A DNA stretch of 64,000 nt, from positions 186,001 to 250,000 of the forward strand of contig SAUG01000091.1 in NCBI GenBank assembly GCA_011316305.1. The letters run 5' to 3'. The stretch's first letter is position 1, and every line of letters starts with the position of its first letter. The notes under the pieces were generated by a model, which was given only the letters and a program-made list of their open reading frames with translations, searched no databases and had not been told where the DNA came from. The position numbers and the translations under genes were made by a program. Below, piece after piece: positions 1 to 64,000 of this stretch. Origin of the DNA: Rusavskia elegans. Lineage: Eukaryota > Ascomycota > Lecanoromycetes > Teloschistales > Teloschistaceae.

Positions 1-655
1 TAACTAGTAATTAATTACCAGAATATAACGAATAGATTTCTATAATTTCGGCGAAATAAAGCTAGAATAACGTTAGATTAAAAAAAATAATAAAGCGGTA
101 AAAAAAAGAGAAAAAAAAAGAATTAACTAGTAGAAATACTAGAAAAAGATTCTAATTTCTAAATTTATTTCTTTTATCTAAAAATATATAAAAGATCGTT
201 TTAATATATTAATTTTAAAAAATAAAGCTTTTATATATAATTTTAAATATTAAAATAAAATTTTTAAAAATACCAGAATTCTAAAATTTCTATAGGTTAG
301 AAATTTATCTAATTATAACTAAACCGAATTCTATTAGTTTTAAATAAAACGAAAGACTACTAAATTCGGTATTTCGAAAATAAAAAAAGAAGTTAAATAT
401 CGATAGATCTATTATTAGTTTAATAAATTAATTAAAAATAATATTTAGAATTAGATTAAATAAATATCGCGTTATATAGAGAAAATTATCCGTTTAAAAG
501 ACAATAATAAATATCGTAAAGACTATAAATCTAAAGAAGATTCGAATATTAGACTATATAATTCTAAAAATCGAAAGCTATATTATAAATAGATAAAACG
601 ATATAATTAGATAGATATAGATTAATATATATATAAATTTCGTTATATATAACGA
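1..655. repeat. AT-rich RIP-degraded DNA flanking the gene island
   Basis: Very AT-rich, with almost no CA or TG dinucleotides and abundant TA, while CG is kept. That is the RIP signature. No open frame of note and no recognisable domain. It ends abruptly near 655, where GC content and CA/TG frequency return to normal. Most likely the edge of a degraded transposon; the family is not identifiable from what is visible. Confidence 0.75.
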
Positions 656-927
656 TTTTGGACCCCTATAGAATCCCTGTCGGGCGCTAGCACTAGCGTC
701 TTGGCGATATTCTGAACTTTTGATGCCATCCTCCGTAGCTATCCCGCGGCCTCGCTTTTTCTGCACAGTGCAGGTTTAGGTACCTTCACTACCCTCGGTA
801 GGCATGGGCGATCCTTGAAGCTATGACAGCTCAACTACCTTACCTTCATAAGTAATCCGGGGTAGCTCCAAGTCGGATCTCTGCATCTTGTACGTATCCC
901 ATTGCATCCTGAGCTTCTCTTTGAACA
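656..927 (+). promoter_or_regulatory. upstream region of the acid trehalase gene
   Basis: Normal-composition, non-RIP sequence of about 270 bp between the AT-rich block and the trehalase ATG. It should hold the whole proximal promoter. A CCCCT stress-response-like pentamer lies at 663-667, but one such pentamer is expected by chance. No convincing TATA box is seen. The start codon context at 928 has A at -3 (AACAATG). The promoter is confined to a short strip directly next to RIP-affected DNA. Confidence 0.45.
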
Positions 928-3900
928 ATGCTATGCTCAATATTAACGTCAATTGCTTCCGTCTGTTGTGCGTTTCAAGTGAATGCGTTGGCTTCAGTCG
1001 AGACTATCGCCAATCAGGCAGCTGAAACCCGTCACAGCTATGCCCCTTCAGACGTTTATGAAACGCGGTTCGAGAACGTGACTTGGGACAACGCAGCATG
1101 GACGATTCGCACGACTGCACTCGATCCAGGTCACTACCAGTCGCGGCAGTCAATCGCCAACGGATACCTAGGCATCTCTGTATCGAACCTGGGGCCCTTC
1201 TTCGAGCAAGATGAACAAGTGGACGGCGACAACATCAACGGGTGGCCTTTGTTCCAGGAAAGGATATCTTTTGCCACCGTTGGCGGCTTCTTCGACCAGC
1301 AACCGACCACGAATGGCACCAATTTCGAATGGTTGAACCAGTATGGCGGAGAAAGCGTCATCTCCGGTGTGCCTCACTGGTCAGGCATTGTGGTCGACCT
1401 GGGCGACGATGTTTTTCTTGATGCATCTGTCGATCCAAGCGAGATCAGCGATTTCATTTCCACCCTCAACGCGAAGGCAGGCGTCTCTACATGGCGCTTT
1501 ACTTGGTCTCCCGCCAACAGCGATGGCCTCTCGTTAGACATGACCTATCTCATGTTTGCACACAAGCTCTACGTCAACCAAGCATTCGTACAGCTGCAAA
1601 TCACGCCGTCCGCCGATTGCGACGACGTCACCATCGCGAATATCATCGATGGCACATCCGCCGTCCGCACCAATTTCGTCAGCAGCGGGACGGATGATTC
1701 ACAGATCTATACTGCCGTTCACCCCTCAGGAGTCAGTAATGTCACGGCATATATCTATGCGGCTGTTGGTGCTACTCAGGAAATCGATACTTCGACCTGG
1801 ATGCAAGTAACGGAGAAGGCCTATCTTGGGTCCAACGACTCGTCCATCGCTCAGGCAGCCTCTGCATCTTTGAAAGCTGGGACAACTACTACCGTCACCA
1901 AATACGTTGGCATCGCCTCCTCAGACGGCTTCTCTGATCCACAGAAAGTTGCTAAAGACGCGTCTTTGACAGCACTGAGCGCTGGCTTTGATATTTCTCT
2001 CGCAACTCACATCTGGGAATGGGCAAACGTCTTCCCAGATGACTCGGCCGACAATTATACCTACCCCGAGAACAATACACTACCTTCAGACTCCTTCATT
2101 GTTGAATCAGCCATCACTGCGGTGCTCAATGAATATTATATCCTTCAGAACACGATTGGTCGGAATGCTCTGGATGCTGCAGACAATGCGCCGATTGATA
2201 CTAACAGCATCAGCGTCGGTGGTTTGACTTCGGACTCGTATGCCGGCTTGGTCTTCTGGGACGCCGAGATTTGGATGCAACCAGGTCTTGCGGCTTCCCA
2301 TCCTCAAGTTGTCAAGCAAATTGCCAATTATCGCGTTGCAAGATACGCACAAGCTAAAGCTAATGCTCAGACGGCTTACGTATCATCCAAAAATGATTCT
2401 TCTTTCTCCGAAGGCGCTGCGGTCTTCCCCTGGACGAGCGGGAGGACTGGTAATTGTACGGGTACTGGGCCTTGTTTTGACTATGAGTACCATATCAACG
2501 GAGATATAGCACAGGAATTTGCCAATTACTGGGTCACTTCAGGCGATACGGAGTTCTTCAAGCAGTCACTGTTCCCAATCTATGACTCAATTGCCGTCTT
2601 CTACTCCGAGCTTCTGGAGAAGAATGGCTCAACATACGTACTGACGAACATGACTGATCCCGACGAGTATGCGAACCATGTGGACAATGGAGGCTTCACC
2701 ATGCCACTCATTGCCGATACCCTCATGTATGCCAACATGTTCCGCAGCCGCTTTGGCATCTCCCAAAACACAAGCTTCACCGAACAATCAGAGAACATCT
2801 TCATTTCACGCAATCAAGATGCGGGCATCATTGAAGAGTACACTGGTATGAATGGTAGCATCTCAGTCAAGCAGGCGGATGTTGTGTTGAATACCTTCCC
2901 TCTGAATTACCAGGATAACTATACTTCTGCAGACCGGTTCAACGATCTCACGTACTATGCGGGGAAACAATCCTTGAGCGGACCTGGTATGACCTATGCA
3001 ATTTTCTCGATCGTGGCTAGCGAGGTCGATCCAGCTGGATGCTCGTCGTATACTTATCAACAGTATTCGGAAAATCCTTATGCGAGAGCTCCGTGGTTCC
3101 AGTTCTCCGAGCAACTCACCGACGATTACACAACCAATGGCGAGACCCATCCTGCTTTCCCGTTCCTCACAGGGCATGGAGGTGCTAATCAAGTGACACT
3201 CTTCGGGTATCTGGGTTTGCGCCTCACACCGGATTTTACCCTACATATCAATCCATCTTTGCCACCACAGATTCCTAGTCTCCGATATCGTACCTTTTAC
3301 TGGCAAGGCTGGCCGCTCTCTGCCATCTCCAACCAAACGCACACTACAATCACTCGGCTCCAAGAACCTTATGTCGCCGCAAACCAGACCTACGCACAAG
3401 CCTCTATTCCGATACAAATTGGGAATGATGATTCTGATACTCAAAAGCTCGCACCAAATGGCACCCTCACTTTCCGGAACCATGTCGTTGCCAACATTGG
3501 TGCCGTTGCGGGCAACATCGCGCAATGTCGTCCTGTTTCCTCAGATGATGAATACCAACCGGGGCAGTTCCCCTTTGCTGCTGTAGACGGTTCATTAACG
3601 ACCAAGTGGCAGCCCAATGTTGCGGATCGGTCCCAATCGATTACCGTTTCCCTGTCCACCGACGCCAATCAGCCCGTGACGGGGTTTCACTTCGACTGGG
3701 CGCAGAACCCACCTACGAATATCTCCGTTATTTTCCACAATTCGTCAGACGTCACTGACTTATCCGCTGTCGCCGTGACCGACAATGTTCAGGTTGAAAT
3801 CAGCCTCCCGTATGATCCCAATAGCACCTATATCATTACTCCTTATGTCAGCAACACCACCAACATCACCTTGGAAAGCCCAGTGTACAGCAGCCAGTAC

Positions 3901-4110
3901 GCCACTCTACAGATTCAGGGAAATCAGGTAGACTCGTACAACAACGGAACGGGAGCCACAGTGGCCGAATGGGCAATCTTGGGCATGGAAGGCCAGAAAA
4001 TGACGGCGGAGACGAAGAGGGAGGTAAGCTCCAGCAGGGTATTGAAAATGGGCCCCATGAAGCGCGAGACGCTGAAACGCATGTCGCGACGCAGGAGGGG
4101 AACTTCTTAG
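928..4110 (+). CDS. secreted acid trehalase, glycoside hydrolase family 65
   Basis: Single-exon ORF of 1060 residues. The family hydrolyses alpha,alpha-trehalose to two glucoses (EC 3.2.1.28) in the wall/periplasm or vacuole. The first ~22 residues form a hydrophobic signal peptide with an ALA cleavage site. The GH65 N-terminal domain starts near residue 70 (YQSRQSIANGYLG). The catalytic barrel carries FWDAEIWMQP at residues 443-452 and YEYHIN with Glu520, which lines up with the general acid of GH65 (inference from family). Many NxS/T sites fit a secreted glycoprotein. A discoidin-like beta domain follows at about 873-980. The length fits fungal acid trehalases. The last ~30 residues are an unusual Lys/Arg-rich tail. 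A GTAAGC donor at 4024 with a CAG acceptor ending at 4124 would instead give an end at 4220, so the exact C-terminus is uncertain. The downstream gene is in the same direction, with no sign of co-function. Confidence 0.93.
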   Translation: MLCSILTSIASVCCAFQVNALASVETIANQAAETRHSYAPSDVYETRFENVTWDNAAWTIRTTALDPGHYQSRQSIANGYLGISVSNLGPFFEQDEQVDGDNINGWPLFQERISFATVGGFFDQQPTTNGTNFEWLNQYGGESVISGVPHWSGIVVDLGDDVFLDASVDPSEISDFISTLNAKAGVSTWRFTWSPANSDGLSLDMTYLMFAHKLYVNQAFVQLQITPSADCDDVTIANIIDGTSAVRTNFVSSGTDDSQIYTAVHPSGVSNVTAYIYAAVGATQEIDTSTWMQVTEKAYLGSNDSSIAQAASASLKAGTTTTVTKYVGIASSDGFSDPQKVAKDASLTALSAGFDISLATHIWEWANVFPDDSADNYTYPENNTLPSDSFIVESAITAVLNEYYILQNTIGRNALDAADNAPIDTNSISVGGLTSDSYAGLVFWDAEIWMQPGLAASHPQVVKQIANYRVARYAQAKANAQTAYVSSKNDSSFSEGAAVFPWTSGRTGNCTGTGPCFDYEYHINGDIAQEFANYWVTSGDTEFFKQSLFPIYDSIAVFYSELLEKNGSTYVLTNMTDPDEYANHVDNGGFTMPLIADTLMYANMFRSRFGISQNTSFTEQSENIFISRNQDAGIIEEYTGMNGSISVKQADVVLNTFPLNYQDNYTSADRFNDLTYYAGKQSLSGPGMTYAIFSIVASEVDPAGCSSYTYQQYSENPYARAPWFQFSEQLTDDYTTNGETHPAFPFLTGHGGANQVTLFGYLGLRLTPDFTLHINPSLPPQIPSLRYRTFYWQGWPLSAISNQTHTTITRLQEPYVAANQTYAQASIPIQIGNDDSDTQKLAPNGTLTFRNHVVANIGAVAGNIAQCRPVSSDDEYQPGQFPFAAVDGSLTTKWQPNVADRSQSITVSLSTDANQPVTGFHFDWAQNPPTNISVIFHNSSDVTDLSAVAVTDNVQVEISLPYDPNSTYIITPYVSNTTNITLESPVYSSQYATLQIQGNQVDSYNNGTGATVAEWAILGMEGQKMTAETKREVSSSRVLKMGPMKRETLKRMSRRRRGTS

Positions 4111-4592
4111 TCAACGCTCTGCAGTGGATTGAGGAGCAGATGCCGCAGCGCCGTGCAAAGCCTGAGCAATTAGTCAAGGAACATCCGAAGCAACGCGATA
4201 CGAGAAGAAGCGAGCTGTAAACTTCCCTCGTGTGTCAAGCGTGACTGAAGTATCTCATGCTTGATTCCAAATATGGGGATGCTATAGTGAAATGATAGGC
4301 TTCAAGAGCTGCTGGTAACAGCCAGAAGCAAAGGGAAAGTATAGCCACATTGTTTTCGGGTGCTGCCATATTGTAATTGGGCCACTTTACTCTTGCGAGC
4401 GTGTGTAGCGGCAGCTGCCTCTGATTCTCCATCATGGGCCGTGTATAGGTGAACGAAGACGATACCAAGTCCACTCACGTGAGGGTGCCCGGATAGAGAG
4501 TTACAACTAAGTGCGACATCGTTTTTACACCCAGGGCAGGCAACCTGCCAGGACCGGCTTTGACCACGTCAACGATTTCTCTTTGATGTACG
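4111..4592. other. intergenic region between trehalase and the XPG-type gene
   Basis: 482 bp of normal composition. It holds the trehalase 3' end (or, if the alternative intron is used, coding sequence to 4220) and the promoter of the next gene. A 79-codon minus-strand ORF at 4235-4474 has no recognisable feature and is not called. Confidence 0.6.
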
Positions 4593-6402
4593 ATGGGCAT
4601 CCCCCGCTTCGCTGGTCACCTCCAACATTATTCGGTCAACACAACCTTAGGACACAAGAGTGCTCATGACAACGACTCGGTTACCGTGGATCCACCGAAA
4701 TTCGTCATCGACGGGCCTGGCCTAGCCTACCACGTCTATTACCGCCTGGCTCACAGATCCAATGCCCTCGGTGCCTTTGATGCACTTCCTTCGTATGATC
4801 AAATCGGTCAGGCTGCCATTGCATTCTTATCCGAATTGGAAGCCCACCACGTTCAAATGTAGGGCATTCACTGCCATGTCCGACATGTAGATAGGTAACA
4901 TCCACAGTTCACACATTTATTTTGACGGCTACCTCCCTCTCCACAAACGACATGTCCGCCTCGGCAGGCTCGAATCCTGTCTCAAAGACCTCATCAAGAT
5001 TCAGACCAAGTATCCCAGAGGTCTCGGGGTCTCCGACTTACATCCTAAACCCTCACGATTGACATCTTCGCGACTTTTCAATTCATTCCACTCTGTGCCT
5101 CACTTACTCCGCGGCCTTCCTGCACCCCCACTTCTCGTCCCTGCTGTCCTCGATGCACTCAGTACAACCAAATATGCCTCTATCACCGAGGTCGTACCAG
5201 GCGAAGCAGATACCTCTTGTGCCAAAGCAGCGAGAGATCAAGGTGGGATAATCCTGACAAGCGATTCTGACTTGCTTGTCTATAACATCGGCGACAACAA
5301 TGCTGTTGTCTTTTTCAGCGGTCTCGAAATCCACGAAGAGCTTGGCGCTACAAGCGTCACATCGGTGCTCAAAGCGAACATGTATCCAACGGCGCAAATA
5401 GCAAAGAGACTCGAGTTGCCAGGCCTCCAACAGCTAGCCTATCATTGCAAGCTTGATCCGACCGTAAGCCTCGCTGAAGCGACGAGGAGGGTGCACCAGC
5501 CTATGCAAGATGAACACTTCTGGCGGCGCTTTCAGGAAGAATACTCGACCCTAGATTTCGATCAAACCTCTCAAGCCCAATCGTCAGGAATTCAACTCCG
5601 AGGCTTCTTAGATCCCCGTCTTTCGGAATTTATTCTCCAACTCTCCACCAGGGCCAGAGAAGATGAGACGAACATCTATCTCCCCTTCCTCATTGAGGAC
5701 CCTTCCAGGGCTTCAGCTTGGTATGTATCCTCCTTCATCCGTCAGATTATCTACGTTATAATCGCTGCCCAAGTATCAACTCTCCAAGCGTCTCTGCCTC
5801 TAGGAGCTATCATGGAATTCTCCCGGAGAGGTTTGCGGGTTGTGCCTTCTACTGTTCCCCTCTCAACATCTACCGCCACAACTGCACAGCGCTTAGATAG
5901 TGGCAACATCCATGCCCTATCTTCTCGACTCCAAAAGGCGAAGGAGAGGTTTCGAGTCGTATCACCAATGTTTCGATACCGTATCTTCGCCCTCAGAGAA
6001 ACATATTGCTGGCACATAGTCAATCTCAAGAATCCTCCATCCAAGAATTCCATTGCGCGTACAACAACGGGATACGTCGGCAGTCTTGTTCAGTGGGAAG
6101 ACATTCATCTTGAGGCGCAGATCCAAGCCGTGTTGTACGCACTGAGGATGGTAAAGCAGGGTCTTAGCTACATCACTATCGGCAAGGCTGTAGTAGAAGG
6201 AAGTGTCGAGCTGGAGGATATACTTGAAGATCTACCGCCACTGAGTGGGCTATTGCCTTCATTCATGGAACTAAGGGGCTTTGCGGAAAAGGAAAAGATC
6301 GAAGTTTCGCAGGTGGTCTCGTATGTCATGCATTTCGAGGAAGCTGAAGATCGATTTGAAGACGGTGGCAATGCTGGGACAGCCGAAAAGTCCGCCTCAT
6401 GA
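4593..6402 (+). CDS. XPG/Asteroid-domain nuclease-like protein (two exons)
   Basis: Exons 4593-4858 and 4908-6402 give 586 residues. The start ATG gives MGIPRF, the typical N-terminus of the FEN1/XPG superfamily; the upstream ATG at 4586 is out of frame. Acidic metal-binding positions of the 5'-nuclease fold are present: Asp40 (VIDGPGL), Asp95 (YFDGYLP), Glu188 and Asp190 (PGEADT), Asp208 and Asp210 (TSDSDLL). The distal part contains the Asteroid-type segment LPFLIEDPSRASAW followed by an IRQ..Y motif, so it resembles ASTE1-like fungal proteins rather than FEN1, EXO1 or MKT1. The family is thought to act on structured DNA, but substrate and role are unproven. The C-terminal 100 residues are acidic. 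The frame is intact with all acidic residues kept, so it is probably functional although RIP DNA begins about 200-300 bp downstream. Confidence 0.88.
4859..4907 (+). other. 49-bp spliceosomal intron
   Basis: Begins GTAGGG and ends CACAG. Exon 1 ends with two bases of a codon, completed by the first base of exon 2 (ATT, Ile89). The joined frame then reads SHIYFDGY and runs open to the stop at 6400-6402. Without splicing, exon 1 hits a stop at 4860-4862. The size is normal for filamentous ascomycetes. Confidence 0.85.
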
Positions 6403-6589
6403 GACTAAGGCAAGGATGTCACTCCCCTGGAATATGAGATTTGGTGCGCTTTATTCGTTATATTGACCTAGGTATATGTTATTTCCGTTCAGATCTGTCC
6501 GCATATAACTTAGACTAAGATTAATTTTCTGGAGATCTTGAATCATAAGAATACAATGTCAGGTTAAACCTCGATATCTGTCTCGTTTT
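6403..6589. other. 3' flank of the XPG-type gene
   Basis: Moderate-GC sequence that becomes AT-rich. It presumably includes the 3' UTR and terminator. No gene seen. Confidence 0.5.
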
Positions 6590-7137
6590 GAACACCTCGG
6601 AACGGGTTGGGGTTTTACCCGACCAGGTCCTGACCCAAACGGCTTCGGGTCGGGTCCGGATCGGAATTTCGAAGGGATCGATCTAATCCGAAGCATTCGG
6701 GTCGGATTAAAAAGAGAAAAAAGATTGATAAATCTAAATTATTCTATCGTATATTTCTTTTTAAACAGAACTAGATAGATATTATAAAGCCAGAAGGATT
6801 TACTATACTGCGAAATAGTTATTAAATCTTTCGAATATCAAATACGCTAGTAATTAAAAGTTATATTACAGCGAAAATTCTATATAAAAGAAATCTTTCT
6901 TTCTATTATTTATTTTTTCTATCGAATTGAAACTTTTTTTATATCTATATACTATTTAATCTCTAAATAAAATTTTAATTTTATAATTTTAATTGATTCG
7001 AAGTATCGAAACTATTAAATAGTAAAATAGTTTTTAAAATATATAATAGCGCGTGATAATATACGAAAATTTAGAAAATAATATTTATATTATTTTAATA
7101 TTATAGTTAAATATATAAATTAAAATATTATATTAAA
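6590..7137. repeat. GC-rich patch, then RIP-degraded DNA at the gene-island border
   Basis: 6590-6715 is locally GC-rich with repeated GGGTCGGG/CCGACC-type words, similar in style to the hAT/MITE ends found later but not clearly the same sequence. From about 6720 the sequence is strongly RIP-like. Probably the terminal part of a degraded DNA element. No gene. Confidence 0.45.
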
Positions 7138-7139
7138 AT

Positions 7140-7377
7140 TAATAATATAAATCGATTTAAAATATTAATAATAGTTTGATATTTCTATATAGATAGAATG
7201 TTCCTCTATAAATAAACGAACAAGGTTGAACGTTAAATTTAATCGAATAACGAATCCCGTAGAATTAATAAACAGCGGTTAATAGAATTTAATTAGCGTA
7301 TTAGTTAGCCGATACTATCGGTTAATATTTTAATATCTACTAAATTCTATATAAATTCTAATTAATTTAAATAGTTT
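7140..7377 (+). repeat. R3 dispersed repeat, copy 1
   Basis: About 200 bp with the conserved core TTGATATTTCTATATAGAT, an AACGAA..AATAAAC..CGGTTAA block and an imperfect AGCCGATA..TATCGG palindrome. Further copies lie at 27175-27385 (+), 32204-32395 (-) and 41035-41240 (-). Each lies in or next to a hAT-type end. Probably a small non-autonomous element. Confidence 0.6.
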
Positions 7378-9399
7378 ATAATAAATACTATTAGATTGGC
7401 CGTCGGATCGGATTTCGAATTTAAGTTAGCTAACTCGACTCGATTCGAATCAAATAAAAAACTAGTCCGATTCGGATTTAAATTAAATCTAAATTCCCGG
7501 ATTCGATTCGTTAAAATCGTTAAAATCTCTTTTTCTATATAGAAAATTTCCGTTTTTACTATATATTTAGATTAATACTTTAGATATTATTTAGATAGAC
7601 GTCGATTTTTTATTTCTAAATAGTAAATAATAATTAAATTAATATTTATATATCTATATTACTCTTTTATATTATTTTATTATCTAAATATAATATATAT
7701 TTATTTTAAATTCTTAAAACTAATATAAAATATCTAATTTTTTTATATTTAGCGAAATCTTTTCCGATAGATCTTTTCTAAATTAAATCTATTCTAGCTA
7801 GTCTATAAATTAGACGGTAAATCGATCTACGAATATTATATTATAAAAATTTAATCGATTATATAGAAAATAAAAATAGATTATTAAAAATATAGTTAAT
7901 AAAATTCGAGCCGACTATTTAGTACTAGTCTTTTAAAATAATAATAAATATATTAAATAGAATTTAGATTATTATAAAAAGTTCGAATATTAATAGTCTA
8001 GTATTTCTATAGTTATCGATATTAAAAATAAATTCTATAGAAAAATAGTTAATTCTTTCTAATTAAAAAAAGCTATAGAATATATATAGTCGAAATAATA
8101 GTAAAAATTCTATTAAATAGCTTTAATAATAAATAGTTTATCTAAAATTATATATAAAAACTATTTTAAAAATTTTAACTATTTTATAGCTTCTAGTTTT
8201 TCTAATATATCTATTATAAAAAAATATCTTAATATTATCGTTTACTAAAAAACTAAACGACGTAATTTATAATTTTTTATTAAATTAATATTTATCCGCG
8301 TAAATAGTTAATAATAATATAAAGAGATAATATAAAGTTTATTATAATTATAGAATAAAAATTATATTAAATTCGAATCTACTTTCGACTAAATTCTATA
8401 GAATAAATATCTATATAAAACTTTTTTAGATTTAAATCTACTAGTTCGGACTATTAAAAATAAAAGATATAGACTATTACTATAAATACTTCGTTTTAAT
8501 ATAAAGTTTATCGGCCGTATATAATTTATATAGATAGTTAATAACGGCTATAATAGTATTCGCGAGTAAATTAAATTTAATTTAAAAATCTTAGAATATA
8601 TTTCCTTTTATTTAGATATCTAGTTAAATTTATAAAGGATCGCGTATTTAGAAGTCTTTATATACTAGATTAATATTTATTTTTAATTTTAAAAGCGTCT
8701 AATTAGATTTATATTTCTTTCTACTATATATTTTAATAGTTTATAATACTAGAAACTATTAAAACTTTTAGAATTTTTCTAGTTTAAACCGAAACTTTTA
8801 GATATTATTATCGATAATACCAGTTCTAATAGTATATTAGAAAAAAGAATTTAAAAAAGCTTTTATTCGGCTCGATAGCCGATAAAATCGAATTAAAAAT
8901 ATTCTATTTTATCTAGTTTATATAATTAATCTAATAGTTTAAAACTTTATTAAAACTATTAAAATATAAATAATTAGTAATAATTTTATCTAAAGACTAG
9001 ATAAAAAGTAAATTAGAACTATTAGTACTAGCCTATTAAATATTATAAAAAAAGTAATATACGTAGATAATATAAATTTAAAAGTTTTAAAACTAATATT
9101 TATTTTAGATTTATATTATTATAGTTTATATTTCTATCTTCCTTTAATATAAACTTTATTTAAAAGAAATCTAGAAAAAATTCAATTTTAATTTCTAATC
9201 TAGAAATATAATTTGAAATATTTATATTTAATAGAATTTAATATAATTTATAATTTATTGAATATATTAATTACCCTATTTTTTTAATAAATTTATAAAA
9301 AAAATTCGTAAAATCTATAAATATAAAAGATTACCTTTAATATAAATAAATAGTAATCTTTTCTTTTTATAGATAGTATATTATAGTCGTTTTATAAAA

Positions 9400-10110
9400 T
9401 TACTTTATTAATTTTAAAAATTATAGATATTAAAATTTATTTAATATTCCGACTTTATAGTACTATTTTCGATTATTTTATTAAAATAGAAAAAATAGTT
9501 CGATTATCGAACTATATTAATAAAAAAATAATATTAATATAAAGTTTATAAAATACTATTTTCGTATCAAAAAAAAATAAATTAATTTATAATATTATAA
9601 ATATTTTAGATTCTATATTAAAGTTTAGTCTTTATTAAAACTAAAATAAAAAAGATAATAATAAAAAAATAGAAAACTTTTTAGAATATAAAAATAAATA
9701 TCGGAATAAATTTAAAGAATATTTTACTAAATATTATAGAGAGCCTATTAATCTATTAAAGCCTAAAATCTACTATATAGAAGAAAATAAAATAATATAA
9801 AGAAATAATATATTATAACTTTATTAATTAATCTAATATCTACTTTATCTATTTTAAATAGTATTTTTTAATAATTCTAGCGTCTTCGAATAGTTACTTC
9901 TAAAGCTAATCGATATTTTCGCGCTAATATTATCGAAGAGAATATAAATTAGATATTCTAAAAAAATAATATTTTAAACTTTCTAAAATTAATATAAATA
10001 GCACGCGATATTTTTATTTATTTAATATCTTTAATAGGAATAGAGTAGACTTTTAGTTTTACGAAGAAATTTTATTAATAGAATCGAATTTAAATAATTT
10101 TAGAGTATAT
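9400..10110 (+). pseudogene. hAT transposase remnant (C-terminal half)
   Basis: Hand translation, reading RIP stops as Gln/Trp, gives IYNIINILDSILKFSLY near 9590-9640. This matches the hAT 'YaaaxxLDPrlKfxyf..W' block. About 300 bp further comes a C-terminal region colinear with the better preserved second copy (57800-57975), which reads ..KLDILK-WYFTFLKLA.. then VEIKRTFSF, the hAT dimerisation domain. Many stops. The N-terminal part, to about 7800, is too degraded to read. Confidence 0.7.
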
Positions 10111-10599
10111 AGAATAGATAATAATAATTAAATACTATAACTATACTATAAATTTAGAAATAAAAGAAACTTTAAAAAAATTATAGAATATATATAACCG
10201 GGTAGAACTAAAGAATAGAATTCTATCTAAAAAATAGAATCTTTTTAAAAAAAAAGTTTAGAAATATTTTAGATAAATTAATCTAAATATTTTTTAATTT
10301 AGAAAATAAATATCTATTTCTAATATTTAGACTATTTCGTCTATTTAAATATTAAATTCTAAAATTTCGACTTTAATAAATAGAAAAAGATTAAAAAAAT
10401 AAAAAAATTTAAGGTTTTACTATTTTAAATAGAAGTTTTATATTTTAATAAAGTTTATTATATAGTAGATAATTTAAATATTATTAAAATTTTACTAGAA
10501 AATTTTAAATAGATTAGTAAAATAATAATTATTAATAATATTTTTTTAATAGATTTATATAGAATACTTTTATCAAACTTTAAATAAAATTTTAAAACT

Positions 10600-13100
10600 T
10601 AATTTAATTATATAGAAATAACTATTTATATTCTAAATAAAAATATTTTCTTAAAAATTAAAGTAAAGATAGCTATAAAAGAGATAATTAACTTCTAGCT
10701 AAATAAAAAATTAAAAAAATTTATAATAAAAAGATTTAAAATTAAAATATTAATTATTTAATTTCTTATTATCTATTATTAAACTTTTATTACTAAATCT
10801 ACTACGTAGATATTAGATTTATTCTATATCAAAATCTTTATCTTTTTATATATATTTTAGGATAAAAATAGAATTTCAATTAGTTTAATAATTAAAATCT
10901 ACGAATTTAAAGATTTTAAATCTATAATTTTATATTAAAATAAATTATTTAGAGAGAATTAGTTCTTTTATTAATAATATAGTAATATATCGAAGTAATA
11001 TATTTATTTAAATCTACTATTTCTAGATATAGATAACTAGTTAAAGAGTTTAATAATTTCTTTTATATTTTTTTTTATCGTCTTCGGTTTCCGTTTCTAT
11101 TTTTCTTTTTATATCTTCTTCTTTTTCTATATCTTTATCTCTATTTTTATTTTTATTTTAATTAAAATTTATACTTTTAGCTAAACTTTTATTATTTTTA
11201 AATTTAGTAATATCCTATATAGAAAAATATCTCTCTACTACCTAATTTTTTTAATTATATTTAATAATATTTTTACTCTTTTTATTCTTTTTTTATAGAA
11301 AAATTTACTTATATTTATTAGCCGTATATCTGCTATAATTAAATTCTTTAGTAAATATCGTTTATTTTTTTTAAAAAGTCTAGAATTCTAGTAAACTAAA
11401 AATTTTAAAAGCCGGTATAATAGATTATTTATTATTAGATAAAATTAACGATTAAAGCTAAATATTTTATTAAAATTACTTTATTCGAACTATTAAAATC
11501 AATATTAGACTAGAAAAAATATTAGAAATAAATATTTCTATATTAAATAGCTCTATTTATATTCGATATATTATTTTAATATATTAGTTTACTTCATTTC
11601 TATTTTATTTATTCGATAGTTATCGTCTTTTCTATATTTTTTATAAAAGCTTTAATATATAGATTATTTTTATAGTATAATACTTTATATAGATTAGTAT
11701 TTAGTATAATATATATTATATTATTATATTGTTATAGATTCTTCTCTCGATTCTATAATCTATTTTTTAATCTTGTATATTTTATTTTAATACGATCTTT
11801 ATTTCTATATCTATACTTTTCTAGAAATCTATTTCTTTAAATTTATTAAAATATTTATATACTATAATACGATCTATATTCTATTTTTTATAAAATATAT
11901 ATTCGGTATCGGACTATTTTTTACCGTATTTATAGTTTATTATAAATTTAGATTTTATAAATAGTAATTTTGATTTAGATATAGTAAATAGTATACTAAA
12001 TAATATAGTAGAATAATATAAATAGTAGCTATAGAATTATCTAAAAACTCTATATATTATAGTAGTAGAATATACTAGAAGTTTATAGAAATATATAGAT
12101 TTAATTAAAACTTTAACTTTCTAGCTATAATATAGTCGACGATTATTTAAATAACTTTATTTTACTTCTAATTTTCTATTCTTTAATAATTAACTACTAT
12201 AATAAAATACTAATATAATATATATCGTACTATATTATATTTTATTCTATTATTAGTTTTTTATTTCTTTTATTTATCGTAGCGTAATATATAGTATATA
12301 CAAATCTAAATAGAAATAATATCTTGTTTTGTTTGTTTTTTTAGTATCCGGTCAACCGTCGGTTCCGTGAGCAATTTACTTCAGTGTTGGTACGCTAGCG
12401 TTGGATACACGGTAATAGAAATAATATATTAAAATATTATAATTAATTTTTAATAATACTAGAATTATTTAGATAAAAAAATAATTCCGTTCTATAGAAA
12501 TATAGTAAAGATTTAAAGAAATAGAATTAAAAAAAGTAAAAAAAAAGATAAAAGAAAATCTTATAGTATTATAATACCGGTAATATTTTAGAATAATATA
12601 TTTTAAGTTGTTTAGCTAATAATCTATCGAAAGAAATATAAATAGAAATCTAGAACTGTCGCTTTTTAAAAAATCTATAAATATTAAAAGAGTTTTAAAC
12701 TTTTTTTTTTTAAAATACCTTTTATTAAACTATATTATAAAAATTTTACCGATATCGCTACTATAAATATATATAGGAAAATCGATAGAATATAAAATAT
12801 AGTATTAGTAACTTTATAGAATATAATAGAAGAATATATAATTACTTTTCTAATAAATAAATATATTATTCTACTATATTATTATATATATCCGACTCTA
12901 TTTTATTTTTTATAGATTATTAACTAGCTATAACTTCTACTAAATATATTACTATTTAGTAAAAAAACGCCTAGTTTATTAAAGGAATAATATAGAATCT
13001 AGAAATATAGCCGGAAATATAACGATAGCTAGTTAATAATAAATTTTAAAAAATTAAAAGTTCTAGGGAAAAAAAAAATATATCTATAAAATTATTTGGA
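10600..13100 (-). pseudogene. second, convergent ORF region inside the hAT (unknown product)
   Basis: Downstream of the transposase the element carries about 3 kb more, conserved between the two hAT copies and in the inverted copy at 29788-34472. Minus-strand translation of the copy-2 counterpart gives a Lys/Asp/Glu-rich stretch (KDKDKNKDKD) and a block FNDVNRVFLIKYIVLIVNF in one long stop-punctuated frame. I do not recognise the protein. It is transcribed towards the transposase if real. Confidence 0.35.
12323..12415 (+). mobile_element. 93-bp solo insertion of the family B head module
   Basis: Inserted in hAT copy 1 with a 12-bp TSD, TAGAAATAATAT (12311-12322 and 12416-12427). hAT copy 2 has the empty site near 60010-60035. 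The sequence starts CTTGTTTTG, includes AACCGTCGGTT and ACGCTAGCGT palindromes and GTATCC/GGATAC arms, and equals the first ~90 bp of the 0.9 kb family B element at 46848. It keeps many CA/TG, so it is not RIP-mutated, as expected for so short a unit. Confidence 0.8.
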
Positions 13101-13395
13101 AAAAGATAATATTATTTATATAGTATTAATATATAATCTAGTAATAAATAGAATATAATACCGTTTATATTATCTATAATTATTTTTATATTTAACTATT
13201 TAATATAATTATAAATCGGATTAAATTAGATTTCTATTAGATTCTATTTTATAATTCGATCCGATTCTCGGTTCTAATACTAGAATTCGATTTAACCTAT
13301 TTAGCGGGTCGAACCGGTTCGACCCGCTAAAATTCAGGTCGGATATCCGACGGTTCGACGGAAATCCGACCCGAAGTAGCCAGACTAAATACTAT

Positions 13396-13429
13396 TTTTT
13401 TTAAAATATTTCTATTTGAAATTATATTG

Positions 13430-13465
<36 letters not shown>

Positions 13466-15262
13466 CAACGCTATATACGGTAACGATTGTTATATTTACG
13501 TATAAAGAAATTTTTATAGTTAAAAATATATTCGTTAGACAAAATTTATAGCGTAGTTAATTATTTTAATTTAACTATTTCCTTTTTTATTCGCGATTAC
13601 GAATCATCTACTATTTAATCCTTTTTCGATATTATATATAATTATAAATATCTAATACTTCTACTATATCTATCTGCTTTACTGCGAAGTAATTATCTAT
13701 AGTCGTTATCTCGGTCGTATTTATTATATAATCCGTATTTAAATATTCCGTTAAACTATTAAAATACTTTTTAATCTATTTAATTTTAAAAAGGTTACTA
13801 GATAGTACACTAGCTACTATAGCTAAAAGTTTTACCCGGTCGATTAGATTAAAAAAAAGATAGAAAGATCGAATAATATATTATAAAGACGATAAAAAGA
13901 AAATTAAAATTAAAATCGAAATAGATTATTCTAGCTATAACGAGATAGTCGACGACTATATAAAATAATATAGTTATTATAGATATAGATACTACCGTCT
14001 GATTTAGTTTATAACTATAGCTATTACGGGAATATATACGTACGTAAAAGCTTTTAGGTTTATATTACTAGTAAAAACCTTCCTGAAAGACTTTTATCTG
14101 AAATTATATTGAGTTTTCATATATATATATATATGTTTCATTAACGTTATATACGGCAACGATTGTTGTATTTACGTATAAAGAAATTTTTACAGCTAAA
14201 GTTCGTTAGGCAGTCAATTACTTCTATTTAACTATTTCCTTTTTTATTCGTGATTACGAATCCTCTATTATCTAATCCTTTTTCGATATTATATATAATT
14301 ATCAACTTCTAATATTTCCGCTACATCTATCTACTATAATACGAAGTAATTATCTACGTTTATTATTTCGACTATATTTATTATATAACCTATATCTAAA
14401 CGTTTCGCTAAACTATTAAAGTATTTTTTAATCTATTTAACTTTAAAAAAGTTACTAGATAGTACGCTAGCTATAACGGCTAGAAGCTTTACCCGGTCGA
14501 TTAAATTAAAAGGAGATAGAAAAGTCGGATAATATATTTTAAAGGCGGTAAAGAAAACATTTTTATTGAAATTAAAATAGGTTATTCTAGCTATAATAAA
14601 ATAGTCGACGACCGTACGAATATATTTAATTATTATAGATATAAATACTACCGTTTGATTTAGTTTATAGCTAAAGCTATAACGGGAGTATATACGTATA
14701 TAAAGATTTTTAGATATTATTAAACTTATATTACTGGTAAAAGAAAAAAAAGAAAAAACGATAACTGCGAGATATATTTATTTATAAAAATTTCTACGTT
14801 AGTTAAATTATTGGAAGAAAGATTTATTATATTACTAAGCAAATTTAAATTAAAACTTTATAGAACTATTATTTATATTTACTAAATTAATATATAAATT
14901 TCACTATCGTATATTTAAAACTGATATATTAACGTTTAATTTGTTTACCGAACCACTGCTTTACCGGATATCAAAATCAAAACAAATTAATTAAATTACT
15001 AGTAAAAGAAAAAGAAAAAAAAGAAGCGATAATTGCGAAATATATTTATCTATAAAAATTTCTATATTAAATTATCGATGGAAGGATACGTTATATTACT
15101 ATGTAAATTTTAATTAAAAATCTATAGAAAGAAGCGTTATTTACGTTAACTAAACTAGAATATTAATTCTACTACTGTATATTTAATATTGATATACTAA
15201 CGTTTGATTTACTTATCGAATTACTAGTTTACCGGATACTAAAACCAAAACAAATTAACTAA
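13396..15262 (-). mobile_element. family A retroposon-like element, outer copy, split by an inner copy
   Basis: Same family as 25580-26489, on the minus strand. The 3' part is 13396-14076 and the 5' part 15008-15262, interrupted by another copy. Its own TSD is ATAATAAATAC/TTA, at 7378-7390 (now left of the hAT) and 15263-15275, 13 bp with one C/T difference. So the hAT at 7392 inserted exactly at this element's edge after it was in place. Confidence 0.75.
14077..14994 (-). mobile_element. family A retroposon-like element, complete inner copy
   Basis: 918 bp, inserted in the outer copy with a 13-bp TSD ATTACTAGTAAAA (14064-14076 and 14995-15007). It has the conserved head (reverse complement of TGTTTTGGTTTTG..GGTTCGG), the short ORF region, a conserved 3' segment (GCTGTAAAAATT..), an (AT)n run and the terminal ~60 bp. 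No terminal inverted repeats. Confidence 0.8.
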
Positions 15263-15275
15263 ATAATAAATATTA

Positions 15276-18200
15276 CTAAAACGAAAAAATAGTATCGCCT
15301 TCGATACGCTCGTATTAAACGTTTAAAAACTTTAAAAACGTTATAAATAAAGACGCTAAAAGATTAAAAAGAAAATGACGTTACTAGAAATCGAATTCGG
15401 GCTATATTAAATCTTTTAGATAATAAAAACCGGTTAATAGGACGGCCGAACTAATTTCTTTATCGTTTGTAATAGAAGCGATACGAACTACTATTATATT
15501 ATAGCGTCTAGTAATAAAATTACCTACTTCGAAGCTAATAGATAATAGTTATACTTTATCGAATATAATAAGAAAATATAACTATATTAAATTAAATAAA
15601 TAAAGCGCCGGCGAAATATAATAATATAAAAATACTTTAATTTTAGTCCGGAACGATATATAAAATCTATTAATAGTATAGATATTTAAATATTCGATGA
15701 CTATAGTATTACTAGAATATAATTAAATTATTAATAATAATAAATTCTAGATAGAAAAAGGATATATTTAATATATTTATTAATAAAATCTATATAATAC
15801 GTATATTATTATAATTTAGACTATCTATTATAATATAGCTTATATATTTCTCATTTAATTTATTACTAAAAGTATTAGTATATCTTTCGCCGATCAATAA
15901 TTCATTCTATTTTAAAATAATTAGAATCTTTTTTCGAAAATTCTATTTCGATAGTAGAAAGTTTATTATTAACCGGAAATCGGTAAAAAGATTATTATCG
16001 ACAGATATTAGCTTTAATTAAATAATAGAAATAATAGGAAAGATTTTTATAATAGAAAAAAACTCTAATTTATAGGCGAGATATTCGATTTTATAAATAA
16101 TTTTGAAAGGACTAGTTTATTAATATAAAAACTTTCGACTAGTAAAATTTAACAACGTATATCTATAATAAAGCTTTAAAAAGATTTTATTATCTAGTTT
16201 AAAACATCTAGTTTTATATAGATTATTATAGTTAATTTTAGAAAAGACGGTACTAAAAGTTATTATATCTTCTAATTCTATATATTTAATAAATTCAATT
16301 ATTTTATATCTTCCGGTAATAGATTCGATAAAGTACTAATAGTATTTTTAAATCGAAAGTTTAGTACTAGTTTATTAAAAATTATACTAGTAGCGAAACT
16401 AATAGTATTACTAAATTTAAACTATAGAAATAAAATAGTTTTAATCTAATTTTCATCCGAATATTCTAAAAATTAAAAATAGAAATCAATATCTACTATT
16501 TAATTAATATATTCCGAGAAACTATTAATTTATAGATAATTTACCGTAGATACTTGAAGTTTTATTTCTAGTTTCTAAAATATTTAATACTAGAAAAATA
16601 ATACAAATTTACGATTTCTATTACTAATAATAGCTAATAAAATTCTCTAATTATATTCGAAAAAAGTAGTAATAATAAAATTTATCTAATTAATTATAGA
16701 ATAAATAATTTATTTGATAATTAGTAGAACTTTTTAGAAAATTTATATATAATTATTAATATATAATCTTTATTAGAAATCTTTATAGATAATACGAATA
16801 CGAAATCTATTATAATTATTTAAATAAATATCTTCCGAGAAATTAAATTAAAGAAATTATAGAATCTATATTATATTGTTTAAATTAACTAATATTAATA
16901 ATATTAATAATAGTATTCCATATATTTTTTATTTTTTTATATAAATTAAAAATAAATATCGATAGATGGAATTGCTTGTATATATAATAATATTTCTAAA
17001 AATATCGGTTATAAACTTCGTCGATAATTTTATCTACAAGTTTATCTAAAATATAAAATCGATTTCGGCTATTTCTAGAAATATAATAAAAAAATTTATT
17101 ATATATTCGAAGATAAATACTAAATATATAATATTTTTTCTTTTTAATATTAGAATTTAGCTTTTAGATTTATATTATTATAATAAATCAAGCCTATTAT
17201 TTATTATTAACGTAGTTTTCTTCAATATATTATTTAAATTCGTCTATTATTTTAACGAGCGTTATATAGTATATAGATATAATAATATCTAAAACGTACT
17301 ATAAAATAGTCTTTCTAAAATATCTTTTTTATTTTTAACCGAAATATAGAAAACCTTTATTTTAAAATATAATAAAATATCGAAAACGATTTTAATTTTA
17401 TCTATTTTATAACGTAATTTATTATTATAGCCGAAAGATATTATAATATTCGAACGAGTTTTAAATTCAGTTTATCTATATTCGTTATTTTAAAAGAAAT
17501 ATTTTTTAAAATCGAAACTACTATTAAATAATTATTATATATAATTACTAGTAGCTTTAAAAATAAATCGATAAAGTAGTAAACTTTTTTTACTATCCAG
17601 ACGATTCTAGCGACTTCTAATTCGGTAGGCTAATAATTTTATTAAACGCTATTAAAATAATTATTAAAATTTATTATTAGCTATATTTTATTAGATAGAA
17701 AATTTTTATTAGGGTTTCTTTTAATATAATAGATAATTACTATAAAGCCAAAATATTTTAATATATCCAAATCGATATAGAACTTTTTTATAGAATTAAA
17801 ATAGTCGAAAAAAATTAATAGTTCGAATACTATTTATAGTATCTAAAACAATTTCTTTTCGTCTAGAATAGAATTATACTTTGATTTTATTAATTAGAAA
17901 TTTTATTTATATTTATTAAAATCTCGTCCGAATCTTTTTATAAATAGAATCTTTTTTTTTCTATAGAAGCTTGACAAGTTAAATTTATTCTATTATTATA
18001 TAGTAAAGCTATCTAGTTATTTTAAAGTAGATTTCCAGATTCTATAGATATTTCGAAAAAATCTTTTCTAAAATAGCTTTAATTTTATTTTTTAAAATAG
18101 TTCTTTCTAATATATTAACGCGTTATTCGAAAAAACGAATTAAAAGATATTCTATAAATAATTTAGAAGGCGTAAAACTAATTTTTTTTTTCGAAATAAA

Positions 18201-21200
18201 CCGAAAACTTAATCTAAATATTTTAAATATTTTTTAAAACTATATAAAAAGATAATAATATTATTTATATAGACTTTTATAAAAATTTTAAATAGATAGA
18301 ATAGCTAATCGGTCTAGCGCTATATATATAGCGGTCAACTCTAATATCCTATAAATATTATAGAAATTCACCTCTATCTACGATAAAAAATGATAGTAAA
18401 CTAATAATAATTACGGCGTTTAATTCTAAATTAATAAAACTATTCTATAATAATAATAATCGAAATATAAAGATATTTTAATATTAAAGTAATAATATTT
18501 ATTTATAATAGAAAAAAATAACTATCCGATTCCGTAATAGTATTAAAATTTCGAATATTAACTACTATTCGTCTCTTTTTAATACTATTTAAAAGAATTT
18601 TCTATACTATAAAAATAGAATCTATAAAAAATATTAGCTATTTCGAATACTTTATTTTATTTTATTTATAGAATTTATTAAAGTTTTTATCTAATTTAAT
18701 ATAGTGTCGACTCGTTTAGATTATAAATTTTTAAAAACGTAAACTTCGTTTTTTCTTTTAGAAATATTAGTATCTATTTTTTTTTTAAATATCTATTATA
18801 GCTTTCTAATTAGTAGATTTTTCTTTATATTTTTCGATTACGGTAGCCAGTTATTATACTATTAGTTGTTTTCTATAAACCGTAATACTATTAGATAGAC
18901 GGTATTTTAATTTAGAATCTATAGATATAGTGGAAAAAGTAAATTTAACGAATTCGATATTTTTAGCTAAATTTATACTAAATTTTCTTAAATTTTCGTT
19001 AAAATTTACTTTATTAACCGGATAGAAAATATTCTAATTTATTAGAATATTTCGTATATTAATTATATTAAAAAAATCTAAAAATATATAATTTTATTTT
19101 ATATAACCGCGATAGCGGTAAGTATCGTAATAGTTTTAATAACTATTTTATTCGCTAACTTCTAAACGATATATCTAATAGTATTCTATAATAATTTTAT
19201 AGTAAACGGAATTATATTAGAAGTAGTAGTAAAATATCTTTTATATCGATTTTCGATAACTATTCTAAACCGGATTCGTTTAGATAAAACTACTAGTAAA
19301 TAGTTCTTATTATAGATATTTATAAAACTAAAAAAGATATCGACTATATAGATAAAAGTACTACTATTAAAACTAAAATTTATTTTCGACGTTAACTTTA
19401 ATTTAGATTCGAAGAAAATATTATAATTTCTAGAAATATTACTTCGATATATATTAGAATTCGTATTATTCTATTAGATTTGAATATAATATTATTTTAA
19501 ATTCTAATAGTATATCTAAAGTTAAATTTTTTATATCTATAAAAATTAAAATTAACTTTAAAACTTTTATAGCTGCCGATAATAATCTACTATTTTTTAT
19601 AATCTAAAATTATTTCTTCCGTATTAAAATATTTAGATCTAGAAATAAATTAATTTATAGATTTTTAATAATATAAATCTTTCTAGTAAATTTTATTATC
19701 GCCGAATCGCTTTTTAGATAAAAAGTAAATACGGCCAATTTATTAGTTCGATAAAATTATTCGTCTATTCCGTAAATAGAAATCTTTTTCGAAAATTTTT
19801 TAATTTTAATTTTATCTAAAATATATTTTCTATCGTCTATTATTATAATATTTCTAGATTTAGTATATATATATATTTAGTATTAGATATAATATAAATT
19901 CGGATAGAAAACGAATAGAGGAATAATATAATAGAAATAAGTAAAATTTAATTTATTTCTAGTAATCTATTTACTATTAGAAACGATTTTATAAAATATA
20001 AATATATCTTTTTTACTAAAAGAATATTTATAGATAATAAATATTTATATTTCGGTTTTATTACTTTCTATATTCTAGCGAATAGTTTTAAAATATTTGA
20101 ATAATTAATTATATAATTTAAAGAAAACGCTATATTGATAGTATAAATATAAAACCTTCGATTTAATATTAATAAAATTCTAACCAATTCTTTTATAGTC
20201 GAGTTTCTTATAAATTTAGTTATAGTATTCGATATTACTATTATATAATTGGGTAAAACTATTATTATAATATTTATAAACGAAATTATATTCGGCGTAT
20301 TAGATATAAACTTTCTTTATAGTAGAATAGTCCTCGTTATATACGTTTTTAGAAAGTTGTATTTAATAGATTTATTGAAACGGAACTAGTAGAACTAAAT
20401 ATTAGAAATTTAGATTAAAATATAATCTTTTTTAGAATTAATTATTATAAAATCTCTAAAGTCTATTATTATATACTAGTATAGAGTTTTACTATACTGG
20501 AAAAAAATTCTTTTCTAGATTTTCTAATCTAATTATAAATATAAAATAAATAGAAGTCGCGCTATTTTAAATAGAAGGAATTCTAGATAGATTTTTTTTA
20601 ATAAAAAGAGGTTAGTATTTCTAAAAAGATTAAAAAGCCTACTAAATTATAAAATATTAATATCTATATCCGGAAAGCCGAAACTAAATATTAATTAGTA
20701 TATTATATTATTTTATACCGGTTAGAATCGAAATAGAAATAGAATTTCTATTTATTAATAGCTAGAATTATTAGAAAGCGTTTTCCGGGATTATTAGAAA
20801 TAAATTTTTCTTATAATCTAGATTTCGAGTTTATAATTATCTATTAATCGAAAAAATATATTAATAATAGTCTTTTCTATTAATTAATAAATAAATATAA
20901 TAAAGAAAAAAATAGTAAAATCTATCTATATCTATATAATAATTTACCGAATATTAATTATTTTACTAATTTTTATAATTCGGAACATAGTTTAGCTATA
21001 TTTATAAAATTTAAAATATTCGTTTATATCTTCGATAGTATACTTTTTTTTATTTAAAATATATATTTCTTTTTCCATTAGTAATTTAAAACGAACGATT
21101 AAAGCGTTAGTCTATATATCGAGATCTTTTTTTAAATATTTCTTTTCTATATCCGAAAGTTCGTTAGAATACTATTATAGAATATTATCGTAAAGATATA

Positions 21201-21537
21201 TCTATAGATTTATTTTAACTTTACTATTAGATCTAGTAATCTTTAATTCGTTCGATAAAGATATAGACGTCGCGGAAATAGATATTTTCATCTATATATT
21301 CGATATAAAGTTCGGTTTCGGCGAATTTATTATTATAGAAAAAATAGAAACATCAAATAGCTAATATTACTCGCGACGAACTTTTCGTATTTATTGATTT
21401 TTAAAAGGAAAATAGGAAGTTCCGGTAAAGATATTTTTTTTCTTTTATAATAAAAATCTCTAAACTCTATTTAGATCGCTATATTCTAATTTTAGATTAT
21501 TATATTTTAGTTTCCTATCTTTTTAAATATATATACT
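15276..21537 (-). pseudogene. chromovirus-like Ty3/Gypsy retrotransposon, RIP-degraded
   Basis: Minus-strand order fits gag-pol. Gag lies at about 20400-21350 (YIEYID, then NIYFRDVYIFIERIKD; colinear with the gag at 41360-43811). The C-terminal end of RNase H lies at about 17400-17480 (DKLNLKLVRILQYLS, matching Gypsy NLRLVRASQYLS). A possible chromodomain lies near 15880-15960 (IIDRRKIYQY). LTRs were not resolved, so the limits are set by neighbouring elements. The small Gypsy at 21538 inserted near its 5' end. Numerous stops in all frames. Confidence 0.65.
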
Positions 21538-21946
21538 TGTAACGTCCCTGTATATCAGAGAGCGTTACGTTCGAGTCTAGCTATAGCCGTGGACGTAGTC
21601 CGAGCTACTAAATAGTAAAGGAGTTCTAACGTAGATTATCGTAACTAATTTTATATAGCCGCAGAGGTATAGTTATAATATTACGAGATATCTTCGTTAT
21701 AAAATAATTAAGAAGAGAATAGTAGAGATATATTTAATAATTATATTAATAACTAACGAGAGAAACTATCTATAGAAGTAATAAGCGATATATATAGTAA
21801 GAGTAGCCGTAAAGGCCGATAGATAGCCGTCTACTAAAAGTCCTTTTAGGAAGAGCGGCTATAGCGGCTATAGGCGGCTATAGATAATTAGGCTCGTTTA
21901 TTTAACTAATTTTCTAGAAAACCTCTATAGAGTCGTAGATATAATA
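21538..21946 (-). repeat. 3' LTR of the Gypsy element 21538-25506
   Basis: 409 bp. It contains the GC-rich core GGCTATAGCGGCTATAGGCGG shared by all four LTRs of this family here. It starts TGTAACG and is less RIP-mutated at its outer end. Confidence 0.88.
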
Positions 21947-24900
21947 CGGCCCTCTCTATATTATTTTCCTTAAACTTTTTAATACTTTTTAGGCGTATTT
22001 AAAGTACTTTCTAGGTTCCTAAGTATTTTCTTTATTAGGGAACCCTTTCTATTTTACTAGGAATTCGTTAGTTTCTTTCCTTTTATCTAAAATTTTCTTA
22101 ATTTTATATTCTTCTCGTTTTTTATAATACTAATATTTTACTAATAGAATACGGTCTAGCGCTTTTTTTAGTAGTCTAATATAAAATTTAGAAAAAATTC
22201 CTATTATTAGGAGTTTTAGATATACTATTATTTCCCGAATATTTTAAATTTTAAATACTTCTATATATAGTTTATTAAATTTCTTATCTATTTAAATTTA
22301 ATATTATAAGTAAAATCCTATCCCTTTTATTAATTTTATAGTATTTTCTTATTTTATCTAGTCTCTATTTAACTTTTTCCTTCGCTATTTAAATCCTTGT
22401 TTTTACTTTATCCTAATTATTTTTTATTCTATTAATAAAAGATTATATCGCTAGGTTTTTTATATCCGAGTATATTTCTTTTCGAATACTTTTACTATAA
22501 AACAGTTCGTTAGGTATTATTCGAATATCTTTATTATATAATAAATTAATTACTATTTAGGCTGTCGGAAGAAATTAAATCTAATCTTCCTTTTTATCTA
22601 AATAATAAATCTTTAGGTAGATTTCTAATATCTGATTTATTCTTTCCGTTTATCTATTAATTTATAGGTAGAACGATATTAATATTATCTATTCCGTACC
22701 TACTACCTATATTAAGCCTTTTATAAAATTTAAGATAAATAATTTATTTCTATCTAAAATAATCTTTTCCGAAATTCTATTTTTATAGAATACTATTCGT
22801 AGTAGTAGGAAGGCTAACTATTCTACTATTATAGTTATTTTATATAATACGAATTATATATACTTTATAAATCCGTTAATAATTATTACTATTATATTAT
22901 ATAAAATTTATATATATAGGTCGATTGATTCTAGTAATCCTATAATAAAATCCAATATAATCTATTAGTAAGGTATATCTAGCGTTTATATCGGCTAATA
23001 TTTTCCTACCGGTTCCTAGTAGCTTTTCTTTACTATTACGTAATTTGGATAGTTACGGATAAATTCTTCTATATATTTTTTAAGTACTAGTATATTAGTT
23101 TTTTTTTAAATTTTTCTTAGTATTTTAGTAATATTCTAGTATCTAGCTATCCTTAGATTTTATATTTATTTAATTATATTATTTATTTCTTCCGAAACTT
23201 TTATTCTTTTAAAAATATTTCCGACTTTTTTTAGTAAAGGCCTAGATATCTTTTCGGCAGCTTCGTAGTCTGCTCTTCGGCTTAAAATATCTATAACTAT
23301 ATTATCGGTACCTTTAATATACCTAATTTCGAAATTATAGTAGGTTATTTCTTTTATTTATTTTATTTATTATTAATTTAGTTTTTTATCTACTAATAGT
23401 AATAGTAGGTTTTTATAGTCTATATATACTACTACTTTATAATTAGTTCTGTTTATATAAATTTTCTAGTATATAAGATTTACTATAATTACTAGTATTT
23501 CTTTATCTATTATTATATAATTAACTTCTACTAGAGTTAATTTCTTTAAATAATATCTAAATAGTTTTCCTTTCTAGGAAATATATAACTCTATTACCCG
23601 GTCCGAAGTATTTATATAAAAGATAATTTATTCTTCTAGATCGAAAATTACTAAGATTTCTTCTAATATAAAACTCTATTTAAGTTTTTTAAATATTTCG
23701 TTTTAGGTACGTATCTACTAGAAAGGTATATTATTTTAGAATAAATCGGTAAACGGAATAGTTTTTTTTATATAGTTTTCTATTATATTCTAATAGAACC
23801 CTATAAATTTTAAAAAACTTTAAATATTTTTTTTATTTTTTAGTACTAGATATTCCCGTATCGCCTATAATTTATTCGCTTCTATAGTAATATTTCCTAG
23901 TTTTATTATATATCCGAGGAACGTAACTTTTTATTTATAGAATTTTAATTTTTCTTTTTTAATTCTAAGGTTATATTTTCTAAACTTTTATAATATTTAG
24001 TAAATATACTACGTATATTCTTCTTTTATTTCTAAAAAGATTAGTACGTTATCTATATAAACTATAATAAAGATATCGAGATAGTCGTATAATACCTTAT
24101 TAACTATATATTATAGAATCGCCGGTATATTTATTAACCTAAAAAATATAACTAAGTATTCGAAGAATCTATATTTAGTTTTAAATATAGTTTTTTATTT
24201 ATTTCTATATTTAATCTATAGTAAATTAAATATGTTCTATAGATTAAGTTTTATAAAAAATTTAGCTTTTCCGATTCTGCTTTTTAAATCTACTAGAAGT
24301 AGGAGTAGGTATTGATTTTTTTATATTACTATATTAAGTTTTCTAAAATCGATATAAAATCGAAAATTACTATTTTTCTTTGGAATAAATATAACTAGTT
24401 ATTCTATCTTTAATTTAGAGTACCGTATATATCCTCTTTTAAAATTATAATCGATATATTATTTTAATACTTTCGATTATTTATTATTTAATCTATAGAT
24501 TAGCCTAGCTTTTAGCTTTTCTAGCTCTATTATAATAATTTTATAGTCTTCCTAGATATAAGCCGGTAAAGGTAACCTTCCTTCTAGTTCCTTTAATACG
24601 TCCTAGAATTTTTTAAAAAATTATAGAATTTTATCTATAGTAGCTAATTCTCCTTTAATCTACTATTTCCGAATAAAGATATTATATATCTTCTATATCT
24701 CGGCTATCCTTTTAGATATATTAAAAAGATAGTTTCCTATTTTTACCCGTATCGTTTTCTAAATAATCTCTAGATTCTATAATATAAGCTATAGGATATC
24801 TAGATAGATATCCTTTTATATTTTTATAATATCGAAAATAATCTTTTCTTTATACCTATTATTTTATATCTATAGGGGTTTAGTCTAATACTTAACTCTA

Positions 24901-25097
24901 ATATACTCTATTTTATTAATAGTTCCTATAAAGTAAGGTTCCGTTTTCCTAATTAAAGGGACGCTAAATCTTCTCGCGTATTCTTCTAATATAATATTCT
25001 AAGTAGTTTCTAAATCGACTAAAGCTTCTATAGATTATCTAAGTAACGTTAGTTAGATAAAAATCTGATTTTTATCTATCTTCCGGAATCGTTAAAG

Positions 25098-25506
25098 TAT
25101 AATATTCCTATATATTAGAGGGTATTACGTTCGAGCCTAGCTATAGCTATAGATATAGTCCGAGCTACTAAATAGTAAAGGAATCCTAGTATAGGTTATT
25201 ATAACTAATCCTATATAGCCGCAGAGGTACGGTTATAATATTACGAGGTATTTTTATTACGAGGTAATTAAAAAGAGAATAGTAGAGATATATTTAATAA
25301 TTATATTAACGACTAACGAGAGAAACTATCTATAGGAATAATAAGCGATATATATAGTAAAAGTAGCCGTAAGGGCCGATAGGTAGCTATCTACTAAAAG
25401 TCCTTTTAGAAAGGACGGCTATAGCGGCTATAGGCGGCTATAGATAATTAGGCTCGCTTGTCTGACTAATCTTCCAGGGAACCTCTGTGGAATCGTAGAC
25501 GTAACA
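25098..25506 (-). repeat. 5' LTR of the Gypsy element 21538-25506
   Basis: 409 bp partner of the LTR at 21538, ending CGTAACA followed by TSD ATACT. The right ~70 bp retains CA/TG (GTCTGACTAATCTTCCAGGG), so RIP was uneven along this LTR. Confidence 0.88.
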
Positions 25507-25579
25507 ATACTATAATAGAATCTATACTACGGTTTTATACTATATTCAATTTCCGAATATTACTTATTTTAAATAGAAT

Positions 25580-26489
25580 TTAGTTAATTTGTTTTGGTTT
25601 TGGTATCCGGTGAACCAGTGGTTCGGTAAACAAATCAAGCGTTGGTATATCAATATTAAATATACGATAGCAGAATTTATACTCTAGTTTAGTTAATATA
25701 AATAACGGTTCTTTCTATAGAATTTTAATTTAAATCTATTTAGTAATATAACGTATCCTTCTATCGATAATTTAACTAACGTAGAAATTTTTATAGATAA
25801 ATATACCTCGTAGTTATCGCTTTTTCTTTTTCTTCTTTTACCAGTAATATAAGCTATACCCTTGTAAATACTACGATTAACTAAAACCTTTTACGTATAT
25901 ATATACTCCCGTAACAGCTATACTATAGCTAAACCAGACGATAGTATCTATATTTATAATAACTCTATCTATTTTCGAAGACGTCGACTATCTCGTTATA
26001 GCTAGAGTAACCTATTTTAACTTCGATAAAAATCTCCTCTTTACCACCTTTAAAATACGCTATCCGACCTCTTTACCGCCCTTTAATCTAATCGACCGGA
26101 TAAAGCTTCTAGCTATAGTAGCTAGCGTACTAGCTAGCGATTCTATAGCTAGCGACCGTCTTAAAGCTATACGGGCTAAAGAGTATTTTAATAACTTAAC
26201 GGAACGTTTAAATACGGGTTATATAATAAATATAGACGAAACGATAACTATTCGTAATTACTTCGCAGTATAGTAGGTAGATATAGCGGAAATATTAGAA
26301 GCTGATAATTATATATAACGTCGAGGAAGGACGCTGTAAATCTTGCCTGACGAATGTACCTTTGGCTGTGAAAATTTCTTTACACGTAAAATACAACAAT
26401 CGTTGCCGTATATAACGTTGATGAAACATATATATATATATATATATGAAAATTCAATATAATTCCAGATAGAAGCTTTCCAAAGGAGG
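25580..26489 (+). mobile_element. family A retroposon-like element, best preserved copy
   Basis: 910 bp with a 13-bp TSD TTTTAAATAGAAT (25567-25579 and 26490-26502). The head is TTTTGGTATCCGGTGAACC then AGTGGTTCGG, with a GAACC-AGT-GGTTC hairpin. A conserved ORF lies at about 25936-26318. The 3' segment is GCTGTAAATCTTGCC..CAATCGTTGCCGTATATAACG, then (AT)n, then ~60 bp ending CTTTCCAAAGGAGG. No inverted terminal repeats and a long TSD point to retroposition rather than cut-and-paste. No known family recognised. Confidence 0.82.
25936..26318 (+). pseudogene. conserved short ORF of family A (unknown protein)
   Basis: One frame reads SIFEDVDYLVIARVTYFNF, RYPTSLPPFNLIDRIKLLA, KEYFNNLTERLNTGY and VDIAEILEADNY and then a stop at 26316-26318, with two internal TAG codons where Gln is expected (RIP). 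The same protein is readable in the inner copy at 14077-14994, at 29097-29402 and at 37000-37370. A diverged but alignable C-terminal half is in family B (47225-47604: EYLDKLAGRLDSGTT .. QQ..LEAILVAYN). About 110-120 residues, mostly helical with alternating charges. Function unknown. Confidence 0.6.
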
Positions 26490-26502
26490 TTTTAAATAGA
26501 AT

Positions 26503-27174
26503 AAAAAGATCCGCGGAAGTTTTATCGACCGTATTTTCCTTTTTTTTATTTTTAAAAAAATTTTAATATTTTAATATAGTTTTTATATATATAGAATCGT
26601 TTCGGAATTTAGTTATATTTTTCTAAAGTTTCTAATAATAGCTTGAATTATTATTCTATTATTTAATTATTTATCGGGCTATCTAGACGATCGTAGTAGC
26701 CGGAAAAATAATTTTATTTAAATATCTATTTTATTATCTGCTTCGATTCCAGAAAATCTAAAATTAATATAGTTTTATTAAGTAAAAATTAATAACTTCC
26801 GTATATTCTAGTACTAGTTAGCAGCGTATTCTATATCGGTTTTATCTATAAATTTAACGAGCTAGTATTCGAAAAGAATAATAGTATTATTAAGAAATAG
26901 AAATAGCTCGTCGGTCGATATTTTAACTAAAATCTAATTAATAAATCGCTTTATTTCTATCGTATTTAAATATATAAGATATAATTAGTAAAAAATAGTA
27001 GTTTTTTAGAAAATATTGCTAATAAAATATATATAATTAAAATAATTAATATTTCCGAGATTATAGATAACGCTACTAATATTATTAATATTAATAAATA
27101 GAAATAAATTTTTATAAACGTTATATAAATATTATATAATATCTATAAATTAAAATTTTATTACTATTCATTTC
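26503..27174 (+). pseudogene. hAT transposase C-terminal remnant
   Basis: Around 26815-26945 a frame reads AAYSISVLSINLTS, then YSKRIIVLLRNRNSSSVDIL. This corresponds to the hAT dimerisation domain 'LAxDILSIPxxSxxxERxFS..RRNRLSxxxIexL'. Different sequence from the 6-kb hAT, so a second hAT lineage. Heavily stopped. The upstream part is interrupted by family A and the Gypsy at 21538. Confidence 0.55.
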
Positions 27175-27385
27175 TATAGATCTATTTAAAATAATGATAA
27201 TAATTTGATATTTCTATATAGATAAAAAGCTTTTCTATAAATAAACGAATAAAACTAAACGCTAGATCTAATCGGATAACGAATTTCGTCGAATTAATAA
27301 ACCGCGGTTAACGAAATTAAATCAATATATTAGTTAGCCGGCACTATCGGCTAGTATTTCTATATTTACTAAATTGTTTATAATA
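27175..27385 (+). repeat. R3 dispersed repeat, copy 2
   Basis: About 210 bp matching 7140-7345. It contains AGCCGGCACTATCGGCT and ends directly before a hAT-type end at 27388. Confidence 0.6.
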
Positions 27386-27387
27386 AT

Positions 27388-28412
27388 TAAACTAGCTATT
27401 TCGATATAAATTTCCGTCGGTATTTCGGAAATCCGATCCGAATTTTAATAAATCGGTTCGATCCGACCCGTTAGATAGTTTAAATCGGTTTCTAATATTA
27501 GAATCGAAAATCGAATCGGATTGGACTGGTCGTCGGATCGGATTTCGAATCCGGGTTAAAAAAAGCCGATCCGATTCGAATCGGTTCCGATTTTTCTCGG
27601 TATCGAACCGATAGATTTTCAGTTTCTAGTTTATAATCCGATCTAATTTAAATGATTCGCTAAATATATATAATTTATATAATTATAGTATAATCCTAGT
27701 ATAAAATTTATATAAAAAATTTATAAAATTCTAATTAATTATTCAAGCTAGCTAGAAGATTTCTAGTAAATTTAAATATATTACCTAATTATATTACATT
27801 TATATATAATTTATTAATTGATCAATTGTAATATTATACTATTAATAAAGTTTTAGTAAATTTCTATTAAATTTTCGGATTCGATCTAGAACCGATTATT
27901 TAGCGAATCGAATACTCGAACCGATTAAATTCGCTAAAAAAAATCGGATCGGATTATAGATATCGACGGGAATTTATATCGAAATAGCCAGTTTAAATCG
28001 GATTATATAATAGAAATTAATAGAAATTCGATTCGATTTAATTTATAATTGTATTAAATAGCCGAATACTATAACTTTTATAAATAAATATTATTTTAAA
28101 TTTACTTTTCATTTAATTATAATAAATAATTTAGTTAATAAAAAACGGTAATATATTTTATTTAATACTCTCTAATATAATAGCTATAATCTATATTATT
28201 TTTTTCTAATAAAATTTTAGATTATATATTTTTTTTCCCGAACTTTTTAATTATATAAAATTCGATTATTAATTAATTTATTATTTTTCAACTATATTTC
28301 TAAATTCCTTATTGGATTTTTAAATATTTAAAATCTTTAATTTAAATAATAATTGATTAGACGTAAATTACAACTAGATTAATATTTAAATAATATAATT
28401 ATAATCGTATAT
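27388..28412 (-). mobile_element. hAT derivative, minus strand, right-end portion
   Basis: Starts TAAACTAGCTATTTCG, a RIP version of the hAT right end TAGACTGGCTACTTCGG. It continues colinear with the reverse complement of hAT positions 13387 back to roughly 12800 (for example CCCGAACTTTTTAATT). It is interrupted by a MITE (27522-27994) and stops at the family A insertion at 28413. The other end was not found. Confidence 0.55.
27522..27994 (+). mobile_element. hAT-derived MITE, 473 bp
   Basis: Left end TGGACTGGTCGTCGGATCGG, right end ATAGCCAGTTTA, with a perfect 8-bp TSD AATCGGAT (27514-27521 and 27995-28002). Both ends match the two ends of the 6-kb hAT, so this is an internally deleted derivative mobilised by it. 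It sits inside a larger hAT derivative. Confidence 0.85.
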
Positions 28413-29769
28413 TTAATTAATTTGTTTTGGTTTTGATATCCGATAAACTAGTAGTTCGATAAATATATCAAATTTTAGTATACTAGTATCGAATATACGG
28501 AATAGAATTTATATTCTAGTTTAATTAATATAAATAACAATTTTTTAAAATTTAATTCAAATTTATTTAATAATATAATATATTCTTCCATTGATAATTT
28601 AATATAAAAGTTTTTATAGATTAATATATTTCGTAATTATCGCTTTTTTTTCTTTTATCAATAATATAAACTTTATATAAATATTACGATGGTTTGAATG
28701 ACGCAGTGGTAACGCTGCGTGACCTGGAGGTCCAACGGATCCACGCTCTATTTCGGAATTAGCGGAATTAATCCAGCGAATCGGAGGTTCGAATCCCTCG
28801 AAAACTAATTAATATTTGAGTTTTTTCTATCGACCCTAGTCGATTTTATACAGAGTTTTTATACAGAGAACTTATATAGTAGATCGTCTCGGCCTAGCCC
28901 GATCGATCGAAGTAAATAAGTTAATTAAAATTAACTAAATTACGGTTTCCCTCTGGGTTTTAGTTTAGATCTAGCTTTTTCGGAAGTCCTAAATTCGAAT
29001 TTTCAGTAAAATATTTAAATATTAAATAATTACGTAATTTGATCGAATTAGCGCCTCTAGCGTTAGATTCGTGAAAGACTAAAATCAAAAACCCGAATGA
29101 TTAATCGTATATATAGATATTACGATTTACTAAAACCATTTATATATATATATTTTCGTAAAATCTATATTATAGCTAAATTAGATGATAGTATCTTTCT
29201 ATCTATATCTGTAATAACTATATTAATTTTCGATAACGTCGATCATTTTATTATAGCTAGAGTAATCTATTTTAATTTAGATAAAAATCTTTTTTTCACC
29301 GCTTTTAAAACGCGCTATCCGACCTTCCTACTTTTTTTCAATCTAATCGACCGGGTAAAACTTCTAGCCGTAGTAGCTAGCGACCTTTTTAAAAATATAT
29401 AGATTTAAAAAATACGTTGATAATTTAGTAAAATAGATATATATAAATTATATAGTAAATATAACCGAGAATATAATTATTTATAAATATTTAATATTAT
29501 AGTACGTAGATACAGCGGAAATATTAGATATTTATTATTATTTATAATATTGAAAAAGGACTGGATAGTAGAAGATTCGTAATCGACGAAGAAAAAAAAT
29601 AGTTAATATAATTAATTACGCTGTAAATTTTATCTAACGAACTACTTTATATTTTTAGCTGTAAAAATCTCTTTTTACGTAAAATACAAAAATCGTTATC
29701 GTATATAACATTATTAAAATATATATATATAATTTTAATATAATATTAAATATAAATTTTTTAAAAAAG
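28413..29769 (+). mobile_element. family A retroposon-like element, copy with SINE inserted
   Basis: 12-bp TSD ATAATCGTATAT (28401-28412 and 29770-29781). Without the SINE at 28691-29116 and its 10-bp TSD it is 921 bp, the family length. The ORF remnant is open at 29097-29402 (it starts in the SINE tail) and contains IARVIYFNLDKN and FNLIDRVKLLAVVAS. Confidence 0.82.
28691..29116 (+). mobile_element. tRNA-derived SINE, copy 1
   Basis: 426 bp with 10-bp TSD ATATTACGAT (28681-28690, 29117-29126). The tRNA-like head has an A-box-like GACGCAGTGG and a B-box GGTTCGAATCC. A tRNA-unrelated body follows (CGGCCTAGCCCGATCGATCG) and a 3' tail GTGAAAGACTAAAATCAAAA ending in TA repeats. SINEs are transcribed by Pol III and moved by a partner LINE. 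No partner LINE was found in the window. Confidence 0.88.
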
Positions 29770-31862
29770 ATAATCGTATATAAATAGTAGATTAACTGTC
29801 GGATCGGATTTCGAATCCGAATTAAAAAAATCGATCCGATCCGAGTCGATTCCGACTTTTCTAGATACCGAATTAAATCGAATCGAATTATTTTAAAATT
29901 TAATCCGATTCGATTTTAGATTAAATCTAAAAGCCCGGATCTAATATATTAAAACTACTAAAACCTTTTTTTTATATTATGAAATCTATATTTTTATTAA
30001 CAATATAGTAATATACTAAAATATTATATTTAACTAGATTTACTATTACAAGATATAAATAACTAATTAGATCGTTTAATAATTTTTTTTATATTTTTAT
30101 AATTTTTAGTTTCTATATCTATTTTTATTTTTATATTTTTTCTTTTATCTATATTTTTATTTTAATCTTTATTTTTATACTAATAAAAATTAATACTGTT
30201 AGCTAAATTTATTTTATTTTCGAATTTAATATTATTTTATTTAATAGAATATTTTATATTTTAAGTACTAGTTTTTTTTATTAATTTCGACGATATTATT
30301 AGTATTTTTATTTTCTTTTTTATATAGAAATTTAATAGCTATATCAGTAATATTACTACTATAACTAAATTTTTTAATAAATTTAGACTATTTCTATAGA
30401 AGTTCTAGTATTCTAGTAGTTTTAAATTCTATTAAACTACTATAATAGTTGATTTATTTATAAATAAAATAAATAATTAGAATTATATATTTAGTTAAAA
30501 TATTCTATTTATATTTTTTAGAACTATAAACGTTTTAAAAAACTATTAGAAATTATTATTTATAAATTAGATAGTTTTATATATATTTAATATATTATTC
30601 TAATATATTATTTTATTACGTTTCTATTTTATATAGTTAATAAGTATTATTTCTTTTTTTTTCGCGAGTTTTATTATAAAATTGAATTTTATAATATAAT
30701 ATTATAAGTAATTTTATATTTAATATAATCTATATTCTTTTATTATATTTTTATAAAACCTTTTATTAATTTTATAATCCGTTTTCTCGTCTTTTATATT
30801 TTATTCTAAAAAGACTTTTAAATTTAAATCTATAATTTTCTATATATCGGTTTTTTTTAGTTTCTAAAAGTATTTATATATATTAATACGATCTATATTT
30901 TATCTTTTCTTGGACGTATATTTAGATTCCGACTATATTTTATTTTTTATAGAACGTATATTTAGATTCCGATTAGTTTCTACTAAATTTATAGTTTATA
31001 ACCGATTTAGCCTTTATAGATAGTATTTTTATATAAAATACAACGGGATACTAGATAGTAGTATAGATAATATTATAAAATAATATAATTAATACTAGAA
31101 AGAATCTATAAAAAATAATAGCTAAAAGTATAGAGAAATATATTCTAGAATACGCTAGAGAAATATATAGAAATATATAGATTCGTTTACTTTAGCGGAA
31201 ATATAATTAATGATTATATTAATTAACTAATATCTATTTCCGATCTTTTTTTTTAATTAATTAACTATTACAATAAATTTCTAATATATTATATACTATT
31301 TATCGTTTTTAATATCGTTCTATTTATTTAATTATATAAACGTAATTATAATTAATACTAATCGACCGAATAATATATTAAAATATTATAATAGATTTTA
31401 TATTAGCGTTAAATAATATTCTAATATATAAAAATATTATAAAATCGATTTATAAAAGTCTAGAAAAGATTAGTAATAGTAGAATCGAATAAAAAAAAAG
31501 AAATCCGCTAGTATAATAGTAAAAGTAATGTTCTAAAAAAATATATTTGAAATAATCTAGCTAATAATATATCGATAGAAATATAAATAGAAAACTAATA
31601 CTATAACTTTTCGAAATATCCGTCACTATTAGAAAGGTTTCGATAATGTATTTCTAAAGGTACTATTTACTAGACTATATCGCGAAATCTTCGAAAATAT
31701 CGCTATAGAAATAGTTGGTTCGGTTAGAATTATTAGAATATAGATTACGGCGTTAGCGATTCTATAAAATACTGTAGAAATATATATTATTATTTAAAAA
31801 GCAAGTAAATATATAATTTTATTATATAATTATTTATTTACGGCTATACTTATATTTATATT

Positions 31863-32520
31863 TTCTGTCGGATCGGATTTTAAATCCGAATTTAAAAACC
31901 GACCCGATTCGAATCGGTTCCGACTTTTCTAGATATTAAACCGATAGATTTTCGATTTTTAATTTATAATTCGATCTGATCCGAATAATCTATTAAATCT
32001 ATATAGTTTATATTTTTTTAATATAACTTTAGTACTTAAATTATATAAATAATTTAAAAAACATCTAATTAATTAACTACGCTGGCTAAAAGAATTTTAA
32101 TGAAATTGAATATATTATTTAAATATATTATTTTTATATATATTTAATTAATTGATTTAATATAATATTATATTGATAATAAAGATTTAGTAGGTTTCTA
32201 TCGGATTTAGAAATCCTGGCTAATAGTATTAAACGTTGACTAAATTTCGTTAACCGCGGTTTATTGGTTCTACGAGATTTAATACCTAATTAGACCTAGC
32301 GTTCAACTTTATTCGCTTGTTTATAGAAGAACTTTCTATCTATATATAAATATCAAGCTATTATTATCATTTTAAATCGATCTATAATAATTTCTATCGA
32401 TTTCTATTTTATAATCCGATTCGATTCTCGATTTTAATACTAGAAACCGACCTAAACCGTTTAGTAGGTTAGATCGAACTAATTCGCTAAAACTCGAATC
32501 GGATTCCCGAAATATCAAAT
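31863..32520 (+). mobile_element. hAT-derived unit in the palindrome centre, with R3 inserted
   Basis: The left part, GTCGGATCGGATTTTAAATC, resembles the hAT left subterminal region. The right part (32400-32520) resembles the inverted right subterminal region but lacks the final TAGCCAGACTA. R3 (32204-32395) is inserted between TTTCTATCGG and TTTCTATCGA, probably a ~9-10 bp TSD. Confidence 0.5.
32204..32395 (-). repeat. R3 dispersed repeat, copy 3
   Basis: About 190 bp in reverse orientation, with TTAACCGCGGTTTATTGGTT and a TTCTATCTATATATAAATAT core. Flanked by a near-perfect duplication of TTTCTATCGG, which shows that R3 is itself mobile. Confidence 0.6.
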
Positions 32521-34472
32521 AGTAATATAATAAAGTATTATTTTTATTTACTAGATAAATTATGATATATACTTTGATAGAATTCAATAAAAACATTAAT
32601 ATTATATTCTATATTCTAATAATTGCAGTCGAATCATTTTCTATAGCGATGTTTTTTAAAGATTTCGCGATATAATCTAGTAAATAGTATTTTTAAAATT
32701 AGATTATCGAAACGGCGAAACCTTTCTAATAGTAATAGATATTTCGAAAAGTTATAATACTAGTTTTCTATATATATTTCTCTTAATATATTTTTAGTTA
32801 AACTATTTAAAATTAATTATTCTAGAGTAATATTTTTACTATTATACTCGCGGATTAGTTTTTTTATTCGATTTTACTATTTCTAATCTTTTCTAGATTT
32901 TTATAAATCGGTTCTATAATATTTATATATATTAAAATATTAATTAATACTAGTATCTAGTTTATTATAGTATTTTAATATATTATTAAACCATTTCGTA
33001 TATATTATAATAGTATTTTTATAATATAATAAATGGATTTCTAAATTAAATAGTACGGTATATATTATATTAGAAATTTATAGTAATAGTTAATTAATAA
33101 AGAAAAATAAATCGGAAGTAAAATTTAATTAATTAATATAATTATTAGCTTAATTTCGTCTAGAATAAACGAATTTATATATTTCTAAAAATTTTTAATA
33201 ATTATACCAATTTAAATATTTCTAATATTATTTATATTGTTCTATTATATTATTTACTCTACTATTTAAAATTCTATTCTATCTAAAGTTGAGTTGTTAG
33301 CTATAGAATTTAAATCAGTTATAAACAATAAACGCGATAAAAAGTAATTAGAATCTAAATATATATTTTATAAAAAATAAAATATAGATAATATTACTAT
33401 ATATAAATGCCTTTAGAAATTAAAGAAAACCGATATATAGAAAACTATAGATCTAAATTTAAAAGTCCTATTAGAATAAAAAGCTAGAAACGAGAAAATA
33501 GATTATAAAATTGATAAAAGATTTTATAATAATTTACTAAAATATTATAAATTATATTAAATATTAGTTAATATATATTATTATATTATAAAACTAAATT
33601 TTATTATAGAATTTACTAAAAAAAGCGAAAGAAATAATATTTATCGACTAAATAAAATAGAAACGAAATAAAATAATATATTAAAATAGTAAATTAAATA
33701 TAAATAAAACTATTTAATTTATAATTATTTATTTCTTAATTTTTTTTAAAATCTACTATAGCTATTAGGAAAATAGAAATTAGTTTTAATTAAATATATA
33801 GTTTTAATTATTAATTTTATCTATTAATAAATAGTTTATTATAGTAGTTTTATAAAATTTAAAACCGCTAGAATATTAGAAATTCTATAAAAATAGTCGA
33901 AGTTTATTATCAAATTTAGCTATAATAGTAATATAGCTATTATTACTATTTAATTTCCATATAAAAAAACGAAAATACTAATAATATATTCGAAAATAAT
34001 AATATAAACTAGATAGTAAAAAAAATTCTATTAAATAAAAAAATACCTAATTTAAAAATAATATAAATATAACTAATAATAGAGATTTTAAATAGAATAA
34101 AAATAAAATTAAAAAAAAAATATAGAAAGAAAAAGAATATATAAAAAAAAAATATGCTATAAATAATAGAAATATAAAGAGATTATCAATTATTTAATTA
34201 GTAATTTCTATTTAGAAATAATAGATCTATATAATTATATTACTTCGATATTTTATTATATTATTAATATAATAATAGATTTTATAATATAGAAATCAAG
34301 ATTTTAACGATTTTAATAGATTAAATCCGGATTTCTAGATTTAATCTAAAATTAAATCGGATTAAATTTTAGAATTTTCTAATTCGATTTAATTTAGTAT
34401 CTAGAAAAATCGAAATCGATTTAAATCGGGTCGGTATTTCTAATTCGAATTCGAAATCCGATTCGACGGCCA

Positions 34473-35768
34473 TTTTAATTAAAACGGTAATATTTTTAGA
34501 ATAATATACGATTATAGACCAGATGAAAGATATATTATAGATCTAATTTATATTTTCCTTAAAAGATTAAAATATAATCTAGTAATAAAAGAAGTAAAAA
34601 AGTAGAAAAAAATCGAAATCCAATACGCTAGCGACGTTATAGTAATTAGATAGCAAGTTTCATTTCTACGCGTTCTAATTATAACGCGTTTAGCGTTTAT
34701 AATTACTTTTCTTTTAACAATATCGTCTCGATATTATATTATATCTATTTATATTATTTATATTATTTATTAAATAAATCTATTAACTATATAGTTATCT
34801 ATTTCGATTAGAGAAAGTTTAAATAAAATTACTTTTTAGCTATTATTATATTCGTCTTCCATTTATATATAATTATATTTTAGTTATAGAAATATATACT
34901 AGATAAAGTTTAAAAAAATAGTATTATTAAAGATCGAATATAGATTTTCTAGAATTTACTATATAATTAGAAATATATTATTGACTGTACTATAATACCG
35001 ATTAGATTAGCGTTATAACTTCAATTTAATATATATATCTAAAGGAATATTCAATATCTATAGATGTATACTATATACACGTATCTATATCTATATATAA
35101 CGAATATAAATAATATTAGAAAAAAGTTTAAATAAATAACAATCGGATTGAAATCTAATATAAATATTCGAAAATTATAAATAGTAAATAAATATTCGAA
35201 ACGATAAGATTTCGACGCGTTAGCGACGATATAGTAATATTTTATTTAATAGAAATTCTAATTTTTTTTACTTTAATTATTCGAATAATTTTTCTACTAT
35301 TTATTCGTATTTTGTATCTCTATATACGTATAATATATTTATTTTAGTATATATTCGATATCTATAATATTCTATCAGTAATAAAGATAATATAAATCGT
35401 CTATATCTGATTTTTAAATATTTTAAAGATTACTTCGGAGTTATCTACGCGAAATATTAAAAAATTTAAAAAAATTTTAGATTATAAAATATTACAATCT
35501 CTTTTATTATATTGGTTTAAAATTAACTATAATAGGCTTCCCGTTTCTTTAAATTTACTAAAAAGTAATTAATAGACGTCTATCGCTTTATAATATAAAT
35601 TAGTAAAAAATATTCTATAAACAACTATAATTTACCAAAAAACTCTATATTATATATTATTAATATTTTAAAATATATTTTTTGTTACAATATAATATTA
35701 TATAATCTAATAGAATAATCCATTATTTTCGAATATTTTATAGTAATTTTGAATTCTACTATTAATTT
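34473..35768. repeat. unresolved RIP-degraded DNA
   Basis: AT-rich with RIP composition and scattered CG-rich words (ACGCGTTCTAATTATAACGCGT near 34660-34690 is palindromic). No domain or element end recognised on either strand. Confidence 0.5.
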
Positions 35769-36091
35769 TCGCCGGAATGAATTGGGTTGATATAGATTTT
35801 AGCCTGTAAAACCTACAACAATAGGATATTGGATTTTATAGATTAGGGCGTAAATGGTATAGGTTTTTAATAGAGTAAGGGCCGAAGCTTAATTTGAGGA
35901 AAAAATATAGTTAAATAGGTCTAATACGTATAGATTTAACGAAAAAAGATATAGGATATCTCGTAGGATAATTTAAAAAATCTATACTATTTAAATAGAT
36001 TGGATTAGAGGCCTCTAAAATCTATACCATACCAATCTAAAATGGTCTACCATATCAAATTCCAATAGATTTCTCCAATCCATTCCGGCGA
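35769..36091. mobile_element. 323-bp MITE with 17-bp terminal inverted repeats
   Basis: Ends TCGCCGGAATGAATTGG (35769-35785) and CCAATCCATTCCGGCGA (36075-36091), inverted repeats with one difference. The interior keeps many TG/CA (GGGTTGATATAG), so it is hardly RIP-mutated. TSD not resolved. No coding capacity, so non-autonomous; superfamily unknown. Confidence 0.75.
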
Positions 36092-36666
36092 GAAACTATT
36101 AAACGTATAAAAGTTTATAAATATATAAACGAAAGTTTAGTTCGAAAAAATACGGCTTTATAAATTAAATAGATTATTCTAGAAAATAAAATCTAGAAAT
36201 TTAAAATTTAACGCTATTTTTATATCTAATTTTTCGATATATATTTTCGATTTATTATATAATTTTAGTTTACTTTTACTATTTCTATTTATATTATATT
36301 TTCGCCGTAAAAACTCCGTTCTACTAGCGGTATCTAAACTCCTATTTTTCGGGATTGATACTACTAGTATTCTAGCGGCGGTTTTGATATCTATAGTTAT
36401 ATTACGTCCGACGGTTATAGATTTAAATTTTTTAGATATAATGTATAATTTTTTAAATAAAGTAGCTAATCGCTAATATATTATTATAAAATCCGATAAT
36501 ATTTTTCGGAGTATAGAAATTTCGATTATAGAACGATATAAATACTATATATCCTTTTCTAGTACTAATTATAACGTTATAGATAAATTTCTTTAGATTC
36601 GAACTTTTATAGTTAGATATTCTACGTTAATAATCGTTTAAATTATATTAATTAAAGTTTTAATAT
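36092..36666. repeat. unresolved RIP-degraded DNA
   Basis: AT-rich with RIP composition. A modest CG-richer strip at 36300-36410 keeps short open stretches but no domain I recognise. Confidence 0.45.
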
Positions 36667-37923
36667 TTATTTAGTTAATTTGTTTTGGTTTTGATACCCG
36701 GTAAACCAGCGGTTCGGTAAATAAATCAAGCGTTAGTATACCAATATAAAATATACGATAACGGAATTAAAATTCTAATTTAGTTTATATAAATAACGGT
36801 TCTTTCTATCGAAAATTTAATAACTTCAAATTTTTATAGATAAATATACCTTGTAGATATCGTTTTTATTTTCTTTTACTAGTAATATAAGTTTATTAAT
36901 ATTTCTTAAAAATATTATAATTTACTGAAACCTTTTACGTACGTATATATTTCCGTAACAATAATATTATAGCTAAACTAAGTTATAGTATCTTTCTAAT
37001 AACTATATCTATCTATATAGACGTCGACTATCTCGTTATAACTAGAGTAATCTATTTTAACTTCGATAAAAATCTTCTTTTTACTACTTTTAAAACGCGC
37101 TATTCGACTTTTCTATCTTCTTTTAATCTAATAAATCGGATAAAGTTTTTAGCTATAGTAGCTAGCGTATTAGCTAGCGATCCTATAGCTAGCGACCGTT
37201 TTAAAACTACGCGGGTAAAAGAGTATCTTAATAGTTTAACGGAACGTTTAAATATAGATTATATAATAAATATAGTCGAGACGACGACTATTTATAATTA
37301 TTTCGTATTATAGTCGATAGATATAACAGAAATATTGGATATTTATAATCGTTTATAACGTCGAAGAAAGACGCTGTAAATCTTGCCACGTGAATGTAAT
37401 AATCGTTGCCGTATATAATATTAATGAAATATATATATATATAAATACAATACGGCCTGGTGGCGCAGTGGTAACGTTGCGTAACCTGAAGGTCTAACGG
37501 ATCCGCGCTCTATCTCGGAGTTAGCGAAGATAATCCAGCGGGTCGGGGGTTCGAATCCCTCGAAGGCTAACCTAATACTTAAGTTTTTTCTATCGATTAA
37601 ATCGATTTTTATAGAGTTTAAAATATAGAAAGACTAGATAGTAGATCGTCTCGGCCTAGCCCGATCGATCGAACTTAATTAAATTAATTAATAAAGTTAA
37701 ATAGATTACGGTTTCCCTCTAGATTTTAGTCTAGATCTAGCTTCTTCGGGAGTCTTTAATTCGAGTTCTCGGTAAAATACTTGAGTATTAAATAATTACG
37801 TAATCTGATCGGTTTAGCGCCTCTAGCGTTAGAATCGTGAAAGACTAAAATCAAAATCCGAATGATTAATCGTATATATATAATAAATACAATATAATCT
37901 CAAATAAAAACTTTTCAAAAAAG
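36667..37923 (+). mobile_element. family A retroposon-like element, copy with SINE inserted
   Basis: Head TTTTGGTTTTGATACCCGG at ~36681, ORF region ~37000-37370, 3' segment GCTGTAAATCTTGCC, then (AT)n. An imperfect TSD AAAGTTTTARTAT flanks it (near 36654 and 37924), the mismatch being A/G as expected from RIP. The SINE at 37453-37882 lies in its (AT)n tract. Confidence 0.75.
37453..37882 (+). mobile_element. tRNA-derived SINE, copy 2 (clearest tRNA head)
   Basis: 430 bp with 12-bp TSD ATAAATACAATA (37441-37452, 37883-37894). A-box TGGCGCAGTGG at 37461-37471, B-box GGTTCGAATCC at 37548-37558. The acceptor-like GGCCT pairs with AGGCT at the end of the head. The A-to-B spacing is much longer than in an intronless tRNA, suggesting descent from an intron-containing tRNA. 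The 3' tail is the same as in the copy at 28691. Confidence 0.9.
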
Positions 37924-37939
37924 AAAGTTTTAGTATAAA

Positions 37940-40121
37940 AAAACTATATTTCTATCGTCTATCGATCGACTTTTATATAGAGTAGTATTAATTTCTATAG
38001 TATAAAACTTTATATCCTTCGACGATATATATAACGATAATTATAAACTATATCGAATTATCTTTTCGTATATAATAAAGAAAAAAATAGAAATTTTATT
38101 TTCTATAATTTCTTTTTAGTCTCTATTAACTCTTATATATAAAGTAAAAAAACAACTAGAAAATTTATTTTCTATAGTTCCTTTTTAATTTCTATTAATT
38201 TTTTCGCGTATAATTTCGAAAATATCGAAAGTATTCGGAATCTAGTTTCTAGAAATTAAAACTATTAATACTCCGGTCTTTTAAGTAATTTTACTATTAT
38301 TAGTAAATATTTTATTATTTTTTACTGTTTTAGATTTAATATAATATATATTCTTTTCGACGATACTATAAAAAGTTATTTTTCTAATACTATTTTCTCT
38401 AACTTTTATAGATATCTAGAAAAATTGCCCGGATTAGAAATTGACTATAAAACTAAATCGACTACGCTAGTATAAATATTTAAAAAAAAAAAACAAAATA
38501 CTATACGTAATATAGTAAATAGTTAATAGATAAATTTAAATAAATTTTATTAACTATTATAATTTACTTTTGGAGATATATATTATATATATATTCTATA
38601 AACTTTGAACGTTTATAACTACAATTTACTTTCGTTAAATTCTATTTTTCTTCTACTACGTTTTAGTTTACGCTTTTTTATTAGAGAGTTTTTCTAATTA
38701 TAAACTTCGATAAACTTTTAAATATTTTTAAGATTTTCTTATAGTTACTATTATTTATATTTATTTTACCAACCAGTTTATTTAAATAGATATTCTGCTT
38801 TTAACTTCTCGTTTTATTTAGATTTTATAAATCTTTTATCTAAAATAGTTTCTATTTTCTATTTTCTTTTATTATTAATAAATTTCGATAATAGATATTC
38901 TAATAATTCGCTATTTTAACGGTAATAGAACTCTTTTAATGAAAATGTATAAAAGATATTATAGATATTTATTTTAATTAAAAAAATAAACCGATAATTT
39001 TTAAAATTAATATATTTCGAAATCCGATATAAATCTATAAATTTAAATTTAAGTTTTTTATAGAAAATAGTATTAAATTTCCAGTTTTATATTCTATCGA
39101 TTAATATTTTTGGTTATAGTATTTAACCTGACTTTTTTTAAAAAAAAATTAATTTATATATATCGATTTACAGATTTATTATAGATTTATGATATTTTTT
39201 TTATACTAGTACTTTATCTATAATATATTTAAAAGAAAAATTTTTATAATAATATATTCGCTATTATTATAGATAAATTTAGTTAAATATAGAAATTTGA
39301 TTAAATTTTTCTATTTTTAATAAATATATATCATTATATAATATTCTAGTTATTAAATCTATCGTTCGGTTGATCCGTTTATTTAAAAATAGAATATAGT
39401 ATTTAAACGACGTTTAATTTTTAATTAATAATAGATTTCCGATTGGAATTCGTACGTAAATAGCGAATCTCTATTACTAATAATTCTATTAGGAATAAAT
39501 TATTTATATTAAAGTTTATCGATAATAAATTTTATAAAATCCTTCGTGTTAATCGTTTTATAATATAAGATATATCTCGCTATTTTGGTAAATCGATCGA
39601 TAGCTATTAAAATTAAATCTATAACGTTTCGACTTTATCGAATAGATAGTAATCTAATAATAAAGTCTATCGTTATTTCTTTCTATAACTATATAAAGTA
39701 TAGGAGATTTTAAATCTTTTTATAAAATTTATATCTATAGATTTTAGCTCGTTACTAGATATTATATTTTCTTATATAAAATTTAGTATATTTATTAGTT
39801 TCGGCTAGCTATAGCTATAATAAATAAATAATAAAATCCGTCTATATCTAAAATATCTAGCTAGAAAGTTATTACAATTATTTTCTAAAAGCTCTATATA
39901 TAGTATCTCGTTTTCGGATATATATAAAGACTTTTTTTCAAAAAAAACCTAGATTTTATTTCTATATTCTATAATCCGGCTTATATTTTTTTATAGTATA
40001 TAGTCTGTATATATTTCTATATATCGACTTTTCGATTTTAAAACTCTATAAATATATTGTCTGTACTAGAGATTACTTTACTATAAACTATTTTAATAAT
40101 AGCAATCCTCTACGCCATTTA
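37940..40121 (-). pseudogene. Ty3/Gypsy integrase region, RIP-degraded
   Basis: Minus-strand frame from ~39900 to ~39330 reads LLENNCNNFLARYFRYRR (Gypsy LLEhcHDNplAGHFGxrRT, the zinc-binding part), ITIDFIIRLL, LIAIDRFTKIARYI, IISNRDSLFTYEF (SDRgSlFTSxF) and LKIKRRLNT. This is an unambiguous Gypsy integrase core with stops. It is a different family from 21538-25506. The part at 37940-39300 is downstream 3' sequence, not resolved. Cut on the right by a hAT-derived end at 40122. Confidence 0.75.
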
Positions 40122-40483
40122 TAGACTGGCCGTCGGATCGGATTTCGAATCTAGATTGGCTAACCCGATCCGACCCGAATCGGATCGGGTTTTTCTAGAA
40201 TTCGATTCGTTAAAACCGTCAAACCAAGTATAACTATATAATTATAGTATAAAGATAATAAAAAAATAAATATTCAATAGTAATTATTTAATCATTTAAA
40301 ATAATAGAAAATTAATTAGATAGTTTATATTAGTTTGTTATATTATCTAGAGATTAAATCTAATTTCTCTCTAATTCTAATATAGATTTAATCTAACTAT
40401 ATATTTTATAATAGAGGCGGGTTTTCGTCGAGTTTTTATCGATATTAATTTTATAATCTAATCCGACTCTCGATTCTAATATT
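40122..40483 (+). mobile_element. hAT-derived MITE, left-end portion
   Basis: Begins TAGACTGGCCGTCGGATCGG, the hAT left end almost unmutated. It ends at the next unit (40484) before reaching its own right end, so it is truncated or interrupted. Confidence 0.65.
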
Positions 40484-40990
40484 TAGACTGGCTACTTCGG
40501 TACGGGTTTCTGTCGGTATTTCGGAAATCTAACCCGAATTTTAGTAAATTAGTTTAACCCGACCTACTAAATAGTATAGGTCGGTTTCTAAAATTAGAAT
40601 CGAAAATCAGATTAGATTATAAAATAGAAACTAATAGAAATCCGATCTAATCTATTAAATATTTAATATATAGTATATTACTATAATTAATATAATAAAC
40701 AATTAATTAATTAATTTTATTTATAGATAATATATATACGTAATATATTTTTTTAGATGAATTTTTAATAGATAGATATTATTTTTATATTAGAATTATA
40801 TTTATATACTAGGTTTTAGCGATTTTAATAGATTAAATCCGAGAATTTAGATATAATCCGGAACCGAATCGGTTCGGTATCTAAAAAAAATCGGAACCGA
40901 TTTAATTTAATATTTAGAAAAGTCGGAATCGATTCGGTTCGAACCCGGAATATAAACCCGGATTTAAAATCCGACCCGACGGCTGGTCTA
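40484..40990 (-). mobile_element. hAT-derived MITE, 507 bp
   Basis: Begins TAGACTGGCTACTTCGGTAC (hAT right end, inverted) and ends CCGACGGCTGGTCTA (hAT left end, inverted). No clear 8-bp TSD, suggesting a rearrangement at the junction with 40122-40483. Confidence 0.7.
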
Positions 40991-41034
40991 ATTATTATAA
41001 ACTATTTAAATTATTTAAAACCTTTATTAAATTC

Positions 41035-41240
41035 AGTGGATATAGAAATACTAGCCGATAGTACCGGCTGATTAATACGCTGACTAAATTCCGTTAACCG
41101 CGGCTTATTAGTTCTACGGGATTCGTTGTCCGATTAGATCTAGCGTTCAACTTTATTCGTTTATTTTCAGAAGAACATTCCATCTATATAAAAATATTAA
41201 GCTATTATTATTATTTTAAATCGATTTGTAATAATTAGTA
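41035..41240 (-). repeat. R3 dispersed repeat, copy 4
   Basis: Reverse orientation. Contains AGCCGATAGTACCGGCT and TTAACCGCGGCTTATTAGTT. It follows a hAT-derived end by ~45 bp. Confidence 0.6.
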
Positions 41241-41284
41241 GTAATAAAAGATTTATTTATGGATATTATATAATATATATATCG

Positions 41285-41360
41285 AATTAACGCCTCTAAT
41301 ATTAGATTCGTGAAAAACTAAAATCAAAAATCCAAATGATTAATCGTATATATATAATAT
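41285..41360 (+). mobile_element. SINE 3' tail fragment (5'-truncated)
   Basis: Matches only the last ~70 bp of the tRNA-derived SINE (GAATTAACGCCTCTAATATT, then GTGAAAAACTAAAATC and TA repeats). 5' truncation is typical of reverse-transcribed inserts. Confidence 0.7.
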
Positions 41361-42276
41361 ATATATTGCGTTTATAAATATTAATTTCCGTTTATAAATT
41401 TTAATAATACCAGTAACGTTATCCGTATTTTCGGAAATACTAATTAAAAAAATTAAAAAAATTTTATTAGTAATATTTACTAACTAACTACTGTTTTTTA
41501 CTAATAAACCTAATATATTTAGGTACGATAGAAATAAAACGGTTAATTAATTAGATTCTAATTAGTTAAAATATCGATAGACGAACTATTTCTATCTTTC
41601 GATAATACTACTATTAAACGCTTTAAAAAAAATATAATAGTGTTTCGAAACGACTCTATATATATATAAACTATCGTAAATCATCGAATTTCTATTAAAA
41701 ATAAAAATAAAAAGATATAGTCGATATAATTCTAATAGATCTTTCTATTTTATTTAAATTAAATATAATCCGAAAACTAAATATAGCGCGAAACCGTAGC
41801 TCGAATTCTATAATAATATAATTTTTCGAAAAATTAGAAAAATAGAATATTATAATCTAGATAGAATTTATAGAATTTCGCTAATAGAATTAATAGAGGA
41901 AGAAGATATTCTCGCCGCTATCTAAACTTTCTACGTTTTTGACTAGAGCCGATAAATAGAAAAAATTCGTTATAGATAATATTAACTATTTCTATTTTTT
42001 TTATAATAATAAATCTACTAAAACCGGGCTTTATATCGAATATATAGATAAAGATTTCTACTTCCGTAACGTTTATATCTTTATCGAAAAAAACAAATAT
42101 ATCGCTAGATTAAATAATAAAATTAAAAAAAACCTATAGATATATCTTCGCGAATAAATTTTATAATAGTATTCTAACGAACTTTCGAATATAGAAGAAA
42201 AATATTTATTGAATAACTTTAATATATAGATTAACGTCTTAATCGCTCGCTTTAAACTACTAATAGAAGAAAAAAT

Positions 42277-42977
42277 TAAACTAGCTACTTCGGTATAGAT
42301 TCTCGTCGATATTTCGGAAATCCGATCTAAATTTTAGCGAATCGATTCGATCCGACCCGCTAAATAGTATAGATTAGTTTCTAAAATTAGAACTAAGAAT
42401 TAGATCGGATTATAAAATAGAAACCGATAAAAATTTAATTTAATCTATTAAACCTTCAATATATAATATAATATTATAGTTATTAAAATATAATACTATA
42501 ATCAATATAATATATAGTTAATTAATTAATTTTATTTATAAATAATATATATAGATTATATATTTCTTTTTATTAGATTAATTTTTAATAGGTCGATATT
42601 ATTTTTATATTAGATTTATATTTTTATACTAGATTTAAACGGTTTTAATAGATTAAATCCGGAAATCTAGATTCGATCCGGAACCGAATCGGTTTAATAT
42701 AGACTAGCTATTTCGAATCAAAATAGCGATCCGACTTCGCGATAAACGTGACTATTACGTCTAAATTACTAGTTAAAATTAGTCTCCTTTCTAATACGAT
42801 TAGAAACTCGAACCCGGGACACGAATCCGGGTTCGAAACCCGACAAAACGGCCAGTCTAGTTTAGTATTTAAAAAAATCGGAACTAATTCGGTTCAATAT
42901 CTAAAAAAGTTAGAACCGATTTAGTTCGAACCCGGAATACGAATCCGGATTCGAGATCCGATCCGACGGCCAGTCTA
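42277..42977 (-). mobile_element. hAT-derived MITE inserted in Gypsy gag
   Basis: Ends TAAACTAGCTACTTCGG and GACGGCCAGTCTA. The uninterrupted gag at ~20900 (-) shows the empty site. The flanking 8-mers (GAAAAAAT / AAAGAAAT) are similar but not identical, plausibly altered by RIP. It itself contains the micro-element at 42700-42859. Confidence 0.75.
42700..42859 (-). mobile_element. 160-bp micro-MITE nested in a MITE
   Basis: Starts TAGACTAGCTATTTCGAATC, ends AACGGCCAGTCTA, with an 8-bp TSD GTTTAATA / GTTTAGTA (42692-42699, 42860-42867; one A/G difference). It keeps only the two hAT termini. The centre (GATAAACGTGACTATTACG) shows little RIP. Confidence 0.8.
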
Positions 42978-43811
42978 AAAGAAATATAAATTTTAAATAA
43001 AAAGAAATATATTATTAAAAATATAAATCGTTATCGCGATTCTCGCGAATATAGCTAGACTAGGTTTCGAGCTATAAAAATCGCCGAAATAATTAATATT
43101 CGGTAAATTATTATATAGATATAAATAGGCTTTACTACTTCTTTTTATATTACTATAGTTTTTAAACTAATAGAAAAGACTATCGTTAATACGATCTTTT
43201 AATTAATAGATAATTATAAATTCGAAATTTAGATTATAGAAAAAGACTACTTTCGATAATTTCGAAATATATTTTCTAATAACTCTAGCTATTAATAAAT
43301 AGAAAATTCGTTTCTATTTCGGTTCTAATCGATACTAGAAAATATAATATATTAATTAATATTCGGTTCCGGTTCTTTCGGATATAAATATTAACGTTTT
43401 ATAGTTTAATAAACTTTTTAATCTTTCTAGAAATATTAGCTTTTTTTTATTAAAAAAAATCTATTCAAAATACTTTTTATCTAAAATAATACGAATTTTC
43501 TTCGCTTTATATTTATAAATAGATTAGAAATTCTATAAAGAAATCGTTTTCTAATATAATAGATTTTAGAGATTTTATAATTATCAATTTTAAAAAAGAT
43601 TTTATTTCTATCCGAATTTCTAATATTTAGTTCTACTAGCTCCGTTATAATAAATCTACTAGATAGATATTTATAAAAACGTATATAGCGAAGACTATTC
43701 TACTATAGAAAAAGTCTATATCTAATACGCCGAATAGAATCCCGTCTATAGATATTATAGTAATAGTTTTACCGAATTTTATAATAACGACGTCGAATAC
43801 TATAATAGAAC

Positions 43812-44321
43812 TAGACTAGCTACTTTGATATAGATTTTTATCGGTATTTCGAAAATCCGACCCGAATTTTAATAAATTAATTTAATCCGATCCGTTAAAT
43901 AGTATAGGTCGTTTATTAAAATTAGAATCAAAAGTTAGATTAAATTATAAAGTAGAAACTAATAGAAATCCGATCCGATATACTAAACCTTTAATAAATA
44001 GTAAAATACTATAATTAATATAATAAAGAATAAATAACTTAATTTTATCCATAGATAATATATATAGATAATATATTTCCTTTTATTAGATTATTTTTTA
44101 ATAGATAGATATTACTTTTATATTAAAATTATACTTTTATACTAGAATTTAGCAGTTTTAACGGGTTAAATCTCGGAATCTAGATTTAATCTAGAACCGA
44201 GTCGATCGGTATTTAAAAAAATCGAAATCGACTTAATTCGGTATTTAGAAAAGTCGGAACCGATTCGGTTCGAACCCGGGATACGATCCCGAGTTCGAAA
44301 CCCGACCCGACGATCAATCTA
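43812..44321 (-). mobile_element. hAT-derived MITE, ~510 bp
   Basis: Begins TAGACTAGCTACTTTG and ends CCGACGATCAATCTA. No matching 8-bp TSD. Confidence 0.65.
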
Positions 44322-44361
44322 CTAATATTAGAATTCGATCCGACCCGAAGTAGCCAGACTA
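44322..44361 (+). mobile_element. 40-bp hAT right-end fragment
   Basis: ATTCGATCCGACCCGAAGTA then GCCAGACTA, i.e. the last ~40 bp of the hAT right end, nearly unmutated, abutting the previous MITE. Confidence 0.65.
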
Positions 44362-44422
44362 GCCGTTTAATATAAAATACCTAGACTATAGAATATATTT
44401 CAAGCGATAGAGTTTATTTTAT

Positions 44423-44853
44423 ATTTATATACGTTTTAATTATTCGGATTTTTAATTATCTTTTACGAATTAATATTAGTAGTACCAATCGATCAAATTA
44501 TATAATTATTTATATTCAAATATTTACCGCGAATTTAATTAAAAATTTCTAAAGAAACTAGACCAAGACTAAAATCTAGAAGAAAACCGAAATCTATTTA
44601 ACTTTAATTAATTTATTTTACTTCGATTAGAAATAGCTAGACCGAGATAATCTTCTAAATAATCTCTCTATATAACTTTTATATAAACTCTATATAAAAA
44701 TCGACCTAGTCTATTAGAAAAAATTTAAATATTAGATTAGTTTTCGAAGGATTTAAACTTCCGACCCGCTGGATTAACTCCGCTAACTCCGAGATAGAGC
44801 GCGGATCCGTTAGGCCTTCAGGTAACGCAGTCTACTACTACGCCACCCAGGCC
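44423..44853 (-). mobile_element. tRNA-derived SINE, copy 3 (minus strand)
   Basis: 431 bp with a 16-bp TSD ATAGAGTTTATTTTAT (44407-44422, 44854-44869). The head reads GGCCTGGGTGGCGTAGTAG on the minus strand. The B-box is RIP-mutated (TTTAAATCC). The body diverges from copies 1-2, and with copy 4 forms a second subfamily. Confidence 0.87.
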
Positions 44854-44869
44854 ATAGAGTTTATTTTAT

Positions 44870-45117
44870 TATTATATCTTTTATTAGAAATAGTTATCGC
44901 TAGTTTATCATTACCGTATCGGCGGCTCGTTATATCTATAGATAATTTCGATATATAAAATATCTCGCGTCTTTTTATTAATAGTAAAAGGTTAACTCTA
45001 TTATTTTTAAAAGTTTTAGATTCTATTAAAGGATTTCTAGACCTTTTAGTTATACGCTCGCGTAAAACGTAATTAATTTAAACTTTCTATATAAAAAGTT
45101 CTTTTTTTTAAAGCGTT
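44870..45117. repeat. unresolved RIP-degraded DNA between SINEs
   Basis: AT-rich interval between two minus-strand SINEs. No recognisable feature. Confidence 0.4.
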
Positions 45118-45126
45118 TCTATATAT

Positions 45127-45560
45127 ATATATATATACGATTTAATCAATCCGATTTTTAATTATCTTTTACGAATTAGTACTAGAGGTACTATTCGATT
45201 CGATTACGTAATTATTTAGATTTAAATATTTACCGCGAATTTAATCTAAAATTCTTTAAAAAGCTAAATCTAGATTAAAATCTTGAGAGAAATCGTAGTC
45301 TATTTAACTTTAATTAATTTAGTTTATTTCGATTAGAAATAGCTAGATCGAAATAGTTCTATAAATAATTTTTCTATATAATTCCTATATAAACTCTATA
45401 TAAAAATCGACTTTATCGATTAAAAAAAATTTAAATATTAGATTAGCCTTCAAGGGATTCGAACTTTCGACCCGCTAGATTAACTCCGCTAACTCCGAGA
45501 TAGAGCGCGGATCCGTTAGACCTCCAGGTAACGTAGTCTACTACTGCGTCACCCAGGCCA
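45127..45560 (-). mobile_element. tRNA-derived SINE, copy 4 (minus strand)
   Basis: About 434 bp. TSD TCTATATAT (45118-45126, 45561-45569), partly ambiguous because the target is a TA run. The head keeps GGCCTGGGTGACGCAGTAG and a B-box GGTTCGAA-type element (minus strand GTTCGAATCCC). Same subfamily as copy 3. Confidence 0.83.
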
Positions 45561-45619
45561 TCTATATATTAATAACTTGAAATATTCGACTTTTTTCGAA
45601 GGAAATACTATTATAGTAC

Positions 45620-46260
45620 TTTTTGAAAAACTTTTATTTAAAGTTTTATTGATTCTTTATAAATATATATATGGTTTATTTATATTATATACGGTAACAG
45701 CTATTATATTTACGTATGAAAAAATCTTTATAGCTAAGAATATATAGTTTGTTAGATAAAGTTTATAACGTAATTAATTACTTTTATTTAACTATTTTCT
45801 TTTCTATTCGCGATTACAATTTCTTTATAATATTTAAATATTGTATTTCAGATTCATTTTTGACGTTATAAATATTTATAAATATCTAGTGTTTCCGCTA
45901 TAGCTATTTACTATACTATAAATTTAATTATCTATAATTATCGCTTCGGCTATATTTACTATATAATCAATATCTAACTATTATATTAAACTATTAAAGT
46001 ATTTTTTTGCCCGCGTAAAATACTATAGATAGAAGCTTTACTCGGTTAATTAGAGTAAAAAGGTATAAAAAGATCGGATAACGCGTTTTAAAAGCGCTAA
46101 TAAAAGAATTTTTATTTATAAATAATATAGATTTATTTAGCTGTAATAAAATAGTCGAGGTCCGCGTGGATAGATAGATATAGTTATTATAGATATAAAT
46201 ACTATCGTTTTGTTCAGCTAGTAGCTATAGCTATTACGGGAATATATATATAAATAAAAG
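45620..46260 (-). mobile_element. family A element, 5'-truncated copy
   Basis: Contains the 3' end, (AT)n tract, GTAACAGCTATTATATTTACG block and ORF region in reverse orientation, but lacks the ~250-bp head. It stops near GGGAATATATATAT at ~46250. 5' truncation is what target-primed reverse transcription produces. Confidence 0.65.
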
Positions 46261-46844
46261 GTTATAAAATCTAGATTCTATTTAAAGAACTGCGTAGTAG
46301 ATAGATACGAGAAATATATCTATTAGATAGTAGAACAATATAATAGAAAGGACAATCTCTTTTATATAGAGTTTTTACTCTATTAGAATCTCTAGTTACT
46401 AGCGCGTTTAGTACCCGAAAGATTTAGTAGCCGTTTCGTAATATAATAAATCCTTCCGGCTTTATAGTTATATTTTTCTATACTAGAATTCGTTTCGAAT
46501 CTTTATATTATATCTGCAGTTTAAATTTATATAATACAAATCAGATATAATATAGAAACGAATTATTTATCTTCGTATTTCTATAGTTAAATCGGTTTTT
46601 ATAATATCTTTTATATATAGATTGTTAATAACCATAAGATTTCATATAAATATCTTAGAGATTATCCAATATATTTCGATATACTATCAATGGTTTATTA
46701 ATAGTAATAGCAAATTAATTAGTTATCAAATTTATATTATAGACAATAGTGGATTATTTAGTTATATAAAATAATATAACATCTATAGTTATATTATACT
46801 ACTAGTAATAATCCATTAATCGTAATTAAGTATTCTATTTAATT
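46261..46844. repeat. AT-rich DNA with a low-RIP patch, possible solo LTR
   Basis: 46290-46560 has LTR-like words (GATACGAGAAATATATCT, CTTTTATATAGAG). 46620-46830 retains many CA/TG dinucleotides (ACTATCAATGG), unlike its surroundings. No gene. Identity unresolved. Confidence 0.35.
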
Positions 46845-46847
46845 GAT

Positions 46848-47768
46848 TCTTGTTTTGTTTATTTTTTGATATCCGGTTAACCGTCGGTTCCGTAAGCAAT
46901 TTATTTTAGTATTAATACGCTAGCGTTAGATATATAGTATAAAAACTAGTACCCTAGTCTAATTAACTTAAACTAAAAAACTATATAAAATTAACTCGAA
47001 TCTATTCTATAATACGCTCGTAATATAAACTCCTATAGTTTACTTAAAATAGAACGTAATAGAATTTTCGTAATATATATATCTTATAGTCGCTTCTTTT
47101 TCTTCTTTTACTAGTATCTACTATTATATCTAATATATATATCTTCCGTAATAGTCCAAGCTATAGGCTAATATATACAGAACCTCTACTAATAATATTA
47201 TAACTACGATTATACCTTTCTAATTAAAAGAAATAGAATATAAAATCGCTAAATTCGAACTATTTAATAACGTCGACCGAGTCCTCGCTAGTCCGCCTAC
47301 TATAACGGACTTTAAATCCCGAGATCCGTTAGTCTTAACTATAATATTAAAGCCTCGTATTCCGAATCCGCCGGAGCCGTACGGTCTTAGCGACTATATT
47401 AAACTTCTAGTAAAGGCCTTTATTCTACTAGAATCCGAGCTAGTAGTTATCGAGTATCTAGATAAATTAGCAGGCCGTCTAGATTCGGGTACGACCGTAG
47501 ACGAGGATAAATTAACGAGGATAAAAGATAGTATTACCGCCTAGTAGATAGTCCTAGAAGCTATATTAGTAGCTTATAATTGTACGTATTTCGAAGTAGT
47601 ATAAGGGAATTATAGAGGAGGAATAGTAATTAAATAGAGGATATAATAGAATAAAAACGATTAATTGCGCTGTAAACCTTGCTTTTTTTAACTGCGAAAA
47701 TTCTTTACTATATAAGCAATATTTATTATTACCGTATAAAAACTACGGTAATAAAACGTATATATATA
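46848..47768 (+). mobile_element. family B retroposon-like element
   Basis: About 0.92 kb. The head TTGTTTTG..GATATCCGGTTAACCG matches the 93-bp solo insertion at 12323. It has an ORF at 47225-47604, a 3' segment GCGCTGTAAACCTTGC and a terminal hairpin ATTACCGTA-loop-TACGGTAAT (~47738-47761), then AAAACG and TA repeats. Same architecture as family A but strongly diverged and with less RIP. The TSD is not clear. Confidence 0.7.
47225..47604 (+). pseudogene. conserved short ORF of family B (unknown protein)
   Basis: Frame through 47269 reads FNNVDRVLASPPTITDFKSR, then PNPPEPYGLSDYIKLLVKAF, EYLDKLAGRLDSGTT and VLEAILVAYNCTYFEVV. Only two adjacent TAGs (probably Gln-Gln before RIP) break it before a TAA at ~47602. 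The second half aligns with the family A ORF. Likely helical or coiled-coil. No family recognised. Confidence 0.6.
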
Positions 47769-47904
47769 ATGACTCAATTATAACCCCGGACAGGGGTCCC
47801 ACAAGGGGATTTAATTGATTATTATTATTATTTGATGGAATATCTTATTCAATGGTTTTTTGATATTATTTTATAACTATATATAATAATTTAGAGCGTA
47901 GACA
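47769..47904. other. low-RIP spacer
   Basis: Contains CCCCGGACAGGGGTCCCACA and TTATTATTATTATT. CA/TG are present. No gene or clear element end seen. Confidence 0.4.
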
Positions 47905-48170
47905 ACTATTATAGAAACTTTGATCTAGGTGTTAAAATCTGATATTAGAAAAATCCTAATTAGATCTAGCGTATAAGGTAAATCCTGGGTTCGAATCCTT
48001 TGAAAATCTTTTTTCCAAATCTTTAAACTCTTTTCTAGCGCTAACGAAAGTCGAGATCTCGATTTCGATTAATAATTCTAAATAGCGCTAACCAGATCTA
48101 GATATATATAAATCGACCTATCGAATTAAAAGTCGAGATATCGATTTTTTATATTTCTTTTTAATTAATA
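47905..48170 (+). mobile_element. second SINE-like family, copy 1
   Basis: B-box GGGTTCGAATCCTTTG at ~47990, followed by a body with TAAATCGACCTATCGAATTA and GTCGAGATATCGATTTTT, shared with 49225-49440. The A-box is not clear. Limits approximate, TSD not found. Confidence 0.5.
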
Positions 48171-48174
48171 TATA

Positions 48175-48390
48175 GATATAGATAGCTAATTAATAGCTAA
48201 TTGATTAATTATTAATTGATTATTTCTATCCGATTTCCGTCCGTATAACATCTAGATAGGATAGACTATTAGCTAGAATAGACCATCCGAGCTAATTCTA
48301 AATAATCAATCCATCTGGTATAATTTTCCATTAGTTTAAACAATCAATTAGTTAGCTATTAATTAGCTATTGATTGGCTATCCTATATAT
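48175..48390. mobile_element. short MITE-like unit with ~45-bp inverted repeats
   Basis: The left arm GATAGCTAATTAATAGCTAA (48181-48222) is inverted relative to the right arm TTAGCTATTGATTGGCTATC (48340-48388). The arms are flanked by TATA. The ~110-bp centre has no coding. Roughly 80% arm identity by eye. Confidence 0.55.
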
Positions 48391-48602
48391 AGTAAATCTT
48401 TCTAAAATAGCCGCGCGCCTTATAGATATATCTTTACTTCTAATTCTAATTTTTTTACTTTGTCGTTATATCTTTTTAGTATAAACGGTATATATATCTT
48501 TTATTTATAACGTATATAGCTTTTCTGTAGACTTTCTAATATACTTTCGCTTTATTTATATCGAGTTTCCGCGTTATTTACCTCTAATATATCGTATATT
48601 TA

Positions 48603-48768
48603 TTTAGAGGAAAAATAGTAATTAAATAGAGGATATAATAGAATAAAAACGATTAACTACGCTGTAAATCTTATTTAACTTTTAACTGCGAAAATTCTTT
48701 ACTATATAAATAATAATTATTATTGCCGTATAAAAATTACGGTGATAAAACGAGGGGAATTATACCGT
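48603..48768 (+). mobile_element. family B 3'-end fragment (5'-truncated)
   Basis: About 165 bp equal to the last part of 46848-47768, with the same hairpin in the form ATTGCCGTA-loop-TACGGTGAT (G-T pairs) followed by AAAACG. Only the 3' end is present, as in a 5'-truncated retroposon. Confidence 0.7.
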
Positions 48769-48821
48769 TATAAAAAATATTATAATCAGATTCTAGAGAT
48801 TTAAAGCCGATAGTAGTACTC

Positions 48822-49609
48822 TAGGCGGCGCTGCTAGTTTCTAGATGGCCTGTTAATTTTAAATTGATTTATAGTTATATAGTAGATATAATAGACAGTA
48901 TATTAACAGTTAAATATTCTATAACTACTGATAGACATTTAATATTAACGAATAAAACGTTATTAAAAACAGCGAGTTTAATATTACTAGCTGTTTTCAA
49001 CAAAAGTCTATAAAAAAGCTGTTTATAAAAACTTTAAATTAATTTTAAACAGACTAAAAGTTCTAATAACGAGCTAATCTATAGTTAATAGCTAGTTTAT
49101 AAAGACTTTATTTCTACTAAATGTCAATTCGATATTGAAACGATATTTAAAATTATTAAAAATTCAAGAATAAATAAACTATTAGTATTAAAATCTAGGT
49201 ATAAATCGTTTTAATTTAGAGGTTAAAATAGTATATAATATTCTATCTTTCTAGAAACTAGTCCCGATTTAGCTAATTCGGTAGGCTCGGGGTTCGAATC
49301 CCTCGGTTTTTAATTTTTTCAAACTAATTTGACGATTTAAATAGCCTAGATAAAATAAATCGACCTGTCGGATTAAAATCTCGAAAGGTCGATCTAGAAT
49401 TCGAAATATCGATTTTTATATTTTACGGTAATTTAAAATATAATACGAACAGCTTATTTTACAGAAACGTTATATATTTTAAAACAAATATAATTGATTA
49501 CGGCATATTCGTATAGCCTATACTCGACATTTTTGGTCACGTGATGTTTTCAATAATATGATAAAAACAGCGTTTTAACAGGCTGTTCAGATACTAGAGG
49601 CGTCATCTA
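48822..49609. mobile_element. 788-bp TIR element, weakly RIP-mutated
   Basis: The terminal 35 bp (TAGGCGGCGCTGC..CCTGTTAA at the left, TTAACAGGCTG..CATCTA at the right) are inverted repeats matching at 26 of 35 positions without gaps. The interior keeps CA/TG (AAACAGCGAG, GTTTTCAACAAAAG). No long ORF, so non-autonomous. TSD unclear. It contains a second-family SINE (49225-49440). Confidence 0.65.
49225..49440 (+). mobile_element. second SINE-like family, copy 2
   Basis: A-box-like TAGCTAATTCGG at ~49276 and B-box GGGGTTCGAATCCCTCGG at ~49296, then a body with AAATCGACCTGTCGGATTAA and TCGAAATATCGATTTTTA, matching 47905-48170. Inserted in the TIR element 48822-49609. Confidence 0.55.
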
Positions 49610-49639
49610 AAGTAAAGAATTTAACGAAGTAGCGGTACT

Positions 49640-49977
49640 AGATCCAAGGTAATTATTTAAAACTATAAAAGGCCTTCCGGAACTTATATATTATATTCGA
49701 ATCGCCGAAACAAGTAGAATATTATACGTAGATAATTTCGTCTATATAACCGTAGAGGAAGGCTATTTTAATATCTATTTAGTCGAGCTCTAGGCCGTAG
49801 ACGGCAGCTATAGCGAAAATAGCTTTATATAATATAGATTTAATAACCGAAACGAAAATTATATTAAAATCGACGCCGGCTTCCTATTTAAAACTATAAA
49901 CGATCTAGCGAACTTTAAAGCGCGTAATATTACCGTCGGCGTCCCTTTTAATTTTATTTATCTATTTACCCCCTAGA
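49640..49977 (+). pseudogene. orphan coding remnant, unknown protein
   Basis: One frame of ~110 codons with only three stops reads FKTIKGLPELIYYIRIAET, VYITVEEGYFNIYLVEL, IKIDAGFLFKTINDLANF and NITVGVPFNFIYLFTP. It is less AT-rich than its surroundings. No homology recognised, and no copy elsewhere in the window. It abuts the Copia remnant. Could be part of another element or a captured host fragment. Confidence 0.45.
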
Positions 49978-49979
49978 AG

Positions 49980-51830
49980 ATATTTTATAAAAGATAGTAA
50001 TGTTTTAGTTTATAGTATCGTTTAGTTCTAATAATATTAGTTTTCCTTCTATAGTTTTACGTTATTCGTCGGTATAAAGTAATTCTATAGCCTTTTTATA
50101 TAACTAAGATTCGGAAGGATCTATTATAGTATCTTTTTTTATAGTACTAATAATTTTATAAATATTTATAATTAGATCGATATTATCTAGTACCCGGAGT
50201 TCGGGGTAATTATATATAACTTTAATAAAAGATTAAATGATATAATCGATCTATAGATAAAGTATAATAGCCTAAAAATAGAGCGGTAACTTTTCGGAAT
50301 TTAATTCGGAATAATTAATCTCGGTTATATAAAATCTAGCGGATAGATTAACCGGTAAAAAGATTTAACTACAGATAAAAGTTCAGCGAGGAAGTAAAAT
50401 TTAACGAAAAAAAACTATTAGTCTAAATATTAATAGAAGGTTACTAGATTATAACTATAATCTTTTAGAATTAGATTTTCTATTAGTACGCTATCGTTTC
50501 CGCAAGGGCTATTATTTACTTTTAGATTCCTCCAACTTTTATAGATCTAATAAATCTAGATTTTAATCTATTTCTTTAAATATTATAGAAAAGGTATAGA
50601 TAATTTTATTCTAAGAATTTAATAGTTTATAGATAGTATTACTAAAGTAACCGACTAAAATATATTTATAGCTCCGATTATAAAACTTCCGAATCTTTTT
50701 ACTATATATTAGATACGTTATAGAACCTAAAATACGGAATCGATTTAAATCTAAAAGTTTACTATATTTTTTCTTATATGGAATTATATCTAGTTTACTA
50801 CTAGATAATCGGAAATATAGAAAAATAGTAGTTTTAATAAATAGCAGCTGATATTTCTTACTAAAGCTGCTATAAACTAATATAGAATAGACTTTATATA
50901 TTAGTATTTGCCCGAAATACTCTGAAATACTATTCTATTATAGATTATTAGATTTAATAGACGTCTACTAGATTTGTTTATTAGTAAAGCTTTTAGATAT
51001 TATATAACTTCTAAATTTATTATTACTACGAAAGCGTTTAATAATAAAAACGCTTTTTTTATTATAAGCTTAGAAATAGTTTTAGTATTCTAGAGTTTCG
51101 GAAATATCTTTTATTTTAGTTATATAAATATTATACTTCTAGATATTATTATCTAGAAAAGTAAAAAATATACTAATTTCTATTATATATAACAAGAATT
51201 TTATCCTTTTATATAGGATCTATATAGTTAGTATAAATAAAATCTATAGAACCGCTACCGGAACGGATATAGCTTCTATAAAACTAATTATATTATTTAT
51301 CTAAAATATAAATTTTATAGAAATCGGATTTAAATTTAAAGATTTTAAATAGATCGATTTCTATAGATATATTTTCTAATTTATATAAATTCTAGTTATC
51401 TAGATATCTAAGCCGGATATACTAGATACTTTCTACCTCTAGAAATATTTTAGCGAAGGTCTTTAAAACTATATCGGGTATTAATAATAAGGACGAAAAT
51501 AGAAAAAAAGAAAAAATAGAAAGAAAAAAAGAAGATTTTATAAAATCGTTCTATATAGTATTAATATTTAGTAGAAATAGACATTTATATATATAGGCTA
51601 TTAATATTAAATCCGGAATACTAAAGCCGAAACTAAAATTATAGTTTTTAACTATTATTTTAGTATCTGTCTTCTAAATTTATAATATTAATAGTAAATT
51701 AATATCGGATCCTAGGATATAAATAATCTTATAGAATTCTATAAAATAGTATTTAGTATTAATAAAGTAATTAAATATAATAGTATCTTTAACGATTAGT
51801 CGAAAATTAACAGCGCTATCGATATCGATT
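49980..51830 (-). pseudogene. Ty1/Copia pol remnant (integrase to start of RT)
   Basis: Minus-strand frame at ~50760-50600 reads RILGSITY, SKKIRKFYNRSYKYILVGYF, NTIYKLLN, the Copia post-integrase block (HLRVFGxxxYVHIP..KxdxRSexxifVGY). Further on, ~50120-50000 reads YKKAIELLYTDEQRKTIEGK, the Copia RT N-terminus (EAlxspxaxxWxxAmxxE). Truncated at both ends and full of stops. Confidence 0.7.
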
Positions 51831-52059
51831 ATAGATTTACTCTAAATTAATATATATATTGGAATTCGAATCACTGATAACTATTCGCTTTATCAAAACT
51901 GCAATAACGTGACCGAATATTAAAACTAAATTTTTTAGTAGTAATTTTTTCCATATAGAATAACTGTTGCGTTAATGAATATAATTAGCTATAAATTGAT
52001 TCTGTTTAAAAAATTTAATAAACTTTATAAATATATCTAAATTATATAATTATTTAACT
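51831..52059. other. low-RIP stretch leading into tandem repeats
   Basis: Keeps CA/TG (GATAACTATTCGCTTTATCA, GCAATAACGTGACC). The last ~70 bp resemble the end of the tandem-repeat unit that follows. No gene. Confidence 0.4.
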
Positions 52060-52553
52060 AATAGACGTTAAAAAATCAGGCGTATAAAATACTTTTATTT
52101 TTTGCGACCGTATAGATATTAGCAGCCCTACCAGCTCTACTAGGCCGGCGCTAAGCTTTACTTAAATCCAGTACCTGCAACGCTCTACTGTATACACGCA
52201 ATGCGCAGCTGACGTTATAAACCAAAATTTATACGAATTAAAAGATTTATTTAAAGCTTTCGAACGATGCAAGAATATATAAATTCTAACCAATAGGCGT
52301 TAAGTAATTAGATATTTAAAATAGGGTTATTAGTGCTGTTCCTGCCAGCCCTACGAGGCCGGCGCCAAGCTTTATCTAAATCTAGCGCCAACTTCCTACT
52401 ATATATACGCAATACGCAGCTGACGTTATAGACCAAAAGTCGTGTAAATTAAAGAGTTTATTTAGAGCTTTCGAACGATATAAAAATGATTAAATTCTGG
52501 CCAATAGACGTTAAGTAATTAGATATTTAAAAGGGAATTATTAGTAATATTTC
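52060..52553 (+). repeat. GC-rich tandem repeat (~210-240 bp unit), part 1
   Basis: Units start at AATAGACGTTAA (52060), AATAGGCGTTAAG (52292) and AATAGACGTTAAG (52503). Each holds GCCCTACCAGCTCTACTAGG- and GGCCGGCGCCAAGC-like GC-rich words and a TACACGCAATGCGCAGCTGA block. The third unit is split by the hAT at 52554 and continues at 61164-61354. CA/TG are well kept. Confidence 0.75.
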
Positions 52554-53739
52554 TAGACTGGCCGTCGGGTCGGGTTTCGAATCCAGGTTAGTTAAAAAAT
52601 AGTCCGACCCGACCTAAATCGGGTCGGGTTATTATAGAATTCGATTTAATTTAGGTCCGGGTCGAATCCGGGTTTTCGGATTTAACCTACTAAAACCGCT
52701 AAAACCTCCTTTTCTGTATAGGAAACCCCCGCTTTTACTATATATTTATATATCTATATTACTTTTCTCTATTAGATTATTATCGAAATATAATTTATAT
52801 TAATTCTAAATTTTAAAACTAATATAAAATATCTAATCCTTTTACGCCTAGTAAAGTCTTTTCTGATAGATTTTCTCTAGGTAAAATCTATTCTAGCTAG
52901 TCTATAAATTAGATAGCGAGCCGATCTATAGGTATTATACTATTAATATTTAATCGATTATATAGAAAGTAAAATGGATTATTAAAAATATAGCTAATAT
53001 AAATCGAGCCGACAATCTAATACTAGTTTTTATAGAATAATAAAAGGTATATTTAATAGAATCTAGATTACTTTAAAGAGTTCAAATATTAGTAATCTAG
53101 TACTCCTATAGCTATTAGTATTAAAGATAAATTCTATAGAAAACTAGTTAATCCTTTCTAGTTAAAAAAAGCTATAGGACATATATAGTCGAAATAGTAG
53201 TAGAAATTCTACTAGATAGCCTTAATAATAGATAGAATACCTAAGATTTTATATAAAAACTATTCTAAAATTTTCGACTATTCTATAGCTTTTAATTCTT
53301 CGAATATATCTACTATAAAGAAAAACCCTTAATATTATTACTTACTAAAAAACTAAGCGAAATAATTTATAGTCTTTTATTAAATTAATATTTATCCGCG
53401 GAAGTAATTAATAGTAATATAAAAAAGTAATATAAAGTTTATTTTAATTATAGAAAGAAAGCTATATTAAATTCGAACCTATCTTTAACTAGGCTATATA
53501 GAATAATTATCTATATAAAACTTTTTTAGATCTAAATCTACTAGTTCGGACTATCGAAAATAAGAGATTTAAATAACTACTATAAATACTTTATTTTAAT
53601 ATAAAACTCGTCGGCCGTATATAATTTATATAGATAGTTTTCGATAACTATAATACTATCGGCGAGTAAATTAAATCTAATTTAAAAATCTTAGAATATA
53701 TTTCCTTAATACTAGATATCTAGTTAAATCTATAAAAGG

Positions 53740-54151
53740 TATTACGTCTACGATTCCACGGAAGCACGCTAGAAAATTAGCTGGGTAAACAAGCCTAATT
53801 ATCTATAGCCGCCCGTAGCCGCCGTAGCCGACTCTTTTAATAGAGGTTTTTAGCGGACGGCTATCTATCGATACTATCGGCTATTTTTACTATATATATC
53901 GCTTTTTATTTCTATTAGATAGCTTCTCTTATTAGTTATTAATATAATTATTAAATATATTTCTACTATTCTCTTTTTAATTACTTTTATAACGAAAACG
54001 CTTTATAATATTATAACTATATCTTCGCGGCTACGCTGGATTAATTATAATAACCTATATTAGGGCTCTTTTACTATTTAGTAGCTCGGACAACGTCTAT
54101 AGCTATAGTTAGGCTTAAAAATAATACCCTTTTATATATAAGGATATTATA
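53740..54151 (+). repeat. LTR 1 of the Gypsy array
   Basis: 412 bp, starting TATTACGTCTACGA (TG mutated to TA), with GCCGCCCGTAGCCGCCGTAG core. Matches the inverted LTRs at 21538 and 25098. Confidence 0.85.
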
Positions 54152-57100
54152 TTTAAACGATTCCGGAAAATAGATAAAAATCGGATTTTTATCTAGCTAA
54201 TATTATAAAGATAACCCGTAAAAGCTTTAGTTAATTTAGAAGCTATTTAAAATATTATATTAGAAGAATATATAAAAAGGTTTAATATTCTTTTAATTAA
54301 AAAAGCGGAGCTTTACTTTATAGGAACTATTAATAAAACAGAGTTCGTTAAAGTTAAATATTAAACTAAACCTTTATAGATACGAAGTAATAGATATTAA
54401 AAAAGAATTATTTTTAATATTATAAAAATATAAAGGGATATCTATTTAGATATCCTATAGTTTATATTATAGAATCTAGAAATCGTTTAGAAAATAATAT
54501 AGATAAAAATAAGAAACTATCTATTTAGTATACCTAAAAAGCTAGTTAAGATAAAAAAGATATATAATACCTTTACTCGGAAATAGTAGATTAAAAAGGA
54601 AGTAGTTACTATAAATAAAATTCTATAACTATTTAAAGATTTTTAGGACGTACTAAAGAAACCGGAAGGAAAGCTATCTTTACTAGCTTATATCTAGAAA
54701 GATTATAAAATTATTATTATAGATCCCGATAAACTAAAAGCTAGACTAATCTATAGACTAAATAATAAACAATTAAAAGTACTACGATAGTATAACGACT
54801 AAAACCTTAAACGAAGATATATACGCTATTCTAAATTAAAAATAGGATAACCGATAATATTTATTCTAAAAAAAATAGAGATTTCCGACTTTATATCGAC
54901 TTTAGATAACTTAATATAATAATATAAAAAAATAATTACTTTCTACCTCTACTAGTAGACTTTAAGAGTAAAATTAGAAAAGCTAAATAGTTTATAAAAC
55001 TCGATCGAAAGGACGTATTTAATCTTTTAAAAATTAAGAAAAGAGACGAATAGAAAGCAGTATTTAGAATAAAATACGGACTATTTAAATATTTAATAAT
55101 ACCTTTCGGATTAATAAACGTTCCCGCGATCCTATAACGAGTAGTTAATAAGGAATTATACGACTGTTTAGATATCTTTATTATAGTCTATATAGACGAC
55201 GTACTAATATTCTTTAAAATAAGAAAGGAATATTATTAATATATTTATAAAATATTATAGATATTCCGAGAATATAATTTTAGAGTTAAAGAAAAAAAGT
55301 TAGAATTTTTTAAAAAAGAGATTATATTTCTAGAATATATAATGAGACTAGAGAATATCGCTATAGAAGCTAATAAACTTTAGGCGATAAAAGAATAGCT
55401 AGTTCTAAAAAATAAAAAAGATATCTAAAGCTTTCTAGAAATTACTAGATTTTATTAAAATATAATAGAAAGATATTTAAAAAAGACCGTTCCTTTAATA
55501 GACTTTCTACGAAACGATAAGATATTCTAGTAGATATAAATAGAAAACGAGGTTTTTAAAAAACTTAAATAGAATTTTACGAATAAGGAAGTCTTAGATA
55601 TATTCGATCTAGAAAAATAAGTTATATTTTATATAAATATATCGTATAGAGCTTTTAGGTTCGTATATAGTATAAAAAGGTAAATTATTAGGATACTATT
55701 TAAGGAAATTAATACCAGCTGAAGTTAATTATACGATAATAGATAAAGAGAAATTAGCTATTATTTTAAACTTTATATATTAGAAAATATATATAATAGA
55801 TATATCGAAAAAAATAATAGTCTATACTAATTTAACTAGAGATAAATAAGATAGTTAAAAGAAATTACTTATTAAAATTTTAAAATACGATATATTAAAG
55901 GTAATGATAATACGGTCGTAGATATCTTAAATTAAAAAGCAGACTACGAAGCTATAGAAAAAAATAAATAGACTACTACTAAAAAGAAATAGAGAAATAT
56001 TAGAAAGAACGGAAACGTTAAAAGAAATAACTAATGATATCCGATAAATATATAATCCTAAGACAGCTAGTTATTAGAAAATAACTAAGATATTAAAAAG
56101 GATTTAAAGGAAAACTAATATACTAGTATTTAAGAAATATATTAAGGAATATATTAAAAACTACCCCGAGTATTCGATATTAAAAAAGAGTAAATAAGGA
56201 ACTATTAGTAAGCTATATCCGATATAAATACTAGAATAGCCTTACTAATAGATTGTAATAGACTTTATTATAGGATTTCCGGAGTCCGTTAATTCCTATA
56301 TATAGATATTATATGATATAATAGTAATAATTATAGATGGATTTACAATAATAATAATAGCCGAATAGCTAGTATTTTTACTATTAAAGACGGTTTTTTA
56401 TAAAAACGGTATCGTAGAAAAAATTATATCGGATCGGGATAAACTTTTCGTTTCAAACTTTATAAAAGAATTTATATAGATAGTAGGAACCGAATAAATA
56501 ATATTAATATTATTCTATCCGTAAATAATAAATTAAATATTAGAATTATATTTACGAATATATTATTTAGAAGAAAAGGAAAATTAGATCTAATTCCTCC
56601 CGACTATCTAAATAGTTATTAATTGATTATATAACGAAGATATTAGAGTAATCCTAGATAAATATAAAATTACTACTAAGACGAATAACCTAGTAGTATA
56701 AATATTCGTAAATAAAATAAAAGAAAATTAGGATAGAACTAAGATAAAAATTTAAAAAGCTATAAAAAAAGTAAAATAGAAAATAGATAAATTAAAGAGA
56801 TATTATAATATTAAAAAAGGAGATAAAGTATTTTTATCGATAAAAAACTTTACTAATAAAAAACTAGATAGACTATATATAGAAGCCTTTAAAGTCTAGG
56901 ATATTAAAAAAATAACGATATATCTTAAATTTTCGGTAATAGAAATTTTCCTAAAATTCTATATAGGACTTCTTAAAAAAATATTAGATAAAATTCTATT
57001 AGTAAAAGATTAGTACTACTAGAAAAGGGAGAAATATAAAATTAAAAAAAATATAGACGAAAAGAAGGAAATAGATAAATTTCTAGTTAAATAGAAAGAG

Positions 57101-57196
57101 TTTCTAAATAAGGAAAATATATAGAAACCGAGAAAATATCTTAAAAGAGTTTAGGAAACTCTAAAGAGGTTTAGAAAAACGATATAGAAAGGGCCG

Positions 57197-57551
57197 TATT
57201 ATATCTACGACTCTATAGAAGTACGCTAGAGGATTAGCTAGATAAACGAGTCTAATTATCTATAGCCGCCTATAGCCGTCGTAGCCGACTTTTTTAATAA
57301 AGGCTTTTAGCGGACGGCTACTTATCGGTACTATCGGCTACTTTTACTATATATATTACTTTATACTCCTATTAGATAGCTTCTCTCGTTAGTTATTAAT
57401 ATAATTATTAAATACGTCTCTACTATTCTTTTTTTAATTATTTTTATAACGAAAACGCTTTATAATATTATAACTATACCTACGCTGGATTAGTTACTAT
57501 AATCTATACTAGAATTTCTTTATACGCCTTTTAATATATAGAGACGTTATA
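57197..57551 (+). repeat. LTR 2 of the Gypsy array
   Basis: 355 bp, shorter than LTR 1 because of internal deletions near the 3' half. It is followed by internal sequence again, not by flanking DNA. Confidence 0.85.
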
Positions 57552-57799
57552 TTTTAACGATTCCGGAAGATAGATAAAAATCGGATTTTTATATAACTAA
57601 TATTATATAGATAACCTATAAAGGCTTTAGTTTATTTAAAAGCTATTTAGAATATTATATCGGAAGAATATATAAAAAGATTTAATATCTATTTAACTAG
57701 AAAAACGGAACCTTATTTTATAAGAACTATTAATAAAATAGAATTCGTTAGAATTAAATATTAGATTAAACCCCTTACTAATACTACCGAAAAGAATCT

Positions 57800-57975
57800 A
57801 AATTAGATATTCTAAAAAAATAATACTTTACATTTCTAAAACTAGCGTAGATGGTTTATAATATTTCTATTTACCTAATATTTTTAGTAGAAATAAAGCG
57901 GACTTTTAGTTTTATAAAGAGAGTTTATCGGTAGGATTAAATCTAAATAATTTATAAAATAGATAATAATAGATA
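57800..57975 (+). pseudogene. hAT transposase dimerisation domain, best preserved
   Basis: Frame reads KLDILKK-YFTFLKLA, MVYNISIYLIFLVEIK, RTFSFIKRVYR, with stops where Trp/Gln are expected. This matches the hAT C-terminal 'LxWW..fPxLaxmAxDilsiP.s...eRtFS' signature. The rest of the transposase of this copy was lost with the deletion at the Gypsy array. Confidence 0.7.
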
Positions 57976-60392
57976 AATACTATAACTGTACTATAGGTTT
58001 AAAAATAGAAGAAATTTTAAAAAAGCTATTGAATATATATAACCGGATAGAACTAGAAAATAAAATTTTATCTAGAAAATAGAATCCCTTTAAAGAGAAG
58101 TTTAAAAATATTTTAGATAGATTAATCTAAATACTTTTTAGTTTAGATAATAAATATCTATTCCTAATATTTAGACTGTTTCGTCTATTTAAATATTAAA
58201 TTCTAAAATTTCGACTTTAATAAATAGAAAAAAATTAAAAAAATTAAAAAATTAAAAAATTTAAGGTTTTACCGTTTTAAATAGAAGTTTTATATTTTAA
58301 TAAAGTTTTTTATATAGTAGATAATTTAAATATTATAAAAGTTTTACTAGAATAGATCGAATAGATTAGTAAAAAAATAATTATTAAATATTTTTTTATA
58401 ATAGATTTATATAGAATACTTTTATAAAATTTTAGATAATATTTCGAAATTTAATTTAATTATATAGAAATAACTTTTTATATTCTAAATAAAATTATTT
58501 TACTAAAACTTAAAGTAAGAATAGCTATAAAAAAATAATTAACTTCTAGCTAAATAAAAAATTAAAAAAGATTATAATAAAAAGATTTAAAATTAAAATA
58601 TTAATTAATTAATTTTTTTTATCTATTATTAAACTTTTATTACTAAATCTAATACGTAGATATTAGATTTACTCTATATTAGAATCTTAGTATCTTTATA
58701 TATATTTTAGGATAAAAATAAAGTTTAAATAAATTTAATAATTAAAATCTACGAATTTAAAAATTTTAAATCTATAATTATATATTAAAATATATTATTT
58801 AGATAAAATTAGTTCTTTTATTAAAAATATAGTAATATATTACTTCGTAAATACACTATTTCTAGATATAGATAACTAGTTAGAAAGTTTAATATTTTCC
58901 TTTATATTTTTATCTTTATTATTTTCGGCTTTTATTTCCGCCTCCTTTTTTATATCCCTCCTATTTTCTATATCTTTATCTTTATTTTTATCTTTATCCT
59001 TATTCTAATTAAAATTAATACTTCTAGCTAAACCTTTATTATCTTTAAATTTAATATTATCTTATATAAAAAAGTATCTTCCTACTATCTAATCCTTTTT
59101 ATTAACTTTAATAATATTTTTCTAGAGGACCTAGAGTTTAGTAGACTAAAGTTTTTAGAAGCCGGTATAATGAATTATTTTTTATTAAATAAAATTAACG
59201 ATTAGGACTATATATTTTATTAAAAATACTCTATTTACATCGTTAAAAGCGATATTAAATTAAAAAAAGTATTAAAAATAAATATTCCAATATTAAATAG
59301 CTGTATTTATATTCGATATATTATTTTAATATATTATTTTACTCTATTTCTACCTTATTTATTTAATAGTTATCGCCTTTTCTATATTTTTTATAAGAGT
59401 TTTAGGATATAGATTATTTATATAGTAGAATATTATATATAGATTAGTATTTGATATAGTATATATTACTTTATTCTATTACTATAGATTTCTTTTTCGA
59501 CTATATAGTCTATTTTCCAATCTTTTATATTCTATTCTAATATAGCTCTCGTCTCTATATCTATACTTTTCTAGAAATCTATTCCTTTAAATTTTTAAAG
59601 ATATTATTTCTTATAGAATTTATATTCGATATTAGACTATTTTTTACAATATTTATAGTTTATAACTAATTTAGATTTTATAGATAGTAGTTTTAATTTA
59701 GATATAATCGATAGTATACTAAGTAATATAGTAGAGTAATATAATTAGTAGCTATAGAATTATCTAGAAATCTATATATTATAGTAATAGAATACGCTAG
59801 AAGTTTATAGAAATATATAGACTCGTTTAAAATTCTAACTTTCTAGCTATAGTATAGCCGACGATTATTTAAATAACTTTATTTTATTTTTATTCTTTTA
59901 TTTTTTAATAATTAACTATTATAATAAAATACTAATATAGTATATACTATACTATATTATATTATTTTCTATTACTTTTTTTTTTATTTATTATAGCGTA
60001 ATATATAGTACGTATAGATCTAAATAGAAGTAATATAGTAAAATAATATATTTAATCGTATAATAATACTAAAAATATTTTAAATAAGAAATTAATTCCG
60101 TTTTATAGAAGTATAGCGAAGATTCGAAGAAATAGAATTAGGAAAAGTAAAAAAAAAGTAAAAAAAATTCTTATAGTACTATAAAACCGGTAATACTCTA
60201 GAGTAATATATTTTAAATAATCTAGCTAATTATCTTTTAAAAAAAATATAAATAGAAATCTAAAACCGTTATTTTTTAAAAAATCTATAGATACTAGAAG
60301 GGCTTTAAATTTCTTATTTTTAAAATATCTTTCGCTAGACTATATCGTAAAATCTTTACCGACGTCGCTACTATAAATATAAATAGAAAAAC

Positions 60393-60632
60393 TGTAAAGC
60401 GCCAGACGCGTCACATAGGCCCTGGAGATATGATTGGGACGCTTGGAGACAAGGCTCGCCGCCTAGTCGCCAGAGCGTCGCTAGCGCGTCGGATCTCGAT
60501 CCTTCCCCGCTTTCTCCTTTTCCCTTATTACTAGGCCATGCCCCAGTCTTTCTGGAGCATGAGTTAGTTCTACAATATACCTTTCGTCTGGTCTACAATC
60601 GTACACTGCCCTAGGAATATATCCACTTTACA
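60393..60632. mobile_element. 240-bp TIR element with no RIP
   Basis: Ends TGTAAAGCG and (inverted) TGTAAAGTG, with a 5-bp TSD AAAAC (60388-60392, 60633-60637). hAT copy 1 has the empty site near 12785. GC-rich, full of CA/TG, so not RIP-mutated at all. It contains an inverted repeat CATGCCCCAG..CTGGAGCATG. No ORF. Non-autonomous, superfamily not assigned. Confidence 0.82.
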
Positions 60633-61163
60633 AAAACCGATAGAATATAAAATATAGTATTAATAGTTCTATAGAATATTATAGAAAGATATATAATTAC
60701 TTTTTTAATAAATAAATATTTTACTTTACTATATTACTATATATATTTAACTATATTTATTTTTTATAGATTATTAACTAGCTATAATCTATACTAAACG
60801 TATTACTATTTAGTAAAAAACGCCTAGTTTATTAAAGGTTTAATATAGAATCTAGAAATATAGCCGAAAATAAAATAATAGCTAGTTAATAATAAGTTCT
60901 AAAAAATTTAAAGCTCTAGAAAAGAGATATATATCTATAGAATTATTTAAAAGAAGATAATACTATTTATATAGTATCGGTATAAAAGCTAGTATTAGAT
61001 AGAGTATATTCCTATTTATATTACCTTTAATTACTTTTATATTCGACTATTTAATATAATTATAAGTGGATCGGATCGGGTTTCTATTAGATTCTATTTT
61101 ATAATTCGACCCGACTTTCGGTTCTAATACTAGGATTCGATCCGACTCGATGTGGCCAGACTA

Positions 61164-61354
61164 AATATTTCTAACAGCTCTACCAGCCCTACCAGCCCTA
61201 CTGGGCCGGCGCCAAGCCTTACCTAAATCCAGTACTTCCAACTTTCTACTGTATACACGTAATATATATCTGATATTATAGGCTGAGATTCGAACTAATT
61301 AAAGAATTAAATTAAGGCTTTTAGATATTATAATAAATAGTTTAATTTTCATTA
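61164..61354 (+). repeat. GC-rich tandem repeat, part 2 (right of hAT)
   Basis: Continues the unit broken at 52553, with CCCTACTGGGCCGGCGCC and TACACGTAATATATATCTGA. Next unit start-like AATAGCTATTAAAAAATTCG at 61354. Confirms that the hAT copy 2 target was the repeat. Confidence 0.72.
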
Positions 61355-61499
61355 ATAGCTATTAAAAAATTCGATTTAAAAATTTAATTAATTAGTTTTA
61401 CTAATAGAATATATTAGCTTCAATTAATTTATAAAATTAAATTCTAATATAATTCTACTATAAATAGATATTTTTATTTTAATATAAAAATAGCTTCGA

Positions 61500-63000
61500 A
61501 AATCGGACTTTTTAAAACGAGTCCGGAAGCTATTTAGACCCGATATTAATCTACGAAGGGGTCTAAATAGCGACGAGCTCGTAGGTTTTATACTAGATTC
61601 GATAAAAAAATACTACTAGATAATAGTATAATAGTTATAAATATAGTTAAGTATCTAACTATTAGTTAAATCCAGTTTATTTAATAAAGCCGATAAAATT
61701 ATAGAAACGAAAATTATAAAAGTAAAATTAATAGATATCGGTACTACTATAATAAAATTTTATAATTTTTTAGATTCGGTAGATTTATTTTTAGATTTTT
61801 TATCTTTAGATTTATTATTTTTACTATTTTTACTATTTTTTCCTTTATCGCTTTTACTTTTATTACTAGTATTCTTTTAGTATTTACTATCGCTATTCTT
61901 CTATTTTTCTATTATCTAAATCTTTTTTAATTTAGGATATAAATTATAGTAGATATCTTCTATATAGCTATTTCGGTTATAGTAGAAATAATAATCGATT
62001 TTAATAACTCGTTTATTCGAGTTATTTATAGATAGAAAAGCTTTAGTTCTAGTAGTAATAGACTCGCTATTATAATACTAGTAATATTCCTTCCTAATAT
62101 TTATACTACTAGTTTCGTCTAGAATAACTATTTTCTATCTTCGTTTATCTTTATTACTAATATTACTTTAAGTAAATAAAGTTTAAAAATAGCTAAAAGC
62201 GGTTCTAAAGCCCCGAAGAAATTTTAAAATAAAAAAAATTCTAAAATAATAATATCTATAGCTAAAATTTTATTAGTAAACTTGTAGATTTTGGCTATTT
62301 TAACTTTTATACTTTCGAAAGAACTATCGAATTCTATAAATTTACCGGTACTATAGATTCTATATTATATCTGGAATTTATCCAGTATTTTCATAATATC
62401 TATTATAATATCTTTAATGAAGTTTTTAGTATTAATACTATAGATCGTTTTAATTACTATATAGGTATATTCCATCCGTTTTTCCTCGTAGTTAAAAAAA
62501 AGCCGGGGGTAAAGGATCTTTAGTAGCGGCTCGGAGGTTATTAAAAACGAGATAAACTATAATAGCTTCCTCCTAATTTTTATAATCCGAACAGGTTTCG
62601 AATTTCGGGACTATATTAATAGGGTAGCTGAAATCCCCTAGTTTAGTATTATCTATAATTAACTTTATAGAAATAGATATATCGCTATATTCGAAACTAG
62701 ACCGTAGAATATCGTAAAAAATAGCGTTATAGAAGGAGAAATCCAAATAACTAGGAGATATAATAATTTTAAGGCCGAATAATTTTTTCGGGCTTAAAAA
62801 AATAGATAGAGGACTAAAAAGTATAAATTACTCCGGGTCGTCTTCGAATATAATAAAAGGTAACTTTAATAGATAGTAATTAGAGTCCGGGCGTAGATAG
62901 CTCTAAATAACAAGGTTAATTTACTATTAATTTCATAGAAGCCTATAGTTTTCGATAGAAAATTAGAAGTTATAGACGGTTTAGCTTACCCGAAGGCTAT
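61500..63000 (-). pseudogene. Ty1/Copia gag remnant with mutated zinc knuckle
   Basis: Minus-strand frame from ~62960 reads FSFYNAIFYDILRSSFEYSD, KLGDFSYPINIVPKFETC, SDYKN-EEAIIVYLVFNNLR, typical of the Copia gag start (NYxxWxxAmxxyLxxxxL). Near 62000-61930 it reads YYFYYNRNSYIEDIYYNL, the CCHC knuckle CxxCxxxGHxxxxC with Cys changed to Tyr, as RIP does to TGY codons. A Lys/Ser-rich linker (KSDKGKNSKNSK) follows. Pol is not seen. It may belong to the same family as 49980-51830. Confidence 0.62.
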
Positions 63001-64000
63001 TAGATAATCTCTAAAGAAAATATTATTTAATTCTTTTAAAATTATAAGGATTAGTATCAGGGTTTAATAATAATAATAATAATAATAATAACAATAATTA
63101 ATATAGCAGCAGATGTAAGGTTTAGAATAGGTTAGATAAAGCTTCGAAATTTAAAACGATATATTAATAGTTTTTAGTAGTAAATAGAAAGCTTTAAGTT
63201 CTTATATTACTTAGAATCAGAAGACGATATAGCTAGTAAAGCCGAAAGCTAGACTCGATAGCTCTAGTTTTAAAGGCGAGCGGTAAGTAGTTTAGAAATA
63301 GTAAATACTCGCTTAGACCGTTAAAAGGTTGGAAAATTATAATAACTAGAAATATAGTTTACTAGCCCCCTAATTTATAGAGGTTCCAGTCTAAAAGCTA
63401 TATAGATTACCACAGCGTTTATATAGAGCTAGAAAGCGTCTAAAATTAGCTAGGACTTTATCTATATAATAATTTTTTATAAAATATCTCTTTTTTAGTT
63501 TATATACCAGCCTTCTATATTATTATAGTAACGTACCTATATAGTATACGGTAATCTATATATAGTAATTAGTAACTTAATAGTTCTATCCGAAAGCAAG
63601 AAGGTTAGTAGTTTAAATAGCTAGAAAAGGTTATAAAGTAAAATAAAAATGGTCTATTTAGCTATTTATAATTTCGGTATTTATCGGAGTATTTAGTATA
63701 ACTATAGGATATATCGTTCGCCGTATTAAATAATTTATACGGTTTAATAATATTTATCAAATTCGAAAGGGTAGATAGGAGAGAAAATTCGACAGTTATC
63801 TAAAAAGGCGTTAAATATAAAGATAGAATGTTTACGAAAAATAATAAATATTATAAACTAATTCGGCTAGAACTTTCGAATTAATTACCTATAAAATTTA
63901 TATATATAGAATATTAAATTTAATTTACTAAAATAGACTTTCGCCTGAACTAAATATATAATAAGAAAGTAGCGGGGCTTTAGGGCCTAGAACTATTAGA
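63001..64000. repeat. unresolved repeat-derived DNA with a (TAA)n tract
   Basis: AT-rich and RIP-like but slightly richer in GC than the central block. A TAA trinucleotide run lies at 63065-63092. It lies upstream of the Copia gag on its strand, so part may be the 5' LTR or leader, but no LTR pair is visible. No gene recognised. Confidence 0.4.

Follow-up and report, generated by a model that had tools for sequence, protein, structure and literature searches.

In many ascomycetes, RIP keeps repeats from spreading, which raises the question of how a family of repeats can nevertheless grow to hundreds of copies. In the window analysed here, a stretch of 64,000 nucleotides from Rusavskia elegans (C212:186001-250000), two related families of 0.9-kb elements, A and B, are present. 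The genome, comprising 44.16 Mb in 217 contigs, was searched with these copies, and the system of parent and offspring which emerged bears on this question. Very probably, the family is a non-autonomous, SINE-like retroposon that derives from the alternatively spliced RNA of a locus on contig C209, or of an allele of it, and this locus directly follows a LINE-type gene, itself present once, on the 3' side.

Copies in the window and their mode of insertion

By sequence comparison within the window, family A matches were found at every location named in a first-pass annotation. The copy at 25580-26489, whose sense strand is the minus strand, is a spliced retrocopy according to its splice-aware alignment to the parent locus and is flanked by a perfect TSD of 13 bp (TTTTAAATAGAAT), which adjoins its sense 3' end at 25567-25579 and its sense 5' end at 26490-26502. 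On the plus strand, a full-length copy at 14059-15007 (69.7% identical to the parent, 26.9% C>T/G>A) is nested in an outer copy, which is thereby split into a sense 5' part (13393-14057) and a sense 3' part (14991-15275). Two copies on the minus strand, at 28411-29769 and 36667-37923, carry an insertion of the same 0.42-kb repeat at 28699-29115 and 37461-37880, respectively. This repeat, which is possibly another short element, also occurs at 44420-44886 and 45125-45574, with 75-85% identity among its copies. The copy at 45620-46266 (plus strand), annotated initially as 5'-truncated, actually lacks its sense 3' end and is therefore not a typical truncated insertion. For family B, the copy at 46849-47809 and the fragment at 48605-48752, both on the minus strand, are present as claimed; the former is flanked by an 11-bp TSD found by reading (TTTAATTGATT, at 46838-46848 and 47810-47820), and the latter stems from near the sense 5' end.

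Searched with the window copy at 25580-26489, the genome yielded 998 first-look candidates for family A, while separate searches with the two ends of this copy gave 615 and 658, and a search for family B gave 288; in each case 40 were scored. Since the searches scored only 40 or 150 among several hundred candidates, these numbers are not copy counts, and the hundreds of family A copies which they suggest are an estimate.

Of 68 loci, 66 were taken (L055 is a duplicate of L044, and L043 has no 3'-end match), and 65 remained for the splice count after removal of the parent locus L061; in L062 the longer of two copies was used. A further locus set comprised 35 of 38 fetched loci, leaving out L018, L024 and L028. 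A TSD was found in 47 of the 65 copies, versus 13 of 650 when flanks were paired between different copies as a control. The duplications measure 12-15 bp in 43 of the 47 cases, and the duplicated target site starts with ATA in 28 of them. The 18 copies without a TSD above the threshold include several in which a shifted repeat is visible by eye. The TSDs, initially given as 12-13 bp, are mostly 12-15 bp long, with 11 bp in the family B copy. Terminal inverted repeats were not evident in the copies read.

Furthermore, both ends of the full-length element are fixed. The copies share a single 3' end, AACTAA, and nothing lies between it and the TSD in 33 of the 47 TSD-bearing copies. A-runs at the sense 3' end (22 A in L022, 14 A in L025, and in L029 by eye) are restricted to a minority of copies, so that the poly(A) tail of processed pseudogenes is not a general feature here. 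At the other end, the sense start falls on the first C of CCCCCCTGGGGGG in 25 of the 65 copies and within 20 nt of the start in 41, and the TSDs adjoin this fixed start base. Copies that are 5'-truncated retain the sense 3' end and are common among the loci picked by the 3'-end search; for the loci L055-L084, which came from that search, truncation counts and low RIP are biased. TSDs together with 3'-anchored, 5'-truncated copies are what is expected of target-primed reverse transcription (TPRT). RNA hairpins at the termini were also considered as a signal and rejected, as they were no better than in shuffled sequences at either end (z of -0.04, -0.31 and 0.78).

Here, the sense strand is the one opposite to the ORF of the first-pass annotation, because the A-runs, the 3'-anchored truncations and the missing GT-AG introns all lie on the complementary strand. 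No Rfam match at E<=1 was found within 25400-26700, and thus no Pol III-derived SINE head (tRNA, 5S or 7SL) was seen there. The copies do not encode an endonuclease and a reverse transcriptase either, since the 3.3 kb of DNA coding for these enzymes matches C209 only. Taken together, the initial description was partly confirmed as an observation and partly supported as an interpretation: correct are the retroposon type, the insertion by reverse transcription with TSDs and, judged by the copies, the non-autonomous character of an element that differs from a classical SINE, whereas the conserved ORF is not borne out.

Further features of the window were noted as well. An inverted pair of ~4-kb elements is located at 21545-25504 and 53739-57775. 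They carry terminal direct repeats of ~0.4-0.6 kb (21545-21947/25107-25499 and 53739-54372/57196-57772) as well as RVT_1 matches with stops (23904-24386, minus strand, and 54868-55332, plus strand), and due to these two features they are probably RIPed LTR-type elements. A duplicated block of ~3.4 kb is present at 9924-13291 and 57778-61141, with 82-86% identity and a very AT-rich composition in both copies. The GC-rich end of the window contains a 1060-aa frame at 928-4110, which resembles an acid trehalase, and a 447-aa frame at 5059-6402, which resembles an XPG/asteroid-type protein, both recognised by eye.

The parent locus, its splice isoforms and their coding potential

A single place was found at which the sequence of the copies is interrupted by eleven GT-AG introns that are missing from the copies. 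This parent locus (G000:C209:915816-917566, minus strand; L061) was spotted via the 3'-end search, as its last 190 bp are up to 99.5% identical to short copies; beyond these 190 bp lies GC-rich sequence interrupted by canonical introns. When the 1.7 kb of the parent were compared with the genome (40 of 627 candidates scored), matches elsewhere stopped at the exon borders, and among the same scored candidates the intron sequence matched C209 only, with the exception of alternative-exon pieces. The exons measure 100, 23, 23, 61, 17, 235, 92, 34, 30, 72, 75 and 196 nt, and in ten of the eleven introns a CTRA motif is present 15-22 nt 5' of the acceptor.

Splice-aware alignment over ten regions revealed intron loss in 44/44, 45/45, 45/45, 45/45, 48/48, 48/48, 49/49, 48/49, 52/52 and 53/53 of the spanning copies, which is the loss of parental introns at GT-AG sites known from processed pseudogene families. 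The splice aligner favours GT-AG gaps, and a wrong-strand control still obtains eight introns, although with a score of 150 versus 1184. Therefore, the intron counts alone mean little and the argument rests on shared exact sites. When only 28-nt junctions were counted whose mismatches, if any, are of RIP type, exact junctions were found in 36, 10 and 7 copies for introns 1, 2 and 3, and in 44, 11, 11 and 11 copies for introns 6, 7, 8 and 11. For intron 9, 41 copies are distributed over four site pairs (16, 8, 7 and 10), and for intron 10, 44 copies over six (1, 6, 8, 15, 5 and 9). Since introns are gone at shared GT-AG sites and the junctions are exact, the full-length family A copies, judged by their sequence, are retroposed splice isoforms.

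The isoforms are varied. By alignment, 41 different isoform strings were obtained for 41 full-length copies, some assignments being uncertain due to heavy mutation; in four regions, 20 copies with a single best junction match (at most two mismatches) still show 16 combinations. In the window copy at 25580-26489, parent position 276 is spliced directly to 651, so that two exons are skipped. Over this alignment, which scores 1184 against 150 on the wrong strand, it is 77.2% identical to the parent, with 20.5% C>T/G>A and 2.3% other differences. A chance deletion as the origin of the gap at base 766 of this copy was rejected in favour of the exon skipping seen in the splice-aware alignment.

The copies fall into two groups with respect to the sequenced parent. 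L022 differs from it by RIP-type changes only, with no non-RIP change in 991 nt, and nine copies including L022 carry 0-8 non-RIP changes per about 1 kb. In contrast, 36 of the 45 long copies belong together by 18 positions at which at least 60% of the members differ from C209 by a non-RIP type of change, so that the majority of copies do not descend directly from the parent sequenced here. Due to these 18 positions, a second parental allele, not found in this genome, must have given rise to the 36-copy group; two of the positions may reflect a G to A change in the parent itself.

For the elements in the window, the first-pass annotation had postulated a conserved ORF of ~110 residues under selection. 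The region of this ORF (EYFNNLTERLNTG...), at 25866-26333 on the plus strand, is antisense to the retroposed RNA and contains three TAG and two TAA. Even in the spliced antisense of the parent, the plus frame runs for 126 codons without a stop, and it is partly alignable between A and B, as would be expected of a self-contained, protein-coding 0.9-kb retroposon that moves with its own conserved protein. Nevertheless, such a retroposon is highly improbable, since the frame is broken by introns in the parent and becomes contiguous only once the sense-strand introns are removed, as in the spliced copies. Stops were found in all 150 scored hits, out of 1095 candidates. Moreover, changes common to three or more copies comprise 29 nonsynonymous versus 7 synonymous non-RIP changes, spread over the codon phases as 12/15/9, which indicates an unconstrained sequence. 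The frame aligns between A and B by tblastx, as stated in the initial claim, but other frames and the flanks can be aligned as well. The Pfam search returned no family above the cut-off and two sub-threshold chance matches; a protein-database search gave no relative, and a search of a plasmid collection, an ill-suited choice, no match. The plus-strand ORF was rejected as a gene based on the substitution counts, the absence of a match in these databases and the purine/pyrimidine diversity, which within the element is highest in the ORF region.

On the sense strand, an ORF of 249 aa runs across all exons of one isoform, and the longest over 300 sampled isoforms comprises 262 aa, a length equalled in 1 of 150 shuffles. 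A first-ATG sense ORF of at least 100 aa is kept in only 9 of 44 observed isoforms. The differences between the copy groups within the sense ORF amount to 14 nonsynonymous, 3 synonymous and 1 stop, and its search for protein relatives found none. As far as can be judged from these frames, the family A RNA is probably non-coding.

Family B resembles family A. The DNA of A and B is ~59% identical over nearly the whole length, and family B copies are bordered by repeats and have ends of the type seen in A. Six family B copies (L099-L104), picked because the genome matches were split, carry a cassette where family A uses alternative exons. Based on these sequence features, the most plausible reading of family B is an older branch whose parent was organised in the same way.

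The adjoining enzyme gene, the origin of the RNA and RIP

Directly upstream of the parent, on the same strand, lies a LINE-type gene for an endonuclease and a reverse transcriptase (EN-RT). Its open frame of 847 aa contains Exo_endo_phos_2 (PF14529, 2.5e-16) followed by RVT_1 (PF00078, 2.7e-30), which is the order of an APE endonuclease and a reverse transcriptase found in LINEs. Past introns read by eye, frames of 282 and 104 aa follow, the latter with a CCHC-like motif. Eight relatives (P0001-P0008) match at 35-97%; P0003 (1194 aa) covers all three frames, with 56% in the comparison that gave the eight relatives and 54% and 61% for the 282- and 104-aa frames. Among solved structures, the reverse transcriptase resembles R2 and LINE-1 proteins. 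Judged by these frames, the gene is apparently intact. Among 150 scored RVT_1 hits (of 422), only C209 and one other are free of stops; the other, at C16:10110, proved on checking to be the telomerase (TERT).

The protein and the 3.3 kb of gene DNA gave one match each, from one first-look candidate, and no second copy or relic of the gene was found in these two genome searches. The 3' flank on C209 shares no exact repeat of 9-16 nt with the initial 7.0 kb of the joined upstream stretch. Thus, neither genomic copies of its own nor a flanking TSD were seen for this LINE-type gene. Had the consensus of the family extended into a known LINE, the initial interpretation was to be given up; this holds by half, since no scored copy extends in this way but the parent abuts the EN-RT gene.

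The start of the mobile RNA is located ~143 bp 3' of the last EN-RT frame, and an intron read by eye would connect the last EN-RT codons to a point 32 nt 5' of this start. Just 5' of the start base, TATATTATTT and a CT-rich stretch are present. The last exon is 99.5% identical to C209 in L067, i.e., the copies have a 3' end in common with a LINE-type locus, as SINEs do. These features would fit a separate RNA of ~0.96 kb that Pol II makes from an internal promoter just 3' of the reverse transcriptase gene, with TATATTATTT and the CT-rich stretch as candidate promoter signals. The EN-RT protein of C209 would recognise the shared 3' end and insert the RNA by target-primed reverse transcription.

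The copies might instead be ordinary processed pseudogenes, i.e., copies of an unrelated non-coding host gene made by another, extinct LINE, with the EN-RT gene as a bystander. The link from the C209 protein to the copies is an inference, family B has no known parent, and relics of other reverse transcriptases are present in the genome, all of which would fit such an origin. It is unlikely nonetheless, since the mobile region immediately follows the EN-RT gene in the same orientation, with the eye-read intron reaching to 32 nt before its start, and its reverse transcriptase is the only stop-free one besides the telomerase among the 150 scored hits. Furthermore, start and 3' end are each the same throughout the full-length copies, which is not the case for random host mRNAs.

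Another origin to be weighed is that full-length LINE copies once spread as well, so that the C209 gene would be the last survivor and the others would have been lost or RIPed past recognition. RIP does destroy long repeats efficiently in this genome, and the 36-copy group requires another parental allele. Even so, no relic of the 3.3 kb of EN-RT DNA or of the protein was found, while RIPed relics of other reverse transcriptases and of the family A 3' part were found in numbers. In addition, the alternative splice sites that vary are shared by both copy groups, and the introns therefore predate both groups. A formerly spreading full-length LINE is thus improbable.

The preferred reading, a family derived from the spliced RNA of C209, leads to the question of how the parent persists. 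It shows no visible RIP, whereas the long copies are heavily RIPed. Relative to the parent, 73% of CpA are changed, against 15-17% for C in other contexts and 1.2% for changes in the opposite direction. The median C>T/G>A of aligned bases is 2.2% for copies below 250 bp (n=13), 1.5% for 250-350 bp (n=3), 6.8% for 350-600 bp (n=2) and 18.2% above 600 bp (n=47). As the search that yielded the short copies selects for 3' ends with few changes, only a comparison within that set is fair. Here, the median of changed C/G in the last exon is 5.5% in 16 copies below 350 bp (range 0-21%) and 20.7% in nine copies above 600 bp (range 8.5-25.6%; L062 left out), with a Mann-Whitney P of 0.002. In 37 long copies of the full-length search the value is 37.5%. 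Exceptions occur on both sides. Four of the 16 copies below 350 bp (L072, L078, L079 and L081) show 7-10% C>T/G>A, with up to 21% of last-exon C/G changed in L081, while two of the 47 copies above 600 bp show only 4-5% (L060 and L056) and L076 (538 bp) shows 1.9%. Short copies are thus spared from RIP mostly, not wholly.

All exons of the parent, with a maximum of 235 bp, are shorter than the copy lengths that suffer most RIP. The intron density also differs, with eleven introns in the amplified 0.96 kb versus three, read by eye, in the ~3.7 kb of the enzyme gene. Based on this contrast and the short exons, it is proposed that the parent escapes RIP because its introns leave no long duplicate shared with the offspring. 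As the mobile part is split into exons of at most 235 bp, parent and offspring would have no long duplicate in common, and the parent would survive where an ordinary LINE would be mutated. The result would be a split LINE with an intron-shielded master, in which the enzyme is stationary, only the 3' RNA is mobile and eleven introns (exons of 17-235 bp) prevent a match of RIP length. Variable splicing may further cut the matches among the offspring. This shield is put forward tentatively, and its odds are lowered by the fact that the short copies are not all free of RIP-type change.

Related systems and further observations

Processed pseudogenes and retrogenes are recognised by intron loss and TSDs, with the parent gene elsewhere. 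Family A resembles them in its intron loss, its TSDs and its separate parent locus, and differs in its probably hundreds of copies, its fixed 5' and 3' ends, the mostly missing poly(A) and the reverse transcriptase gene beside the parent. LINE/SINE pairs share their 3' end (PMC3747384). Family A is similar to such pairs in that non-autonomous copies with TSDs share their 3' end with a LINE-type locus. In contrast to them, no Pol III head is found by Rfam, splicing has acted on the RNA, the LINE is present once and copies of the enzyme part were not found. To our knowledge, the domesticated reverse transcriptase genes termed rvt contain no endonuclease. Like the C209 reverse transcriptase, they encode a single-copy, stationary reverse transcriptase in a fungus (PMC10680173), whereas C209 combines an APE endonuclease with a LINE-type reverse transcriptase and is associated with mobile copies.

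As for the retroposition of spliced LINE RNA, the human L1 SpIREs come nearest; these copies are made from the spliced RNA of a mobile LINE and are termed dead-ends (PMC5860796). Both are copies of spliced RNA, but in family A every full-length copy examined is spliced and the enzyme part was not seen to be copied. Closest in kind, as far as the description in that source goes, is Eg-R1 of Blumeria graminis, a high-copy, non-LTR, SINE-like and non-autonomous element with a Pol II-type transcript, no genomic poly(A) stretch and a short ORF (PMC6022598). By this description, both are high-copy, non-autonomous, SINE-like elements of ascomycetes; the word "intron" is absent from the main text of that article, and the description considered here mentions no intron-bearing parent next to a reverse transcriptase gene. 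Blumeria hordei is reported to be without RIP (PMC10648671). Within the open-access literature searched, neither an intron-bearing parent of a fungal retroposon family nor introns as a shield against RIP were found to be reported.

If the shield exists, introns would act as armour against a homology-based genome defence. A parent without visible RIP is available here for base-by-base comparison with its RIPed offspring, so that length limits, context and evasion of RIP become directly measurable. Furthermore, C209 would be a LINE in which the enzyme has apparently become separated from the mobile RNA, and its copies preserve variation in splicing in the form of DNA. The same arrangement might also account for other Pol II-type fungal retroposons that lack a known partner, for example Eg-R1.

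Some observations concern the surroundings of the parent and the shortest copies. Contig C209 itself also carries RIPed family A pieces, recognised by their frames, a few kb 5' of the parent gene (L098, sense 794-1127 and 2014-2233 of the joined stretch). About 100 nt past the parent 3' end in L061, inside the contig, lies a short telomere-like repeat, CCCTAACCCTAACC. Ten copies of 185-193 bp (L057, L058, L059, L065, L067, L070, L072, L078, L079 and L083) have a recurrent 5' end at parent 1558-1563, just 3' of the last splice junction (1555). Random truncation does not account for this recurrence, and several of the ten copies carry TSDs exactly at this 5' end.
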